Assembly (NCBI RefSeq): GCF_004135385.1
Contig: NZ_CP035493.1
Coordinates: forward strand, 124,001 to 188,000
Direction: 5' to 3'
From: Xylanimonas protaetiae
Lineage (GTDB): Bacteria > Actinomycetota > Actinomycetes > Actinomycetales > Cellulomonadaceae
DNA: 64,000 nt
Shown one piece after another: positions 1 to 64,000 of the stretch. The position numbers were made by a program, and so were the translations under genes. Each line of letters opens with the position of its first letter. Positions within the stretch are counted from its first letter, which is position 1. The notes under the pieces were generated by a model. The model did not search any database. It was not told where the DNA came from and saw nothing but the letters and a program-made list of their open reading frames with translations.

Positions 1-1664
1 ATCGCCGCCGACGACGCGCAGGCCACGCGCTCGCCCGAGGACGCGCGGGTCGTCGCGGAGGCCGCCCACGTGCTGGCCGACGAGACCCGCCTGCCCGCGG
101 CCCGCCTCGCGATGGCGACGACGCCGGCGGTGCGCGAGGCGCTGACCCGCAGCCCGCTGCGCGACCTGGTGTCCCCGAGCGCCGACTTCCCGCTGCGCGT
201 GCACCGGCGTCGGGCCCTGTACGGCTCGTGGTACGAGATCTTCCCGCGGTCCGAGGGCGCGACCCGGGCCCCCGACGGGACGTGGACGTCGGGCACGTTC
301 GCGACCGCCGCGGAGCGCCTGCCGGCCATCGCCGGCATGGGCTTCGACGTCGTCTACCTGACGCCGATCCACCCGATCGGCACGCAGTTCCGCAAGGGCC
401 GCAACAACACGCTCGACGCGAAGCCGGGCGACCCGGGCAGCCCCTACGCCATCGGCGCCGCCGAGGGCGGGCACGACGCCATCCACCCGGACCTGGGCAC
501 GGAAGCGGACTTCGTCCAGTTCGTCCAGGTGGCGGCCGACCACGGGATGGAGGTCGCGCTCGACCTCGCGCTGCAGTGCTCGCCGGACCACCCGTGGGTC
601 ACGAGCCACCCGGAGTGGTTCAAGACGCGCGCGGACGGCACCATCGCCTACGCCGAGAACCCGCCGAAGAAGTACCAGGACATCTACCCGCTGTACTTCG
701 ACAACGACCCGGAGGGCCTGCGCCAGGCCGTCCTCGACGTCGTGCTCGTGTGGATCGAGCGGGGCGTGACGCTGTTCCGCGTCGACAACCCGCACACCAA
801 GCCGCTCGACTTCTGGGAGTGGCTGCTCGCCGAGGTGCACGCGAAGCACCCCGAGGTCCTCTTCCTCTCGGAGGCGTTCACCAAGCCGGCCATGATGGCC
901 ACGCTCGCCCGGATCGGGTTCCACCAGTCGTACACGTACTTCACGTGGCGCAACGGCAAGGACGAGATCCTCGAGTACCTCCAGGAGGTCTCGGGCCCGT
1001 CCGGCTCCGTCATGCGCCCGTCGTTCTGGCCGACGACGCACGACATCCTGCCGCCCTACCTCCAGCACGGCGGCGTCGGCGGCTTCGCGGTGCGCGCTGT
1101 GCTCGCCGCGACCGGCAGCCCGACGTGGGGCGTCTACTCCGGCTACGAGCTGGTCGAGAACGTCCCGCGCCCCGGCGTCGAGGAGCAGGTCGACAACGAG
1201 AAGTACGAGTTCAAGCCCCGGTCGTGGGGGCACGCCGACGACATCGGGATCTCGCTGCTGCTCGGCAGGCTCAACCAGGTCCGCCGCGAGCACCCGGCCC
1301 TCCAGCAGCTGCGCAACCTCTCGGTGCACCACGCGGAGAACGGCAACGTGCTCGTCTTCTCGCGCCGCGTGCGGGCCGAGCACCTGCCGCTCGCCGCGGG
1401 CGGAGACACGACGCAGGTGGCGGGGCACACGGACGACGTGATCCTCGTGGTCGTCAACCTGGACCCGTGGGGCACCCAGGAGTCGACGATCCACCTCGAC
1501 CTCGCCGCGTTGGGGCTCACGCCACCGCCGGGCACCGACGGGTCGGCGCCGTTCTTCGTGGCCCACGACCTGCTCACGGGCGACTCGTTCCCGTGGGGCG
1601 CGCACCCGTTCGTCCGGCTGGACCCGCGCCACCAGGTCGCGCACGTGATCCAGGTGGGCCTGGG

Positions 1665-1668
<4 letters not shown>
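1..1668 (+). CDS. glgE: GlgE, maltose-1-phosphate maltosyltransferase (5' partial)
   Basis: The frame is already open at base 1, so the N-terminus lies outside the window; 555 residues are visible. GlgE transfers maltose from maltose-1-phosphate to the non-reducing end of alpha-1,4-glucans in the cytoplasm. The GH13_3 core is clear: WYEIFPRS near residue 80, the nucleophile region [11 protein letters not shown] (Asp about 262) and the acid/base region FLSEAFTKP (Glu about 291). The next gene, treS, starts inside its stop (ATGA), and maltokinase follows, so this is the TreS-Pep2-GlgE pathway in one operon. The assignment is secure; only the missing start is uncertain. Confidence 0.96.
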
Positions 1669-3437
<1,769 letters not shown>

Positions 3438-3438
3438 A

Positions 3439-4740
3439 GTGACCCTCCACGTCGTCGCGCCCGGGACGCACCTGCCGGCGGAGGTGACCGACCTGGTCGC
3501 CGCGTGGGCGCCCGGCCGCCGCTGGTACCCCGGCGGGGCGACGGGGCTGCCGACGCCGTGGCTCGAGGTCACGTTCGCCGCGGCGTCCCCCGCCGACGAC
3601 GCCCCGGACGTCGTCGTCGCGCTGCTCCTGCTCGGCGCGACCGTGCTCCAGGTGCCGCTCGTCGTGGGCCCCAAGGGCCGCGCGGAGGACGGCGACCCGG
3701 GGTACATCGGCACGGCCGCCGGCCTCGCGGTGCACGACGGCGGCGTCCACCCCGCCGCGTGGGCCGCGTACGTGCGCGCCGCGGGCCTCGACCCCGACGT
3801 GACGGGCGGCCGCGCCATCGCGGGCGAGCAGTCCAACACGTCGGTGATCCTGCCCGCCGTCCGCCCCGACGGGGCACCGCACGGGGCGATGCTCAAGATC
3901 CTGCGCACCGTCGCCGCCGGGGCCCACCCCGACGTCGTCGTGCCGCAGGCCCTGACGGCCGCCGGCTTCACGGGCACGCCGCGCTACCTCGGCGCGGTCG
4001 AGCTGCCGGCGGCGCCGCAGCTCGTCCACCGCACCAACCACCTCGCCGTCCTCGCGGCCCTGGTGCCCGAGGCGCGCGACGGCTTCGAGCTCGCGTGCGA
4101 GCACGCGCGGGCCGGCGAACCCTTCGACGCCCTCGCCGCCGACCTCGGCGTCGTCGTCGCGCGCCTGCACGCGGCGCTGCGCGAGACGCTGCCGACGCCC
4201 GTGACGCTCGACCCCGCCGCGTTCGTCACGGGGCTGCACCTGCGCGCCGACGCCGCGCTCGAGGCCGCCCCCGCGCTCGCCCCGCACGCCGACGCCGTCC
4301 GCCGCGTCCTCGACGACCTCCGCGCCCACCTGACCCCCCTGCCGCTCCAGCGCATCCACGGCGACCTGCACCTCGGGCAGGCGCTCCACGGCTCCGGCGG
4401 CTGGCAGGTGCTCGACTTCGAGGGCGAGCCGCAGCGCCCGGTCGCCGAGCGCACGGCGCCCGACCTGCCCGTCCGCGACGTCGCCGGCATGCTGCGCTCC
4501 TTCGACTACGCCGCCGCCGTGGGCGGTGCGACCGACCCCGGCTGGTCGGCCCGGGCGCAGGCGGCGTTCCTCGACGCCTACCGCGCCGAGGTGGGCGACC
4601 GGCTCGACGACGCCGTCCTGCGCGCGCTCGTGCTCGACAAGGCGCTCTACGAGGTCGTCTACGAGACCCGGCAGCGCCCGCACTGGGTGCACATCCCGCT
4701 GGGCGCCGTCGAGCGCCTGCTCGCGGGCGAGCCCCGCTGA
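3439..4740 (+). CDS. mak: Maltokinase (Pep2/Mak)
   Basis: 433 residues; phosphorylates maltose to maltose-1-phosphate, the donor used by GlgE. The kinase belongs to the aminoglycoside-phosphotransferase-like fold: catalytic loop RIHGDLHLGQ (His about 307, Asp about 309) and the metal-binding DFEGEP (Asp about 326). The N-terminal cap contains the AGEQSNTS segment typical of the nucleotide-binding part of Mak. The start is a GTG directly after the treS stop. Slightly shorter than the mycobacterial enzymes. It closes the three-gene glgE-treS-mak operon. Confidence 0.94.
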   Translation: MTLHVVAPGTHLPAEVTDLVAAWAPGRRWYPGGATGLPTPWLEVTFAAASPADDAPDVVVALLLLGATVLQVPLVVGPKGRAEDGDPGYIGTAAGLAVHDGGVHPAAWAAYVRAAGLDPDVTGGRAIAGEQSNTSVILPAVRPDGAPHGAMLKILRTVAAGAHPDVVVPQALTAAGFTGTPRYLGAVELPAAPQLVHRTNHLAVLAALVPEARDGFELACEHARAGEPFDALAADLGVVVARLHAALRETLPTPVTLDPAAFVTGLHLRADAALEAAPALAPHADAVRRVLDDLRAHLTPLPLQRIHGDLHLGQALHGSGGWQVLDFEGEPQRPVAERTAPDLPVRDVAGMLRSFDYAAAVGGATDPGWSARAQAAFLDAYRAEVGDRLDDAVLRALVLDKALYEVVYETRQRPHWVHIPLGAVERLLAGEPR

Positions 4741-4850
4741 CGCGTGGCACGCCCCGCTGACGCGCCGCACGCATCACATCGGGACGCCGCGGCGGCCCCC
4801 GGCACGCCAGACGCCGCAGGACGCGTGACCGCGCACCGACACTTCTAGGC

Positions 4851-6347
<1,497 letters not shown>

Positions 6348-6429
6348 CCGCGGCCCTGCCACGCCCACATCGCGGTCCGGGCACGCCTTGGACACGCGGT
6401 CCCTACCCCACCGTGGAAAGGTGAGCAGC

Positions 6430-8658
6430 ATGACCATCGGCTCTGCCAGCACGCCCCCGCCCGCCCCCGCCGTCGACCAGGGCGCCTTCTACGCCGTCGC
6501 GCAGGGGACGACGCACGACCCGCACTCGGTGCTGGGACCGCACCTCATGCCGACCGCCGCGGACGGGTCGGCGTGGGCCGTCGTGCGCGTGCTGCGCCCG
6601 CTCGCGGACGAGGTCGTGGTCATCACCGCCGACGGCGAGACGCCGGCCCGGCACGCGGCCGCGGGCGTCTGGGAGGCCGTGGTCCCGGCGCTCGTGACCG
6701 CCGACGGCGCGGAGCACGCCCCCGACTACCGGGTGCGCACGCGCTACGGCACGGACGAGCAGACGCAGGACGACCCGTACCGGTTCCTGCCCACCCTCGG
6801 CGCCGTCGACCTGCACCTCATCGGCGAGGGCCGCCACGAGGAGCTGTGGCAGGCGCTCGGCGCGAACCTGCGCCGCTACCCGAGCGCGCTCGGCGACGTC
6901 GCGGGCACCGGGTTCGCCGTGTGGGCGCCCAACGCGCGCGCCGTGCGCCTCATCGGCAGCCACAACCGTTGGACGCCCGTGCACCCGATGCGCTCGCTCG
7001 GCTCGACGGGTGTGTGGGAGATCTTCGTGCCCGGCGTCGGCGCGGGCACCGTCTACAAGTACGAGATCCTCGGCCCGGACGGCCAGTGGCGGGCCAAGGC
7101 CGACCCGATGGCCAAGGGCACCGAGGTGCCCCCGGCGACGGGCTCGGTGGTCGTCGAGTCGTCCCACGAGTGGGACGACCTCGCGTGGATGCAGGCGCGG
7201 GCCACCAAGGACCCGCACTCGGGCCCCGTCTCCGTCTACGAGGTGCACCTCGGGTCGTGGCGCCCCGGGCTCGGCTACCGCGAGCTCGCCGACCAGCTCA
7301 CCGACTACGTGGTCGAGCAGGGCTTCACGCACGTCGAGCTCATGCCCGTCGCCGAGCACCCCTTCGGCGGCTCCTGGGGCTACCAGGTGACCGGCTACTA
7401 CGCCCCCACCTCGCGGTTCGGGCACCCCGACGACCTGCGCCTGCTCATCGACCGCCTGCACCAGGCCGGCATCGGCGTCATCGTCGACTGGGTGCCCGCG
7501 CACTTCCCCAAGGACGACTTCGCCCTGGCCCGGTTCGACGGCACGGCGCTCTACGAGCACCCGGACCCCCGCCGCGGCGAGCAGCCCGACTGGGGCACGC
7601 TCGTGTTCGACTTCGGGCGCCGCGAGGTGCGCAACTTCCTCGTCGCGAACGCGACGTACTGGTTCGAGGAGTTCCACGTCGACGCGCTGCGCGTCGACGC
7701 CGTCGCCTCGATGCTCTACCTGGACTACTCCCGCAACGACGGCGAGTGGTCGCCGAACCAGTTCGGCGGGCGCGAGAACCTCGAGGCGATCTCGTTCCTC
7801 CAGGAGGCCAACGCGACGGCGTACCGCCGCTCCCCCGGCGTCATGATGATCGCGGAGGAGTCGACGGCGTTCCCCGGCGTCACCGCGCCGACGTCGCACG
7901 GCGGCCTGGGCTTCGGCTTCAAGTGGAACATGGGCTGGATGAACGACTCGCTGCGGTACATCGCGGAGAACCCGATGTACCGCCGCTACCACCACGGCGA
8001 GCTGACGTTCTCCCTCATCTACGCGTTCTCCGAGCAGTACGTGCTGCCCATCAGCCACGACGAGGTCGTGCACGGCAAGAGCTCGCTGCTGCGCAAGATG
8101 CCCGGCGACCGCTGGCAGCAGCTCGCCGGCGTCCGCGCGTTCCTCACCTACATGTGGACGCACCCGGGCAAGCAGCTGCTGTTCATGGGCTCGGAGTTCG
8201 GGCAGGACGCCGAGTGGAACGAGAACGTCGGCCTCGACTGGTGGCTGCTCGACAACCCGTCGCACGCCGCCGTGCAACGCCTCGTGCGCGACCTCAACGC
8301 CCTCTACAAGGCCACGCCGGCCCTGTGGGAGCGGGACTTCACGCCCGACGGCTTCGAGTGGATCGACTCGAACGACGCCGACCACAACACGCTCGCGTAC
8401 GTGCGCAAGGGCCTCGACGGGAAGCCCGTCGTCGTCGTGGTCAACTTCGCGGGCGTGCCGCACGAGGGCTACCGCCTCGCGCTGCCCGACGGCGGTTCCT
8501 GGCGCGAGGCCCTCAACACCGACGCCGAGATGTACGGCGGGTCGGGCGTCGGCAACCTCGGCGCGATCACGGCGGAACCGGTGCCGTGGCACGGCCGGTC
8601 GTACTCGGCGTCGGTGCGCGTGCCCCCGCTGGGCGCGCTGGTGCTGACGCAGGACTGA
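6430..8658 (+). CDS. glgB: 1,4-alpha-glucan branching enzyme GlgB
   Basis: 742 residues. Introduces alpha-1,6 branches into the glucan elongated by GlgE. Order of domains: a long N-terminal module (about 1-110), CBM48 (about 120-230, [15 protein letters not shown]), GH13 catalytic barrel with [13 protein letters not shown] (nucleophile Asp), [12 protein letters not shown] (Glu) and [11 protein letters not shown] (Asp), and a C-terminal beta domain. The ATG at 6430 is chosen because a GGAAAGG Shine-Dalgarno lies about 8 bases upstream; the in-frame GTG at 6421 would overlap it. A strong hairpin follows the stop. Confidence 0.96.
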
Positions 8659-8665
8659 CGCAGGA

Positions 8666-8706
8666 ACGCCGAAGGGCCCCGGGGAGACCCGGGGCCCTTC
8701 GGCGTC
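8666..8706. terminator. Bidirectional intrinsic terminator
   Basis: A long near-perfect hairpin with both arms built on ACGCCGAAGGGCCCCGGG around a short GAGA loop. It sits between the convergent glgB (+) and the TPR/thioredoxin-like gene (-), where it can end both transcripts. Confidence 0.85.
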
Positions 8707-8725
8707 CTCGCCTCGGCAGAGGTGC

Positions 8726-9667
8726 TCAGTACAGGTACAGCGCGAGCCGCTGGCGTGCCTTGAGCACGCGCGGGTCGGTGGGGCCGACCACCTCGAAGTA
8801 CTCCACGAGCCGGACGCGCAGCTTCTCCTTGGTGTCGGCGTCGGCCGCGGGCAGCAGCTCCAGCAGGCGGTCGAAGGCGTCGGCGACGTTGCCGCCCAGG
8901 ACGTCGAGGTCGGCGACGGCGAGCTGCGCGTCGACGGCGGCCGGGGCGTCGGCCGCGGCCTTGCGCGTGGCCGGCAGGTCGGCGTCGTGGGTGCGCTGGA
9001 GCAGGCGCACCTGGGCGAGGCCCGCGGCCGCCATGGCGTCCTTCGGGTCCTGGCGCAGCGCCTTCTCGTACGCGGCGACCGCGGCGTCGTAGTTGCCCGC
9101 GTCGATGGCGTCGAACGCCTCCTGGTGCAGAGGCGGCAGCTCCGGCTCGGGCTCGGGCTGCGGCGCGCCCTCGGGGGCGTCCGCGCCCTGGGCGGGGACC
9201 CTGCCCGTCACGCCGTTCTGCTCGGCGGCGGCGAGCACCTGGTCGAGCACGTCGCGCACCTGGTCCTCCGCCGCGCCGCCCTGGAACAGCGGCAGCGGCT
9301 GGCCCTGGAGCACCGCGACGACCGTCGGCACGCCCTCCACGCGGAACGCGGCGGCGATCTGCGGGAAGGCCTGCGCGTCCACGCGCGCCAGGAGGAACCG
9401 GCCCGCGTACTCGTCCGCGAGCCGGCCGAGCATGGTGCCGAGCTCGGCGTTGGCCTGGTCCGTGGGGATCCACAGCAGCACGACGACGGGGTACGTCGAC
9501 GACGCCTGCACGACCTGGGGGAACGACTCCTCGGTCAGGTCGAGGACGTACCCGCCGGCGGCGGGCGCTCCCCCCGGCGTCCCCGGGGGCGGGGACTGCG
9601 GACGCTGGAGCGCGGACAGGTCGACGGCGCCGCGCGTCGAGAACGCCGGCTCGGGAGGAGTGCTCAT
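8726..9667 (-). CDS. Thioredoxin-fold/TPR co-chaperone-like protein (YbbN/CnoX type)
   Basis: 313 residues. An N-terminal thioredoxin fold (about 40-150, with VVVLLWIPTDQAN where thioredoxins carry WCGPC, and the cis-proline region VEGVPTVVA) is followed by an acidic/proline linker and tetratricopeptide helices from about residue 185 (FDAIDAGNYDAAVAAYEKAL). This is the architecture of YbbN/CnoX, which helps protect proteins from aggregation. No CxxC pair is present, so a thiol-disulfide reaction is unlikely and a scaffold or holdase role is inferred. It stands alone on the minus strand, convergent with glgB. Confidence 0.88.
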   Translation of the reverse strand: MSTPPEPAFSTRGAVDLSALQRPQSPPPGTPGGAPAAGGYVLDLTEESFPQVVQASSTYPVVVLLWIPTDQANAELGTMLGRLADEYAGRFLLARVDAQAFPQIAAAFRVEGVPTVVAVLQGQPLPLFQGGAAEDQVRDVLDQVLAAAEQNGVTGRVPAQGADAPEGAPQPEPEPELPPLHQEAFDAIDAGNYDAAVAAYEKALRQDPKDAMAAAGLAQVRLLQRTHDADLPATRKAAADAPAAVDAQLAVADLDVLGGNVADAFDRLLELLPAADADTKEKLRVRLVEYFEVVGPTDPRVLKARQRLALYLY

Positions 9668-9680
9668 GGCCCCTATCTTG

Positions 9681-10709
9681 TCAGCCGAGCGACGCGGACG
9701 TCTGGACGTGCGAGTAGCCGACCAGGATGACGGGCTGGTCCGAGCCCGCGGGCGGCACGTACAGGGCGATCATGTCGGAGAACCCGCCCGTCACGCGGTT
9801 GGACTCCCCCTGGCCCTGCAGGAGCGCGAGCGCCGTGTTGGTGCCGGGCGTGATCCTCGCGCCCGCCATGGCCTCCATGACCTCGGTCCCGTCGAGGGCG
9901 GCCATGACGACGGCGCCGCCGTCGGCCGTGCGGACGGTCTTGATCGCGGTGTCCGGGCGCGGCGTCGCCGAGAACGTGTACGTGCCGTTGACGCGGTCGC
10001 CGGCGAGCAGCGCCGCCTGCGTCTCCGCCACGGTCTTGAGCAGCGCGCGGAACGGGTCCTCGGTCGACGGCTCGAACGTGCCCGCGAACGCGGACCCGTC
10101 GCCCGTGGTGAGCAGGTCGGCGTACTGCGCGACGACGTCCTGCGGCGTGACCTTCAGCGACGTGTCGTCCGGGGCGAGGATCTCGCTGCCGAGCTTGGCG
10201 TCGGCGAACGCCGGCATGCGGATGCCGGGCCGCAGCTGCACCCAGCCCCACAGCTTGTACGGGTCGCGGGGCGTCTCCTGCACGAGGGCGAGCATGCGCT
10301 GCGGCTGGAGCTGGTCCGTCGGCTCCGTGATGGCGAACGACGTCCGCGGCCACGTCTCGGTGGTCGGCAGGATGATCTGCTGGTACGCCGTGGGCAGCTC
10401 GGTGATGAGGTCGGCCGACCCGCGCACCTTCGCCACCTCGATCTGGCTGGTGCGCACCGCGAGCGCCGGGCCCGTCACGCGGGCCGCGAGCTGCGCCGGG
10501 TCGAGGGTCTCGGTCGCCGCGGCGATCGCCGCGTTCATCGACTCCAGCACCGTGGTGTTCTGGTCGAGCGAGAGCGCCGGGCCCGACGCCGCGGCGTCGG
10601 GCGTGGGGGCCGGCGGCGCGGACGAGCAGCCGGCGACGAGGAGGCTCGACGCGGCCAGGACGGCCGCGACGGCCAGGCGCCCAGGCTTGCGGGTGGTGGT
10701 CGCGGTCAT
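9681..10709 (-). CDS. Secreted lipoprotein of unknown function
   Basis: 342 residues. The start ATG overlaps the stop of the upstream gene (ATGA). The N-terminus is a lipoprotein signal: basic residues, a hydrophobic stretch and the lipobox LLVAGCSS with Cys about residue 25-27, so it is probably anchored to the outer face of the membrane. After an Ala/Pro-rich linker there is a globular domain of about 290 residues without recognisable catalytic motifs. It is probably translated together with the membrane-anchored acidic/proline-rich protein upstream, suggesting a two-protein cell-envelope unit. I do not recognise the family. Confidence 0.8.
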   Translation of the reverse strand: MTATTTRKPGRLAVAAVLAASSLLVAGCSSAPPAPTPDAAASGPALSLDQNTTVLESMNAAIAAATETLDPAQLAARVTGPALAVRTSQIEVAKVRGSADLITELPTAYQQIILPTTETWPRTSFAITEPTDQLQPQRMLALVQETPRDPYKLWGWVQLRPGIRMPAFADAKLGSEILAPDDTSLKVTPQDVVAQYADLLTTGDGSAFAGTFEPSTEDPFRALLKTVAETQAALLAGDRVNGTYTFSATPRPDTAIKTVRTADGGAVVMAALDGTEVMEAMAGARITPGTNTALALLQGQGESNRVTGGFSDMIALYVPPAGSDQPVILVGYSHVQTSASLG

Positions 10710-12315
10710 CGGGCGCCTCCCTCGGTGTCGTTGTCGGTGGGTCGGTCGGCGGACTCGGGGTCGAAGCCCCAGGCCTGACGCCAGGCCTGCGAGCGGCTCG
10801 CGCGCGGGGGCGCGGCGGCCGGGTCGGCCGGCGGCTGCGGGGCGGCGGGCCGGACCGCGGGGATCTGACCCGTCAGCGCGCGGAGGCGGCCGGTGATGCC
10901 CGTCTGCTCGGCGGCCTTGCGCGCCTCCTCCTGCGCGCGCAGCTCGCGACGCGTGAGGCGGGGCAGCGAGCCGGTCGCCGTCGGCGCCTCGGCGGCGGCG
11001 TCGCCCGGCACCGCCGCGGGCGGGGCGGACGGCGGCGTCGGCTGGGGCGTCGCCTGCTGCGTCGCGGCCGGCTGCGGGGCGGGCGGCTGCGGGGCGGGCG
11101 CGGGCCACGCCGCGGGGGCGGGCGCCTGCGCCGGGGCCGGCGATCCGCCGAAGACCGGCGCGAAGCCCCAGCGCCGTCCGGCGGGAGCGGGCTCCTCGGC
11201 GGAGACGGGCTCGGCGGGCGTCCCGGGGGCGGGCGTGTCAGAGGCGGGCGCGACGGCGGCGGGGGCCTCCTCGGGGGCGGGCTCGCTCGCCTCGGCGCGG
11301 CGGCGCGAGCGCCGGCTGATGAGCGCGGGACGCGACGGGCGCTGCGCGGGCTCGTCGCCCGCCGCGCCGGCGTCCACCGGGGCGTCGGCCCCACCGGCGG
11401 CCGAGGACTCGATGCCTGCGGCGGACGCCGAGGACTCGGTCCGGTCGGCGCCGTGCGCCGCGGGGGCGTCCGGGGCGTCCGCGGGCGCGACGTCGGACGG
11501 CGCCCCGTCGCCGGCGCCCGGGGTGCGCAGCGACACCGGCCAGCGCCTGCCGAGGCTCGCGGCGACGCCCGCACGGCCGGCGTCGGCGCCGTCGGCCGTC
11601 GCGGTGCCGCCCGGCGTCGCCGGCTCGGTCGTCCCGAGCGGAGCGGTCCCCGCGCCGTCGGCGGCGGGCTCGGCCGGCGTCGTGCCGCCGCGCCGCGCGA
11701 GCAGCAGGAAGAGCCCCGCGAGCAGGAGGAGCGCGCCGACGCCGACGCCCGGCCAGAGCCACGGCGTGGACGCGTCACGCGGCCAGGTCAGCTCGATCTC
11801 GGGCGCCTGGGCGCCCTCGCCGACGCCGGCGGCGAGGAGCGACCAGCGGCCGGGGCGGTCGGTCCAGCGCAGGCTCACGCTGCCCTCGCCGGTCGCCTCC
11901 GCGACCCACATGTCGCTGCCCGCGGGGTCTGCGCCGACGCCGGGCACGGGGGCCTCCTGGCCCTCGGGGCGGCGGGGATCTCCGGGGTCACCGGGGAGGT
12001 CGCGAGCGTCGTCCAGTCGGACAGGCCGGTCACCTGCGTCGAGTGGTCGATGCCGACCCAGCCCTCGACGTCGATGTCGCGGCCGATGGCGACGGACACC
12101 GTCCCGCCGTCGGGCACGGTGGCCCGGACGGTCACGTCGGGGCCGATGAGCTCGAGCACCCCGGGGTCGGTGACGACGAGCGTGCCGTCCCCCTGCGGCG
12201 CCGCGGACGCGACGACGGAGTCTGACTCCCGCCACACGGTCGCCGAGGCGACCCCCAGGCCAGCGGCAGCCAGCCCCAGGACGATCAGGAGGATTCCGAG
12301 CAATCGACGCAGCAC
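10706..12315 (-). pseudogene. Membrane protein with Ala/Pro/Glu-rich tail, broken by a one-base frameshift
   Basis: The N-terminal part (start GTG at 12315, with GGAAGG 8 bases upstream; an ATG at 12351 is possible but has no such site) encodes a membrane segment LLGILLIVLGLAAAGLGVA and an extracellular beta-rich domain. After the codons for SPVTPEIPAAP the coherent sequence continues in another frame with EGQEAPVPGVGADPAGSDM, a second membrane segment (WLWPGVGVGALLLLAGLFLLL) and a roughly 300-residue Ala/Pro/Glu-rich cytoplasmic tail. One extra G in the GGGG run at 11966-11969 (plus strand) would join the two halves. Family unknown; operon partner of the lipoprotein downstream. Confidence 0.78.
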
Positions 12316-12587
12316 CGACTGTTCCTTCCGGTTGGAGCGTTCGGACGACATCCCAGGATAAGGACGCCAGGCGGTCCACGGTCCAGGCGAGCGTCAACCG
12401 ACCGCCTTCTCGCAGCGCAGGGACCGTATCTGCACCAGTCCTTCACGCGGGCGGACCGCCGCCGACGGCGTGTCGCCTTGTGACGTTTCGCCCGCTTTGC
12501 ACCCAGCGTCCCGGTGTCGGGTGCCTTGCCGGGCCACTATCCTGGCGCGAGCGCCATCCTCGCACCCACCCTCACGGAGGTCCCGTC

Positions 12588-13937
12588 GTGTCCGACGAGC
12601 GCACGCTCTTCCCGATCACCATGCGTGGTTACGACCGCGCCCAGGTCGAGAACCAGCTCGCCCGCCTCGAGCAGTCTGTCGACGAGGCGCGCCGCGCCGT
12701 CGCAGCCTCGGACGAGCGCGCGATGCAGCTGCAGTCCGAGCTGGCGGAGGCCCAGCGTCTCCTGCGCGAGCAGGACCGTCCGTCGTACTCGGGCCTCGGC
12801 TCGCGCATCGAGCAGCTCCTGCGCTCGGCGGAGGAGCAGTCGGCCGACGTGCTCACGCAGGCCAACCAGCAGTCGGCCGACGTGATGGCCCGCGCGAAGC
12901 TGTCCGCCGGCCAGGTGCGCGCCCGCGCCGAGGCCGAGGTCGCCGAGCTGCTCGCGGCAGCGCGCCGCGAGGCCGAGGAGATCCGCACGACGACGGGCGC
13001 CGAGGCCGAGGGAACCCTGCTCGGCGCGCAGCGCCGCGCCGAGGAGCTCGTGGGCTCCGCCGAGCGCGAGGCATCCCTCATCGCCAGCACGATCCAGGCC
13101 GAGGAGTCCGAGCGCCGCGCGAGCCTCGAGCGCGAGCTCGGCGTGCTGCGCTCGTCGACGGAGCGCGAGGTCACCGAGCTGCGCCTCGCCACCGAGCGCG
13201 ACACCGCGCAGCTGCGCGCGCAGGCCGCGGCCGACGCCGCGACCCTGCGCCAGGAGGCCGAGGCCGAGGCGAACACCCTCCTCGAGTCCACGCGCCGCGA
13301 GGCCGCGCGCATCATCGCCGAGGCCCGCCACCACGCCACCGAGGCGTCGCACACGGCCGCCACCGAGCTCGAGGAGCTCCGCGAGGCCGCCCGCAAGACG
13401 CTCGCCGACGCCGAGCTCGACGTCGCGCAGCGTCGCGAGCAGGTGGAGCGCGAGGCGGCCGAGCGCCACGAGCTCGCCAAGCAGCAGACCGACCAGCTCA
13501 TCCGCACCGCGGAGGAGCACGCGTCGGAGGCCGAGAAGCGCGTGGCCGTCGCGCTCCAGCAGGCCGAGAAGGTGCGCGGCGAGTCCGACCAGTACGTCAA
13601 GGAGCTCGTGGCCGACTCGCGCCGCACCGCCGACCGCATCGTCGCCGAGGCCCGCGCGTTCGCCGACCAGACGGTCAACGACGCCCGCGCCGAGTCCGAG
13701 GCGCACCGCAGCGCGGCCCAGCGCCAGTTCGAGGACCTCTCGCGCAAGCAGGAGTCGATCAACACCTACCTCGACGAGCTGCGCGGCCTGCTCGGCTCCG
13801 AGAAGGAGGCGGCCCAGGTCCTCGGCACGGTGAGCGCGCCCGCGACCGAGGAGCCCGCGGCAGAGCCTGCCGCCGACGAGTCCGCCGGCACCCCGGCCGA
13901 GGACGTCGCCGAGGCCCCGGAGGCCACGAAGGCCTGA
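12588..13937 (+). CDS. DivIVA-domain coiled-coil protein
   Basis: 449 residues. The N-terminus (PITMRGYDRAQVENQLARLE) matches the DivIVA/Wag31-type membrane-curvature domain, followed by an almost uninterrupted alpha-helical coiled coil (about 30-400) rich in Ala, Glu, Arg and Gln with repeated EAE/RRE heptads, and an acidic Ala/Pro-rich end. Such actinobacterial proteins (Scy/FilP/Wag31-like, often called cellulose-binding protein) organise polar growth or the cytoskeleton. The GTG start is chosen for the CGGAGG site 7 bases upstream and agreement with the domain start. Monocistronic, ended by a strong hairpin. Confidence 0.87.
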   Translation: MSDERTLFPITMRGYDRAQVENQLARLEQSVDEARRAVAASDERAMQLQSELAEAQRLLREQDRPSYSGLGSRIEQLLRSAEEQSADVLTQANQQSADVMARAKLSAGQVRARAEAEVAELLAAARREAEEIRTTTGAEAEGTLLGAQRRAEELVGSAEREASLIASTIQAEESERRASLERELGVLRSSTEREVTELRLATERDTAQLRAQAAADAATLRQEAEAEANTLLESTRREAARIIAEARHHATEASHTAATELEELREAARKTLADAELDVAQRREQVEREAAERHELAKQQTDQLIRTAEEHASEAEKRVAVALQQAEKVRGESDQYVKELVADSRRTADRIVAEARAFADQTVNDARAESEAHRSAAQRQFEDLSRKQESINTYLDELRGLLGSEKEAAQVLGTVSAPATEEPAAEPAADESAGTPAEDVAEAPEATKA

Positions 13938-13961
13938 GCCTGCCCACAAGAACGGACCTGA

Positions 13962-13999
13962 GAGAACGGGCCTGCGGCGTCTGCCGCAGGCCCGTTCTC
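13962..13999. terminator. Intrinsic terminator
   Basis: A perfect 16-bp stem, GAGAACGGGCCTGCGG and its complement, around a six-base loop. It lies between the convergent DivIVA-like gene and the hydrolase gene at 14025 and can serve both. Confidence 0.85.
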
Positions 14000-14024
14000 G
14001 CGTTCCGGGAGTCCGTTCTGGCGG

Positions 14025-14828
14025 TCAGGCGCGCCGGCTGCGCACCACGCGCCGGTGCAGCAGCCCGAGCGCGGCCGCCACCGACCGCGGGTCCTCCAGC
14101 GCGCTGAGGTGCCCGACGCCGGGGACGACGGTCAGCGCGGCGTCCGCCGCGGCGTGCAGCATGTGCTCGGCCTCGTCCAGGGGCGTCACCTTGTCCTCCG
14201 CGCCGACGACGACGGCGACGGGCCCGCCGAACTCCTTGAGGACGTGCGTGCGGTCGGACCGCCCCGCCATGAGGCGCAGCGCCCAGGCCAGGCCGCGCGG
14301 CGCCTGCGCGTGCACCCACGCGTCGAGGGTGGGGAGCAGGTGGCGACGCTCCTTGAGGCTCGTCTCCCCCAGCAGCTGCCCGGGCAGCGCGAGCACGGGC
14401 TGGAGCGACTGCCCCATCTCCATCTCGCGGGCGATGCGCAGCCGGTTGGCGCGCGCCTCGGGCGAGTCGGCCACCGCCTTGGTGTCGACGAGCCCCAGCC
14501 CGGACACGAACCCGGGGTGCCGCTCGGCGAGCGCGAGGGCCACGTACCCGCCCATCGACAGCCCGACGACGACGGCGTTCGCGATGCCGGCCTTCGCGAG
14601 CGTCTGGTAGACGGCGTCGGCGACGAGGTCGAGCCGCGGCGGGATGCTGCCGAACTCGGAGTACCCCTGCCCGGGCAGGTCCACGGCGACGGCCCGGACG
14701 TTCGCGGGCAGGGCCTCGGCGGCGGGGATCCAGATGCGGTGGTCGAACGGGAAGGCGTGGATGAACACGATCGGTACGCCGCCGCCGTCGTGGAGCTCGT
14801 GCAGGGCCAGCTGTGGCAGCGGGGTCAT
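14025..14828 (-). CDS. Alpha/beta-fold hydrolase
   Basis: 267 residues. Typical alpha/beta hydrolase: oxyanion HAFPFDHR near residue 25, nucleophile elbow VVGLSMGGY (Ser about 95), an acidic residue in VVVGAEDKVTP and catalytic His in GVGHLSALE. Similar proteins hydrolyse esters, lactones (3-oxoadipate enol-lactone type) or act as peroxidases; the substrate cannot be assigned. Two adjacent ATG codons are possible; the second (14828) is better spaced from the GGAGGA at 14834-14839. It is followed on the same strand by no close gene and preceded by another hydrolase about 35 bp away, so the two may be cotranscribed. Confidence 0.88.
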   Translation of the reverse strand: MTPLPQLALHELHDGGGVPIVFIHAFPFDHRIWIPAAEALPANVRAVAVDLPGQGYSEFGSIPPRLDLVADAVYQTLAKAGIANAVVVGLSMGGYVALALAERHPGFVSGLGLVDTKAVADSPEARANRLRIAREMEMGQSLQPVLALPGQLLGETSLKERRHLLPTLDAWVHAQAPRGLAWALRLMAGRSDRTHVLKEFGGPVAVVVGAEDKVTPLDEAEHMLHAAADAALTVVPGVGHLSALEDPRSVAAALGLLHRRVVRSRRA

Positions 14829-14864
14829 CATCGTCCTCCGGGGTTCTGCGGATAGGTCCGGTCG

Positions 14865-15614
14865 TCAGTCGCCGACGGCGGCCGACACGGTGCTGGTCTC
14901 ACCGTCCCACGTCGTCGGCAACGGCGCCTGACCAGGCACCACGTGCGCGACGATCTCGTCCAGCACGCGCCGGACGGCGGGCTCGCCGACCCACAGGTGC
15001 TTGGCGCCGTCGACGCCGATCACCTCGGCCTGCGGGACGCGCGCGAAGCGGCGGCGGGCCTCGTCGGGCTGGAGGTAGTCGTCGTGCTCGGGCACCAGGA
15101 CCACGAGCGGGCGGCCGAACGCGGCCCAGCGGTCGAGGTCGGCGTCGGTGGCGCGGTGCAGCGGCGGGGACAGCAAGACGGCGCCCTCGATCGAGGGGTC
15201 GTCGCCGTGCTTGAGGATGAGCTCGGTGCCGAACGACCAGCCGACGGCCCAGCGCCGCGGCAGGCCGTGGAACTGGGCGAACTCGTAGGCGGCCTCGACG
15301 TCGTAGCGCTCGGCCTCGCCGCCGTCGAACGTGCCCTGCGACGTGCCGCGCGGCGAGGCGGTGCCGCGCGTGTTGAACCGCAGGACGGCGAGGCCGGCGA
15401 GCGCGGGCAGCCGCCACGCGGCCTTGCGGAACACGTGCGAGTCCATGTAACCGCCGTGCGTGGGCAGCGGGTGGAACGTCACGAGCGTCGCGGCCGGCTC
15501 GGCGTCGACCGGCACGGCCAGCTCCCCGACGAGCGTCAGGCCGTCGCGGGTGTGCAGCTCGACGTCGTCGCGCTGGGCGGGCAGGACGGTGAGCGAACGG
15601 ATCTCCTGCGGCAC
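14865..15614 (-). CDS. Alpha/beta hydrolase (dienelactone-hydrolase/KANL3-like)
   Basis: 249 residues from a GTG (VPQEIRSLTV). Motifs: HPLPTHGGYMDSHVF after strand 3, LRFNTRGTASPRG, nucleophile elbow VGWSFGTELI, the acid in VPEHDDYLQP and catalytic His in GAKHLWVGE. This is the small alpha/beta hydrolase set often annotated as an alpha/beta hydrolase of unknown specificity in actinobacteria. No good Shine-Dalgarno sequence is visible, so the exact start is uncertain, but the preceding frame is GC-rich and lacks family similarity. Confidence 0.85.
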   Translation of the reverse strand: MPQEIRSLTVLPAQRDDVELHTRDGLTLVGELAVPVDAEPAATLVTFHPLPTHGGYMDSHVFRKAAWRLPALAGLAVLRFNTRGTASPRGTSQGTFDGGEAERYDVEAAYEFAQFHGLPRRWAVGWSFGTELILKHGDDPSIEGAVLLSPPLHRATDADLDRWAAFGRPLVVLVPEHDDYLQPDEARRRFARVPQAEVIGVDGAKHLWVGEPAVRRVLDEIVAHVVPGQAPLPTTWDGETSTVSAAVGD

Positions 15615-15726
15615 CCGTCCAGCGTAGTCGGGCGGGACGCGCCGCCAGGCGCAGCAGGGTGCGACGTTCGCGACAGCAGGCTCGGCGCCGCCGGGGCCAG
15701 AGCAGCTGGGCTCAGCGCAGGCGGGC

Positions 15727-16026
15727 TCAGCGCAGGCGGGACCGGCGGTCCCAGCAGCTCGCGTGCCAGTGGCGGCGGGCGTCGAGCCCGGCCGACTCTC
15801 CCCCGAAGGCGTCGCGCGACCAGGCGACGACGTGCGCGGTGCCGGACGCGATCTCCTGCTGGCAGCCCGGGCACCGGAAGGTCTTCTCCCCGCCGCGGAC
15901 CTTGCGCACGGCCCACTCGCCGTCGTCCGCGGAGACGTGCTGCATGCCGCCGGTCGCGCGGTCGAGGTCGAGCGGGACGTGCTCCGCGCCGTACGGGCGA
16001 CGCGACGATCGGCGGGAGGAGGGCAT
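15727..16026 (-). CDS. Small conserved actinobacterial zinc-ribbon protein
   Basis: 99 residues. An Arg/Ser-rich start leads to VPLDLDRATGG, then FRCPGCQQEI, HVVAW and RHWHASCW, giving CxxC plus a His/Cys pair that can bind one zinc ion. Proteins of this layout occur widely in actinobacteria as short proteins of unknown function, sometimes mislabelled ATP/GTP-binding. Separated from the hydrolase at 14865 by about 110 bp and divergent from the FKBP gene. Confidence 0.8.
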   Translation of the reverse strand: MPSSRRSSRRPYGAEHVPLDLDRATGGMQHVSADDGEWAVRKVRGGEKTFRCPGCQQEIASGTAHVVAWSRDAFGGESAGLDARRHWHASCWDRRSRLR

Positions 16027-16109
16027 ACCCCTATCTTCGCCGAAGTCTGGGTAGGTGGTTCGGGTTCGCCCGCTAGCATGACCGCGATCCCGACCGAAGG
16101 ACTTCTCCC

Positions 16110-17072
16110 GTGAACTACCGACTTCCCGTCCGCGCCGCTGCGCTGGCGCTCGCCGCCGCCCTGGCCCTGACCGCCTGTGGTTCCGGCTCGGCCTCCGACT
16201 CCGGTGCCTCGCCGTCGCCGACCGCGACCGCCGCGCCGTCGCCCAGCGCGGCCGACGTCGCCGCCGTCGCCGGCATCAAGATCGAGGGCGACGCCGGCGC
16301 CGAGCCGACCCTGACGTTCGACGCGCCGCTCTCGGTGTCCACCCCCACGGCGCGCCTCGTCGACAAGGGCGACGGCGAGCCGCTGCAGGACGGCCAGAAC
16401 CTCTCGGTCCACTTCGTCGCGTTCAGCGGCGAGGACGCCTCGCGCGTCGGCTCGACGTGGCAGGAGGGCCAGGGCTCGACCGACCAGATCACCCTGGGCG
16501 ACCCGAGCCTCGGCGTCATCAACGACGTCCTGACCGGCCAGAACGTCGGGGCGCGCGCCCTCGTTGCCAACCCGATGACGGCCCAGGACGGCACCGTCAC
16601 GACGTCGATCATGCTGCTCGAGGTCGCCGCCGCGAAGACGATCCCGACGCGCGCCGAGGGCGAGGCCGTGACGCCGGCCGAGGGCCTGCCGACCGTCACG
16701 CTGGACGACTCGGGCAAGCCGTCGATCACGATCCCCGAGGGCTACCAGGCGCCGACGGAGCTCGTCGCGCAGACCCTCATCAAGGGCTCGGGCCCGGCCG
16801 TCGAGGCCACCCAGTCCATCACCGCGCACTACACCGGCTGGAAGCTCGACGGCACCGTCTTCGACTCCTCCTGGGAGCGCGGCACGCCCGCCACGTTCAG
16901 CCTGCAGCAGGTCATCCAGGGCTGGACGCAGGGCCTCGCCGGCCAGACGGTCGGCTCGCAGGTGCTGCTCGTGATCCCCGCGTCGCTGGCGTACGGCGAG
17001 GCGGGCGCAAGCTCGCACGCGCTGGCCGGCGAGACGCTGGTCTTCGTCGTCGACATCCTTGACGCGAACTGA
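16110..17072 (+). CDS. FKBP-type peptidyl-prolyl isomerase lipoprotein
   Basis: 320 residues from a GTG. A lipoprotein signal ends at LALTACGSG, then an Ser/Ala/Pro-rich linker. Two FKBP-like domains follow: a degenerate one (about 65-180) and a canonical C-terminal one (about 220-320) with SITAHYTGWKLDGTVFDSS, the central VIQGWTQGL and LVIPASLAYGE. It should assist proline isomerisation during folding of exported proteins on the outer membrane face. The divergent zinc-ribbon gene starts about 80 bp away. Confidence 0.93.
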   Translation: MNYRLPVRAAALALAAALALTACGSGSASDSGASPSPTATAAPSPSAADVAAVAGIKIEGDAGAEPTLTFDAPLSVSTPTARLVDKGDGEPLQDGQNLSVHFVAFSGEDASRVGSTWQEGQGSTDQITLGDPSLGVINDVLTGQNVGARALVANPMTAQDGTVTTSIMLLEVAAAKTIPTRAEGEAVTPAEGLPTVTLDDSGKPSITIPEGYQAPTELVAQTLIKGSGPAVEATQSITAHYTGWKLDGTVFDSSWERGTPATFSLQQVIQGWTQGLAGQTVGSQVLLVIPASLAYGEAGASSHALAGETLVFVVDILDAN

Positions 17073-17087
17073 TCGCTCTCTGACGCA

Positions 17088-17135
17088 CGCCGAACGGGCG
17101 GTCTCCCCTCACCGGGGAGGCCGCCCGTTCGGCGT
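17088..17135. terminator. Intrinsic terminator after the FKBP gene
   Basis: Long hairpin with arms CGCCGAACGGGCGG...CCGCCCGTTCGGCG, 15 or more pairs, just after the FKBP stop and before the TetR operator. Confidence 0.85.
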
Positions 17136-17162
17136 TCCCGGCAGCGGGGGTTGCGTCGGCGC

Positions 17163-17186
17163 GTGAGTGAATGTACAGTCACTCAC
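17163..17186. promoter_or_regulatory. Palindromic operator abutting the TetR start codon
   Basis: GTGAGTGA and TCACTCAC separated by eight bases form a perfect palindrome that ends one base before the ATG of the TetR gene. The position suggests autorepression, perhaps on a leaderless mRNA. A related motif lies before the SRPBCC gene at 17794. Confidence 0.7.
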
Positions 17187-17744
17187 ATGAACCGCACGAC
17201 GCTCTCCACCGCCGAGCTCCGCAAGCCGGTCGTCGCCGCGGCAGCCGTCCGGGAGTTCGCCCGCGGCGGCTACCACGGCACCACCATCGCGGACGTGGCC
17301 CGCGCCGCGAAGATCTCCCCCGCCTACGTCATCAAGCTGTTCCCCGCCAAGGAGCGGCTCTTCGTGGCGGCGCTCGAGACGTGCTTCGACCAGGTGGTCG
17401 AGGCGCTCGCCACGGGCGCGGACCACGCGGCCGACCCGTCGCCCACGGGCCTGCTCGACGCGATGGGCGGCGCTTACGCGCACCTCATCGCGGACCGCAC
17501 GCTGCTCATGCTCCAGGTGCACGCGCAGTCGGTGGCCGACCTCCCCGAGATCGGCGAGGCGCTGCGCGCCGGCCTGCAGCAGGTCGTGGACTTCGCGAAG
17601 AGCCGGTCGCGCGCCTCGGACGAGGCGGTGCAGCGGTTCGTCGCGTACGGCCAGCTCTGCCACCTCATCGTCACCGCGCAGATCGACGACGTCCCGGACG
17701 CCTGGGCCCGCCTCCTCACGGAGGGGATCCGGCACCCCGGCTGA
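17187..17744 (+). CDS. TetR-family transcriptional regulator
   Basis: 185 residues. N-terminal helix-turn-helix: AAVREFARGGYHGTTIADVARAA followed by KISPAYVIKLFPAKERLF, typical of TetR. The remaining helices form an effector-binding domain. The start is set at the ATG immediately after the palindrome; an in-frame ATG 36 bases upstream would place the operator inside the gene. It probably controls itself and the SRPBCC-MFS-Dabb genes downstream, which carry a related half-site motif. Confidence 0.92.
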   Translation: MNRTTLSTAELRKPVVAAAAVREFARGGYHGTTIADVARAAKISPAYVIKLFPAKERLFVAALETCFDQVVEALATGADHAADPSPTGLLDAMGGAYAHLIADRTLLMLQVHAQSVADLPEIGEALRAGLQQVVDFAKSRSRASDEAVQRFVAYGQLCHLIVTAQIDDVPDAWARLLTEGIRHPG

Positions 17745-17793
17745 CCGCACCTGGGCCCGCCGTCCCGGCGGGTTCTTCTCTGCCCATCATAGT

Positions 17794-17809
17794 GAGTGAT
17801 TGTTCACTC
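17794..17809. promoter_or_regulatory. Second GAGTGA-TCACTC inverted repeat
   Basis: GAGTGA-TTGT-TCACTC lies about 23 bp before the SRPBCC start codon. Its half-sites equal those of the palindrome at 17163-17186, but the spacer is four bases instead of eight. Binding by the same TetR protein is inferred. Confidence 0.6.
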
Positions 17810-17831
17810 TATTTGCCGAACGGAGACCACC

Positions 17832-18440
17832 ATGAGCACCACCGACGCCGTCCCCACCACCATCGACGAGTCCGCCACCGTCGTCGTCCGCCGCGAGGTC
17901 CGCATCGAGGCCCCGGTCGACCTCGTGTGGCGCCTGCACACCGACGTCGCCGCCTGGCCGTCCTGGCAGACGGACGTCGAGGCCGCGCACGTCGACGGCC
18001 CGCTCGTCCCGGGCGCCACCTTCCGCTGGAGCACCCACGGGCTCGACGTCGCCTCGACCGTCTACGCCGTCGACGCGCCGCGCCGCATCCTGTGGGGCGG
18101 CCCCGCGCAGGGCATCACGGGCATCCACGAGTGGACCTTCACGCCCGACGGCGACGCGACGATCGTCCGCACCGCCGAGTCCTGGGAGGGCGACCCCGTC
18201 CGGGCCGACGCCGAGAACCTGCGCGCCGCGCTCGACGCCTCCCTCGGGTCCTGGCTGGCGCTCCTGCGGGGCAAGGCCGAGGCCAAGGCCGGCAAGCGCG
18301 CGAAGAAGGCCCGCCGACGCCGGGCCGCGAAGGTCCTCGCCTGGACGTCGCTCGTCGTCACCGGGCTCTTCGTGCTGGCCGAGCCGTGGCTGCTGGTCCC
18401 GGTCCTCACGTTCGCGCTCGCGCTCAGCCTGTGGGACTGA
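17832..18440 (+). CDS. SRPBCC-fold (START/polyketide-cyclase-like) protein with C-terminal membrane anchor
   Basis: 202 residues. Residues about 20-155 fit the SRPBCC ligand-binding fold (EVRIEAPVDLVWRLHTDVAAWPSW at the start, WSTHG and WTFTPDGD later). A strongly basic stretch (KRAKKARRRRAAK) is followed by a hydrophobic segment to the end, suggesting membrane tethering. The MFS gene starts four bases after its stop, so the two are coupled. Probably binds a small hydrophobic ligand; the identity is unknown. Confidence 0.85.
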   Translation: MSTTDAVPTTIDESATVVVRREVRIEAPVDLVWRLHTDVAAWPSWQTDVEAAHVDGPLVPGATFRWSTHGLDVASTVYAVDAPRRILWGGPAQGITGIHEWTFTPDGDATIVRTAESWEGDPVRADAENLRAALDASLGSWLALLRGKAEAKAGKRAKKARRRRAAKVLAWTSLVVTGLFVLAEPWLLVPVLTFALALSLWD

Positions 18441-18444
18441 CGCC

Positions 18445-19641
18445 ATGACCACGCAGACGCTCCGAGCCGAAGTCCTCGGGGCTCAGGCCCCGGGGCGCCC
18501 CGCCCGCGCGGCTGTCCTCGCGGCGGCCAGCCTGACGATCATGGCCCCGGCCCTGATCGCCCCGAGCCTGCCCGCGATGGCCGGCCACTTCAGGGACGAG
18601 ACGCTCGTCCGGCTCGCCCTGACCGTCACGTCGCTGGCCATCGCGGTCGGCGCCCCGCTCGCGGGCGCGCTCGCCGACCGGCTCGGGCGCCGCCTGGTAC
18701 TGCTCGCGGGCCTGGTGGCGTACGCCGTGGCCGGCACAGCAGGACTCGTCGTCACCGGCCTGGGCACGCTGCTCGCCACGCGGGCCGCGCTCGGCCTCGC
18801 GGTCGGCGCGGTGACGACGGCGGTCGGCGCCCTGATCACCGACTGGTTCACCGGACCGCGACGCGCCACCTACCTGGGCTACCAGCAGGCGGCAGCGAGC
18901 CTCGGCGGAGTGGTGCTCCTCCCCCTCGCCGGGCTCCTGGCCGACGTCGGCTGGCGGGCGCCCTTCTGGCTCTACGCCGTCGCGGCGCCCGTCGCCGGGC
19001 TGGTCCTGGCCGCCGTCCCGCGCTCGGGCTCTGCCCGCGCCGAGGGACGGCGCCCGGCAGCCTCCGACGCTCCGGCGCCGGGCACGAACGGGCGCGTGCT
19101 GGGGCTGTACGCGCTCGCCCTGGTCGCGACCGCCGTGTTCTTCATGGCCCCCACCCAGCTGCCCTTCCTGCTGGGCGGCCTGGGCGTCGGGCCGGGCGTC
19201 GTGGGCGTCGCGATCGCCGGGTCCACCCTGACGAGCCTGGCCGGCTCGCTCGCGTTCCCGGCCGTGCGGCGTCGCCTGTCGCCGACGGCGATCACCCTCG
19301 CCGCGCTCGCGCTGCTGGGCGTCGGCTGGGCGCTGATCGGGCGGGCCGACGGGCTCGGGCTCGTCGTGGCGGGGCTCCTCGTCGGCGGGATCGGCGTGGG
19401 GCTCACCGTGCCGAACCTCAACCTCCGCCTCGGCGACCTCGCCCCGGCGGGCCGGCGCGGCCAGGTGCTCGCCGGGCTCGTCGCCGGCATCTTCCTCGGG
19501 CAGTTCCTGTCGCCGCTGGCGGCCGGGCCGCTCGTGGCCGCCGTCGGGCCCGACGGCGCGTTCACCGCGGCCGGGCTCCTCACCACCGCGGGCGCAGCCC
19601 TCGCCGCCCCGTTCCTCCTCCGGCCGCACCGCGGCCGCTGA
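18445..19641 (+). CDS. MFS transporter (drug/metabolite efflux type)
   Basis: 398 residues with about 12 membrane segments. The motif-A loop GALADRLGRRLVLLAG after segment 2 and the APSLPAMAGHF start are typical of major-facilitator drug:H+ antiporters. Located directly behind the SRPBCC gene and before a Dabb-type protein, all under a probable TetR operator, so export of or protection against the inducing compound is inferred. Substrate unknown. Confidence 0.92.
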   Translation: MTTQTLRAEVLGAQAPGRPARAAVLAAASLTIMAPALIAPSLPAMAGHFRDETLVRLALTVTSLAIAVGAPLAGALADRLGRRLVLLAGLVAYAVAGTAGLVVTGLGTLLATRAALGLAVGAVTTAVGALITDWFTGPRRATYLGYQQAAASLGGVVLLPLAGLLADVGWRAPFWLYAVAAPVAGLVLAAVPRSGSARAEGRRPAASDAPAPGTNGRVLGLYALALVATAVFFMAPTQLPFLLGGLGVGPGVVGVAIAGSTLTSLAGSLAFPAVRRRLSPTAITLAALALLGVGWALIGRADGLGLVVAGLLVGGIGVGLTVPNLNLRLGDLAPAGRRGQVLAGLVAGIFLGQFLSPLAAGPLVAAVGPDGAFTAAGLLTTAGAALAAPFLLRPHRGR

Positions 19642-19667
19642 CCCACCACCCTCGAAAGGAAACGACC

Positions 19668-20084
19668 ATGATCGTCCACGGCAACCGCTTCACCATCAAG
19701 CCCGGCGTCACCCCCGAGCAGCTCGAGGAGGCCCTCGAGAGCCTGCGCAACCAGGGGCGCGTCATCCCCTCGGTGCGGTCCTTCGTCGTCGGCCGCGACT
19801 TCGGCGGCGAGTACGAGTGGGGCGCCAGCTTCGTCATCGACGACCTCGACGGCTACTGGGAGTACCTCGTCCACCCGGCGCACCGGAACACCGACCGCGT
19901 CGGCCTGCCGCTCGTCGACAGGTTCGCGTCGTTCGACATCACCGACGACGCCGACCCCGAGGCGGGCGCCAAGATCGCGGCGCTGCACCAGCGGCGCTAC
20001 GAGAGCGACGCGGCGCTCACGCAGCTCGTGTCGGACCTCGGCGAGTACAGCGGCAGCGCCGCGCCCGGCCCGCACGCGGGCTGA
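19668..20084 (+). CDS. Dabb (stress-responsive A/B barrel) domain protein
   Basis: 138 residues. The ferredoxin-like alpha+beta barrel pattern is visible: VHGNRFTIKPGVTPEQLEEAL, SVRSFVVGRDFG, WGASFVIDDLDGYWEYLVHPAH. Dabb proteins are small dimeric barrels often found with aromatic or terpenoid metabolism or stress genes. A GAAAGGA site precedes the ATG. Last gene of the TetR-SRPBCC-MFS-Dabb group. Confidence 0.86.
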   Translation: MIVHGNRFTIKPGVTPEQLEEALESLRNQGRVIPSVRSFVVGRDFGGEYEWGASFVIDDLDGYWEYLVHPAHRNTDRVGLPLVDRFASFDITDDADPEAGAKIAALHQRRYESDAALTQLVSDLGEYSGSAAPGPHAG

Positions 20085-20088
20085 CCTC

Positions 20089-20132
20089 CCCCGCGGGGTG
20101 CGCTCACGCAGAGCGGACCCCGCACCCGCGGG
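20089..20132 (+). terminator. Possible terminator hairpin
   Basis: CCCGCGGGGTGCG and CGCACCCGCGGG can pair around an 18-base loop just after the Dabb stop. The region from here to 20322 holds no other feature I can support. Confidence 0.45.
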
Positions 20133-20322
20133 CTCTCGAGCCCGTGCGCCGCGGCCCTCGCGGAGTCGACCCCTTCGGGCGACCCGCGGGGGCCGCGGCG
20201 TTCTGTGGCGGAGGCACCTCCTCCCGGCGGAGGCACCACGGCGTGCGGCGTCGGCCCGGGCGGCCTGGTCCTCCCGCCGGTGCCGTGGGAGGCACCCAGC
20301 GCGCGGCGCCGTCGCCAGGCGA

Positions 20323-20943
20323 TCAGGCCGCCCAGTCGCCGAGCGCCCCCTCGAGCGCACCGAGCGCCGCGTCGATCACGGACCAGCGGTCGTCCGCGGG
20401 GCAGCCCCGCTCGACCCAGCGCAGGCACACGGCGTCGAGGAACCCGTAGTAGCCCCACAGGGCGTACTCGTGGCGCGCCTGCGCGCTGGGCGCGAGCAGC
20501 GCGCGCAGGCGGTCGACGTAGGCGGTGCGGGCCGCCGCTCGCAGCGCGGCCGCCGCGGGCGGCTCGCCCCCGGGCTGCCGGTGCGGCATCGCCCACGCCC
20601 CGGGACGCGCGGCGATGTGGTCGAGGTAGACGATCACGGCGGCGCGCAGGCGCTCGCGCACGGGCACGCCGTCGTCGAGCTCGGCGAGCGCCGCGACGAG
20701 CGCGCTCCCCAGCGCGTCGACGCCGGCGCGCACGACGGCGGCGTACAGCTCCTCCTTGCCCGCGAAGTACCGGTAGAGCAGCGCGTCCGACGCGCCCGCC
20801 TGCGCGGCGACCGCACTGACCTTCACGTCGGCGTAGGGCTGCGCGGCGAAGGCCTCGGTGGCCGCGGCGAGGATCGCGGCGCGGCGGGCGTCGGGATCGA
20901 GGCGCTGCCTCGGCTTGCGGTCGGTCCTGGCCATGGTTGACAT
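20323..20943 (-). CDS. TetR-family transcriptional regulator, divergent from amylase
   Basis: 206 residues from the ATG at 20943 (an ATG at 20934 is equally possible; neither has a clear ribosome site). The HTH is RRAAILAAATEAFAAQPYADVKVSAVAAQAGASDALLYRYFAGKEEL in pattern, standard TetR. It is transcribed away from the GH13 gene, and a 19-bp palindrome lies between the two starts, so it probably represses one or both. Confidence 0.9.
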   Translation of the reverse strand: MSTMARTDRKPRQRLDPDARRAAILAAATEAFAAQPYADVKVSAVAAQAGASDALLYRYFAGKEELYAAVVRAGVDALGSALVAALAELDDGVPVRERLRAAVIVYLDHIAARPGAWAMPHRQPGGEPPAAAALRAAARTAYVDRLRALLAPSAQARHEYALWGYYGFLDAVCLRWVERGCPADDRWSVIDAALGALEGALGDWAA

Positions 20944-20964
20944 GGTACCGACTACTGAACTAAC

Positions 20965-20983
20965 TTCACTAACCTTTAGTGAA
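20965..20983. promoter_or_regulatory. Operator-like 19-bp palindrome
   Basis: TTCACTAA-CCT-TTAGTGAA, perfect eight-base arms with a three-base spacer, centred in the 61-bp gap between the TetR gene and the amylase gene. Likely binding site of that TetR protein. Confidence 0.75.
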
Positions 20984-21004
20984 TCGCTCTCAGTAGGAGG
21001 TGTC

Positions 21005-22243
21005 ATGGCTCGCGACGAGCAGCCGGTCTGGTGGCACGTGTACCCGCTCGGCTTCTGCGACGCGCCGATCCGCGACGCGGACCCGGCACCCGCCACGCGC
21101 CTGCGCCGCTTGCTCGGCTGGCTCGACTACGCCGCGGACCTCGGCGTCACCGGCCTCCTCCTGGGCCCGGTGTTCGCCTCGCAGTCGCACGGCTACGACA
21201 GCCTCGACCTGCTGCGCATCGACCCGCGCCTCGGCGGCGACCAGGACTTCGACGACCTCGTCGCCGCATGCGGCGAGCGCGGCCTGCGCATCGTGCTCGA
21301 CGGCGTCTTCAGCCACGTCGGCGACCGGCACCCCTGGCTCGTCGACGCGCTGGCGCACGGCCCGGACAGCGAGCACGCCGGCCTCTTCGACATCGTCTGG
21401 GACGCCGACGGCGGCCCCGCTCCCCGCGTCTGGGAGGGCCACGGCGCGCTGGCCCGCCTCGACCACGCCTCCGCGCAGACGGCGGACCACGTCGTCGACG
21501 TCATGGAGCACTGGCTCGCGCGCGGCACCGACGGCTGGCGGCTCGACGCCGCCTACTCCGTCGACACGGCGTTCTGGGCCCGCGTGATCCCCCGCGTCCG
21601 CGCCCGCTTCCCCCACGCGTGGTTCCTCGGCGAGGTCATCCACGGCGACTACGCCGCGTTCGTCGAGGCGTCCGGCGTCGACACCGTCACGCAGTACGAG
21701 CTGTGGAAGGCGGTCCGCTCGTCGATCGCCGACCGCAACTTCTTCGAGCTCGACTGGACGCTGCGCCGCCACAACGAGCTCCTCGGGCACTTCACGCCTC
21801 AGACCTTCGTCGGGAACCACGACGTCACGCGCGTCGCCAGCGCCGTCGGCGCCGACCACGCCGTGACGGCGGCCGCGATCCTGCTCACCGTCGGCGGCGT
21901 CCCGTCGGTCTACGCCGGCGACGAGCAGGGCTTCACCGGGGTCAAGGAGGACCGCCTCGGCGGCGACGACGCCGTCCGCCCCGCGTTCCCGGACCGGCCC
22001 GAGGACCTCGCCCCCTGGGGCAGCTCCGTGCACCGCGCCCACCGAGAGCTCCTCGCGCTGCGCCACCGCCACCCGTGGCTCACCACCGCCACGACCACGA
22101 CCACGCACCTGTCCAGCACGCGCTACGCCTACCGGACGACGTCGCGCGACGCCCAGGACTGGCTCGACGTCGAGCACGACCTCGACGCGGGCACCTTCGT
22201 CAGCGACCGCGCGGGGCGCATCGTCTGGCGGCATGCGGCCTGA
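21005..22243 (+). CDS. GH13-family alpha-amylase/glucosidase-like enzyme
   Basis: 412 residues, cytoplasmic (no signal peptide). It has the GH13 conserved regions: LDGVFSHVG, DGWRLDAAYSVD (nucleophile Asp), WFLGEVIHGDY (acid/base Glu) and FVGNHDVTRVAS (third Asp). The protein is short, with little C-terminal beta domain. An AGGAGG site lies four bases before the ATG. Likely acts on maltodextrins or short alpha-glucosides; the reaction is not predictable more precisely. A strong hairpin ends the transcript. Confidence 0.9.
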   Translation: MARDEQPVWWHVYPLGFCDAPIRDADPAPATRLRRLLGWLDYAADLGVTGLLLGPVFASQSHGYDSLDLLRIDPRLGGDQDFDDLVAACGERGLRIVLDGVFSHVGDRHPWLVDALAHGPDSEHAGLFDIVWDADGGPAPRVWEGHGALARLDHASAQTADHVVDVMEHWLARGTDGWRLDAAYSVDTAFWARVIPRVRARFPHAWFLGEVIHGDYAAFVEASGVDTVTQYELWKAVRSSIADRNFFELDWTLRRHNELLGHFTPQTFVGNHDVTRVASAVGADHAVTAAAILLTVGGVPSVYAGDEQGFTGVKEDRLGGDDAVRPAFPDRPEDLAPWGSSVHRAHRELLALRHRHPWLTTATTTTTHLSSTRYAYRTTSRDAQDWLDVEHDLDAGTFVSDRAGRIVWRHAA

Positions 22244-22262
22244 GCGGCCGGCTCGAGCACGC

Positions 22263-22299
22263 GACGAGGCCCGGAACCGCCGGTTCCGGGCCTCGTGTC
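22263..22299. terminator. Intrinsic terminator after the GH13 gene
   Basis: Hairpin ACGAGGCCCGGAACC-GCC-GGTTCCGGGCCTCGT, 15 perfect pairs. It also marks the last feature with typical chromosomal character before the accessory region. Confidence 0.85.
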
Positions 22300-22320
22300 A
22301 GCCGCGAAGGTGAGGGACGG

Positions 22321-22470
22321 TCAGAAGTCCCAGTTCTTGCCCTGAGGGGCTGGGAGGCGCGGGATTCCACCGATTCTGCCGTATGCCGAAGGCGCCGTGC
22401 CACCTGCGCGCCACTCATGGTTCGGACCTGTCTGCGAATGCGCTGCCCGCTGAGGACCCGCCCGGACCAT
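22321..22470 (-). CDS. Possible small leaderless protein (49 aa), unrecognised
   Basis: A 49-codon frame starting at ATG 22470 and ending in the residues APQGKNWDF. TAGCCT lies eight bases before the ATG, a good TANNNT -10 box for a leaderless actinobacterial mRNA. The composition is less skewed to Arg/Ala than frame shadows. The 205 bases between it and the phosphoribosyltransferase gene at 22676 hold nothing else I can support. It could be the C-terminal remnant of a longer gene. Confidence 0.35.
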   Translation of the reverse strand: MVRAGPQRAAHSQTGPNHEWRAGGTAPSAYGRIGGIPRLPAPQGKNWDF

Positions 22471-22675
22471 GTGACACCAGGCTACTCCGCGCCCGAGGTC
22501 GGATCACGCGCCCCACCCGCAGGTGAGCCACGCCCACAGGCTATGGTGCCGCCGTGGTGTCTGTCCGGTCCCCTTCCGTGCATCACCCCGAGCGACACGC
22601 GGGTCACACGACTACGACACCAAGATCACTGACACCGTGGCACGAGTCGGGCCGGGATCGGCGGAGAGACTCAGG

Positions 22676-23440
22676 TCAAGGACATGGCCCCTGCGTCCAG
22701 GGGCAGATCTCGGGGTCGAAGTCCGGTGTCGACAAGTGCCTCCTTGCCCACTGCTGCGTGGTCTGCTCCCATCCCTCGGAGAGCCAGCGAGCGAGCACCA
22801 AGAGCGAGACTTGGGTGGCGCCAGCCGCGCGTAGTGCTAGTGCCGCTGATGTGGCGTGCCCGCCACCAGTCCACGTGTCGTCGATCACGAGCACGTGACG
22901 TCCCACACCGCTAGCGCTCGCTGTGTAATGGGCTGGGTTGACCTCCCGGGGATTCGACGAGGCCGTGGCGGCGGTCAGGGTGACTTCGATCGCTTCGGGT
23001 CGCGCCAACTTGCTCACGATGTCGTTGAGCGGGTGCGTTGGCTCGCCGGGCCTTGGAGGAAGCGATGGGACTGTCGCCCACGCCGAGACTCGGGTGCCAG
23101 TCAAGGCTCCCGGACACTGGACGTGGCCCAGGAGGCCGAGTGCTGACATCAGGGCGACCGTTTGGCGGTGGACCTGCGACGGGATGTGCGGGTTCTTGTA
23201 TCCGCGCATGAGGTGCCCGGACTGGGTGATCGGGGCGAGGTAGCTTGCGTAGGCCATCACTCCGAGCAGGTCTGGACCATCGGCGTAGGACATCAGCGTG
23301 CGGCAGCGTCCACACACGGGCCGTGACAGCGTCGGCGTGAAGCATCGGGCGCACGTGCCCTCTAGCCGCGGGTTGCGGAGGAAGCCGCCGGCCGTGGCCG
23401 TGAGCGCTGGTTTGACCCGGGCTACGCGCGGGTCTGTCAC
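22676..23440 (-). CDS. ComF-like phosphoribosyltransferase (second paralog of the operon)
   Basis: 254 residues. N-terminal zinc ribbon CARCFTPTLSRPVCGRCRTL (two CxxC), then a phosphoribosyltransferase domain with PRPP-binding loop VLVIDDTWTGGGHATSAALA about residue 187. ComF-type proteins bind PRPP-like ligands; in competent bacteria ComF helps handle incoming DNA. The GTG start overlaps the stop of the DprA-like gene (GTGA), so the two are translationally coupled. The chromosomal ComF/DprA pair of this genome would be elsewhere; this copy sits in an accessory region. Function inferred as part of the three-gene module. Confidence 0.82.
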   Translation of the reverse strand: MTDPRVARVKPALTATAGGFLRNPRLEGTCARCFTPTLSRPVCGRCRTLMSYADGPDLLGVMAYASYLAPITQSGHLMRGYKNPHIPSQVHRQTVALMSALGLLGHVQCPGALTGTRVSAWATVPSLPPRPGEPTHPLNDIVSKLARPEAIEVTLTAATASSNPREVNPAHYTASASGVGRHVLVIDDTWTGGGHATSAALALRAAGATQVSLLVLARWLSEGWEQTTQQWARRHLSTPDFDPEICPWTQGPCP

Positions 23441-24390
23441 AGGCCGGCGCCCAGGAGGTCAACCAGGAGGCGGTCGACCTCGTTCTCCTTGTCGAGAACT
23501 GAGCCGATCTGGTCCAGCGCTTCTTGGTATCCGTGAGCTACGTGAACGCCAGGACGGCCGGCGAGAGCCTTTGCCCAATCGTTCGTGGCCACGACGTGGT
23601 CAGTGAGGACGACCGGTCGGCCATGCTCAACGGCCATGCGTGCCTGAGCACGAGCGCCGCTCTTCTCGCTAGCCTCCACGACAACTGTGGCGCGGCCGTA
23701 TCCCGACATAACGGCGTTCCGCATCAGGAAGTTGTGCTGCTGTGGGGGTGCGTCGGGCCAGAACTGCGAGAGAACGAGGCCCCGCTCCATAATCTGACGC
23801 TGCAGCGCCCGGTTCTCAGCGGGGTACTGCCTGCTGATTCCCGTACCAATGATGGCAACCGTACGTCCCCCCGCCGCAAGCGCGGCGGTGTGCGCCGCGG
23901 CATCGACACCCGCAGCAAGACCAGAGAGCACCGTCACGTGCATACGAGCCAGCGCGTCGGCAAGCGCGGAGGCGATGCCGAGCCCCCGATCTGAGGCCTT
24001 CCGGGAGCCGACAACGGCGATCGCGGCGTCATCGGCGAGCAGCTGTCCGGCGGCGAAGAGGAAAGGTGGGGCCTGATGGATCTCCCGGAGGCGCGCGGGG
24101 TAGTCCTGGTCGAGGATCCCGATCAGTCGGTAGCCGGCCTCGACCCAGGTCCCGACGTCGGCGAGCGCCTGGTTGTACGCATCAACGAGATCGGGGTCCG
24201 GTAGGAGCGACTCATTGGTTCTGTCGTGCCAGACTGCGAGTGCGCTGCCGCGCTCCAGGACGCGCTCGGTCACGGAGGCCCATCTCTCGCCCTTGCGGAG
24301 CGTGCGGAGCAGCGCGACCAGCGCGGCGTTCTCCTCCGTTGCTGCGGCCATATGGCCAGAGTAGGCCAGGCTCTGCGTGTGGCTCACCAT
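23437..24390 (-). CDS. DprA/Smf-like Rossmann-fold DNA-processing protein
   Basis: 317 residues from the ATG at 24390 (GGAGG six bases upstream). A helical N-terminus is followed by the DprA Rossmann core: AIAVVGSRKASDRGLG, VLSGLAAGVDAAAHTAAL, VAIIGTGISRQYPAENRAL, and HNFLMRNAVMSGYGRATVVVEAS with SGARAQARMAVEHGR. The core binds ssDNA in DprA and nucleotides in related SLOG proteins. The C-terminal winged helix of full-length DprA is not evident. It lies between two ComF-like phosphoribosyltransferases in one operon, which suggests a specialised role such as phage or plasmid defence rather than transformation. Confidence 0.87.
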   Translation of the reverse strand: MVSHTQSLAYSGHMAAATEENAALVALLRTLRKGERWASVTERVLERGSALAVWHDRTNESLLPDPDLVDAYNQALADVGTWVEAGYRLIGILDQDYPARLREIHQAPPFLFAAGQLLADDAAIAVVGSRKASDRGLGIASALADALARMHVTVLSGLAAGVDAAAHTAALAAGGRTVAIIGTGISRQYPAENRALQRQIMERGLVLSQFWPDAPPQQHNFLMRNAVMSGYGRATVVVEASEKSGARAQARMAVEHGRPVVLTDHVVATNDWAKALAGRPGVHVAHGYQEALDQIGSVLDKENEVDRLLVDLLGAGL

Positions 24391-24440
24391 CGTTGACCTC
24401 CAGCATGTCTGATGCCCAGTCTTCCGTCGGCCACTGACAC

Positions 24441-25259
24441 TCATCGGCCGTGAGCTCGGGCACAGAGGACGCAGTCGTCCAGGATCCACCGTGCGGTTCG
24501 CTGCTCGTCGTAGATGGCTCGGGTACTTCCGAAGTTGTTGCCGATGTTGAGCTGGCGCCCGAGCGTGACGACCGTTACGTGACGTGCCCCGGCGGCTTTG
24601 AGGGCTGCAGCGGCGCTGGCGGCTGACGAGCCGGACGTCCACGTATCGTCGAGCAGGAGGACCGAGGCACCGCCGACGACGTGCGGGTTCGTCGAGTACG
24701 CCTCGGGCTTGAGTTCACCGCGCCCCGGTCGGGTTGTACTTCGATCGCGTGCGATGGCATCGAGGCGCCAGTTGAAGATATCGAGGACAGGGTCGTTCGC
24801 GACCACGTCGCGCAGGAGATTGCCGAGATGGTCGAACGGGCGGCTCGGGTTGCCTGACGGGATGAGGGTGGCGAGATCGACCCCGCCCGATACACCCTCA
24901 ATGCAGTCTGCATGCTTGCCTACGAACAGGGTGAGGAGGGACGCCAGGGGCATCCTCAGCCAGTTGACGTTGCGATCCTTGTAGCGGTGAAGCATCGACT
25001 CCAGGCCGGCATCCAGGCTGTAGGTGATCGGTACCAGGGCGTCCACCGCGTCGCCGTAGGTGCGGCACTGCCAGCAAACTGGCCATGCGTTCCCCGCCTC
25101 GCGGTAGCTGGACGATCCGTAGCAGCGCTCGCAGCTGAGTGGATGGCGGGGCGCGACCGGGACCAGAGTTTCGCCCTGCTCATCGAGCCAGTCCAGCCAA
25201 CTCTGCGTACTGTGCGCACGTTCGACGATGGCTGGGCGTGCGAAGTCGCGGTACGCCAC
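24441..25259 (-). CDS. ComF-like phosphoribosyltransferase (first gene of the operon)
   Basis: 272 residues from a GTG. Zinc-binding CERC and CWQC pairs near residues 44-72, then a divergent central part and the PRPP loop VLLLDDTWTSGSSAASAAAA about residue 202, followed by VTVVTLGRQ. Same architecture as the protein encoded at 22676 but clearly diverged from it, so it is an ancient paralog rather than a recent duplicate. First gene of the minus-strand operon PRTase, DprA-like, PRTase. The IS1634-family element lies about 130 bp upstream of the start. Confidence 0.82.
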   Translation of the reverse strand: MAYRDFARPAIVERAHSTQSWLDWLDEQGETLVPVAPRHPLSCERCYGSSSYREAGNAWPVCWQCRTYGDAVDALVPITYSLDAGLESMLHRYKDRNVNWLRMPLASLLTLFVGKHADCIEGVSGGVDLATLIPSGNPSRPFDHLGNLLRDVVANDPVLDIFNWRLDAIARDRSTTRPGRGELKPEAYSTNPHVVGGASVLLLDDTWTSGSSAASAAAALKAAGARHVTVVTLGRQLNIGNNFGSTRAIYDEQRTARWILDDCVLCARAHGR

Positions 25260-25308
25260 TTGGCCTTCACCTCCGGTCGAAGGCTAGTCGACCAGGCAGT
25301 GAGAGGTC

Positions 25309-25389
25309 TCGAAAGCCCGAGGATTCACCCGTTGATCGCGGCAAGCGGGAGGCAATCTGCACGGCTGGACCACCTGGCAGCACCGACAC
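25309..25389. repeat. 81-bp direct repeat, left copy (target duplication of the IS)
   Basis: Begins TCGAAAGCCCGAGGATTCAC and ends GCAGCACCGACAC; identical to 27154-27234. The last base may belong to the IS end. Interpreted as a long target-site duplication. Confidence 0.9.
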
Positions 25390-27153
25390 CTGACTTCGGT
25401 CAGGTTCTCCACAGCCCGCGATCCGCAGTTCTCTGACCTGCGGTGATGGTCGTGGCTCTGTGGGTTAGTGTCCTCCTGGAGGCACTAAGTACGCTGCCGG
25501 GGTGGTGTGGGTTCGGCGGGTGAGGACGGCGTCGGGTGCGACGGCGGTCCAGATCGTCGAGTCCGTGAACGGGCGGCGGCGGATCGTGCGGCATGTCGGG
25601 TCGGCGCATGACGAGGTCGCGCTCGGCCTGTTGATGGATGAGGCGGCCGATCTGATCAAGGGTGACCAGCAGTTGGAGCTCGACCTTGGCCTGCAGGCCG
25701 TGTCGAGGTACGCCCCGTTGATTCCCGTCCCGCAGCCGCCGGCCCTGTTCGGGCAGACGCCCTCCCGTGCGCGTGGGTGGATGCCCGCGCCCCTGCTGCG
25801 GCGCTCGTTCTCCCGGATCCTGTACGACGCGATCGGGGGCGTGTTCGACGAGCTCGGTTTCGACATCGTCGGCGACGACACCTTCCGCGACCTGGTGATC
25901 GCGCGGATCGTGGAGCCGACCTCGCTGCTCGACGTCGACCGGGTCCTGTCCGACCTGGGCCGGGTCGCCGCGTCGCTGTCCACGCGGAAGCGGACGTTGA
26001 AGCGGGCGCAGGACGGCCGGTACCGGGACCTGATCGCGAAGGCGTGCTTCACGTTCGCGCAGGCCAGCGATGATGTGTCCCTCGTGCTGTATGACGTGAC
26101 CACGCTCTACTTCGAAGCGGAGAAGGAAGACGACCTGCGCAAGGTCGGCTACTCCAAAGAACGTCGCGTCGACCCGCAGATCGTCGTCGGCCTCCTCGTA
26201 GACAGGACCGGGTTCCCCCTCGAGATCGGCTGCTTCGAGGGGAACAAGGCCGAAACGCTCACGATCCTGCCCGTCATCAAGTCCTTCCAAGCCAGGCACG
26301 GCATCGAGGGCATGGTCATCGTCGCGGACGCCGGCATGCTCTCCGGTGCGAACCTGCGCGAGCTCGACGACGCCGGGTTCTCCTTCATCGTCGGCTCCCG
26401 CCAGACCACCGCGCCCCTCGACCTGGCCTCGCACTACCGGTGGCACGGCACCGTGTTCACCGACGGGCAGATGATCGACACGATCACCCCCAAGCACCGC
26501 GGCGCGACGCCCGTCAATGACGTCAACGTCAAGGCCGAGCCCGTGTGGACGAAGACCGGGACCCCGGCGTCATGGCGGGCCGTGTGGGCCTACTCCGCGA
26601 AGAGGTTCGCGAGAGACAACCGGACCCTGACCGCGCAGGAGGACCGCGCCCGATCAGTCATCGACGGTGACAAGCCCGCCCGCGCCACCCGGTTCGTCAA
26701 GACCACCGGAACCGCCCGCACCCTCGACGAGACCGCCCTGGCCAGGGCGCGGAAGGTCGCCGGCCTCAAGGGCTACGTCACGAACATCCCCGCCACGGTC
26801 ATGGCCCCAGGCGAGGTCATCTCCAGCTACCACGATCTGTGGCACGTCGAGCAGTCCTTCCGGATGTCGAAGACAGACCTGCAGGCCAGACCCTTCTTCG
26901 CGAGGACACGCGACGCGATCGAAGCCCACCTCACCATCGTCTTCACCGCGCTGGCCGTCTCCCGCACGATCCAGGACCGCACCGGACTGTCCATCCGGAA
27001 AGTCCTGCGCGAGCTACGACCACTGCGCTCCGCGACCATCGAGATCAACGGCGTCATCCGCGACGCCGAACCCGCCATCCCCGCCGACAAGCAGGCCATC
27101 CTCGACGCGATCAGGAAGCCCGCAAGGCACTAAGGCTCTTGACCCAAGTCAGG
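25389..27153 (+). mobile_element. IS1634-family insertion sequence
   Basis: About 1765 bp with one transposase gene. Its ends match as imperfect inverted repeats, CCTGACTTCGGTCAGG on the left and CCTGACTTGGGTCAAG read inward from the right. Flanked by an 81-bp direct repeat. It separates the DprA/PRTase operon from its upstream region and from the orphan gene at 27407. Confidence 0.9.
25502..27133 (+). CDS. IS1634-family DDE transposase
   Basis: 543 residues, full length for the family, GTG start. The N-terminal part carries RRIVRHVGSAHDEVALGLL, common to this IS4-related family. DDE residues are plausible in VLYDVTTLYFEAE (first Asp), VIVADAGMLSGANL (second Asp) and WHVEQSFRMSKTDLQ (Glu), so the enzyme looks intact. 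It lies centrally in the element with about 110 bp to the left end. Confidence 0.93.
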   Translation: MVWVRRVRTASGATAVQIVESVNGRRRIVRHVGSAHDEVALGLLMDEAADLIKGDQQLELDLGLQAVSRYAPLIPVPQPPALFGQTPSRARGWMPAPLLRRSFSRILYDAIGGVFDELGFDIVGDDTFRDLVIARIVEPTSLLDVDRVLSDLGRVAASLSTRKRTLKRAQDGRYRDLIAKACFTFAQASDDVSLVLYDVTTLYFEAEKEDDLRKVGYSKERRVDPQIVVGLLVDRTGFPLEIGCFEGNKAETLTILPVIKSFQARHGIEGMVIVADAGMLSGANLRELDDAGFSFIVGSRQTTAPLDLASHYRWHGTVFTDGQMIDTITPKHRGATPVNDVNVKAEPVWTKTGTPASWRAVWAYSAKRFARDNRTLTAQEDRARSVIDGDKPARATRFVKTTGTARTLDETALARARKVAGLKGYVTNIPATVMAPGEVISSYHDLWHVEQSFRMSKTDLQARPFFARTRDAIEAHLTIVFTALAVSRTIQDRTGLSIRKVLRELRPLRSATIEINGVIRDAEPAIPADKQAILDAIRKPARH

Positions 27154-27234
27154 TCGAAAGCCCGAGGATTCACCCGTTGATCGCGGCAAGCGGGAGGCAA
27201 TCTGCACGGCTGGACCACCTGGCAGCACCGACAC
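27154..27234. repeat. 81-bp direct repeat, right copy
   Basis: Exact copy of 25309-25389. The 172 bases from here to the next gene stop at 27407 contain no feature I can support. Confidence 0.9.
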
Positions 27235-27406
27235 GACCGCCGCACGCGTGCGCGACTGGGTGTGCGTCAAGATTGTGGTTCCGCAATCAGCCGCCCTCGA
27301 CGCCGGCGACCAGCCCCAACAGACGTGGACCTTGGCCTCATAGCGGGCGACCACGTCGCGGTCTCGAACGGCCGCCAGGAGCTCGCCGTCGCGGGCGCCG
27401 GCGATG

Positions 27407-28249
27407 CTACTCGGTGGAGTAGTTGGCGCGAACCCACTCGCGCATCTGGGCGCTGGTCTCATCCGTAAGCAACTGCTTGAGGGGCGCTGCGATCAGAGGC
27501 CAGAGACAGTAGCGGATGACAGCGGGGTGGCGGTCGGGGTCCGGGCACATGATCAGGCCAAAGAACCGCAGGTAGCGAGTGACGGCGTCCTCGCCGATCT
27601 TCTTGATGGCTTCCAGCACGCTCTTCAGCGCAGCCTTGACGACGACTGTCAGCCATGGGAAGTGCCCAAGGCTGAAGGCGGTACGCCGCGCGTTGGTACG
27701 GGAGGCAATGTCCTGGGCGCTGGTGTCAGCCCGTTCGCGTGCGCTGTCCGACCCGCCTAATTCGGCCATCACCGCATCGACGAGACTATCCAACGTCACC
27801 CCCACGAGTTCAAAGGTCTTGTCGTAGAACTTGCATATCGCGGCCATCACGACGCACCAGAAGTGATTGCCCGGCCGCCTGGCATTCTCTCCCTTCAACC
27901 GAGCCTCGATAGCGTGGGCGACCTCCGAGGAAACACCGCGTGCGAGCGCTTCCACTGCGTCGACCTGGCCATCCTGGTTGATCTGCTCGATAAGAACACA
28001 GATCAGCTCGGACATGATGGCGTCGAGCACGGCGCGGCGATCCTTTGCGGACTTCACGCCCTGGGGGCGTCGCTTCGCCTCGGGCAGTGTCGTCCATCGA
28101 CGCGGTTCGGCAGCCTGGCGCGCTGCCTCGCGACTCTCGCGATCGGCCGAAGTGATCGCATCGATGAGCGTGCCGCCGTGCCGCGCGTTCCCGCACTGAC
28201 ACCGGCACGTGCGGCCCGCCGCATTCTCGCAACTGGAAGTATGTGCCAC
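27407..28249 (-). CDS. Orphan protein with N-terminal CxCxCG cluster
   Basis: 280 residues from the GTG at 28249, which has AAGGGG about seven bases upstream; the longer frame from 28369 has no ribosome site. The start SSCENAAGRTCRCQCGNARHGG holds closely spaced Cys/His that may bind metal, a signature seen in various actinobacterial accessory proteins. The rest is helical, with FWCVVMAAICKFYDKTF and KSVLEAIKKIGEDAVTRYLRFFG, and hydrophobic patches near the C-terminus. No known family recognised. Lower G+C than the chromosomal part supports horizontal origin. Before the IS insertion it lay directly upstream of the DprA/PRTase operon in the same orientation. Confidence 0.7.
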   Translation of the reverse strand: MAHTSSCENAAGRTCRCQCGNARHGGTLIDAITSADRESREAARQAAEPRRWTTLPEAKRRPQGVKSAKDRRAVLDAIMSELICVLIEQINQDGQVDAVEALARGVSSEVAHAIEARLKGENARRPGNHFWCVVMAAICKFYDKTFELVGVTLDSLVDAVMAELGGSDSARERADTSAQDIASRTNARRTAFSLGHFPWLTVVVKAALKSVLEAIKKIGEDAVTRYLRFFGLIMCPDPDRHPAVIRYCLWPLIAAPLKQLLTDETSAQMREWVRANYSTE

Positions 28250-29011
28250 CGTGACACCCCTTTCTGGTCTCAGGGCGCACTCTACGGCGATGCTGGGACA
28301 TTCCTCGCGAACGCTCTCCATCCGGGTGTGAGTCAGGTTTGTGGTGTCGGTCGGCGTGTGGTGGGCCACAAGAGGTGGTCAGTGAGCACCGAGTGGAGAC
28401 CGTGCTGGATCGACTTGAGGAGCTCGAGCACGTGACCAGCTACTCGAGGGTCGCCAGCAGAAGGGCGTCGGGCGTTCGGCGCAAAGTGAGTCCCCCGCGG
28501 ACTAGGGATGTGGTCGTCTGGCCGCTGTGCGGACCTCGCTGCCGGTTCCGCTGACCACCCGATGTTCGTCTTCCCTAGTCAAAGATCGTTCGGCTGGTCC
28601 TCCCCGCTGGAAATGTGGTGTCGAGGCCCCGAGCACTCAAGCACCGGCAGCGGCACCGCGCCAGACCGCCGGCGATTTGGCCATGCGCAGGTCACGCTCT
28701 CTTCTGGTCCGGAAGCATCTTGCGGCGGGCGATCCACGAGCAGCTCTCTGGGGTGGAACCGACAACACCGTGCGATGGCATAACCATGGACCTTCCACTC
28801 TCCGTCCGGCTGATCCGCAAGCGCTTCTTGACAACCACTCGGACTACTGCCACCGGCACACGATTCCTCGTTATATGGGAAACGACGCGCGTCGCCATCA
28901 TGGCACACAGATCGCGCCAACGAAGCGCGTAGTCGCAGGTTACACCGCAGCATGGCCGTACTCGCGCGGTCCTAGGCCTAGGACCGCTCTCGATGCCCTC
29001 CGGAGGCCCTG
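28250..29011. other. Low-G+C intergenic region without a convincing gene
   Basis: About 760 bases of noticeably lower G+C. Open frames are short and have no codon bias or recognisable motifs. It probably holds promoters for the two divergent flanking genes. The only clear structure is the 22-bp palindrome at 28966-28987. Confidence 0.55.
28966..28987. promoter_or_regulatory. 22-bp perfect palindrome before the DUF2971 gene
   Basis: GCGGTCCTAGG-CCTAGGACCGC, a perfect palindrome without spacer, ending 24 bases before the start codon. The position suits an operator; it may also be a restriction or recombinase site. Confidence 0.6.
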
Positions 29012-29989
29012 ATGAGCAACTCGGAAACCACGTGGGTATGGCACTACACATCACTTCAGACCCTGCGAAAGATTCTGACGACTGGGACACTCCGTGCCAC
29101 TGAGGTGAACTTCCTCAATGATCCGCGCGAGCCGTCAATCGCCCACGATGTGTTCCCGAATGTCTTGAAGAAGTTGGAGGAAGTCCCCGAACTGAAGAGT
29201 TTCTCCTCACGTGCTCGCTCGTTGTACAGGCAAGTTATCGAAACAGGAACGCCCTCCTGGAACGCACCTCTTGTCCGCGGAGCTCCCCGCTACGTGTTCT
29301 GCGCCTCCAGCGACGGCGACAGTTTGTACGCCTGGCGCACCTATGGTTCGGCGGACTCCGTCGGATGTGCGATCGCACTCGATACCAACGAGCACCTTAC
29401 CGTAGTCGGCTCAGCCGCCAACGGAACCGGGCGCGGCACAGCGATCACCAGATGGGCTCCACTGGCATACAACGCCGACGACGTCATTGAGCGTGCCGAG
29501 AAACGGTTGCGTGCCGCCGCAGAGGCCTACAATGACCTCCCTTCCAATGAAGCCTGGCCGATTCTCATCGATGCCATCTGGCAGGCGTGGTCTGAGGTAC
29601 AGGCCACCACGAAAGACTCTTCGTTCTGCGACGAGAAGGAGTGGCGCGTCACCATCGATGATCCGCGCACCGCATCGGTGAAGTTCTCTGACGACGGCCG
29701 AGTTCCACGACCACAGATCGAACTTGCGGGAACGCAAGCGCCAGTCGGCGGGTCGACCCGACCTGCGCTGTTGCCCATCCGTGCTGTGCGGCTGGGACCT
29801 GGCGGAGGCCAGCTGGATCGCACCGCAATTAGGTGGCTACTCGCCACGTGCGGTTACCCCGTCGACGGTGAGGAACGTGAGCGAGAGTGGACGGATCCCA
29901 CCACTGGATTGCCTGACTACTCTTGTGAACCTGACAAGTCGACTAGGGTTGAAATTCTCGACTCAGACCACTTGTTCAGGCGCCCGTAG
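29012..29989 (+). CDS. DUF2971-family protein
   Basis: 325 residues. Hallmarks of DUF2971: WHYTSLQTLRKILTTGTLRA at the start, NFLNDPREPS, YVFCASSDGDSLYAWRTYG, then GCAIALD and a late KEWRVTI. The biochemical role of the family is unknown; members are frequent in accessory and defence-rich islands. Base composition is well below that of the flanking chromosome and codons ending in A/T are common, which indicates recent acquisition. It is a single gene on the plus strand. Confidence 0.83.
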   Translation: MSNSETTWVWHYTSLQTLRKILTTGTLRATEVNFLNDPREPSIAHDVFPNVLKKLEEVPELKSFSSRARSLYRQVIETGTPSWNAPLVRGAPRYVFCASSDGDSLYAWRTYGSADSVGCAIALDTNEHLTVVGSAANGTGRGTAITRWAPLAYNADDVIERAEKRLRAAAEAYNDLPSNEAWPILIDAIWQAWSEVQATTKDSSFCDEKEWRVTIDDPRTASVKFSDDGRVPRPQIELAGTQAPVGGSTRPALLPIRAVRLGPGGGQLDRTAIRWLLATCGYPVDGEEREREWTDPTTGLPDYSCEPDKSTRVEILDSDHLFRRP

Positions 29990-30003
29990 GGTCGCCGCGA
30001 CGT

Positions 30004-30028
30004 GCCACTGCCCGAGTCGAGCAGTGGC
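30004..30028 (+). terminator. Possible terminator stem-loop
   Basis: GCCACTGC and GCAGTGGC pair around a nine-base loop, 15 bases after the DUF2971 stop. No T-tract follows. The rest of the gap to 30191 shows nothing else. Confidence 0.4.
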
Positions 30029-30191
30029 TGCTCCGCTTGTGGCCGCCCCCTGCGCGACGAACCGTCCGCCCGTCGTCAGCCGCGCGCTGACCGTCGTGAC
30101 GGGCGCGAGACGCGAGCGACACGGCTCCCCACTACCGGACCTGTCCGTCGCCACCTCCAACGCCCCGGGTCAACCGCCCCGGTGTCCGGAA

Positions 30192-31346
30192 CTATCCGGC
30201 GGCCAGGTGCACGAGCGGCGGGACGTTGTCGGCGCCGTCCTCCGTCAGCACCGACGCGCGGACGGCATGCGCCACCGACACCATCGCCATGTGGTGATAC
30301 CAACCCTGGTGCGAGCGTCCTTCGTAGTCCGCGGCCCCGAGCTCGCGCGCCATGCCCTCGAACGCACGGTCAGCCTCAGCGACCAGGTCTGTGCGCGCCA
30401 CCGTCGCGGCGACGTCCTCCTCCATGTCCGTCAGCCACACGCCGGCCCAGCCAGCACCGCTCGACCAGAGTCCCACGAGCGTCGCAGCGATCGAACCAGC
30501 CGGACCTCGCAGGACGACGGGCGTGCGGCTGGCGGTCCGCAGGGTCACCCCAGGCACCAGCCGCGCCTGGCCCCGGACGAGTTCCGCAAGGCGCTGGGCG
30601 CGAAACCGCCCCGGCGTGCTACCTAACGGCGGCACGCCGTCCTGGGCCTGCAGGTAGGTGCTGCCAGGGATACGCAGAAGGAACGGCAGGCCCTTGGCGC
30701 GAGCAGCGGCGATGATCAGACCCGGGTCCGCCTCACGGGCATCCATCATGACTGGCACCGTCCGGTCCACCGGGCGCAGAGCCCGGACCAGCGCGGCTGC
30801 GGCATGGGAGGCGGTTGGGCTGTCGTTCCGGACGGGGACGTGCGTCTTCGTCCGCTGCCCTTCGGCCTCATCGCATGTGGCGGCCATGACCATCCGCCAG
30901 TCGACGGGCACCGTGAGCCGCTGCCCCACGAACCACGACGCTAGGACGTGCTGGTGGTTGACCGCTCGGCCCAGGCATGGCACCACCTCGTTCTTCACAC
31001 CGACCGACTGGTCGCCGTGTTTTTCGACGACCATCGGCCGGACAACCCAGCCTCGCGCGACGTCCTCGGCCTGCAACCGGCCGACCAACCGGCCGAGGAC
31101 GTCGCGAGAGGACCAGGTCGAGCGGCTGATGAAGTGATGGAGCCGCTGCTCGTTAGCAGTCTGCTCGCGTTCGCAACTAGCGATCCGACGGACGGTCTTC
31201 CGTCCACTGGCGGCGAGGAGCCCCAGCACGTACTCATGCCCCCGGGTCCGCTGGTCGGACCGCGCCATGCCGGCGAGGACGAGCCGGCACAGCTCGTCCG
31301 CTCGCTCTTGTTCCAGCCGAGCCAAGCCGTCCGTCTCGTACGACAT
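30192..31346 (-). CDS. IS701-like transposase homolog, probably catalytically dead
   Basis: 384 residues from the ATG at 31346 (GGGAG eight bases upstream). The N-terminal RGHEYVLGLLAASGRKTVRRIA, the HHFISRSTWS segment and the C-terminal YEGRSHQGWYHHMAMVSVAHAV match IS701-family transposases. However, the first Asp of the DDE triad, normally in a VxDDTG-like motif, is replaced by MVVEKHGDQSVG; the later VPVMMDAREAD keeps the second Asp. No inverted repeats are evident around it. Such solitary homologs occur near actinobacterial biosynthetic clusters and may act as DNA-binding proteins; here that is inference. Confidence 0.75.
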   Translation of the reverse strand: MSYETDGLARLEQERADELCRLVLAGMARSDQRTRGHEYVLGLLAASGRKTVRRIASCEREQTANEQRLHHFISRSTWSSRDVLGRLVGRLQAEDVARGWVVRPMVVEKHGDQSVGVKNEVVPCLGRAVNHQHVLASWFVGQRLTVPVDWRMVMAATCDEAEGQRTKTHVPVRNDSPTASHAAAALVRALRPVDRTVPVMMDAREADPGLIIAAARAKGLPFLLRIPGSTYLQAQDGVPPLGSTPGRFRAQRLAELVRGQARLVPGVTLRTASRTPVVLRGPAGSIAATLVGLWSSGAGWAGVWLTDMEEDVAATVARTDLVAEADRAFEGMARELGAADYEGRSHQGWYHHMAMVSVAHAVRASVLTEDGADNVPPLVHLAAG

Positions 31347-31529
31347 CTGTGATCTCCCAGGCGTCCAGGTGTCCAAGCGCCAGACCCGCAGCTGGTTGAC
31401 GCCCCTGCCGCGCGGCGCCATCGACATTCGCTTCCGAACTCGCGGGCACCCTACTCGCCCGTTCTGTGCTGCTCACCCGTATCGCCCGGGAGTTCACGTA
31501 ATGAGACCGAGCCGGGGTGTCTGCCGTTG

Positions 31530-32747
31530 TCACGCCCTCCGGAACTCGATGCCAGGTGTCGCGGAACCGCCTCCAAAGCAGGCGGCAGCGGCCGTCACCA
31601 CGCTGCCCGCACGCCGATCGTCCGGGCCGAGGGCGATCAGCCGGTTCGGGACGTACGAGACGCCTGCACGGACCCGCGGCCATGCCTGGTTTGCTGACCC
31701 GCCCCCGCCGTCGTGCCCAAAACTCGCGCCATCGGCCCCTGGCCTGGCGCGCGTACGCAGACGGTACCCACCGCCCCCGTAGACCATCGGAACCCCAATG
31801 ATCGCATCCGTGTGGCGGGCATGCTCCCTGGTGGCGTCACGCAGGAGCTCGCGCCCCAGGATCGCTGCGGGTTCGCCCTCGTCACGGGTCGCGTCCGCCG
31901 CCAAGAGGCTGTACAACCGAGCGAGGTCACGAGCGGTGCCGACGGCGTTGACCGCCGGGACAAGCGCGGTGAGCCGACGGGGGTCGGACCAGATGGCGGC
32001 GTCAGGCGGAAAGGGCATTGGGTTCTGCCAGACCCGCTGAGTCAGCGGGTCGCTGCTGGTGAAGTACCCAGTGAACTGGTCGAGGAACCCGGCGCCGTAC
32101 TCCGTCCTGGCGACCCGACCCAGGTCACCGGGGCGGACGCCGAAGTGCACGTCCAGCCCATGCGGCGCCGCGACTTCGTCATGGAAGAAGCGTGCAAGAT
32201 CGCGGCCGTCCACCCGCCGGATGATCTCCGCCACGATCCACCCCGGCGTGAACGGCCCGTACATCAGCGGGTACGCGCGGGGATCATCCTCAGGCGGTTG
32301 TGCGGCGAGCACCGCGGCCATCGCCTCGGGATCCTCGACGTCCGCCTGCGAGACCGCCTCGTGCAGCGCGGGCAGGCCTGCGGTGAACGTCACCACCTGG
32401 CGGAGGGTGATGCGATCCTTGCCAGCAGCCCCGAACTCGGGCCACCAGACGGAGACCGGTCGGTCGAGGTCAAGCCCGGCACGCTCGACGAGGACGAGGA
32501 GGGCTGTCGCGACCAGGCCCTTGCTGCCCGAGAAGATCAGCTGCAGCGTGTTCCGCTCCCACGGGCGCTCGTCGTAGGCGTCCGCGACGCCGCCCCACAG
32601 GTCGGCGACGAGGTCGCCGTCGACGGCAACGGCAAGCGCCGCACCGAGCTCGTCACGATGCGTGAAGTTGCGGACGAACTCGGCTCGCAGTGGCTCGAAG
32701 CCGCTGTGGACAGTCCCCTGGACCGCGTCCGCCGTCTCTGTCGTCAC
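31530..32747 (-). CDS. Beta-lactamase-class-C-like serine hydrolase
   Basis: 405 residues from a GTG eight bases after the stop of the aldo/keto reductase gene, so the two form an operon. The class-C/esterase EstB fold is visible: SxxK motif FSGSKGLVATALL (Ser about 75), a Tyr in YPLMYGPFTPGW that can serve as the second catalytic residue, and HDGGGGS near the C-terminus in place of the KTG box. No signal peptide, so a cytoplasmic esterase or transesterase is more likely than antibiotic resistance. The gene flanks the cyclitol operon and may tailor or deacylate its product. Confidence 0.85.
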   Translation of the reverse strand: MTTETADAVQGTVHSGFEPLRAEFVRNFTHRDELGAALAVAVDGDLVADLWGGVADAYDERPWERNTLQLIFSGSKGLVATALLVLVERAGLDLDRPVSVWWPEFGAAGKDRITLRQVVTFTAGLPALHEAVSQADVEDPEAMAAVLAAQPPEDDPRAYPLMYGPFTPGWIVAEIIRRVDGRDLARFFHDEVAAPHGLDVHFGVRPGDLGRVARTEYGAGFLDQFTGYFTSSDPLTQRVWQNPMPFPPDAAIWSDPRRLTALVPAVNAVGTARDLARLYSLLAADATRDEGEPAAILGRELLRDATREHARHTDAIIGVPMVYGGGGYRLRTRARPGADGASFGHDGGGGSANQAWPRVRAGVSYVPNRLIALGPDDRRAGSVVTAAAACFGGGSATPGIEFRRA

Positions 32748-32754
32748 GACGCCG

Positions 32755-33620
32755 TCACCCTTCCACGAGACGCAGCAGCTGCTCATCGGTGAGCTCAATG
32801 CTGCCAGCCGCGACGTTCTCAGCCAGGTGCTCGACCGACGTCGTGCCCGGGATGGGGGCGATCACCGGAGAACGATAGAGCAGCCAGGCAAGTGACACCT
32901 GGGCTGGCGTCGCTCCCACCTCCGCCGCGATCTCGGCAAGCACTCCCCCAGGCTTCGCGAGCTCGCCCACAGCGATCGGGAAGAACGGCATGTAAGTTAT
33001 CCCGCGGCTCTCGCAGTGATCGATGACCGCCCCGTCATTCCTGGCAGAGAGGTTGTACTGGTTCTGCACGACCGCTATGTCCGCAACCTGTGAGGCCTTC
33101 TCGATCTGGTCGACCGTCACCATGGACAAGCCAATGTGCCCGATCTTTCCCGCATCCTGCAGTTCCTTGAGAGCCCCGACCTGATCCTCGAGCGGGACCT
33201 GGGAGTCGATCCGGTGCAGCAGGTAGACGGGGAGGCGCTCGAGTCGCAGGCGCCGAAGACTGAGCTCTGCCTGCTGCTTGAGGTACTCGGGGCGTCCGAG
33301 CGGGACCCACTCCTCCATCGACGGCCCCGGGCGCACGACGCCAGCCTTACTGACGACCACCACGTCGTCGCGACCGCCCAAGGCTTCGCCGAAGATCTCC
33401 TCGTTCGCGCCGAGCGCGTACGAGTCCGCCGTGTCGAACAAGGTGACGCCGAGATCTGCGGCGTGGCGCACCAGGCCGACGGCGGCCGCTCGGTCCGCCG
33501 GACCGTGCCAGACGTCGCCGTCAGCCAGCCGCATCCCCCGTAGCCGATCCGCCCAACCTGCAGGTCCTGCCCGATCAGCACGGCGGGCTCCGCGCTAACT
33601 GAACTCTCGTCAATGGTCAT
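32755..33620 (-). pseudogene. Aldo/keto reductase, broken by a one-base frameshift
   Basis: The start ATG at 33620 has GGAGG seven bases upstream and encodes the N-terminus up to LQVGRIGYGG. There the frame is lost in the run of five C (33535-33539, plus strand); one more base gives YGGMRLADGDVWHG and the rest of a standard NADPH aldo/keto reductase: FDTADSYALGANEE (Asp and Tyr of the catalytic tetrad), VVVVSKAGV (Lys), VYLLHRID (His), and PIPGTTS near the end. About 288 residues if repaired. Reduces carbonyls; its place beside the cyclitol operon suggests a tailoring role. Confidence 0.85.
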
Positions 33621-33894
33621 CTGTCGCCCTCCTGGCAACTCGTTACTCCGGAAGCGCCAACGCTCATCGCTCGAGGTGGCGCGAGCCAAGCGCTCCCGCC
33701 GGAAGGTGTCATGACGGCTGGACTATGTCAGGTCGGGCGTGACGCACGACATTCTCGACATGACAGAGTCCCTTCGAGGTGACGCACTGGGCCACGAGTC
33801 CTGGCCTCGTGCGGATCGCAGGCGGTTGCCTCCTCCACGTCATCGGTGCCGTCCGACAGGGCGGCCCGTCACCGCGATCGAGGAGGCAATACTG
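33621..33894. promoter_or_regulatory. Divergent promoter region of the cyclitol operon
   Basis: 274 bases between the divergent aldo/keto reductase and cyclase genes. Promoters for both directions must lie here, but no -35/-10 pair is convincing and no palindrome stands out. The AGGAGG at 33881-33886 is the ribosome site that fixes the cyclase start. Confidence 0.5.
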
Positions 33895-35121
33895 GTGAGC
33901 GAGATCCTCTCCCCTGCCAGACACGATGGTGCCGGCGTTTTTATCGAGCCACGGAATGTCGACTCGTGGCGCGTGCGGGCCCAGAAGGATGTCGCATACG
34001 AAGTCCGGTTCTGCGAAGACGTGTTCGACCCTCGGTCCACGGCTCTGCTCGAGACCGGCGTACCTGACAGTCCGAGAAGCCTGCGCCGGTTCGTCGTCAT
34101 CGACTCCGTGATCGACAACCTGCACGGCGAACGGATCCGGGCCTGGTTCGACCACCATCGTGTCGAGGCGCACCTTCTCGTCCTCGAGATCGACGAGACC
34201 GTCAAGACGCTGGACATGCTCGCTCAGGTCGCCGCCGAGTTCGACGCTTTCGGGATCGACCGACGGCGTGAGCCGATCATCGTGATCGGTGGGGGCGTGA
34301 TCATGGACATCGTCGGCCTTGCGGCCAACCTCTACCGCCGCGGCACCCCCTTCGTCCGCGTCCCCACGACGCTCATCGGGTTGGTCGATGCGGGAGTCGG
34401 CGTGAAGACCGGTGTCAACTTCAACGGTCACAAGAACCGTCTCGGCACCTACTTCGAGAAGTCCCTGACCCTGCTCGACCCGTCGTTCCTCCGCACGCTC
34501 GACGAGCGGCACATCTCGAATGGCATGGCCGAGATTCTCAAGATCGCCATCGTCAAGGATCGTGACCTCTTCGACGTGCTGTCTCTCTCCGGTCCTGAGC
34601 TGATCGACCGACGTTTCCAGAACGAGGACCGTTCCGGGCGCCGGGCCGCGGCTTACGTCCTCGAGCACGCCATCCACGGGATGCTCAAGGAACTTCAGCC
34701 CAACCTCTGGGAGGCGGACCTGGAGCGGGTCGTCGATTACGGCCACACCTTCAGCCCCACGGTCGAGATGCACGCGCTGCCGGCGCTGCTCCACGGCGAG
34801 GCGGTGTGCATCGACATGGCCCTCACGACGGTCATGGCGGCACGCCGCGGGCTGATGACGGACTCGGAGATGCGGCTCGTTCTCGACGTGATGCGTGCCC
34901 TGCGCCTGCCCGCCTGGGACGACTGCCTTGAGCCTGAGCTACTCGCACGTGCTTTGGAGGACACCCGCCGGCACCGGGACGGTCAGCAGCGGCTGCCGCT
35001 TCCCGTCGGCATCGGCGCCTGCACGTTCGTCAACGACGTCACCACTGACGAGATCACCGCGGCACTGCACCAGCTCCGCTCTCTTGTGTCCGACGGCGCC
35101 CCTCAGGAGTCCCGCGCATGA
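33895..35121 (+). CDS. Sedoheptulose-7-phosphate cyclase (2-epi-5-epi-valiolone synthase-like)
   Basis: 408 residues from a GTG with AGGAGG eight bases upstream. It belongs to the 3-dehydroquinate-synthase-like sugar phosphate cyclases. NAD+ loop IVIGGGVIMDIVGLAANLYRR (about 130-150), then RVPTTLIGLVDAGVGVKTGVN and NGHKNRLGTYF; zinc ligands Glu about 213 (NGMAEILKI), His about 284 (YGHTFSP) and His about 300 (LHGEAV). The ALYRRGTP/GHKNRLG/HTFSP pattern favours the sedoheptulose-7-phosphate cyclases that make 2-epi-5-epi-valiolone or relatives over DHQ or 2-deoxy-scyllo-inosose synthase. The exact epimer cannot be read safely. First gene of a six-gene overlapping operon. Confidence 0.88.
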   Translation: MSEILSPARHDGAGVFIEPRNVDSWRVRAQKDVAYEVRFCEDVFDPRSTALLETGVPDSPRSLRRFVVIDSVIDNLHGERIRAWFDHHRVEAHLLVLEIDETVKTLDMLAQVAAEFDAFGIDRRREPIIVIGGGVIMDIVGLAANLYRRGTPFVRVPTTLIGLVDAGVGVKTGVNFNGHKNRLGTYFEKSLTLLDPSFLRTLDERHISNGMAEILKIAIVKDRDLFDVLSLSGPELIDRRFQNEDRSGRRAAAYVLEHAIHGMLKELQPNLWEADLERVVDYGHTFSPTVEMHALPALLHGEAVCIDMALTTVMAARRGLMTDSEMRLVLDVMRALRLPAWDDCLEPELLARALEDTRRHRDGQQRLPLPVGIGACTFVNDVTTDEITAALHQLRSLVSDGAPQESRA

Positions 35122-36785
35122 CTCGCACCCAACTCACCCGTCGCACGGTCCTCACGGCTGCCGGTGCAAGCACAGCCCTCTTCGGGCTGTCGAGGCTCCA
35201 CGGATCGGCCGGGGATCTGCTGTCCGCGGTCGTCGAGGCGGACACGTCCGGTGCAGCGGCGACGGCGTTGACCGTGACCCCGACCGACCGCCAGTACTGG
35301 GATCTGGTCTCTCCGTTCAACCAGCGCTGGGTCGGATCGCCCGATGCCGTGCGGCTGCCCACGACGACCGAGCAGGTCGTCAACGCCGTGCGGGAGGCGG
35401 TCCGAGCAGGAAAGCGGCTCTCGGTCCGCGGCGGGGGGCACGGCTACGAGGACTGGATATACAACTCCCAGATCAAGGTCGTCGTCGATATGAGCCTGAT
35501 GCGCCGCGTCTACTTTGACCCGGCTCGCCAGGCGTTCGCAGTCGAGGCGGGGGCCTCGCTGCTCGATGTCTACACCGGCTTGTATGAGGGCTACGGCGTG
35601 ACGGTACCCGCCGGGGTGTGCGCCACGGTCGGCATCGGGGGGCACGCCTGCGGCGGCGGTTACGGCATGCTGTCGCGCAAGCACGGCCTGATTGTCGACT
35701 ACCTGGAGGCCGTGGAGGTCGTGACGGTGTCCGCGACGGGGATCGTCAGGCCCGTCGTCGCGACCCGGGACCCGGCCGATCCGAATCACGACCTGTGGTG
35801 GGCCCACACCGGTGGCGGAGGCGGCACCTTCGGCGTCGTGACCAGATACTGGTTCCGCTCCAAGAACACAACCAGCACCGACCCGACGGAGCTGCTACCG
35901 GCTCCGCCGGTCCAAGTACTCTCCGTGACGGCCGAGTGGCCTTGGGACCAGATCACCGAGCAGGGCTTCGCGAAGTTGCTGCGGGCCTACGGTACGTGGC
36001 ACGAACGGCATTCCGGGAGGGCGGACCCCTACGCCGGCCTCTGCAGCTGGCTCTTCGTCCCGCACCGGACGGGCGGGAAGATCAACGTGCTAATTCAGAT
36101 GGACGGCTCCAGGGGCGACGCCGAGCATCTCGTACGCGCCTTCCTCGACGAGCTGGACGCTGCTGCGGGCGTGCTGCGTACGGAGAACGTGCTGCGCACG
36201 GAGTGGCTGAAGGCGACCCGTCACATGGGCATGGGCTCCCCACTGCAGACGTCGCCGACGCTCCGCGGCGAACACAAGTCCGCGTACCTACGCAGGAGCT
36301 TCACCGAGGAGCACATCGCGGCCGCGTGGAAGCACCTGACTCGCGCCGACTACGACAACGGTTACGGCATGTTCGTCGCCACCTCGTACGGCGGCGCCAT
36401 CAATGATGTCGCTCCGGACGCGACGGCCGTGCACCAGCGTGACGCGATTCTCAAACTGCTCTTCCAGACCTACTGGACCGACCCGTCGCAGGACGCGCGG
36501 CACGTCTCCTGGCTCCGCGACCTCTACGAGGAGATGTACGCCTCGACCGGCGGCGTGCCGGTCCCTGGCGAGGTCACGGCTGGCTGCTACGTCAACTACC
36601 CGGACGGCGACATCAGCGACCCTGCCCGTAACCAGTCCGGGGTCCCGTGGACCACGCTGTACTGGGGAGACAACTACTCCCGGCTCCAGCGAGTGAAGGC
36701 CGCGTACGATCCGACCGACTTCTTCCGGCACGCACAGTCGGTGCGGCTGCCCGGAGTCGCCCCGGTGAACGGGGGCCGACCATGA
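35118..36785 (+). CDS. Tat-exported FAD-linked oxidase (BBE type, bicovalent flavin)
   Basis: 555 residues; the start overlaps the cyclase stop (ATGA). N-terminal twin-arginine signal TRRTVLTAAGASTALFG. FAD-binding PCMH domain with RGGGHGYED (His about 108) and GVCATVGIGGHACGGGYG (Cys about 168), the two residues that in this family bind flavin covalently, then a substrate domain and the C-terminal berberine-bridge segment YNGxSRLQRVKAAYDPTDFF-like (NYSRLQRVKAAYDPTDFFRH). Enzymes of this group oxidise alcohols, sugars or amines with O2. A Tat signal implies that the step occurs outside the cytoplasm, unusual in a cyclitol pathway. Confidence 0.9.
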   Translation: MTRTQLTRRTVLTAAGASTALFGLSRLHGSAGDLLSAVVEADTSGAAATALTVTPTDRQYWDLVSPFNQRWVGSPDAVRLPTTTEQVVNAVREAVRAGKRLSVRGGGHGYEDWIYNSQIKVVVDMSLMRRVYFDPARQAFAVEAGASLLDVYTGLYEGYGVTVPAGVCATVGIGGHACGGGYGMLSRKHGLIVDYLEAVEVVTVSATGIVRPVVATRDPADPNHDLWWAHTGGGGGTFGVVTRYWFRSKNTTSTDPTELLPAPPVQVLSVTAEWPWDQITEQGFAKLLRAYGTWHERHSGRADPYAGLCSWLFVPHRTGGKINVLIQMDGSRGDAEHLVRAFLDELDAAAGVLRTENVLRTEWLKATRHMGMGSPLQTSPTLRGEHKSAYLRRSFTEEHIAAAWKHLTRADYDNGYGMFVATSYGGAINDVAPDATAVHQRDAILKLLFQTYWTDPSQDARHVSWLRDLYEEMYASTGGVPVPGEVTAGCYVNYPDGDISDPARNQSGVPWTTLYWGDNYSRLQRVKAAYDPTDFFRHAQSVRLPGVAPVNGGRP

Positions 36786-37933
36786 TGCGCGGCCCGGCGC
36801 TCGACTCCTTGACGTCCACCCGGTTCGTCGCTGCGCTCATGGTGTTTGTCACCCACGTGACGGTCAACCACGTCGTTGCCGACAAGTCCCTGGCGGACGG
36901 GCTGGACCGTTGGCTGGGGCGCCTCGGCTACGCGGGAGTGACGTTCTTCTTCGTCCTATCCGGGTTCGTGCTGATGTGGTCCGCTCGCGAACACGACACC
37001 ATGCGCGCGTTCTACCGCCGCAGGATCGTCAAGATCTTCCCGAACCACCTCGTCACCTGGGTCGTCGGACTCGCTCTCATGGTGGGCACCGGTGCGATCG
37101 CCGCCGTTCCCATCGCCTCGCTTATGCCCAGCCTGTTCCTTGTCCAGTCCTGGAGTACAGACTTGCCGGTGCTGTTCGGCACCAACGGGCCGTCGTGGTC
37201 CCTGGCCTGCGAGCTGCTGTTCTACTTCTCGTTCCCGCTGCTCGCTCCCCTGGTACGAGCCGTACGGACGGATCGCCTGTGGTGGGCCGTCGGCGCCGCC
37301 TGCCTTTTCGAGCTGGCTGTCCCCGCGGTCGCGAGCATGCTGCCGGGCACCGAGCCGTCGCCTTTCCAGAACATGCCGTGGACCCAGAACTGGTTCGCGT
37401 ACTTCCTGCCTGCCGGCAGGGTCGGCGACTTCGTGCTCGGTATGGTGCTGGCCAGGGTCGTCGCCGAACGTCGGCTGCCACGGGTTGGAGTCCCTGCCGC
37501 GCTGGTACTGGCGGGACTCGGCTACGCCGGGGTCCTGCTCCTGCCCGGTCCGTTCGGCTTGGTCGCCCCGGTGGCTCTCCCGCTCGGCCTGCTCGTCGCC
37601 GTGCTCGCCCACCGTGAGGTCGACGGTCGGGCGGGATGGCTCGCCGCCAGGCCGCTGGTGCGGCTTGGCGAGATCTCATTCGCCTTCTACATGGTCCACT
37701 TCCTCGTCCTGCAGTACGGGCCGCTCGGCCTCGCCACACGGGCACCTCAGGACGTGCCGCGCCAACCCGCAGTCGCGGCAGTTCTCGTGGTGACGTCGCT
37801 GGCGATCAGCCTCGGACTCGGCTGGGCGCTGTTCCGGCTCGTCGAGGTGCCCGCCATGAACCGCTGGGGGCGAACCGTCAAGCGCGAACCAGCCGTGCCT
37901 CCGCCCATGATCGAGGAGGCGCTCCGTGGCTGA
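36782..37933 (+). CDS. Membrane acyltransferase (acyltransferase-3/OafA type)
   Basis: 383 residues, start overlapping the oxidase stop by four bases. About 10 membrane segments. The start LDSLTSTRFVAALMVFVTH carries the conserved RxxAAxxVxxxH pattern with the catalytic His, and GVTFFFVLSGFVLMWS plus YRRRIVKIFPNHLVTW are typical. These proteins move acyl groups from cytoplasmic acyl-CoA to extracellular acceptors. In this operon it probably acylates the cyclitol or its conjugate. Confidence 0.9.
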   Translation: MMRGPALDSLTSTRFVAALMVFVTHVTVNHVVADKSLADGLDRWLGRLGYAGVTFFFVLSGFVLMWSAREHDTMRAFYRRRIVKIFPNHLVTWVVGLALMVGTGAIAAVPIASLMPSLFLVQSWSTDLPVLFGTNGPSWSLACELLFYFSFPLLAPLVRAVRTDRLWWAVGAACLFELAVPAVASMLPGTEPSPFQNMPWTQNWFAYFLPAGRVGDFVLGMVLARVVAERRLPRVGVPAALVLAGLGYAGVLLLPGPFGLVAPVALPLGLLVAVLAHREVDGRAGWLAARPLVRLGEISFAFYMVHFLVLQYGPLGLATRAPQDVPRQPAVAAVLVVTSLAISLGLGWALFRLVEVPAMNRWGRTVKREPAVPPPMIEEALRG

Positions 37934-39020
37934 CCCCGTGGTCGCCGAGTTCCGTGCCAACCAGGGGCGGGTTGCCGGCCTCGCGAACAAGCACCTGCTC
38001 CTGCTCACCGTCACTGGCCGCCACTCCGGGACGGGTCGCACCACTCCGTTGCTCTACCTCCCGGACGACGAGGCCTACGTCGTCTTCGGCCTAAACGGTG
38101 GAGCCCCGAGGAACCCTGCTTGGGTCGGCAACCTCATAGCCGCGGGACACTGCGAGATCGAGGTGGGCGAGCGCACGCTGATCGCGACGGTGGAGCGTGC
38201 GACCGGGCGCGATGCAGAGAGCCTCTGGCGTCGACAGGTCGCGCTTGTACCGGAGTTCGAGACGTTCCGAAGCCGGACCACACGGCCAATCCCGATCCTT
38301 CGGCTGCGGCCCCTCACTGTCGGCTTCGGGCCACGACCCCAGGTGGACCGTCCCCGCGGCCGCACCGAGCTCGACGTGGAGGCGATCCTCTTCGACATGG
38401 ACGGCACGCTCGTCGACTCCGAGGAGTCGATCAACGCCGTGTGGACGGCCTTCGCGCTCCGGCACGGCCTGGACCCGGAGCAGGTCGTCGCCGGCGTGCA
38501 TGGCCGGACCGGGTCGGAGATCATCGCCGACCATGTCACCGACCCCGAGGTTGCCGCCGTAGAGCGGAGGCGGATGGTGGAGGAGCAAGCAGACGCCGCC
38601 GACGTCGTACGGGAGGTCGCCGGAGCGAGCCGTCTGCTGCGCGCGCTGCCCAGAGCGGCGTGGGCGATCGTGACGGCCGCCCCTCGGTGCATCGCGATCC
38701 GGCGCATCGCCGCTGCCGGTCTTCCTATGCCCGACGTCCTGGTCAGCGCGGAGGACGTCCCGCGGGGGAAACCTGATCCCGAGGGGTTCCTCCACGCGGC
38801 CCGGGCCCTGGGCGCTACACCGGAACGCTGTCTCGTGTTGGAAGACTCTCCCGCTGGGATCGAGGCCGGCGCACGCGCTGGCGCGACAGTCGTGCAGGTC
38901 GGCGCGCCGGACGGCGGTGCCGTGCACGGCGCTGACCTCATCGTGCCTGACCTGACACACCTCCGGGTCCAGGCCCGCGGGTCCCGAGGGCTGCACGTCA
39001 CCGTCGAGGACCACGCATGA
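37926..39020 (+). CDS. Fusion of F420/quinone-type nitroreductase domain and HAD phosphatase
   Basis: 364 residues from a GTG, overlapping the acyltransferase by eight bases. Residues about 1-125 match the Ddn-type split-barrel flavin/deazaflavin reductase family (LTVTGRHSGTGRTTPLLYL, RNPAWVGNL). After a basic linker, residues about 150-360 form a HAD superfamily sugar-phosphatase: ILFDMDGTLVDSEES (motif I), IVTAAPR (II), RGKPDPEGF (III) and VLEDSPAGIEAG (IV). No stop or start separates the two halves. The HAD part can remove the phosphate placed by the neighbouring kinase or act on a phosphorylated intermediate; the reductase half may reduce an enone or quinone-like intermediate. Confidence 0.88.
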   Translation: MADPVVAEFRANQGRVAGLANKHLLLLTVTGRHSGTGRTTPLLYLPDDEAYVVFGLNGGAPRNPAWVGNLIAAGHCEIEVGERTLIATVERATGRDAESLWRRQVALVPEFETFRSRTTRPIPILRLRPLTVGFGPRPQVDRPRGRTELDVEAILFDMDGTLVDSEESINAVWTAFALRHGLDPEQVVAGVHGRTGSEIIADHVTDPEVAAVERRRMVEEQADAADVVREVAGASRLLRALPRAAWAIVTAAPRCIAIRRIAAAGLPMPDVLVSAEDVPRGKPDPEGFLHAARALGATPERCLVLEDSPAGIEAGARAGATVVQVGAPDGGAVHGADLIVPDLTHLRVQARGSRGLHVTVEDHA

Positions 39021-40060
39021 CCGTGGCCACCGGACCTCAGGTCGACCTTGACATCGGGGGTACCTGGTTCCGCGCCCGGGTCGCGAACAACTCGGGCGCG
39101 GAACCCTTCGAAACCGTGCTCCCGGCCCCGAGCCTCTTGCGGCGCCCCGACCGCCACGTCGGAGACCTGATCGCGGACCTCGTCGACCTGCTCGACCGTT
39201 CAGCTCCTCCCGGTGCCGACGTCGCGGTATCGCTGGGTGCAGCGATGGACGAGACGACGGGAGTCGTCCGCGGGTCTGGGCCGTTGTGGGGGGACTGGAC
39301 GGGGCAGTTGCCGCTGGCCGACCTGCTCCGGAAACGCCGACCCGACGCACGTTGGGCCATCTTCAACGACCTCACCTGCGGGGTCGCCTCACTCGCCGCC
39401 TCCGCGCCGGCGGAGGCGGCGCAGATCACCTACATGACGGTCAGCAGCGGCGTGGCGCTCCGTACCGCCGATCGAACGCGAGGGGTTATCGAGGTGGACC
39501 GGTGGGGCCTGCAGGGAGAGGTGGGACACGGACCAGCCGCTCCGGTCGATCGCCAGATCCTCCAGCACTGGCCACTACCCTGCGAGTGCGGTGGCCTCGG
39601 TCACGTCGCGTCCCTCGCTTCCGGCCCGGGCTTGAGCCGCGCGGCGCACGCCCTTGGACTCGGACCTGCCAAGGACTTCGCCCAGCGGTTCCCCTCACTC
39701 CTCGATCTCGGTGATCCGCTGGCACAGACACTCCTCACCGAGGCAGTGCGCCCCGTCGCCGAGGCTATCCGGGGACTGTGGCGCGTTCGTCCCCACGCGG
39801 AACTGGTCGCGGTAGGCGGTGGAGTCGCCAGCGGCCTCGGCCGCCGGTACGAGAGGGAGTTGCGCCGACTGCTCGTCGAGGATCGGACGTACGCGGACGG
39901 CGGACGGGACCACGCCTGGGTCGCCGAACACGTCTGGGTGACGTCTGACACGGATCTCGACCTGCGGGCTGGAGCTCGCCTGCTCGCCAACCACGTGCTA
40001 CGCCCGCTGCGTCCGGGCGGAGACCACCATGTCAACCACAACCAAGGAGACGCTCGATGA
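39017..40060 (+). CDS. ROK-family kinase (cyclitol/sugar kinase)
   Basis: 347 residues, ATGA overlap with the fusion gene. ROK signatures: DLDIGGTWFRARV (phosphate loop), a central GLQGEVGHGPAA with the catalytic His region and PCECGGLGHVASLASGPG, in which the usual CxCGxxGC zinc cluster has His in place of the last Cys, and VAVGGGVASGL. Characterised cyclitol kinases AcbM (acarbose) and ValC (validamycin) are ROK proteins acting on valiolone derivatives, so phosphorylation of the cyclase product is the likely role. Substrate identity is inference from context. Confidence 0.87.
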   Translation: MTVATGPQVDLDIGGTWFRARVANNSGAEPFETVLPAPSLLRRPDRHVGDLIADLVDLLDRSAPPGADVAVSLGAAMDETTGVVRGSGPLWGDWTGQLPLADLLRKRRPDARWAIFNDLTCGVASLAASAPAEAAQITYMTVSSGVALRTADRTRGVIEVDRWGLQGEVGHGPAAPVDRQILQHWPLPCECGGLGHVASLASGPGLSRAAHALGLGPAKDFAQRFPSLLDLGDPLAQTLLTEAVRPVAEAIRGLWRVRPHAELVAVGGGVASGLGRRYERELRRLLVEDRTYADGGRDHAWVAEHVWVTSDTDLDLRAGARLLANHVLRPLRPGGDHHVNHNQGDAR

Positions 40061-41193
40061 CGACCACCACCACCCGTAGCAGCCGCACGCCGTCGACCAC
40101 GACGAGAGACTCGGCCACGCATCGTGCGATTATCCGGGCGCCCACGAAGTGCGTGTTCGTCGAGGTGCCGACGCCCCAGCCTGGTCCCGGCGAGATCCTG
40201 CTCGCACCGGAGGCCGTCGCCGTGTGCGGGACAGACATCCAGATCCTGCGCCGAATGCGGCCGGATCCCGCGGACGTCGTCGGCCATGAGGGCTTCGCCC
40301 GCGTCGTCGCCGTCGGATCAGGCGTTACCGGAACCGCGGCGGGAGACCGTGTCATGGTCAACCCAACCGCACCCGGCAACCCGAACTTCCTCCTTGGACA
40401 CAACGTCCCGGGCCTGCTCCAAGAGCGCGTCGTCGTCAATGCCGCAGCGGTCGCAGGCGGACAGCTCCTGCCAGTTCCCGACCAGCTGCCAGCGGCGCTC
40501 GGCACGCTCACGGAGCCACTGGCCGTCGTCACCTACGCGCTGGAATGTCTCCGCAACACGGCACCCCGGCACCTCGTCGTTGACGGTGGAGGTCTCATCG
40601 GACTCCTCGCCGCCACCCGGGCACGACGGGTCCTCGGCGCGGACACAGCGATCACCGTCCTGCACCGGCACGACGCCGTTCGCCGCTGGGCAGTCGATCG
40701 CATCCCTGGCATTCACCGCACCTGGAGCCTGGACGACGACCCCATGGGGCTGGCCGACGTCTCCGACGGCGCCGCGCTCCTGTCCGCCGTCTACCGGGAC
40801 GCGACGACGCAGCACGTCGAACGGCTTCTTGAGGTGCTCGGGAACCGCCTCATTGCGGTCCACGTGATAGGAGGTGTACAGGACTCGGCCCACCTCCGCG
40901 ACTCCAACAGTGTCGATCTCGCCGCAGTCCGTGCCGACAACACCGGCGGTCCCTGGCCCCCGCATGCCTCGTCCGCGGGAAGCCAGTTGTTCACGGGTAA
41001 CCGTGGAGTGTCGAACGCGAGGCTGGCCCTCGCGGCAGGTGACCTCGCCGCCCACGGGCACGAGCAGGCGTCGCTTCTGACGCACGTCGTCGGGCCGGAG
41101 GACGGAGTGCGCTTGCTGAACCGCATCGTTGCCGGCGACCGCCACGACAGCTCGGGCGAGCCCATAATCCGCCTGGTGATCCGGTTCGGGTGA
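40057..41193 (+). CDS. Zinc-dependent alcohol dehydrogenase-like cyclitol oxidoreductase
   Basis: 378 residues, ATGA overlap and AAGGAGA six bases upstream. MDR fold: catalytic zinc ligands in AVCGTDIQ (Cys), VGHEGFARV (His, Glu) and LTEPLAVV (Glu), and NAD(P)-binding VVDGGGLIGLLAA. The structural-zinc loop lacks its four cysteines (NPTAPGNPNFLLGHNVPG), an uncommon loss. Comparable dehydrogenases act in acarbose and related cyclitol pathways. Last gene of the operon; the following MBL gene starts 157 bp later. Confidence 0.87.
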   Translation: MTTTTTRSSRTPSTTTRDSATHRAIIRAPTKCVFVEVPTPQPGPGEILLAPEAVAVCGTDIQILRRMRPDPADVVGHEGFARVVAVGSGVTGTAAGDRVMVNPTAPGNPNFLLGHNVPGLLQERVVVNAAAVAGGQLLPVPDQLPAALGTLTEPLAVVTYALECLRNTAPRHLVVDGGGLIGLLAATRARRVLGADTAITVLHRHDAVRRWAVDRIPGIHRTWSLDDDPMGLADVSDGAALLSAVYRDATTQHVERLLEVLGNRLIAVHVIGGVQDSAHLRDSNSVDLAAVRADNTGGPWPPHASSAGSQLFTGNRGVSNARLALAAGDLAAHGHEQASLLTHVVGPEDGVRLLNRIVAGDRHDSSGEPIIRLVIRFG

Positions 41194-41349
41194 GCCATGA
41201 GCATCCCGTACGGCGGACGACCGCCGCTTCCCCCCTCGGCTTTCGCCCGGTAGCTCCTCAGTTCCCGACAGGCCCGGCAGCGACTACGCAAGGCACCCAA
41301 ACCGCGAACACGGTTGGATCGAGAACATGGGCGACGAGAGGGGAACGTG

Positions 41350-42585
41350 ATGGTGTGGGTGAACTCGACGCACACGCAGTGGGCCGCAGGTCAGGGGTTC
41401 TTCCGTTCAGGCAGGATCAGCACGGACCACGTCACGGTGAACTACGTCTACGACTGCGGGTCGGTCGGGAGCACCGCTCGGTGCAAGGCGGAGATCCGCA
41501 CCTACACGTCAGGCGACGGTGCGCCGTCGAAGGTCGACATGGTCTTCCTGTCGCACTTCGACCAGGACCACGTTAACCGAGTCAAGGACCTCGTCGCGGC
41601 CATTCCGGTCGAACGCTTCGTCATCCCGCTCGTCTCGGCGCCCGAACGACTCCTGGCCCTTGCGCGATCGCTCGACAGCCGCGAACCGATCGACCCCGAC
41701 GGCTGGTACGCATCGTTCGTCGTCAACCCGCGAGGCGCGCTCACCGCCCTTCCCAACCAAGCCGGGGACGCCGAGATCATAGAAATCCCTCCAGGGACAA
41801 CGCCAGAGTTCGCTGACGACGACGTGCTGGCCGCTGGCGACGTCACTGAGCCAACAGGTGCGGCGACGACCTGGGTCCCGCCTCTCGTGACGAGGCCTGC
41901 CCGCATCGAGGCCGCAACGCGCGGCGGTAGGACCCGCCCAGTTTGGCTGTGGGAGACATACGTGCTCGCAGACGTCACAGACCGCCAGAGACTGTTCGTG
42001 CAGGCGCTCGCCCAGGAGCTCTGCGTGGACGCCGAGAGCCTCGCCAAGGACATTGACCGCACCGCGTGCGTGCGCTCACTAGTTATGAACGAGTCCCGAG
42101 CGCTGCGTAAGGCGTACGAGGCCGTCAGCACAGATCTCAACTTCACGTCGCTCATGCTGTACTCAGGCCCCGTCAACGCGATCGGGACGGGAAACAGCGC
42201 CAAGTCGTGGCGGACGCGCCACGGTGGCGTAGACCGCGCCGAGATTGCCGCCTGGGACGTGCGTCCTGGTTGGCTCGGAACTGGCGACGCCCCGCTCAAC
42301 TCCGCCGGCAGGCTCAAGGAGTTCGGTCGGGTCTTCGAACGGCACCTCCCCAACGTCGGAACATTCGCCCTCCCACATCACGGCTCACGGTGGAGCCTGG
42401 ACCCGGTGCTCCTCGACATGTTCAGTCCGCCACTGCCGGCATGCGTCGTGTCCGCAACAACCCCGCGCTACGGCCATCCTCATCCGGAGACGCAGACCGC
42501 GGTACACGACCGCGGGTTCCACCTGGTGCAGGTCACCGGGGACCCTCGTTCACGATGGACGAGTTCCGCCACCAGTTGGCTCTGA
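41350..42585 (+). CDS. ComEC-type metallo-beta-lactamase-fold hydrolase
   Basis: 411 residues from the ATG preceded by GAGAGGGG. The metal motif is LSHFDQDHVN (residues about 67-76), HxDxDH as in the MBL domain of ComEC rather than the usual HxHxDH. The C-terminal half has FALPHHGSRWS and CVVSATTPRYGHPHPET, also ComEC-like. No membrane segments, so it is a free-standing cytoplasmic nuclease or phosphodiesterase candidate. Stand-alone relatives are common in defence-rich islands. It is not overlapping the cyclitol operon and is probably independent of it. Confidence 0.85.
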   Translation: MVWVNSTHTQWAAGQGFFRSGRISTDHVTVNYVYDCGSVGSTARCKAEIRTYTSGDGAPSKVDMVFLSHFDQDHVNRVKDLVAAIPVERFVIPLVSAPERLLALARSLDSREPIDPDGWYASFVVNPRGALTALPNQAGDAEIIEIPPGTTPEFADDDVLAAGDVTEPTGAATTWVPPLVTRPARIEAATRGGRTRPVWLWETYVLADVTDRQRLFVQALAQELCVDAESLAKDIDRTACVRSLVMNESRALRKAYEAVSTDLNFTSLMLYSGPVNAIGTGNSAKSWRTRHGGVDRAEIAAWDVRPGWLGTGDAPLNSAGRLKEFGRVFERHLPNVGTFALPHHGSRWSLDPVLLDMFSPPLPACVVSATTPRYGHPHPETQTAVHDRGFHLVQVTGDPRSRWTSSATSWL

Positions 42586-42870
42586 CCTGGGCAATGCCCG
42601 ACGCGCCAGCACCTGCCTCCAGGCCCCTCCCTCACACCCCGGGCCACGTCACCAGCATCATGACCAGCAACAACTAGGGCTGGCCGCGCGCGCTGACAGC
42701 GCTCATGGGCGTCCGGGATCTGCTAACGGAACGTGCGCGAGGACGCGGCGCACCGGGCGGATCAGCCGGTACTCCGGCCCCCGGAAGGTCCGCCGGGCAG
42801 CGCACCGCCTGATCGTGACCGCGTGCGGACGGCTCGCGCACACCGGTTACGCGGCCCGGGCCGCCCGACG

Positions 42871-43446
42871 TCACGGCACACGGGCGTGACGACCAGCCCA
42901 TCGCCATGCTGGGGCGACGTCCTTGCCCACCAGTCCTGCAGCCCCACGAGTAGCGGCCCTGACACGGCAGAGCATGGCAGCAGCAGGAACCTGCCTGTCA
43001 GGCTCCACGAGTGTGCGACAAGGGCAGAGGTTGACAGAGCCGTCTGTTCTAGCCGACCCGGTCACCACGGGCGATCCGGTCGCCAGTCGTTCCCTGGGCG
43101 TGACGCCCCACCCTGCCAGCCAGCCCTCACCCGCCGCCTTCATCTTTCGGAGCCCCCTCAAGGCGCCCACGATCGGCCAGAAGACGAAGGCGCTGGCGAA
43201 CTTCAGCCCGTCGAGGGATGCGACGTAGATGGCGAGGCGGAGCCATCCGTTGGTCTCGGCGGCGGGGAGCTTGTCGAGCCACATTGCGAGATTGCCGTAG
43301 GCGAGGAACAGGACGATGGACAGTGGCCAGGCGTAGCGAAGGTGGCCGGGCTGGCGCATCCAGTTGGTGATGATGTTGGTCGGGAAGTACCTCTGCGAGA
43401 AGTTGACGTACGCGCTCGCGAGGAGAAACGAGAGTTGGAAGGCCAC
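42871..43446 (-). CDS. Small integral membrane protein, unrecognised
   Basis: 191 residues from a GTG with GGAGG five bases upstream. About four membrane segments lie in the first 110 residues (FQLSFLLASAYV, RYAWPLSIVLFLAYGNLAMWL, WLRLAIYVASLDGLKFASAFVFW), then a hydrophilic tail rich in Arg and Ala of doubtful reality, so the protein may be annotated too long only if a frameshift occurs there. It lies downstream of the relaxase on the same strand and may belong to the transfer region. The 285 bases between the MBL gene and this gene contain nothing convincing. Confidence 0.6.
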   Translation of the reverse strand: MAFQLSFLLASAYVNFSQRYFPTNIITNWMRQPGHLRYAWPLSIVLFLAYGNLAMWLDKLPAAETNGWLRLAIYVASLDGLKFASAFVFWPIVGALRGLRKMKAAGEGWLAGWGVTPRERLATGSPVVTGSARTDGSVNLCPCRTLVEPDRQVPAAAMLCRVRAATRGAAGLVGKDVAPAWRWAGRHARVP

Positions 43447-43699
43447 GGCCGCCTCCTTGGGTCGGTGCCGTCTCACGACGAGACAGCGACGACAGGACGG
43501 TGCGCCGGTTCGGCGCCTTCGTGCAGGTGCCGCTGGGACGCCTGTGGACGGCGGCATTCGCATTCTTGTGTCCCTCGCCCACGGGCGAGGCCCGCCCCAC
43601 CGGTTCTCCACAGCCTCTCGATCGGGTCGCGCCCACCTGCCCCGAGGCGCCGACGCTGGTGCCATGCGTGTGCGTCGCGGTGCCCGGGTGGATGCCGCC

Positions 43700-46600
43700 T
43701 CACCGGGGTGTGAGGTCGACGTCGAACTGCTCGACGCCGGCGGCCCACCCGGGTCCTGCGATCTGCTGAGCCCACCGGATTGCGGTCTGTGCGCGTTGGC
43801 GGTCGCGGGTCTGGGCGACGGTGACGGGGTCACCACCGAGGACCGTGCGTGGGCCGATCTGGTACCGGTCGCGGTAGGCGGCGACGACCGCGGCCTGCGC
43901 GAGCCAGGCACGGCGTTCGGCTTCCGTCCCCGGCCGGGGCCCGAGGTCGGCGACCCACGGTTGCCGGTCACGGATGGCCGCGGCTACCAGGTCGTTCGCT
44001 CGTTGCACGATGAGGGCGGCGCGCTGGTCCAGCGCGGTGCGGGTCTCGTCGTCGATCGGGCCGTGTGCCTCGGGCACGAGTCCAGCGATCAAGTGGGGTT
44101 CGTGGCCGGTGGCGGGTCGCCCGGCGGTGTTCCAGAGCCGCCACGTAAGGATTGCGGCCACGTTCTCGGCGTCCTCGAACCCGCGTCCGGCCACGACACG
44201 CTCAAGCAGGGCCTCGGCGTCGCCGCGGATGGCGTCAATGCGGCGCAGCTCGACACACAGGGGCCCGAAGGCGTCGTCGTTGACGACGGCGGCTGCCTGG
44301 TCGGGATTGAACCCAGCACGGTCGATCAGGGTGCGGGTGACGGCGTCGGCCCAACGGTCGTGGTGGGCGAGGGTGGCGATGGTCTCGTACTCGGCCGCGA
44401 GCTGGGCGATCGACGCGTACCGCTCCCGCTCGGTGCTGATGGTCTCGTGCGCGGAGGCCTCGACGCCCGTGTGGGCGAGCACGTTCGTGAGCACGGTGTG
44501 GGCGGTGATCTGGTCGGTGATCGGGTGGGTGTGCAGGTCGTCGGCATTGTCGAGGGCGACGTAGGCGGTGTTCGCGTGGCGTCCGCGGGTCATGGCCACG
44601 TAGAGGTTCTCCCGGCTGGTACCAGTCGCGACGACGACGTGGCAGGTGTCGACGGTCATGCCCTGGGCGCGGTGAGCGGTGACGGCGTAGCCGAGGTCGA
44701 CGTGCTGGGTGACGTAGTCGGCGGGCAGGACGACGCTCGCGCCGGTGTGCCAGCCCTCGCGGCGGACCTCCATGCCGCCGTCGCGGTGGACGTCGGTGAC
44801 GCGCCACCGGTCGCCGTTGCGGACCCATCCGCCGCAGGCGGTGCGCAAGGTGCGGTTGTTCCGGCGGGTGATGACCAGGTCTCCGGTCGACGCGCGGGCG
44901 TCGTTGGCGAGGGTGGCCTCGCGGTCGGCGAGGGTGTCGCCGTCGAGGATGCGTTCGGCGCGGGCCCGGGCGTTGAGGTCGCGCACGTGGTCGGCCGAGT
45001 CCGTCACCAGCAGGGTGCGCAGCTCGGCGCGGGTGTCGGCACGCCAGGCGGCGTAGGCGGCGTCGACCATCTCCTCGCTGGTGCCGGCGCGGACGCGGTC
45101 GTGGTCGATGTACGTCTCGACGACATCGGTGTCGCCGTCGCGCAGGTCGAGCGAGGCCCGCTTCTCCCACTCGTGGAGGAACCGGTGCACCTCGGTCAGT
45201 TGGGGGACGCGGCCGCCGCGCTCGTGGCGCAGCATGGAGAACGCTCCCCCGGCGTCGACGGACTGCAGTTGGGCGTGGTCACCGACCAGGAGCACCTTGG
45301 CTCCCGCCTGCGCGGCAAGGCCGGTGATGCGGTCGAGGGTCAAGGTGGAGGCGAGGGTGGCCTCGTCGATGATGACGAGCTGCCCCGCCGTGAAGTCGGC
45401 GCGGCCGTGGTCGTGCTCGTGGAGCCACTTGGCGGTGTTGTCACACCCGATCTGCAAGTCACCGGCGAGCACCTGCGCGGCCGCGGCCGACGGGGCGAGC
45501 CCGACGACGGAGCCCGGGCCGTACTGGGTGACCCAGACGTGGCGCAGCGCCGTCATCGCGGTGGTCTTGCCCGCACCCGCGGGCCCCAGGAGAAGGTCGA
45601 CCTGCCTCCCCGAGGTGGCGATCTGTTCCAGGGCGTCGGCCTGCTCGACCGACAGGACCTGCCCGTTGTGCTCCCTGGCCGTGATCGCCGCGACCACCTG
45701 CCGTGCGAGGTACGGGGCGCTCAGGTCGTTGCCGCGGTCGATGAGCCGCTGCTCGGCAGCCAGGATCATCTGCGACGTCAGCACTTTGCCGTGCAAGGGC
45801 CGGAACATGCTCGTCCCGTCGGCCCGGCGCAGGCGCGCGGGTGTCACGCTCGCCTCGGGCGGGGTGACCTGGACGGACTGCTCCTCCGCGGCCGCGACGA
45901 TCGCGGCCACGGCCTGCTCGCGGTCCGTGGTGGTGGCGAACCGCCATCCGCCCGTCTGACGGGAGGCCTCGGCCCACAGGTTCCAATGCCGCCACGTCGA
46001 ACGCTTCTGCGCCACAGCCGTCACGACGCGCGCGCCCACCTCGGCGAAGATCTCGGCAGGGACGCGGTCGAACGTCAGGGACGCGCCCGCCGGACCACGC
46101 GTGATGCCCGCCGCCCAGGCGGCCGGGTCCTCGCCTACGAACCGTCGGGCGCGTTCGCGCCACGACGCGGTCAGATCGGCCAGGGATCGGATGTGCTTCT
46201 CGGGCCGGGTGTCCAAGGTGGCCTGGGCGCGCATCTTGATGACCGCCGCCCGCGACGGCGCCCTGCCGTGCGCGGCGACGTACTCGGCCACGAGCCGGTC
46301 CTTGAATTCCTCGATCATCCGGGTCCGCGAGGAGAACTCGGCGATCAGGGACTCCCCGACACCGGCGATCTCCCACTGCGCGGAGCGCTCGTCCCCACGC
46401 AGCCGACGCTCCCAGGCGACGCCGAGCTCGGAGGTGAGCCGGTCGGCAAGGACGGCGTTGTAGTACTCGCTCAGCCCCACGGTCGCGGCGTGCAGCGAGC
46501 GGCTGTCAAGCCCACGCCACACCCCGTCCTGGAGCGTCTTGACCTTGTTCGAGACGACGACATGCGTGTGCAGCTGCGGGTCGTTGGCGCGCGAGTCGTA

Positions 46601-47229
46601 GTGGTCGAACGCGGTGGCCTCGATGCCGATGACGGGAACCTGGGCGCGCGAGGCGTACCCGATGCGGGTGCTGGCGACCTCACGTTCCAGGAGGCCGATC
46701 ACGTCCGCGATGGCGGCATGGTGGATCTCCGCGATCCGCGCCTGCGTCGACGCATCGGACAGCGCCCACAACACGGACACCGACTTAGCCACGGAGAACG
46801 TCAGGTCATACCCAGCCACGGCCGTCGGGGTCGACCTGCCCGACTCCACCCGCGTGATCGCCTCCACCGCGGCAGCACGCTCATTCTCGGCAAGGCCCGC
46901 TGGCAGCGCTGGGGCGCCCGCATCGATGCGGTCGCTCAGCGACGGGTACCGCCGGAAGTCGGCCCCGAGCGGGACACCAGTGATGGGGTCGTGGCCACGA
47001 CCCAGGAGGGCCTCGAGCTGGGTAGCGGTCACCGGGTCGCCGGGCGCGAGTCCGCCGTCACCGAACTCGCCGACGCCACCCCGAGCCAGTAGCCCGGCGG
47101 GGTTCCTTCCTCCAGGTAGTACCGCGTCAACGGCGTGCGCAGCGACCGGTTCCCGTCACCGGTCACCACCGATCGCAGCAGGTACTGGTAACCCTTGCCC
47201 GCCGACATCACACGCAGCGACACCGTCAT
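43700..47229 (-). pseudogene. MobF-family relaxase-helicase (TrwC/TraA-like), broken by one frameshift
   Basis: Repaired length is about 1176 residues. The N-terminus (ATG at 47229, GGAGGT site upstream) encodes MTVSLRVMSAGKGYQYLLRS and the catalytic-tyrosine region LTRYYLEEG. The frame is then lost in the CCCC run at 47079-47082 (plus strand); one more base continues as GGVGEFGDGGLAPGDPV. The rest contains the relaxase HUH segment (PQLHTHVVVSNKV), Walker A LLGPAGAGKTTAM, IIDEATLA, LLVGDHAQLQ and YAVTAHRAQGMTVD of the RecD-like helicase. It nicks oriT and unwinds DNA for conjugation. If the frameshift is real, the tyrosine and the metal site are on separate peptides and transfer is abolished. 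Confidence 0.92.
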
Positions 47230-47605
47230 CCGCCACCTCCGCTACACAGGTGTGCCGCGCAGCACTCGAACCTCACTGGCCAGACGTGTGAGGCGCCTGG
47301 GAGGGGTGACGACCGCGCGGCGCGCTGGCCGCCGGCCGGTTCGTGCACGTGGCCGCGACGCGCGACTCCGGGCACTGCGAGCCGGACATTCCGGTGCGTC
47401 CCACGCGGGCCTCGGTGTGGCTGGAACACCTGGTGCACAGCGGCCGGATCAGCCGCCGGAGATCACCACGTGGACTCGCACCGTTTGCGGGGAGGGCGAT
47501 GACATGGGAGAAACGTTCCCGATGGCAACCGTGTGGCGGGTATCACACGGTTGCCTCGTTGTCCCGAGGGGCCGTCAGCGGTTCTCAGAGGAGGGCGTGC
47601 GGGGG
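47230..47605. other. Divergent intergenic region, candidate oriT
   Basis: 376 bases between the divergent relaxase and lipoprotein genes. No coding frame is convincing. It contains the 12-bp inverted repeat at 47524-47555. In MobF systems oriT usually lies beside the relaxase gene, so this is the best place for it in the window. Confidence 0.5.
47524..47555. repeat. Perfect 12-bp inverted repeat (oriT or operator candidate)
   Basis: GGCAACCGTGTG-GCGGGTAT-CACACGGTTGCC: twelve perfect pairs with an eight-base loop, about 295 bp upstream of the relaxase start. Structure and place fit a relaxase-binding hairpin. Confidence 0.6.
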
Positions 47606-48250
47606 ATGCGTGGCACAGGTCGAGCAGGTCTTCTGACGACGGCGGCGCTGGCACTGGCCGTCCTCTCGTCGTGCTCCAGCACGCCTGACGACTCCCCCAC
47701 CCCCGACCCGACGCCGACAGTCACCGCGTCACCGCTGCCAACCACCGCGAGCCCGTCACCGACACCGTCGTCATCCCCGACGTCGGATGCTGATCTCGCG
47801 GCAGCTCGCGCGGAAGCGCTTGTCCACGAGTACTACCGCGTGAGTGACCTGGTCGGATCGGACCCTGCACGGCCCTTGACGGACCTCGAGTCGGTTGCGA
47901 CGAGCATCGTGCTCGACGCCGACAAGCGAGAGTTCGAGCGCTGGCGTCGCGACGGGTGGACTCAGCAAGGTTCGACGCGCCTTGTCGAGGTCGATCTCGT
48001 TGACGTCTCGCTCGACAACTCCGATCCTTCGACCGGCAGAGTTCCTGTGGTCCAGTTCGACGTCTGCTACGACATCAGCAGCGGCGACGTCGTTGACGCC
48101 AGCGGCAACTCCGTTGCGCCCCCCGATCAACCGGTGCGGGGCTGGGAACGGCTTCGGGTCGCCAACTACAACTGGGACATGGACCCCGCTGGTGCGTGGC
48201 GTGTGTCATCGGCCGAGACCCTCGAGCAGGCACCATGCGATGCCGACTGA
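47606..48250 (+). CDS. Secreted lipoprotein of the Tad-like/conjugative region
   Basis: 214 residues from the ATG with AGAGGAGGG upstream. Lipoprotein signal (LLTTAALALAVLSSCSS, lipidated Cys about 21), then a long Thr/Pro/Ser linker and a globular domain with ALVHEYYRVSDLVGSD and WRRDGWTQQGSTRLVEVDLVDV. This layout is common in small lipoproteins of actinobacterial plasmids and ICEs, sometimes resembling VirB8-like NTF2 folds, which I cannot confirm. Its stop overlaps the next gene by 11 bases, so it is the first gene of the operon. Confidence 0.78.
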   Translation: MRGTGRAGLLTTAALALAVLSSCSSTPDDSPTPDPTPTVTASPLPTTASPSPTPSSSPTSDADLAAARAEALVHEYYRVSDLVGSDPARPLTDLESVATSIVLDADKREFERWRRDGWTQQGSTRLVEVDLVDVSLDNSDPSTGRVPVVQFDVCYDISSGDVVDASGNSVAPPDQPVRGWERLRVANYNWDMDPAGAWRVSSAETLEQAPCDAD

Positions 48251-49201
48251 CCTTCGGGTCCTCACGATCGCCACGTTGGCGAGCCTGCTCACGCTCCAAG
48301 CCGGAGCGGCATCGGCAGAACCCGAGTGTCGACGCGAAAGCCGCTGGACTGGGGTCTGCAAGGTCGAGGTTGCCTCCCCGCATCTCCAGCGGTCACGGAG
48401 CCCGCCTCCGACGACGGCCCTGCGGACGCGGGGGCAGGTTCACCGTGCTACTTCGATCCGTCGCGGCAGGGTGTGACGACGGTCCCAGCGGGACCGGTGC
48501 CGTGCACGAGCGAGCTCGGCTACTGGTCGTCGTCGCTCCAGTGCTACGTGAGGGTCTTGGACCCTCAGCCGGCTGCGGACGACCCGTTGTGGGCGCGCCA
48601 TTCCCCTGATGACGGCGGCGCCGTGTACGGGTGCTATCAGCCACTGCCTGTCGACGTCGACGTCTATCTGTGGTTGCTGAACCCGCCGCCGGCGGCGGCT
48701 GCCGGCCCGTCGCCACGGCAGGTTGCCGAGATGGCGATCGACGAGATGCAGCTGCAGGCGATTGAGATCGGGATCGTTCCCGAGCCGCGTCCGGGGTACA
48801 TCGGCATCGTGGGTCAGCCGGTGTGGATGTGGGCTGTCAGTCCTGGGCCGAGCACGGTGGGCCCGGTCACCGCGTCGGCGTCGGCCGGGGGTATCACCAT
48901 CACTGCGACGGCGACGATCCACCGCATCACCTGGACCATGGGCGACGGCGGGACAGTCGTGTGCACCGGTCCGGGAACGCCGTTTACCGACGCGCTCGCT
49001 GGTCACGCTTCGCCGGATTGCGGGTACGTCTACACCACGTCCAGCGCTGGTCTGCCGGGTGACATGTTCACCGTGACTGCCACGTCGGACTGGGTCATCG
49101 ACTGGGCAGGCGCAGGCCAGACCGGGACGATCCGCATGGACGAGCTGCAGCGCTCGGTGCGGATCGCGGTCGGAGAGGCTCAGGTGCTCGTGACCTCGTA
49201 G
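48240..49201 (+). pseudogene. Secreted protein of the Tad-like operon, broken by one frameshift
   Basis: ATG at 48240 encodes a signal peptide (LRVLTIATLASLLTLQAGAASAEP) and WTGVCKVEVASP. The frame is then lost in the CCCC run at 48376-48379; one added C joins it to SPAVTEPASDDG and the rest: SPCYFDPSRQG, LGYWSSSLQCYV, VAEMAIDEMQLQAIEIGIVPEP, WMWAVSPGP, and a PKD-like ITWTMGDGGTVVC. Proteins with this Cys pattern and the QAIDxMxLxAPxIGxxP-like segment recur in actinobacterial plasmid and ICE operons, usually annotated as hypothetical or ATP/GTP-binding; their role is unknown. Confidence 0.78.
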
Positions 49202-49234
49202 GCCCCTGCACCTGGGCGGGAAGGGGAGGACGTG

Positions 49235-49903
49235 ATGTCCGAGACCACCACCCGCACACCGAAGCCGGGCGCGAGCCCGACTTCGTCAATGCAGCTCAGC
49301 GCGGCTCCGCCGGGGGTTCGACGGCGTCCGGCGATCACGGTTGTCGCCGTCACGTTGCTGGCGTTGGGTGCCGTCGCCGGCTGGATGGTGTGGAGCTCCG
49401 AGGACTCGACGATCGAGGTGCTCGCGGCCAGGGCGCCGATCGCGCGGGGCGAGGTGATCGACAAGGCGGACCTGGCGATCCAGCGGATCCCCGACGACCT
49501 GGGCTGGTCTGTGCTTCCGGCCTCGCGTCTGGACGATGTGGTGGGGCAGCGTGCCGCGCTCGACGTCGCGGCGGGTACCGCGATCTCCGCCGCTGCGGTC
49601 GCGGAGGCCTCCGTGCCGGGGGACGGGTTCGCCGTCGTCGGCGTGACCCTCGAGACCAAGCAGGCGCCGGGCATGGAGCTGCTCGTCGGGGACAAGGTCA
49701 CGGTCGTGGTCACCCCGGCCTCGCCGACCGACAGCGGAAAGGTGCCGGACACGACCGACGCCGACATCGCGGGTGTTCGCACCGACCCCGAGACGGGCAA
49801 CACGGTGCTGGACCTCGTGGTCCCGGACGCGCAGGCGCCGGTGCTCGCCGCCCGGGTGGCGTCGGGCAACTTCGCCGTCGTTCTCCGGTCCAGGGACCGG
49901 TGA
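49235..49903 (+). CDS. SAF-domain protein (CpaB/RcpC-like pilus assembly)
   Basis: 222 residues. One membrane segment (ITVVAVTLLALGAVAGWMVW, about 33-52) precedes a SAF domain: VLAARAPIARGEVIDKADLAIQRI and DVAAGTAISAAAVA. In Tad systems CpaB/RcpC with a SAF domain lies in the periplasm and helps pilus assembly. ATG at 49235 (a GTG precedes it) with GGGGAGGA upstream. The ParA-like gene starts eight bases after its stop. Confidence 0.88.
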   Translation: MSETTTRTPKPGASPTSSMQLSAAPPGVRRRPAITVVAVTLLALGAVAGWMVWSSEDSTIEVLAARAPIARGEVIDKADLAIQRIPDDLGWSVLPASRLDDVVGQRAALDVAAGTAISAAAVAEASVPGDGFAVVGVTLETKQAPGMELLVGDKVTVVVTPASPTDSGKVPDTTDADIAGVRTDPETGNTVLDLVVPDAQAPVLAARVASGNFAVVLRSRDR

Positions 49904-49910
49904 GCGTGCG

Positions 49911-50678
49911 ATGGCGGTGATCACGTTGTGCTCGGCGGCGGGCTCGCCGGGGGTGACGACGACGGCGGTGGCCCTGGCGTGGAACTGGCAGCGGCCCGTG
50001 ATGCTCGTGGAAGCCGACCCGGTGGGCGGCTCCGCGATCCTGGCCGGGACGTTCGCCGGGATGCGCGAGTACCGGGCGGGGCTGGTCGAGCTGGCCACGA
50101 CGAACCTGGACCTGCGGGACGCGTTGACCGACGTCGCCGACCAGGTCGAGGGCACGCGGATCTCCTTGGTCGCGGGTCCGCGCTCGCACGTGCAGGTCCC
50201 CGGGCTCGAGCCGCTGTGGCCGCGGCTGGTCGACGCGCTGGACGACCTGGACGGGTCGGGGCAGGACGTCATCGTCGATGCCGGCCGCCTGGGGATGCGC
50301 GGGTCGCCGGAGCCGCTGCTCGCACTGGCGGACCTGACCTTGATCGTGGCCCGCACCGACCTGGTGGCCGTGTCGGCGGTGCGGACCTGGGCGGCCGCGC
50401 TGCGCGACGGCTCACCGGCCTGGCGTGACGCCGGGCTACTGCTGGTCGGTGCCGGGCAGCCGTACTCGGCCAAGGAGGTCGGCAAGCACCTGGACCTTCC
50501 CGTGGTCGCCACCGTGAAGGACGACGCCGCGGGCGCGGCCGTGTACCGCGACGGCGCCCCAGCTGGGCGCAGGTGGGCCAATGGGCCATACGTGCGCAGC
50601 GTGCAGGCCGCCCGGGAGGCCATCACCACACGCATCGCCCGCGGGCGAGCCGAGCTGCTCACGGAGGTCACGCCATGA
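49911..50678 (+). CDS. CpaE/TadZ-like MinD/ParA-family ATPase
   Basis: 255 residues. A deviant Walker A is seen at the start, ITLCSAAGSPGVTTTAVALAWN, where the usual K-G-G-x-GKT lysine is absent, as in many actinobacterial CpaE-like proteins. VEADPVGGSAILAG and DVIVDAGRLG follow. In Tad loci such proteins localise the secretion machine. Its stop overlaps the CpaF start (ATGA). Confidence 0.86.
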   Translation: MAVITLCSAAGSPGVTTTAVALAWNWQRPVMLVEADPVGGSAILAGTFAGMREYRAGLVELATTNLDLRDALTDVADQVEGTRISLVAGPRSHVQVPGLEPLWPRLVDALDDLDGSGQDVIVDAGRLGMRGSPEPLLALADLTLIVARTDLVAVSAVRTWAAALRDGSPAWRDAGLLLVGAGQPYSAKEVGKHLDLPVVATVKDDAAGAAVYRDGAPAGRRWANGPYVRSVQAAREAITTRIARGRAELLTEVTP

Positions 50679-52261
50679 CGAACGACACCCAGACCCCGCC
50701 GACGCCTGCGACCGGACCCGACGAGCCGGGCAAGCGACCCCGCCGCCTGTCGTCAGTCCCGCTGTTCACCCAGCCACCCCACCCCTCGCCTCCCGCCCGC
50801 GCCCGCGCCACGCGCGGCGCGCTGCCGCCGCGGCCGGGTGAGCCGCTGCCCGAGCCGCCGCTGCCGCCGCTGCCGGCGCATCTGGTCGAGGCCGTCGAGG
50901 CCGTCGAGGTCGACTGGTCGCTCGTGGCCCGGTTGCGCCAGCGGGCCTCGGAGCAGATCGCGCGCGCCGAGCACGCCGACGGCACCCCGTCGGACAGGGC
51001 GGACCAGAAGCAGCGCGGCCTGGCGATCGTCATCGACCTGGTCACCTCCGCGAACACCGAGCGCGTCGACGCCGGGTCACCGGCCTGGGAACCGGCCCAT
51101 CTGCACGCCCTGACCAAGGCGGTGCGGGACTCGCTGTTCGGGCTGGGCCGGCTGCAGCCGCTGGTGGACCGGCCCGACGTGGAGAACATCGAGATCGCCG
51201 GGCACGACCACGTGCGCCTGCAGCTGCTCGACGGCTCCTACGAGGCTGGCCCACCGGTGGCCGACTCGGACGAGGAACTCGTCGACTTCCTGGTGTTCCT
51301 CGCCTCACGCTCGGAGACCAGCGCCCGCTCCTTCTCCCCCGCCCAGCCGAACCTCGACCTACGGCTCGACGGCGGCGCCCGCCTGGCCGCAACGGCATGG
51401 GTGTCCACCCGCCCGCAGGTCACCATCCGGCTGCACCGCCTCGTCGACGTCACCCTGGACGACCTGGCCGCGAACGGCACCCTCACGGATGTGCAGGCGT
51501 CGTTCCTGCGCGCGGCAGTGCGGGCACGCAAGTCGATCGTGGTCTCCGGGGCGCAGGGCGCGGGCAAGACGACGCTGATGCGGGCGCTGTGCGGCGAGAT
51601 CCCGTACGAGGAGTCGATCGGCACGTTCGAGACCGAGTACGAGCTGTTCTTGCACGAGATGCCCGACCGGCACGCGATGGTCCGCCACTTCGAGGCCCGT
51701 CCCGGCGCTGGGGAGGTCGGCCCGGACGGACGCCCGGCCGGCGAGTACTCGATCGACCAGCTGCTGCGCAACTCCTACCGGCAGAACCTGTCACGGCAGA
51801 TCGTCGGGGAGGTCCGCGGCGCCGAGGTGTGGGCGATGCTCGAGGCGATGGAGTCCGGGTCCGGTTCGCTGTCCACGACACACGCCACCGACGCCGAGAA
51901 CGCGATCCACAAGCTCGTCACGTGCGCGATGAAGGCCGGCCCGGGCATCACCCCCGACCTCGCCACCCGCAAGCTCGCGCAGGCGATCGACCTGATCGTG
52001 CACGTCGACCTCGACCTCACAGTTGGCACCGGTGCCGGTGCCGGTGCCGCTGGGCAAGCTCGCCCGCGGCGCACCGTCTCGGAGATCATCGCCGTCAACC
52101 GTGGTGAGCAGGCCCCGGGGTACGCGGTCACGCACGTGTTCAGGTCCGACGGCGCGGGCCCCGGCCTCCCGCACGTGCTGCCGCAGGAGTACCGCGCCCT
52201 GGCCCGGTACGGGTTCGACCTGGACGCCTTCCTGCGCGCCGGCCGCGGCGAGGTGGCCTGA
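50675..52261 (+). CDS. CpaF/TadA-type secretion ATPase
   Basis: 528 residues. A proline-rich N-terminus (about 1-75) precedes the ATPase: PDVENIEIAGHDHVRLQ, the Walker A VSGAQGAGKTTLMRAL (Lys about 300), an Asp box, and GEVRGAEVWAMLEAMESGSGS followed by STTHATDAENAIHKL. This family powers assembly of Tad pili and type IV secretion. Central gene of the Tad-like operon and the best anchor for its identification. Confidence 0.94.
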   Translation: MTNDTQTPPTPATGPDEPGKRPRRLSSVPLFTQPPHPSPPARARATRGALPPRPGEPLPEPPLPPLPAHLVEAVEAVEVDWSLVARLRQRASEQIARAEHADGTPSDRADQKQRGLAIVIDLVTSANTERVDAGSPAWEPAHLHALTKAVRDSLFGLGRLQPLVDRPDVENIEIAGHDHVRLQLLDGSYEAGPPVADSDEELVDFLVFLASRSETSARSFSPAQPNLDLRLDGGARLAATAWVSTRPQVTIRLHRLVDVTLDDLAANGTLTDVQASFLRAAVRARKSIVVSGAQGAGKTTLMRALCGEIPYEESIGTFETEYELFLHEMPDRHAMVRHFEARPGAGEVGPDGRPAGEYSIDQLLRNSYRQNLSRQIVGEVRGAEVWAMLEAMESGSGSLSTTHATDAENAIHKLVTCAMKAGPGITPDLATRKLAQAIDLIVHVDLDLTVGTGAGAGAAGQARPRRTVSEIIAVNRGEQAPGYAVTHVFRSDGAGPGLPHVLPQEYRALARYGFDLDAFLRAGRGEVA

Positions 52262-52262
52262 G

Positions 52263-53138
52263 ATGCCCGGGCACCTCGCCGGATACGTCGCCGCCGGGCT
52301 GCTGGTCGCGGGCGGGCTGACGCTCGGTGTCTTGGCCCTGACCGGGCAGCTCGACCAGGCCGCCGCACCGCGCCCGCCGAGCCGACGCTCACCGCTGGGA
52401 CGCCTGCGACGGGTCGCACGGCGCACGTGGGGTCTGCTCGGGGTATCGGTGGTCGCCGGGATCGCCGCGTGGCAGGTCACCGGGTGGGTCATCGCCGTCG
52501 TCGCGGTGCCGCTGGCCGCCCTAGGCCTGCCGTGGCTGCTGTCGTCCCAGGGGGCGCAGGCGACGATCGCCCGGCTGGAGGCGCTGGAGGACTGGACCCG
52601 CTCGCTGGCTGGGGTGCTGCACGTCGGGATCGGCCTGGAGGAGGCTCTCGCCGCCTCGGCGCGCTCGGCACCGGCCACGATCGCGCCCGAGGTGCACCGG
52701 CTCGTCGCGCGGCTGCGCGCCCGGTGGAACACCGAGGAGGCGATCCGGGCGTTCGCCGACGACCTGGACGACGCGACCGGCGACCTCGTCGCCGCGAACC
52801 TCATCCTCGCCGTCCGGCGTCGCGGCCACGGCCTGTCGACGGTGCTCGAAGCGCTGGCCGCGTCGGTCGCCGACGACGTGCGCAACCGCCGTCAGATCGA
52901 GGCCGACCGGGCCAAGCCGCGGACCACCGCCCGCTGGGTCACGATCATCAGCGCCGCCATGATCGCGTTCCTCGCGATCTCCGGAGACTACGTGCGCCCG
53001 TACGCCACGCCGCTGGGTCAGGTCGTCCTGGTCGCCCTGCTGTCGGCGTACGTGGGCTGCCTCGTGTGGCTCAAGAAGACGGCCGCCGGGCGTCCCGCAC
53101 CACGCATCCTGGGCCGGCAAGCCGGGAGCCGGTCATGA
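52263..53138 (+). CDS. TadB-like membrane protein (type II secretion F domain)
   Basis: 291 residues. Membrane segments at the N-terminus (about 5-25 and 55-90) and near the C-terminus (about 225-280) surround a cytoplasmic GspF-like domain with LEDWTRSLAGVLHVGIGLEEAL and LVAANLILAVRRRGHGLSTVLEALA. Forms the inner-membrane platform of the Tad pilus with the next protein. Starts one base after the CpaF stop. Confidence 0.9.
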   Translation: MPGHLAGYVAAGLLVAGGLTLGVLALTGQLDQAAAPRPPSRRSPLGRLRRVARRTWGLLGVSVVAGIAAWQVTGWVIAVVAVPLAALGLPWLLSSQGAQATIARLEALEDWTRSLAGVLHVGIGLEEALAASARSAPATIAPEVHRLVARLRARWNTEEAIRAFADDLDDATGDLVAANLILAVRRRGHGLSTVLEALAASVADDVRNRRQIEADRAKPRTTARWVTIISAAMIAFLAISGDYVRPYATPLGQVVLVALLSAYVGCLVWLKKTAAGRPAPRILGRQAGSRS

Positions 53139-54043
53139 GTACCGGGCTGGTCATGTCGATCATCGCCGGCGCCAGCGTCGGCCTGGGGGTCGCGCTGCTG
53201 CTCACCCAGATCCTGCCCGCCAAGGCCGACCTGCCCGGCGCGCTGGAACGCCTCTCCCCCACTCGCCACACCGCGACCATGGCGCGAGCCGACGCCCGCG
53301 CGGCGACCCGCACCGACCGGGTGGGGCGGTGGGCCATGGCGAACCTGCCCACCGGCCTGTGGGTCCGCACCCCGCATCGCGAGCTCGCGCTGCTGGACCG
53401 GCCGCTGTCGCAGTTCTACGGCGAGAAGCTCGCCCTCGCGGCGGTCGGCCTCGTGCTGCCCGTCGCGCTCGCGACGTTCTACACGACCCTGGGCCTGCAC
53501 CCGCCCGTCGCGCTGCCCGCCGTGGTGTCACTCGGGCTGGCGGCGGTGCTGTTCTTCGCCCCGAACCGCACCGCCGTACAGGACGCGAAGAAGGCGCGCA
53601 CCGAGTTTCGCCGCGCCCTGGGCGCCTACATCGAGCTCGTCGCCCTGGAACGGACCAACGGTGCCGGGGTGCGTCAGGCGATGGAAGCCGCCGCCGGCGT
53701 CGGCGACACCTGGGTGTTCACCCGGCTGGACGAAGAGCTGTCCCGCTCCCGCCTGTCCGGGGTGGCGCCCTGGACCGCGCTACGGACCCTGGGCGACGAC
53801 CTCGCCCTGCCCGAGCTGCACGACTTCGCCGACATCATGCGGCTGTCCGGCGAACAGGGCGCCGCGGTCTACACGAACCTGCGCGCACGAGCCGACTCGA
53901 TGCGCACAGCACTGCTCGGTGAGGAGCTCACCGAAGCCAACGCCACCGGCGAACGCATGTCGATCCCCGGCGCCGTCCTCGGCGTCGTCTTCATGGCGCT
54001 GCTCATCGCACCCGCGCTCCTGCGGATGTTCACGCACACCTGA
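53135..54043 (+). CDS. TadC-like membrane protein (type II secretion F domain)
   Basis: 302 residues, ATGA overlap with tadB-like gene. Membrane segments about 5-25, 110-150 and 275-300; cytoplasmic domain with FRRALGAYIELVALERTNGAGVRQAMEAAA and LPELHDFADIMRLSGEQGAAVY, typical of TadC. Second platform protein of the Tad machinery. Confidence 0.9.
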   Translation: MSTGLVMSIIAGASVGLGVALLLTQILPAKADLPGALERLSPTRHTATMARADARAATRTDRVGRWAMANLPTGLWVRTPHRELALLDRPLSQFYGEKLALAAVGLVLPVALATFYTTLGLHPPVALPAVVSLGLAAVLFFAPNRTAVQDAKKARTEFRRALGAYIELVALERTNGAGVRQAMEAAAGVGDTWVFTRLDEELSRSRLSGVAPWTALRTLGDDLALPELHDFADIMRLSGEQGAAVYTNLRARADSMRTALLGEELTEANATGERMSIPGAVLGVVFMALLIAPALLRMFTHT

Positions 54044-54071
54044 CAGTCACCAGCCCTAGGAAGGAACCACC

Positions 54072-54266
54072 ATGTACCGGCTCATCGCGACCCTGACGAC
54101 CCTCAAAGCGTACGTTTTCACAAAGCTCGAGGACCCCGAGCCCGAGCGTGGCTCAGGCAGCACCCTGGAGATCGTGTTCTGGGCGGCGGCGGTTCTCGTC
54201 CTGGCAGGCGTCGTCTACGCGGCCATCAACAGCTACGTCAATGCCACCGCGGCACGGATCCAGTAG
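54072..54266 (+). CDS. Small Flp-like pilin candidate
   Basis: 64 residues. A short basic leader precedes EPERGSGSTLEIVFWAAAVLVLAGVVYAAINSY, a Glu at +5-like position before a hydrophobic helix as in Flp/type IV prepilins. GAAGGAACCACC lies before the ATG. It sits exactly where Flp pilin genes occur, between TadC and the TadE-like genes. The processing site is inferred. Confidence 0.8.
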   Translation: MYRLIATLTTLKAYVFTKLEDPEPERGSGSTLEIVFWAAAVLVLAGVVYAAINSYVNATAARIQ

Positions 54267-54687
54267 CCGCCGACGCCCCCGGCGGCGCGCGGCGGCGCGG
54301 GTCCGGCGACCGGAATGGGGTTCGGATCGCGGTTCGGCCACGATCGAACTCGCCATCGTGCTGCCCGCGTTCATGGTGCTGATGCTCCTCGGCGTGCAGG
54401 CCGCGCTGTACTTCCACGCCCGCACCGTCGCGATCACCGCCGCGACCGAGGGCGCCAAGGCGGCAGCCGTCCTCGACGGGCGCACCGCCGACGGCGAGGC
54501 CGCCGCCCTCGCGTTCGTCGCCGAGGCCGGTGGCGACGACGTCCTGCCCGACGTCGCCACCACCGCCGAGATGACGACAGACGCGGTCACCCTCGTGGTC
54601 ACCGGCAGGTCCCTGTCGCTCGTACCCGGCTGGGACCCCGAGGTCCGCCAGCACGCGACCACGCCACGAGAACGGCCCACACCATGA
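54241..54687 (+). CDS. TadE-like pseudopilin
   Basis: 148 residues from the ATG at 54241, which overlaps the end of the pilin gene by 26 bases. After a basic N-terminus comes GSATIELAIVLPAFMVLMLLGVQAALYFHARTVA, the TadE motif (conserved Glu in a hydrophobic helix). Minor pilin-like protein of the Tad pilus. The start is uncertain because the region before the motif is compositionally extreme. Confidence 0.83.
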   Translation: MPPRHGSSSRRRPRRRAAARVRRPEWGSDRGSATIELAIVLPAFMVLMLLGVQAALYFHARTVAITAATEGAKAAAVLDGRTADGEAAALAFVAEAGGDDVLPDVATTAEMTTDAVTLVVTGRSLSLVPGWDPEVRQHATTPRERPTP

Positions 54688-55151
54688 CCATGACCAGGCA
54701 GCCCCACCTGTCGGTGCTCCGCCGGGCGGAGCGTGAGTCCGAGCGCGGCTCGGCCACGATCGAGGCGGCGATCCTCGTGCCCGCCTTCGGGCTGCTCGTC
54801 CTGCTGGTCGTGCTCGGTGGCCGCATCGCCCTCGCGCACCAGGTCGTGCAGTCCGCCGCGGCCGACGCCGCCCGCGCGGCGTCCCTGGAACGCACCACCA
54901 CGACCGCACACAACGCGGCCACCGACGCCGCCACGCTCACCCTGGCCGGACAGCAGCTCGACTGCGCCCACGTCGATGTCACCGTCGAGGCGACCGGGTT
55001 CGACGCACCGCCGGGCGCCGCCTCCACCGTGACGGTCACCGTGAGCTGTGCCGTCGACCTCGCCGACCTGACCGCCATCCCCGGGTTGCCCGGCACAAGG
55101 ACCGTCGAGGCCACCATGACCAGCCCCATCGACAGGTGGCGATCCCAGTGA
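54684..55151 (+). CDS. Second TadE-like pseudopilin
   Basis: 155 residues, ATGA overlap with the previous gene. RGSATIEAAILVPAFGLLVLLVVLGGRIALAHQVV is the TadE-type helix, followed by a short beta-rich C-terminal domain with a Cys pair (LDCAHVDV, TVSCAVDL) that may form a disulfide. Probably a minor subunit. Confidence 0.85.
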   Translation: MTMTRQPHLSVLRRAERESERGSATIEAAILVPAFGLLVLLVVLGGRIALAHQVVQSAAADAARAASLERTTTTAHNAATDAATLTLAGQQLDCAHVDVTVEATGFDAPPGAASTVTVTVSCAVDLADLTAIPGLPGTRTVEATMTSPIDRWRSQ

Positions 55152-55591
55152 CACGAGACCAGCACAAGCGACGTCCCCGCGACCCGGAGCGGGGCTCGGT
55201 CTCGGCGTGGGCCGCGATCTGCACCCTTGGGCTCATCCTGTGCGCCGGCCTGGCCGTCGACCTCGGCGGCCAGGTGCACACCCTCCAACGCACCCACGAC
55301 CTGGCACAGCAGGCCGCCCGCGCCGGCGGGCAAGCACTCGCCGCAGCGCACGCGATGCGCGGCGACGTCCTGACCGTCGACACCACCGCGGCCAAGGCTG
55401 AAGCCACCCGCTACCTCGAAGCCGCCGGAGCCACCGGCACCGTCACCGTCTCGGACGGCACCCGGGTCACCGTCACCGTGACCGGCACCTACGACACCGT
55501 CATCCTCGGTGTCATCGGCATCAACGCCCTGGACGTCACGGCCACCGCCACGTCCCGCACCGTGCGGACCCTGGGAGGCATCGAACAATGA
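55148..55591 (+). CDS. TadG/Rv3654c-like secreted protein
   Basis: 147 residues from the GTG that overlaps the previous stop (GTGA). PERGSVSAWAAICTLGLILCAGLAVDLGGQVHTLQRTHDLAQQAARAGGQALA matches the N-terminal helix of actinobacterial TadG-like (helicase/secretion neighbourhood) proteins. Minor pilin or adhesin-like part of the system. Followed by the LysM-BTAD gene with an ATGA-type overlap. Confidence 0.82.
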   Translation: MTRDQHKRRPRDPERGSVSAWAAICTLGLILCAGLAVDLGGQVHTLQRTHDLAQQAARAGGQALAAAHAMRGDVLTVDTTAAKAEATRYLEAAGATGTVTVSDGTRVTVTVTGTYDTVILGVIGINALDVTATATSRTVRTLGGIEQ

Positions 55592-58500
55592 GGCTCGCTC
55601 ACCGGCTCCAGGGCGTGGCCGGGCTTGCCGCGATCGTCGCGTTCGTCGTCGGCGTCCCCGCGATCCTGCTCGCCGCTCGGATCGCGCCGTGGGCCACCAA
55701 CTGGGCCATGGTCTCCCAGCGGCTGACCATCGCCGACAACGGCACCCTCCTGGTCCTGTTCCTCGGGCTGCTCGCGTGGCTCGGCTGGGCCTACTTCACC
55801 GTCTCCTTTGTCGCCGAAGCCGCCGCCCGCATCCGCGACACCCGCCCGCCCCACGTGCACGGCTTCGGGCTGTCCCAGGCCGTGGCCCGCCGCATGTTCG
55901 ACGTCGCAGCCCTCGCGTTCGTCGCGATGCCCTCGCTCGCCACCGCGGCCACCCCCGCCGCCGCGTCCCCTGCCGTCACAGTCACCCAGCCGCTGAGCCC
56001 CGCAGCGCAGGCTCCCCCACCGTCGGACGCCCCCACGGCGACGGCGAGCACGCCCTCGACGGCAGCACCCGACCCCGGAGCCGGCACCGCCCCGTACACG
56101 GTGCGGCGCGGGGACAGCCTGTGGCGCATCGCCGAGCAGCAGCTCGGCGACGGGCACCGGTGGACCGAGATCCACGCCCTGAACCGGGCCACGCTCGGCG
56201 CCGACCCCGACCTCATCACCCCCGGCACGCTCCTGCTCCTGCCCGAGCCGCCCATCACCACGACCCTGGACAACGGCACGTACGTCGTGCAGCCGGGAAA
56301 CACACTCTCCCAGATCGCCCGGGACGAGCTCGGGGACGCCGCCCGCTACCCCGAGATCGTCGAGTCGTCCGAGGACATTCCTCAGCCCGGCGGCGAGCAC
56401 CTGACCGACCCCGACCTCATCAAGCCCGGCTGGACCGTCGACATCACCCCCGACGCGGACCCGACCACCGCAACGGCTGCTCCCTCGACCACGGCCACCC
56501 CGGAGGCCGAGGCAAAGCCACCCATCACCGCCGGACCGCAGCACGAACCCGGGCCCGCGTCGCCGCCCGCCCTCGAACCGCACACGTCGGCCACCGCGCC
56601 CACACCCGCCGCTGCAGGCACGCCACCGACACCTGCCACGCCACGCAGCGCCGCACCCGCCGACCAGCCATCCCGTGAGACCACCACGCCCGCAGACACG
56701 TCCGACCACGGCAGATCGTTGCCCGCCTGGTTCGTCCCCGGCCTGAGCGGGGCCGGATCCCTTCTCGGCGCGGGAGTCTTCCTCACGGTGCGCGCCCACC
56801 GCCGCACCCAGCTGCGCTCCCGCATCCCCGCCCACGTCATCGCACCGATCCCCGCCGCCCTGGTCCCCGCCGACGAAACCGCCCGCGCCGCCGGAACACG
56901 GATGGCCGACGCCGTCCAAGCACTCGATCGCGCGCTCCAGACCCTTGCGGCCGCGTTCCTCGAACCTTCCTGCTACCCGCCCGTCGTCGCCGTCGAACTG
57001 ACCCAGGCTCGGGTCCGTGTGCACCTTGCCGAGGACACCACGCTCCCCCAACCCTGGACCGGAGAGGGCTCCACCTGGTCGGCGCCCCTGGACGCCAGGC
57101 TGCCCGGCGTCGAGATGATCCCGCCCTACCCGATGCTCGTCTCGGTCGGGCAAGCCGCCGACGGCACCCTGTGGATGGTCAACCTCGAACGACTCGGCAC
57201 CCTGACCGTCACCGGGACGCCCGCCGACGTCGCAGCCTTCGCCCGCCACGTCGCAGCCGAGCTCGCCGTCAGCCCCTGGTCCTTCCTGGTCGACGTGCAC
57301 GTCGTCGGCCTGACCGGCGAACTGGACGCGTTCAACGCTGGCCGGGTGCGCCACTCACCCGCCGGGGACCTCACCCCGCTCGACGACCTCGCCGCCGACA
57401 TCGAGGCCTCCCGCGACACCGGCGACTGGGACCCCGAGGACCTCACCACACTCGTGCTCGGCCCCGCGAGCGCCGACGCCGCGAGCGTGCAGCGCCTGGC
57501 CACCGCGATCATCGAACACACCGCGCGCCCCGGCGTGAGCCTCATCGCTCTCAACCCCGACGAACCCATCACCGGCGCCGTCACCGCCGAGATCACCACC
57601 GACCGGCGCCTGCACATCCGGTCCCTCGGGATCGACGTCGAGGCCGCGCTGCTGACCGCCGCAGAGGCCGCCACGACCGCCGACCTCCTCAGCGTCACCG
57701 ACACCCACGAGAACATCCCCATGCCCGTGGACCCCACGGCGACCGACGGGCTCGCCGCCCTGATCGATGCCGGTGGGGCGATCCGCGCCGAGCACGTCGA
57801 GCCGCGACCCGCCGACGACGAACCGGCCGGTGGTACCTCGCTGCTGCCCGACCCCGCCGACCAGTACGCCGCCGACGCCGCCCTGACCGTCGAGGACGTG
57901 GGCGCCCTCGCACCCGCCGTCCCCGACGCGACCACGTCCAAGGTCCTGGCCGCCGACCCACACCTGGACCGCGACCACGAATGGTGGACCCGCGGATCCG
58001 GCTGCCCCGTCCCGCGCCTCATACTCCTCGGCCCGGTAGACATCCACGGCCTGCACGCAGCACCCGCCGTCTCCGACCGCAAGAGACACCACGCCGAGCT
58101 CGCCGCCTACCTGTGGCTGCACCCCGGCGGTGTGCGCTCCTCCCAGATCGGCGAAGCCTTCAACTGCACGGACGGACGCGCCCGCGCCGACGTCGGAAAC
58201 CTTCGCACCAGCTTCGGCGAACGCCACGTCCCCCGAGCACCACGCGGCGGACAAGCCGGCACCGAGAAGTGGCCCGGAGCCCACCTGCGCGACGTGCTCG
58301 TCGACCTCGACCTCTTCCGCCGCCTCCGCGCCCGCGGCCTGGCCCTCGGCGCGAGAGACGGCAAGCCTGACGGGATCGACTACCTCGTCAAGGCACTCGG
58401 GCTCGTGCAGGGCGAACCGTTCTCGGACGACCGCGAAGGCGCATGGGTGTGGATGCACGAAGGTGAACGCATCGACCACGAGATCGCCGCCGCCATCGTC

Positions 58501-58788
58501 GACACCGCCCTGCTCGTCCACGCCGCCACCCTGCACGCCGATCCGCCAGACCTCGGCACCGCCCACCACGCTGCCACTGCAGCGCTGCTCGCCTCCCCCT
58601 ACGACGAGCCCGCACGGCTGGCGCTGGCCAAGGTAGAGGACGCCGCCGGCAACCACACCGAAGCGCAACGGCTACGCCGGGCCGAGGTCTTCGGCCGCAC
58701 CGACGACGATCGCCCACCGATCGACCCGACACCACGCTCCGCGACGGTCATTCGCACGCATGCGCGCCAGCGCCCGGAATCGAACTGA
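55588..58788 (+). CDS. Large LysM-BTAD membrane protein
   Basis: 1066 residues. Two or three membrane segments (about 13-35, 50-75, 110-120) are followed by an Ala/Pro linker, two LysM domains (YTVRRGDSLWRIAEQQLG about 170-215; YVVQPGNTLSQIARDELGD about 232-290), a long Ala/Pro/Thr linker, another membrane segment about 381-402, and a cytoplasmic part ending in a winged-helix-like region (about 807-880) and a BTAD/TPR-type domain (about 905-1040). LysM domains bind peptidoglycan outside, while BTAD is a regulatory domain of SARP-like proteins inside. It closes the Tad-like operon and probably links pilus assembly to the cell wall or senses it. Confidence 0.87.
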   Translation: MRLAHRLQGVAGLAAIVAFVVGVPAILLAARIAPWATNWAMVSQRLTIADNGTLLVLFLGLLAWLGWAYFTVSFVAEAAARIRDTRPPHVHGFGLSQAVARRMFDVAALAFVAMPSLATAATPAAASPAVTVTQPLSPAAQAPPPSDAPTATASTPSTAAPDPGAGTAPYTVRRGDSLWRIAEQQLGDGHRWTEIHALNRATLGADPDLITPGTLLLLPEPPITTTLDNGTYVVQPGNTLSQIARDELGDAARYPEIVESSEDIPQPGGEHLTDPDLIKPGWTVDITPDADPTTATAAPSTTATPEAEAKPPITAGPQHEPGPASPPALEPHTSATAPTPAAAGTPPTPATPRSAAPADQPSRETTTPADTSDHGRSLPAWFVPGLSGAGSLLGAGVFLTVRAHRRTQLRSRIPAHVIAPIPAALVPADETARAAGTRMADAVQALDRALQTLAAAFLEPSCYPPVVAVELTQARVRVHLAEDTTLPQPWTGEGSTWSAPLDARLPGVEMIPPYPMLVSVGQAADGTLWMVNLERLGTLTVTGTPADVAAFARHVAAELAVSPWSFLVDVHVVGLTGELDAFNAGRVRHSPAGDLTPLDDLAADIEASRDTGDWDPEDLTTLVLGPASADAASVQRLATAIIEHTARPGVSLIALNPDEPITGAVTAEITTDRRLHIRSLGIDVEAALLTAAEAATTADLLSVTDTHENIPMPVDPTATDGLAALIDAGGAIRAEHVEPRPADDEPAGGTSLLPDPADQYAADAALTVEDVGALAPAVPDATTSKVLAADPHLDRDHEWWTRGSGCPVPRLILLGPVDIHGLHAAPAVSDRKRHHAELAAYLWLHPGGVRSSQIGEAFNCTDGRARADVGNLRTSFGERHVPRAPRGGQAGTEKWPGAHLRDVLVDLDLFRRLRARGLALGARDGKPDGIDYLVKALGLVQGEPFSDDREGAWVWMHEGERIDHEIAAAIVDTALLVHAATLHADPPDLGTAHHAATAALLASPYDEPARLALAKVEDAAGNHTEAQRLRRAEVFGRTDDDRPPIDPTPRSATVIRTHARQRPESN

Positions 58789-58800
58789 CAGGCGCCCCGG

Positions 58801-58835
58801 CGTTCGCGGGGCCGGGACAAGGAGGGCCGCGAACG
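58801..58835 (+). terminator. Possible terminator after the Tad-like operon
   Basis: CGTTCGCGG and CCGCGAACG, nine perfect pairs around a 17-base G-rich loop, 12 bases after the operon's last stop. Confidence 0.55.
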
Positions 58836-59430
58836 ACGCGTCTGCAGGGGTGGTCGGCTGGTAGGGCAGCCGGTGGTCGGTGGCGTTGGAACGGGCCAGG
58901 CGCAGCTGGGTGTGCGCGACCAGCACGAGCCATGGTCCACCGGTCCGCGGCAGCGGGACCAGTGGCCCTACTCGGCCGCGGCGATGCCGGAGCGGGACTC
59001 GTCGGGGAGGGCGGCGCGTCGGATGGGGATGCTGGCGACGGCGACTAGAGTGTGTCCCCCAACGCTGACTTGAGGCGGGCTGAGGTCACGGCATCGGCCG
59101 GGTCCCGTGGTGGGCTGACGAGCAAGATCCACCACGTCGACGGGCGGGGACGCCCACTCGCGGTGGTGGTCACTCCTGGGCAGTCACACGCGTCGGGCAG
59201 GCGCCCGAGCTCGTGCTGACGGACATCTGGGTGCGGCGCCTGGGCGCGGGTCGCCCGCGCCCAGGCGCTCACGAGCCGGCGGCCACAGATTGGAGACACG
59301 GCCAAGACGCAAGCAGGATGTCCTCTGAGAGCCTGCTACGGGTTGTTTACTCGTCGGCTTCGTGCCATTGTCCAGTTACCCGGGGCAATCGATGGAGACG
59401 GCCCCACCGGAACCCATCAAGGAGGAAGGG
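58836..59430. other. Intergenic region without a convincing gene
   Basis: About 595 bases. Short open frames on both strands have no motif or consistent codon bias. It could contain remnants of deleted genes. The GGAGGA at 59421-59426 is the ribosome site of the next gene. Confidence 0.5.
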
Positions 59431-60078
59431 TTGCGCAAACATCTCATCTGGTCAGGCGTGGCGTTAGCGACAGTAGGCGGCCTCATCGGTCTCGCACCGG
59501 GCGCCAGCGCGGCGATCAGTGACTCGCCGTCGAGCACGCCAGAGAGTACGACGACAGTTGACCTCTCTATCGGACATCCTTCGCCCGCGCCCATAGATGG
59601 CGCATCGGCCATCTTCGTGAACCAAGACGGGGTCGTCCTCGACAACCCCGCCTCGCCAGCAGGGATCGCCAGTCAGAGTCCGACGGGTCTTTCGCCTGCC
59701 GCCGCCGCACTCGGATGCACCCCGATCACTGCGGTTGACTACCCGCACCGCTCGTCGACCTCGACGGTCCCGAGGGTCCAGTCGCATGGAACGTGGGACC
59801 TCGGAACCTGCACGTCCGCAACGACGGCACACGTTCAGGTCTGCCTCTATGAGTACTACACGACGAGCGCAGGTGACTATTGGGTGCTGGAGGGTTGCGC
59901 TACATCGCAACTTAAGCCGAGTCGAACCAATGGCAATCGTACGACTGCGGGCGTGGACTGCGCAGACGATAATGTCACTGGTTGGCTCTCAGTCGGTGAC
60001 ACTGATGTCGACGGCATGGTCGACACAAGCGAGACCGCACAGTCCACGTCAAACATCAACTGCCGGGTGTACAAGTAG
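59431..60078 (+). CDS. Small secreted Cys-containing protein, unrecognised
   Basis: 215 residues from a TTG start with GGAGGA five bases upstream; an in-frame ATG at 59392 has no ribosome site. Signal peptide LIWSGVALATVGGLIGLAPGASAA, then a Ser/Thr-rich region and a C-terminal domain with about six Cys (ALGCTPI, LGTCTSA, HVQVCLYEYY, LEGCATS, GVDCADD, NINCRVYK), likely disulfide-linked. No known family. The codon use is less G+C biased than that of the Tad operon. Confidence 0.72.
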   Translation: MRKHLIWSGVALATVGGLIGLAPGASAAISDSPSSTPESTTTVDLSIGHPSPAPIDGASAIFVNQDGVVLDNPASPAGIASQSPTGLSPAAAALGCTPITAVDYPHRSSTSTVPRVQSHGTWDLGTCTSATTAHVQVCLYEYYTTSAGDYWVLEGCATSQLKPSRTNGNRTTAGVDCADDNVTGWLSVGDTDVDGMVDTSETAQSTSNINCRVYK

Positions 60079-60105
60079 AACAGCCCGGACCCTCGATCGT
60101 TCGTG

Positions 60106-60141
60106 GGGCGGGCAGAGACCGGTGTCGATCTCTGCCCGCCC
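60106..60141 (+). terminator. Intrinsic terminator
   Basis: GGGCGGGCAGAGA and TCTCTGCCCGCCC, 13 perfect pairs around a 10-base loop, 27 bases after the secreted-protein stop. Confidence 0.85.
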
Positions 60142-60185
60142 GGCGGTTCGCGGGTGTCACTAGAGTCGGAGAGTGACTGGCTACC

Positions 60186-60719
60186 GTGGATTTTGAGACG
60201 TTGCCTTGCCCATCTGCGGCCGACTGGATCACAACAGACCAGCAGCCGTGGGAACGACTCGTCACCTACGGCCCCGCAGGCTTCGATGCCTACGCGCAAC
60301 TCGATCTTGCGGACGGCGACGTATCGCACAACACTCGGATCGTTAGCACCGCCGTTAGCCTTCTGACCAACTTCACCCGGTCGTCAAGCAGAGGCCACCT
60401 GCTTATCTGGGAGGGGTGGGGAGAGCGCGCATTTCCTCCGCTGATCTGGCGCACAGCACGAGTGTCGGTCCCGAATCGGGCGTATGTCCTCCTTCAGATT
60501 GACCTTGCAATGTTTGTTGCGGGTGGCGTCGCTGAGCAATGGGAGGCCATGCTGGGGAAGCGCATGCCCGAACCAGCCTTCATCTGGCCGGACGACCGAC
60601 TCTGGTGTCTGGCACACGACGTCGATCCGAACTGGGCGGGTATTGGCTCAACGAAAGCAGCAATTGCCGCTCTCGCCTCCCACTCTCGCCTCGATGTGAC
60701 GACTATCTCAAACGCCTAA
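60186..60719 (+). CDS. Hypothetical protein, actinobacterial type
   Basis: 177 residues from a GTG. No membrane segments or catalytic motifs. Many aromatic residues: WITTDQQPWERLVTYGPAGFDAYAQLDL, HLLIWEGWGERAFPP, AFIWPDDRLWCLAHDVDPNWAGIG. It resembles a compact cytoplasmic alpha/beta protein common among actinobacteria without known function. A short frame at 60723 begins three bases after its stop. Confidence 0.72.
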   Translation: MDFETLPCPSAADWITTDQQPWERLVTYGPAGFDAYAQLDLADGDVSHNTRIVSTAVSLLTNFTRSSSRGHLLIWEGWGERAFPPLIWRTARVSVPNRAYVLLQIDLAMFVAGGVAEQWEAMLGKRMPEPAFIWPDDRLWCLAHDVDPNWAGIGSTKAAIAALASHSRLDVTTISNA

Positions 60720-60722
60720 GAG

Positions 60723-60848
60723 ATGCGGATAGCGTTCTGGCCGGAACTCTGCGCCCCTCTGGTATCCGGTGAGCCCGACGACATCGAGCTCACCGCGGCG
60801 GAGGCTAAGTTGGTGCTCACCGTCGACGCGCTACGCGAGTCCGCCTAG
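60723..60848 (+). CDS. Possible small protein (41 aa)
   Basis: Starts at an ATG three bases after the previous stop and encodes an acidic/hydrophobic peptide with FWPELCAPLVSGEPDDIELTA. The reading is coherent, but its 3' part overlaps the convergent gene at 60817. It may be a coupled small protein or chance. Confidence 0.35.
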   Translation: MRIAFWPELCAPLVSGEPDDIELTAAEAKLVLTVDALRESA

Positions 60849-61175
60849 TCGCGGCGCCAGCTTCAGCAGCGTTGAGCTCGTGCCAGAGCCGGGCGGCTGC
60901 GGCCCGCCCGGCGTCGTCGGGGTCGACCGCTTCGACGAGATCTGCGCACGCGTCGGATCGGATCGCGCGCAGCGCGTTCAGGCGTGCGGCCGTGGTCGCG
61001 GTTCCGCATGCGGCGAGAGGGACGCGGGTGGCCCCGCCCGCTTGATTGCTTCGACGTCGAGTGCGTCCAACGGCGTGTGCGAGCTCGTGCCCGGGCCGCG
61101 CGAACGGATCGTGAGCTGGCTGCGGCACGTGAAGTACGGGCAGGGTGCGAGCGACTTGTGGGTCCAGTCGTCCAT
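60817..61175 (-). pseudogene. Small hypothetical protein, broken by one frameshift
   Basis: The ATG at 61175 encodes MDDWTHKSLAPCPYFTC and DALDVEAIKRAG. Continuation in the same frame is Pro/Arg-rich and meaningless, while the other frame gives ATRVPLAACGTATTAARLNA and RSDACADLVEAVDPDDAGRAAAARLWHEL. One more C in the CCCC run at 61032-61035 joins the two; repaired length about 119 residues. The start lacks a ribosome site. Family unknown. The 238 bases between it and the membrane-protein gene at 61414 show nothing else. Confidence 0.55.
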
Positions 61176-61413
61176 CCGGTGTTCGCCAACGAGTCGCGCA
61201 GCGGGGGGACTCGTGGCGTGCCCAGGATGGGCGAGGGGCAGCTCGAGGTGACCGGTGGCCCGACCGCGCCGCGCCGGGGTGGGTGGCCGGGCGGGTTGCA
61301 CGGCCACCTGGTGAGAGGTCACTGGCTGGCGTCGCCCTCCTCGTCGACCTCGTCGGTGTGGTCGGGCTCGATCCCAGCGGCGATCCTCTCGACGTCGGAG
61401 AGGGCGTAGCCCC

Positions 61414-62292
61414 TCACCGGCGTCTTTGACGCCGATGAGTAGACAAAGACCATGCGGCAACGAAGAGCATCGCCATCTGGAGTGCTGAGAACCCTGGCAG
61501 CGCCGTCCGCGGCATCACGACTTCCTCGGCGTGAGCGGCTGGCGCACCGCGCTGTAGCTGTTTGAGAAGCGTGCCGAGGCTTGACTTGTAGTGCACGAGA
61601 AACCCGGCGACGATGCAGGCCGCGAAGGCGGCGAGGAGGGCAATACTCTGGCCGGCGCTGGAGATGGCTTCGACGCCGTGGAGCGGAGCTAGCGGGAAGA
61701 TCGCGGCCGCGAAGATACCGAACAATGGCGCCATCATCATCAGGGATCGGAAGAGGGCGAGGCGGTGCCCGAGATCGGCGGCCGCCACGGGACCAACCCA
61801 TCTGGTCACGAACTCGATGCGGTCGACGGTGCGCCCGTGCCAAGCGGACAAGGCGATGGCCAGCACGCTCACGGCGAGGATTAGGAACAGCCAAGCCATG
61901 ATCGCAGCATTCCAGGCCTCGGTCTGCACCTCGCCCAACACTACGGCGCTTGCGTCGACCTCGGACTTTGGCAGGTGGATATCCGCCGTCCTGACTGCGA
62001 GGCCGCTACAGACCAAGAGCGCGGAGAACCCGACTGCCCGGGCGACGTCCCGCAGAACCACCGGCGGGTACTTCAACGCGGACACCAGAAGGAGCGAGCG
62101 CTCCTCAACCTGCTCAGCGAGTGCCGTGCGGGCCGGGCCATCCGGCAACTGCCCGAGGAGCGTGGTCTCTTGATGGAGTTGTCGACGGAGCCGTCGCGTG
62201 AGTGAGAGGTCCTGCACGGCTGCCAGGAGCGCAGCCGCAACCGCACCGGCAACCGGAACGATCGCCGCGCCGTAGAGAGAGGAGAGATCCAT
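61414..62292 (-). CDS. Polytopic membrane protein, unrecognised
   Basis: 292 residues with about six membrane segments: near 8-26, 84-104, 128-150, 182-205, 212-232 and 268-283. Between the first and second lies a cytoplasmic helical region (LSLTRRLRRQLHQETTLLGQL). No transporter or enzyme signature. No good Shine-Dalgarno; the mRNA may be leaderless. Its position next to the primase gene suggests it belongs to the mobile region. Confidence 0.72.
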   Translation of the reverse strand: MDLSSLYGAAIVPVAGAVAAALLAAVQDLSLTRRLRRQLHQETTLLGQLPDGPARTALAEQVEERSLLLVSALKYPPVVLRDVARAVGFSALLVCSGLAVRTADIHLPKSEVDASAVVLGEVQTEAWNAAIMAWLFLILAVSVLAIALSAWHGRTVDRIEFVTRWVGPVAAADLGHRLALFRSLMMMAPLFGIFAAAIFPLAPLHGVEAISSAGQSIALLAAFAACIVAGFLVHYKSSLGTLLKQLQRGAPAAHAEEVVMPRTALPGFSALQMAMLFVAAWSLSTHRRQRRR

Positions 62293-62573
62293 GTGCTAGA
62301 TCACACCAGCGCTCGGTGACAAGAGCGCTCATCGTGGCGTCCCACCGACCAGAAACGGCCCGCCCGTGAGGCGGTGAGGCAACCGTGGGACGGCTCGAGG
62401 CGACGGCCAGGAAGAACTATCCATCAGCCGGCGTCTCTGACACCGCCGCTCGTACCTCGACCCGGTGAGCGCTCCCAGGGGCCCATTGGCCGACCGCCAA
62501 AGGCCTGTAGTCAAGGAACTCGGCCCTTCCTACGAGCGCGGGTCTGACCTGCACGAATACCGCGGGTGGTGGC

Positions 62574-62609
62574 GTGCACGTGGTCGTGCACGTGGTCGTG
62601 TACGGGGTG
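62574..62609. repeat. Tandem 12-bp repeats upstream of the primase gene
   Basis: GTGCACGTGGTC occurs twice in direct succession (62574-62585, 62586-62597), followed by the related GTGTACGGGGTG (62598-62609). Each contains GTGCAC or a near match. They end 24 bases before the start codon, suitable for an operator or replication iterons. Confidence 0.6.
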
Positions 62610-62633
62610 CACGACCTGGCGAACGTGGCGGTC

Positions 62634-63545
62634 ATGGACAGGCACTCGGCCTCGACGCTGGCGGATCCGTCGCCGCTGCTTCGTGCCGCGCGGACCGCGT
62701 CGTTGCCCGCGGCTGCTGCGGGGCTCGCGGCTGCGGGTGTCCCGGTGTTCCCGTGTGCGCCGACGGCCAAGTTCCCGCTGACGCAGCGTGGGTTCTTGGA
62801 TGCCACGACGGACCCGGATCAGGTGGCGTCGTGGTGGCGTAAGCGGCCGGACGCGAACATCGGCGTGCCAACCGGTGAGCGGTCGGGGCTCGACGTCGTA
62901 GATATCGACCTCAAGCCCGACGCTTCGGGGTTCCCGGCGTTCGAGCGGGCCCGCCGGCGGGGCCTGGTGTCGGGGTGGGCGACGGTGGTCCGGACGCCGT
63001 CGGGCGGCATCCACGCCTACTTCGCGCACACGCTCGGTGTCGAGCAGCGGTCATGGACCTCGCCGCGCACACACGTGGACTTCCGTGGCGACGGCGGGTA
63101 CGTCGTGGTTCCCCCGTCGCTGTGCGTGACGCCCGCCGGCGTGCGCGCCTACGAGCTCGTGACGGCGTCCCCTCACGCGGCCGGTCCGGTGGACGCGGCG
63201 GCGTTGCGGGCGTTCCTGGACCCGCCGCGTCTCTCGACCTTTGCGGGCGGCCCGTCATCGACAGCACCCGGAGTGGGTGCGAGCCCCGAGCGGTTGGCCG
63301 CGTGGGTCGCGACCCGGCCCGAGGGTGGACGCAACGCGGGCCTGTTCTGGGCGGCGTGCCGGATGGTCGAGTCCGGCTTCGACGTGCGCTCGACCGTCGG
63401 CGTGCTGGGCGAGGCCGCCCAGCATGCCGGACTGGCGGCCCGGGAGATCGAGACGACGATCCGGTCGGCGTTCCGCCGCGCCGCTCCCCTTCCCGACCTG
63501 GGCGACGGTGCACGTCGCCCGGCTACCACCCCGGAGGTGTCCTGA
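62634..63545 (+). CDS. Bifunctional DNA primase/polymerase domain protein
   Basis: 303 residues from the ATG at 62634. The Prim-Pol fold is visible: PVFPCAPTAKFPLTQRGFLDAT, DPDQVASWWRKRPDANIGVPTG, the metal motif LDVVDIDLK (DxD, about residue 83), TVVRTPSGGIHAYF and DFRGDGGYVVVPPS. After about residue 220 a helical PriCT-like part (AAWVATRPEGGRNAGLFWAACRMVES) follows. No helicase domain is attached. Such genes prime replication of plasmids and ICEs. It begins an operon continuing off the window. Confidence 0.9.
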   Translation: MDRHSASTLADPSPLLRAARTASLPAAAAGLAAAGVPVFPCAPTAKFPLTQRGFLDATTDPDQVASWWRKRPDANIGVPTGERSGLDVVDIDLKPDASGFPAFERARRRGLVSGWATVVRTPSGGIHAYFAHTLGVEQRSWTSPRTHVDFRGDGGYVVVPPSLCVTPAGVRAYELVTASPHAAGPVDAAALRAFLDPPRLSTFAGGPSSTAPGVGASPERLAAWVATRPEGGRNAGLFWAACRMVESGFDVRSTVGVLGEAAQHAGLAAREIETTIRSAFRRAAPLPDLGDGARRPATTPEVS

Positions 63546-63949
63546 TGAGCGAGATCCAGCCCGCGCCCGGCGAGAAGTCCGGCCCGCCGCCGCACCCGAT
63601 GCCGGCGCGCGAGCCCGCCGTCACGACCCCCGATCCGATGGCGGTCCACCGCGACCCGTCGCGCAAGCCGTCGGCGACGGGCGCCACGCTCGCCTCGCGC
63701 GCTCGGGTACGTGGGGACTACCAGTGGGTGCGTCTGGCGGACCTGTCGCTGGCGGCGGGCCAGTCGGTCGTTGGGCGTGGCATCAGCCTGGAGCTGGCGT
63801 TGGCCCGCCGGGTGAACCGACTGCCGGTCGATGCGGTCAACGCGATGCGTAGCGGCGCCACCGACCGCGCAGAGAGGACGCCGTCGGCCCCGCTGGGCCT
63901 GTCGACATCGTCCACTCGGATGGAACCAGCACCGGGGGTGTCGCTGTGA
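63545..63949 (+). CDS. Small protein downstream of primase
   Basis: 134 residues; the ATG overlaps the primase stop (TGATG). A proline-rich N-terminus is followed by RVRGDYQWVRLADLSLAAGQ and RGISLELALARRVNRLPV. Proteins of this size occur after primase genes in actinobacterial ICEs; the role is unknown. Its stop overlaps the next start. Confidence 0.72.
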   Translation: MSEIQPAPGEKSGPPPHPMPAREPAVTTPDPMAVHRDPSRKPSATGATLASRARVRGDYQWVRLADLSLAAGQSVVGRGISLELALARRVNRLPVDAVNAMRSGATDRAERTPSAPLGLSTSSTRMEPAPGVSL

Positions 63950-64000
63950 TGACAACGGCGGCGACCACCCGGGATCTCGCGGATCGCGACCGGCTGCGCG
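63949..64000 (+). CDS. Start of a further gene, truncated by the window end
   Basis: ATG overlapping the previous stop (GTGATG) with 17 codons visible (MTTAATTRDLADRDRLR). Too short to identify; a replication or helicase gene would fit the context. Confidence 0.5.
   Translation, partial: MTTAATTRDLADRDRLR

Follow-up and report, generated by a model that had tools for sequence, protein, structure and literature searches.

The window analysed here, a stretch of 64,000 nucleotides from Xylanimonas protaetiae, contains six genes on the plus strand (33895-41193), which overlap consecutively by 4, 4, 8, 4 and 4 bp; the initial annotation of six genes with overlaps of four to eight bases is borne out by the ORF coordinates and the Pfam families. 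The first gene (33895..35121; Pfam DHQ_synthase and DHQS_C, best PDB match 4p53) encodes a putative EEVS-like sedoheptulose-7-phosphate cyclase and starts with a GTG at 33895, behind an AGGAGG ribosome-binding site at 33881-33886 and a spacer of eight bases. It is followed by genes for a Tat-type, probably bicovalent FAD oxidase of the BBE family, TamL/AknOx/CrmK group (35118..36785; FAD_binding_4 and BBE), a membrane O-acyltransferase (36782..37933; Acyl_transf_3, PF01757), a fusion of an F420H2-dependent reductase with a HAD domain (37926..39020; Pfam F420H2_quin_red and HAD, and NCBIfam), a ROK-family kinase, presumed to be a C7-cyclitol 7-kinase (39017..40060; ROK), and a zinc-dependent MDR dehydrogenase, presumed to be an AcbL/SalM-like enone-forming dehydratase (40057..41193; ADH_N). 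The fourth protein had been called a nitroreductase-HAD fusion; the fusion stands, but Pfam assigns its reductase half to the deazaflavin (F420H2) type. Neither a transporter nor a regulator gene was found in the operon.

The six genes were described correctly from the start, but their divergent neighbours and the mobile-element context had been overlooked. On the minus strand lie an aldo-keto reductase (AKR) gene (32755..33581; Aldo_ket_red), whose frame is interrupted near 33534-33537, a gene for a LipL-like serine esterase with beta-lactamase fold (31530..32798; Beta-lactamase), and, adjoining the latter, an IS701-family transposase gene (30192..31427; NCBIfam IS701, above cut-off). The esterase carries an SGSK motif and matches the NCBIfam LipL model below its cut-off. 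The AKR is 72% identical over 258 amino acids to its counterpart in Kineococcus, and 15 N-terminal residues match the Kineococcus protein in another frame (window 33537-33581), a frameshift which may mean either that the pathway is impaired or that the assembly is in error. Among the annotated genes between 22 and 47 kb, a stretch in which some short or overlapping ORFs carry no annotation, we found no aminotransferase, nucleotidyltransferase, glycosyltransferase or pseudoglycosyltransferase, in agreement with the earlier statement that neither an aminotransferase nor a pseudoglycosyltransferase is encoded. The 64-kb window contains no tRNA and no Rfam match at gathering score.

Most likely, the operon travels as cargo on an integrated plasmid or conjugative element. 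GC3 is 0.92-1.0 in the called genes up to 22.2 kb, compared with 0.74-0.87 between 22.7 and 42.6 kb, the exception in this stretch being one transposase gene at 0.92. To the right of the operon, and belonging to its context rather than to the pathway, a MobF/TrwC relaxase is encoded on the minus strand (43700..47032; TrwC), which is 50-55% identical to the relaxases of the four best plasmid records (Paenarthrobacter, Microbacterium twice, and Glutamicibacter); a Prim-Pol gene is also found on this side. The cyclase was detected in one of 11 genomes of the genus, the window's own included (four of the ten others being less than 90% complete), in 8 of 396 sampled genomes of the order and in 17 of 394 of the class.

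The best solved relative of the cyclase is PDB entry 4p53 (434 bits, 54% identity over 371 columns), named simply 'Cyclase' there, which we take to be ValA. Entry 5tpr, presumably the DDGS of A. variabilis despite being named 3-dehydroquinate synthase, scores 263 bits, the remaining entries with DHQ synthase or AROM in their names reach at most 125 bits, and DOI synthase 81. At ValA positions 267, 281 and 360, assumed here to be the fingerprint sites in the numbering of Kean 2014, the window cyclase has L, D and H, with the metal ligands kept, where E, A and T stand in 5tpr. PMC4426668 reports the existence of fingerprint sites of this kind. PDB scores and fingerprint residues together rule out a DHQ or DOI synthase, and the absence of the E/A/T residues rules out a DDGS of the mycosporine/gadusol type; these three residues occur in 9 of the 90 other aligned loci, all of them from the class sample (L033-L041). 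In a tree of 94 rows, built by a quick method with three references, none of them EVS or DOIS, and with a long-branch warning that includes ValA, the window cyclase and that of Kineococcus are sisters (SH-aLRT 99) and fall inside a 42-row branch (SH-aLRT 95) together with ROK/HAD-containing and pseudoglycosyltransferase-like clusters; ValA stands outside this branch on a long terminal branch of its own. The original call of a sedoheptulose-7-phosphate cyclase is upheld by PDB scores and fingerprint, and on its sequence we regard the enzyme as EEVS-like.

In the PDB comparison, the oxidase groups with TamL (513 bits), AknOx, CrmK and 2wdw, the last of which we take to be Dbv29. It contains a BBE domain and, aligned with a His and a Cys of TamL that are presumably the FAD-linking residues, a His and a Cys of its own; a twin-arginine motif, TRRTVL, starts at residue 7. 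Judged by these features, the enzyme is probably bicovalent and Tat-exported. Across 26 distinct cluster oxidases the His is kept in all, the Cys in 25 and the RR motif (searched as a loose pattern) in 24, the single protein without the Cys, that of L056, being encoded about 8 kb from its cyclase. The window's own genome gives one strong BBE match and a weak, partial one. The acyltransferase has 10 hydrophobic segments in a simple hydropathy scan, and members of the Acyl_transf_3 family often modify surface glycans.

The fusion protein combines an F420H2-dependent reductase (about residues 1-129) with a HAD domain resembling sugar phosphatases (about 150-353). When 394 genomes of the class were searched with it, five candidates per genome being scored, 103 matched at E ≤1e-30; the matches listed from beyond the window align with the HAD half, and the one extending furthest into the F420 half begins at residue 90. 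Since reductase and HAD are separate genes in Kineococcus, overlapping there by 4 bp, and the listed class matches concern the HAD half only, the fusion was seen solely in the window among the 394 sampled class genomes and Kineococcus. An F420 ligase gene is present in the window's own genome, so that F420 likely is made by the host. The kinase carries the motifs DIGGT and CECGGLGH; the early suggestion of a ROK kinase as used in C7-cyclitol pathways agrees with the Pfam family and with PMC9200736, which describes AcbM and ValC as ROK-like C7-cyclitol kinases and AcbJ as a cyclitol phosphatase. AcbL dehydrates 5-epi-valiolone-7-phosphate to valienone-7-phosphate, according to PMC7081202, and by analogy the MDR dehydrogenase of the window may be an enone-forming enzyme of the AcbL/SalM type and not a simple alcohol dehydrogenase. 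Its link to AcbL and SalM is an indirect one, by way of the ADH of the S. cyaneochromogenes locus L053 and the S. lincolnensis cluster of PMC10717218.

A scan of GTDB contigs yielded 254 cyclase relatives, and the 80 best of these were retained; two loci of the class sample, L023 and L026, duplicate L064 and L099 and did not enter the counts. The presence of neighbouring genes was counted by tblastn (E <1e-20) in the fetched flanks, because a simple gene caller overlooked some genes and broke up others (among them the ROK and acyltransferase genes of the Kineococcus locus), and the counts are lower bounds, as the flanks reach at most 10 kb per side and several contigs are cut. A ROK kinase and an MDR dehydrogenase accompany the cyclase in at least 29 of the 80 loci, with a HAD gene as well in at least 23. 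A flavin oxidase lies near the cyclase in at least 26 of these loci, an acyltransferase in at least 30 and both in at least 18, so the pairing recurs, contrary to the earlier opinion that combining acylation with an exported oxidation would be out of the ordinary. In 17 further loci of the class sample each of the two genes was found once and never together; the pairing is recurrent and concentrated among the closer relatives of the cyclase. That oxidase, acyltransferase and cyclase are associated repeatedly suggests that these loci form a class and are no isolated curiosity.

The search for the same gene order in other genomes, suggested in the initial annotation, was answered by Kineococcus xinjiangensis DSM 22857 (L043), in which the same genes occur in the same order and orientation: esterase and AKR genes diverge from a run of cyclase, oxidase, acyltransferase, F420 reductase, HAD, ROK and dehydrogenase genes. 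This identical order rules out chance adjacency of the operon genes. By tblastn, the identities to the window are 68% for the cyclase, 64% each for the oxidase and the esterase, 53% for the acyltransferase, 50% for the dehydrogenase, 49% for the ROK kinase as well as the F420 part, and 44% for the HAD part. An IS701 transposase gene lies beside the esterase in both genomes (45% amino acid identity), in Kineococcus however on the other strand; the Kineococcus locus further differs by its separate F420 reductase and HAD genes, its intact AKR and an additional MFS gene adjoining the dehydrogenase.

Within the 80 best loci, cyclase, oxidase, acyltransferase, ROK kinase, dehydrogenase, HAD and esterase occur together in four, Kineococcus and the Streptomyces loci L042, L044 and L045, and the esterase family is confined to the window and these four among the clustered loci. 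In the Streptomyces loci the shared genes are rearranged relative to the window, and L042 and L044 carry SDR and TIM-barrel genes between dehydrogenase and HAD, remnants of both being kept in L045. Their AKRs share no more than 35-37% identity with the window and Kineococcus enzymes, for which reason the AKR is not counted as shared; the AKR cluster (window, L043, L045, L061 and L110) is loose, an AKR of the L045 type is also present in L042 and L044, and on sequence grounds the Streptomyces enzymes may not be counterparts of the window AKR. A search for the F420 half gave no match in L042, L044, L045, L053, L101 or L147, and neither the SDR nor the TIM-barrel protein of L042 has a match between 20 and 48 kb of the window (E 1e-4). 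As a separate observation, the ROK/ADH/HAD core of the window comes without the SDR, TIM barrel and GT of the pseudoglycosyltransferase type. Two loci from the window's own family are arranged as SDR-VOC-FAD-acyltransferase-cyclase-cupin-MFS (L146) and cyclase-ROK-ADH-SDR-TIM-HAD-GT (L147); S. cyaneochromogenes (L053), whose ADH is 40% identical to that of the window, has the order GT-SDR-ROK-ADH-SDR-TIM-HAD-CYC, and S. cellulosae (L101) carries cyclase, SDR, HAD, ROK, ADH, TIM-barrel, hydrolase and acyltransferase genes. The window operon looks like a cross between a ROK/ADH/HAD core of the pseudoglycosyltransferase type and an oxidase/acyltransferase pair of the other type.

The reading we favour, to which we give about an even chance, is that the operon, with an EEVS as its first enzyme, makes a nitrogen-free, O-acylated C7-carbasugar of the valienone type (gabosine/COTC-like), which is oxidised after export. 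The cyclase would convert sedoheptulose 7-phosphate to 2-epi-5-epi-valiolone, the ROK kinase would phosphorylate O7, the AcbL-like MDR dehydrogenase would dehydrate the product to a valienone-type enone 7-phosphate, and the HAD domain would take off the phosphate. The 2-epi configuration is probably retained at the enone stage, as the search for epimerase-like genes turned up no VOC and no TIM-barrel gene, to regard the TIM barrel as epimerase-like being a guess on our part. These four steps appear well supported by family membership and recurring gene sets. For what follows, as for the order of steps, the nature of the product and the site of oxidation, we infer that the membrane acyltransferase would esterify a hydroxyl, as in gabosine G or COTC, and that after export the Tat-type flavin oxidase would turn a remaining alcohol into an aldehyde or ketone, the reactive product thus forming only outside the cell; the F420H2 reductase, the AKR and the esterase would act inside, where they would either tune the redox and acyl state or disarm any product coming back in. 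Tentatively, and with clearly less confidence, the locus might belong to a recurrent actinobacterial class of acylated carbasugar enones or enals, gabosine/COTC-type compounds included, whose harmless precursors would be made inside, armed outside by a Tat-exported bicovalent flavin oxidase and disarmed on re-entry by F420H2- or NAD(P)H-dependent reductases, the window and Kineococcus being the smallest form seen.

The co-occurrence of the acyltransferase with a hydrolase, the serine esterase in the window and an alpha/beta hydrolase directly before the acyltransferase in S. cellulosae, could also mean that the acyl group is a temporary mask cut off by the esterase, with a free valienol- or streptol-like cyclitol as product and the oxidase and reductases forming a protection cycle. 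Streptol itself is reported in PMC8599487 as a C7-cyclitol inhibiting root growth. We consider such a product rather unlikely: it needs reduction of the C1 ketone, for which the SDR of the longer relatives has no match in the window or the Kineococcus stretch and the AKR is frameshifted, and an exported oxidase could reverse that very reduction. Still less probable is that the operon, having arrived on a mobile element, is now a decaying, non-functional remnant in this strain; the AKR frameshift, the adjoining transposase and the failure to find the cyclase in the ten other genomes of the genus would fit, but all six plus-strand genes are open, tightly overlapping and preceded by a good RBS, and the catalytic motifs looked at are kept. 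At least as improbable is a cyclitol in or on a cell-surface glycan or lipid, in which acyltransferase and exported oxidase, both surface-acting by prediction, would decorate a polymer much as the oxidase relative Dbv29 oxidises a sugar borne by a larger scaffold (PMC11375781), because the annotated genes between 22 and 47 kb include neither glycosyl- nor nucleotidyltransferase and a HAD domain that removes phosphate points to a small molecule in free form.

With the acarbose (acb) and validamycin (val) clusters the window has in common an EEVS-type cyclase, a ROK-like kinase (AcbM/ValC), a phosphatase (AcbJ) and, presumably, a dehydratase annotated as dehydrogenase (AcbL); unlike them, it adds a flavin oxidase, an acyltransferase, an F420 reductase and an esterase, and no gene for a VOC epimerase, nucleotidyltransferase, aminotransferase or pseudoglycosyltransferase was found. 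A variant of either pathway was rejected because no amino or coupling genes turned up. With L147 and L053 it shares CYC, ROK, ADH and HAD, but not their SDR, TIM barrel and GT. The rancinamycins of S. lincolnensis are acylated carbasugar aldehydes; their link to the window operon is a lead only, and the fetched stretch of L053, a proxy for S. lincolnensis, contains neither oxidase nor acyltransferase. S. lincolnensis has a predicted C7-cyclitol cluster (SLCG_5038/5041) in which a HAD gene accompanies a SalM/AcbL-like gene (PMC10717218), and it is this combination which the window presumably shares with that cluster and with those of the salbostatin type.

The window oxidase resembles the BBE-like oxidases TamL, Dbv29, AknOx and SfmCy2 in family and FAD-linking residues, and its twin-arginine motif corresponds to the reported twin-arginine export of SfmCy2. 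The BBE review PMC11375781 presents SfmCy2 as a Tat-exported BBE oxidase maturing a prodrug and cites a title on extracellular oxidative activation and intracellular reductive inactivation. The word 'cyclitol' does not occur in the review, relative to which a cyclitol substrate for such an oxidase would be new. Clusters starting from EEVS are well known; the nitrogen-free acyltransferase/oxidase variant with an F420-HAD fusion is undescribed among the matches listed from the open-licence literature, outside of which most subscription papers on C7-cyclitols fall, and to that extent the expectation of a gene set differing from the known ones is sustained. Within the same matches no gene cluster for gabosines or COTC was found either.

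Gabosine G is an acyl ester, and S. cellulosae, the strain of L101, is presumably a gabosine producer; unlike the window, L101 shows no flavin oxidase in its fetched stretch. COTC, a crotonyl ester from Streptomyces, belongs to the keto-carbasugars, which have been studied as glyoxalase inhibitors (PMC2635666), and gabosines were first described in 1974 (PMC7961443). Gabosines and COTC are nitrogen-free C7 cyclohexenones, some of them O-acylated, which is what the enzyme set of the window would predict; a nitrogen-free C7-cyclitol operon of six to eight genes, small enough to be expressed as a whole, would make the biosynthesis of keto-carbasugars directly testable, and with it the role of exported flavin oxidases in C7-cyclitol clusters.

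The operon lies within a stretch (window 22676-64000) which carries genes for a DDE transposase, IS701, a MobF relaxase, a type II/IV secretion ATPase, a SAF-domain protein and a Prim-Pol primase, and whose called genes have a lower G+C content at third codon positions (GC3) than the genes before 22.2 kb. An alpha-amylase gene (20858-22243) precedes this stretch, and a low-GC3 DprA-like gene (DNA_processg_A; 23437-24642, minus strand) is found near its left side. Large plasmids carry sedoheptulose 7-phosphate cyclases with 45-50% identity to that of the window (16 records of Streptomyces clavuligerus, among them NZ_CP065235.1, plus NZ_MK318987.1 and NZ_AP023270.1); including one from Nostoc at 38%, 19 plasmid records contain such a gene.

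Among the cyclase loci compared, a recurring cluster of acyltransferase, flavin oxidase, cyclase, cupin and SDR genes, mostly accompanied by VOC and TetR genes (L060, L063, L066, L067, L069-L074, L081, L146), looks like a second oxidase/acyltransferase type of C7-cyclitol cluster; it occurs in Streptomyces and Lentzea as well as in the family to which the genome of the window belongs. Nine further loci from genomes of the class (L033-L041) encode cyclases with the DDGS-type residues E/A/T (ValA positions 267/281/360), which group with the solved relative 5tpr in the cyclase tree, and both features suggest mycosporine-type pathways. In the rearranged locus of Streptomyces olivoreticuli ATCC 31159 (L045, 17615-17851), only residues 2-35 of the SDR and 268-316 of the TIM-barrel protein of the Streptomyces locus L042 are left; as these fragments alone remain, side by side, most of both genes seems to have been lost through deletion.

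Kineococcus xinjiangensis (L043) shares the gene order of the operon. Its aldo-keto reductase is intact, whereas the frame of the window counterpart (32755-33581, minus strand) is interrupted near 33534-33537, which may represent a real loss or an assembly error. The dehydrogenase is followed by an MFS transporter gene in Kineococcus, and in the window by a metallo-beta-lactamase-fold gene (41314-42585, plus strand), immediately 3' of the operon and probably unrelated to it.
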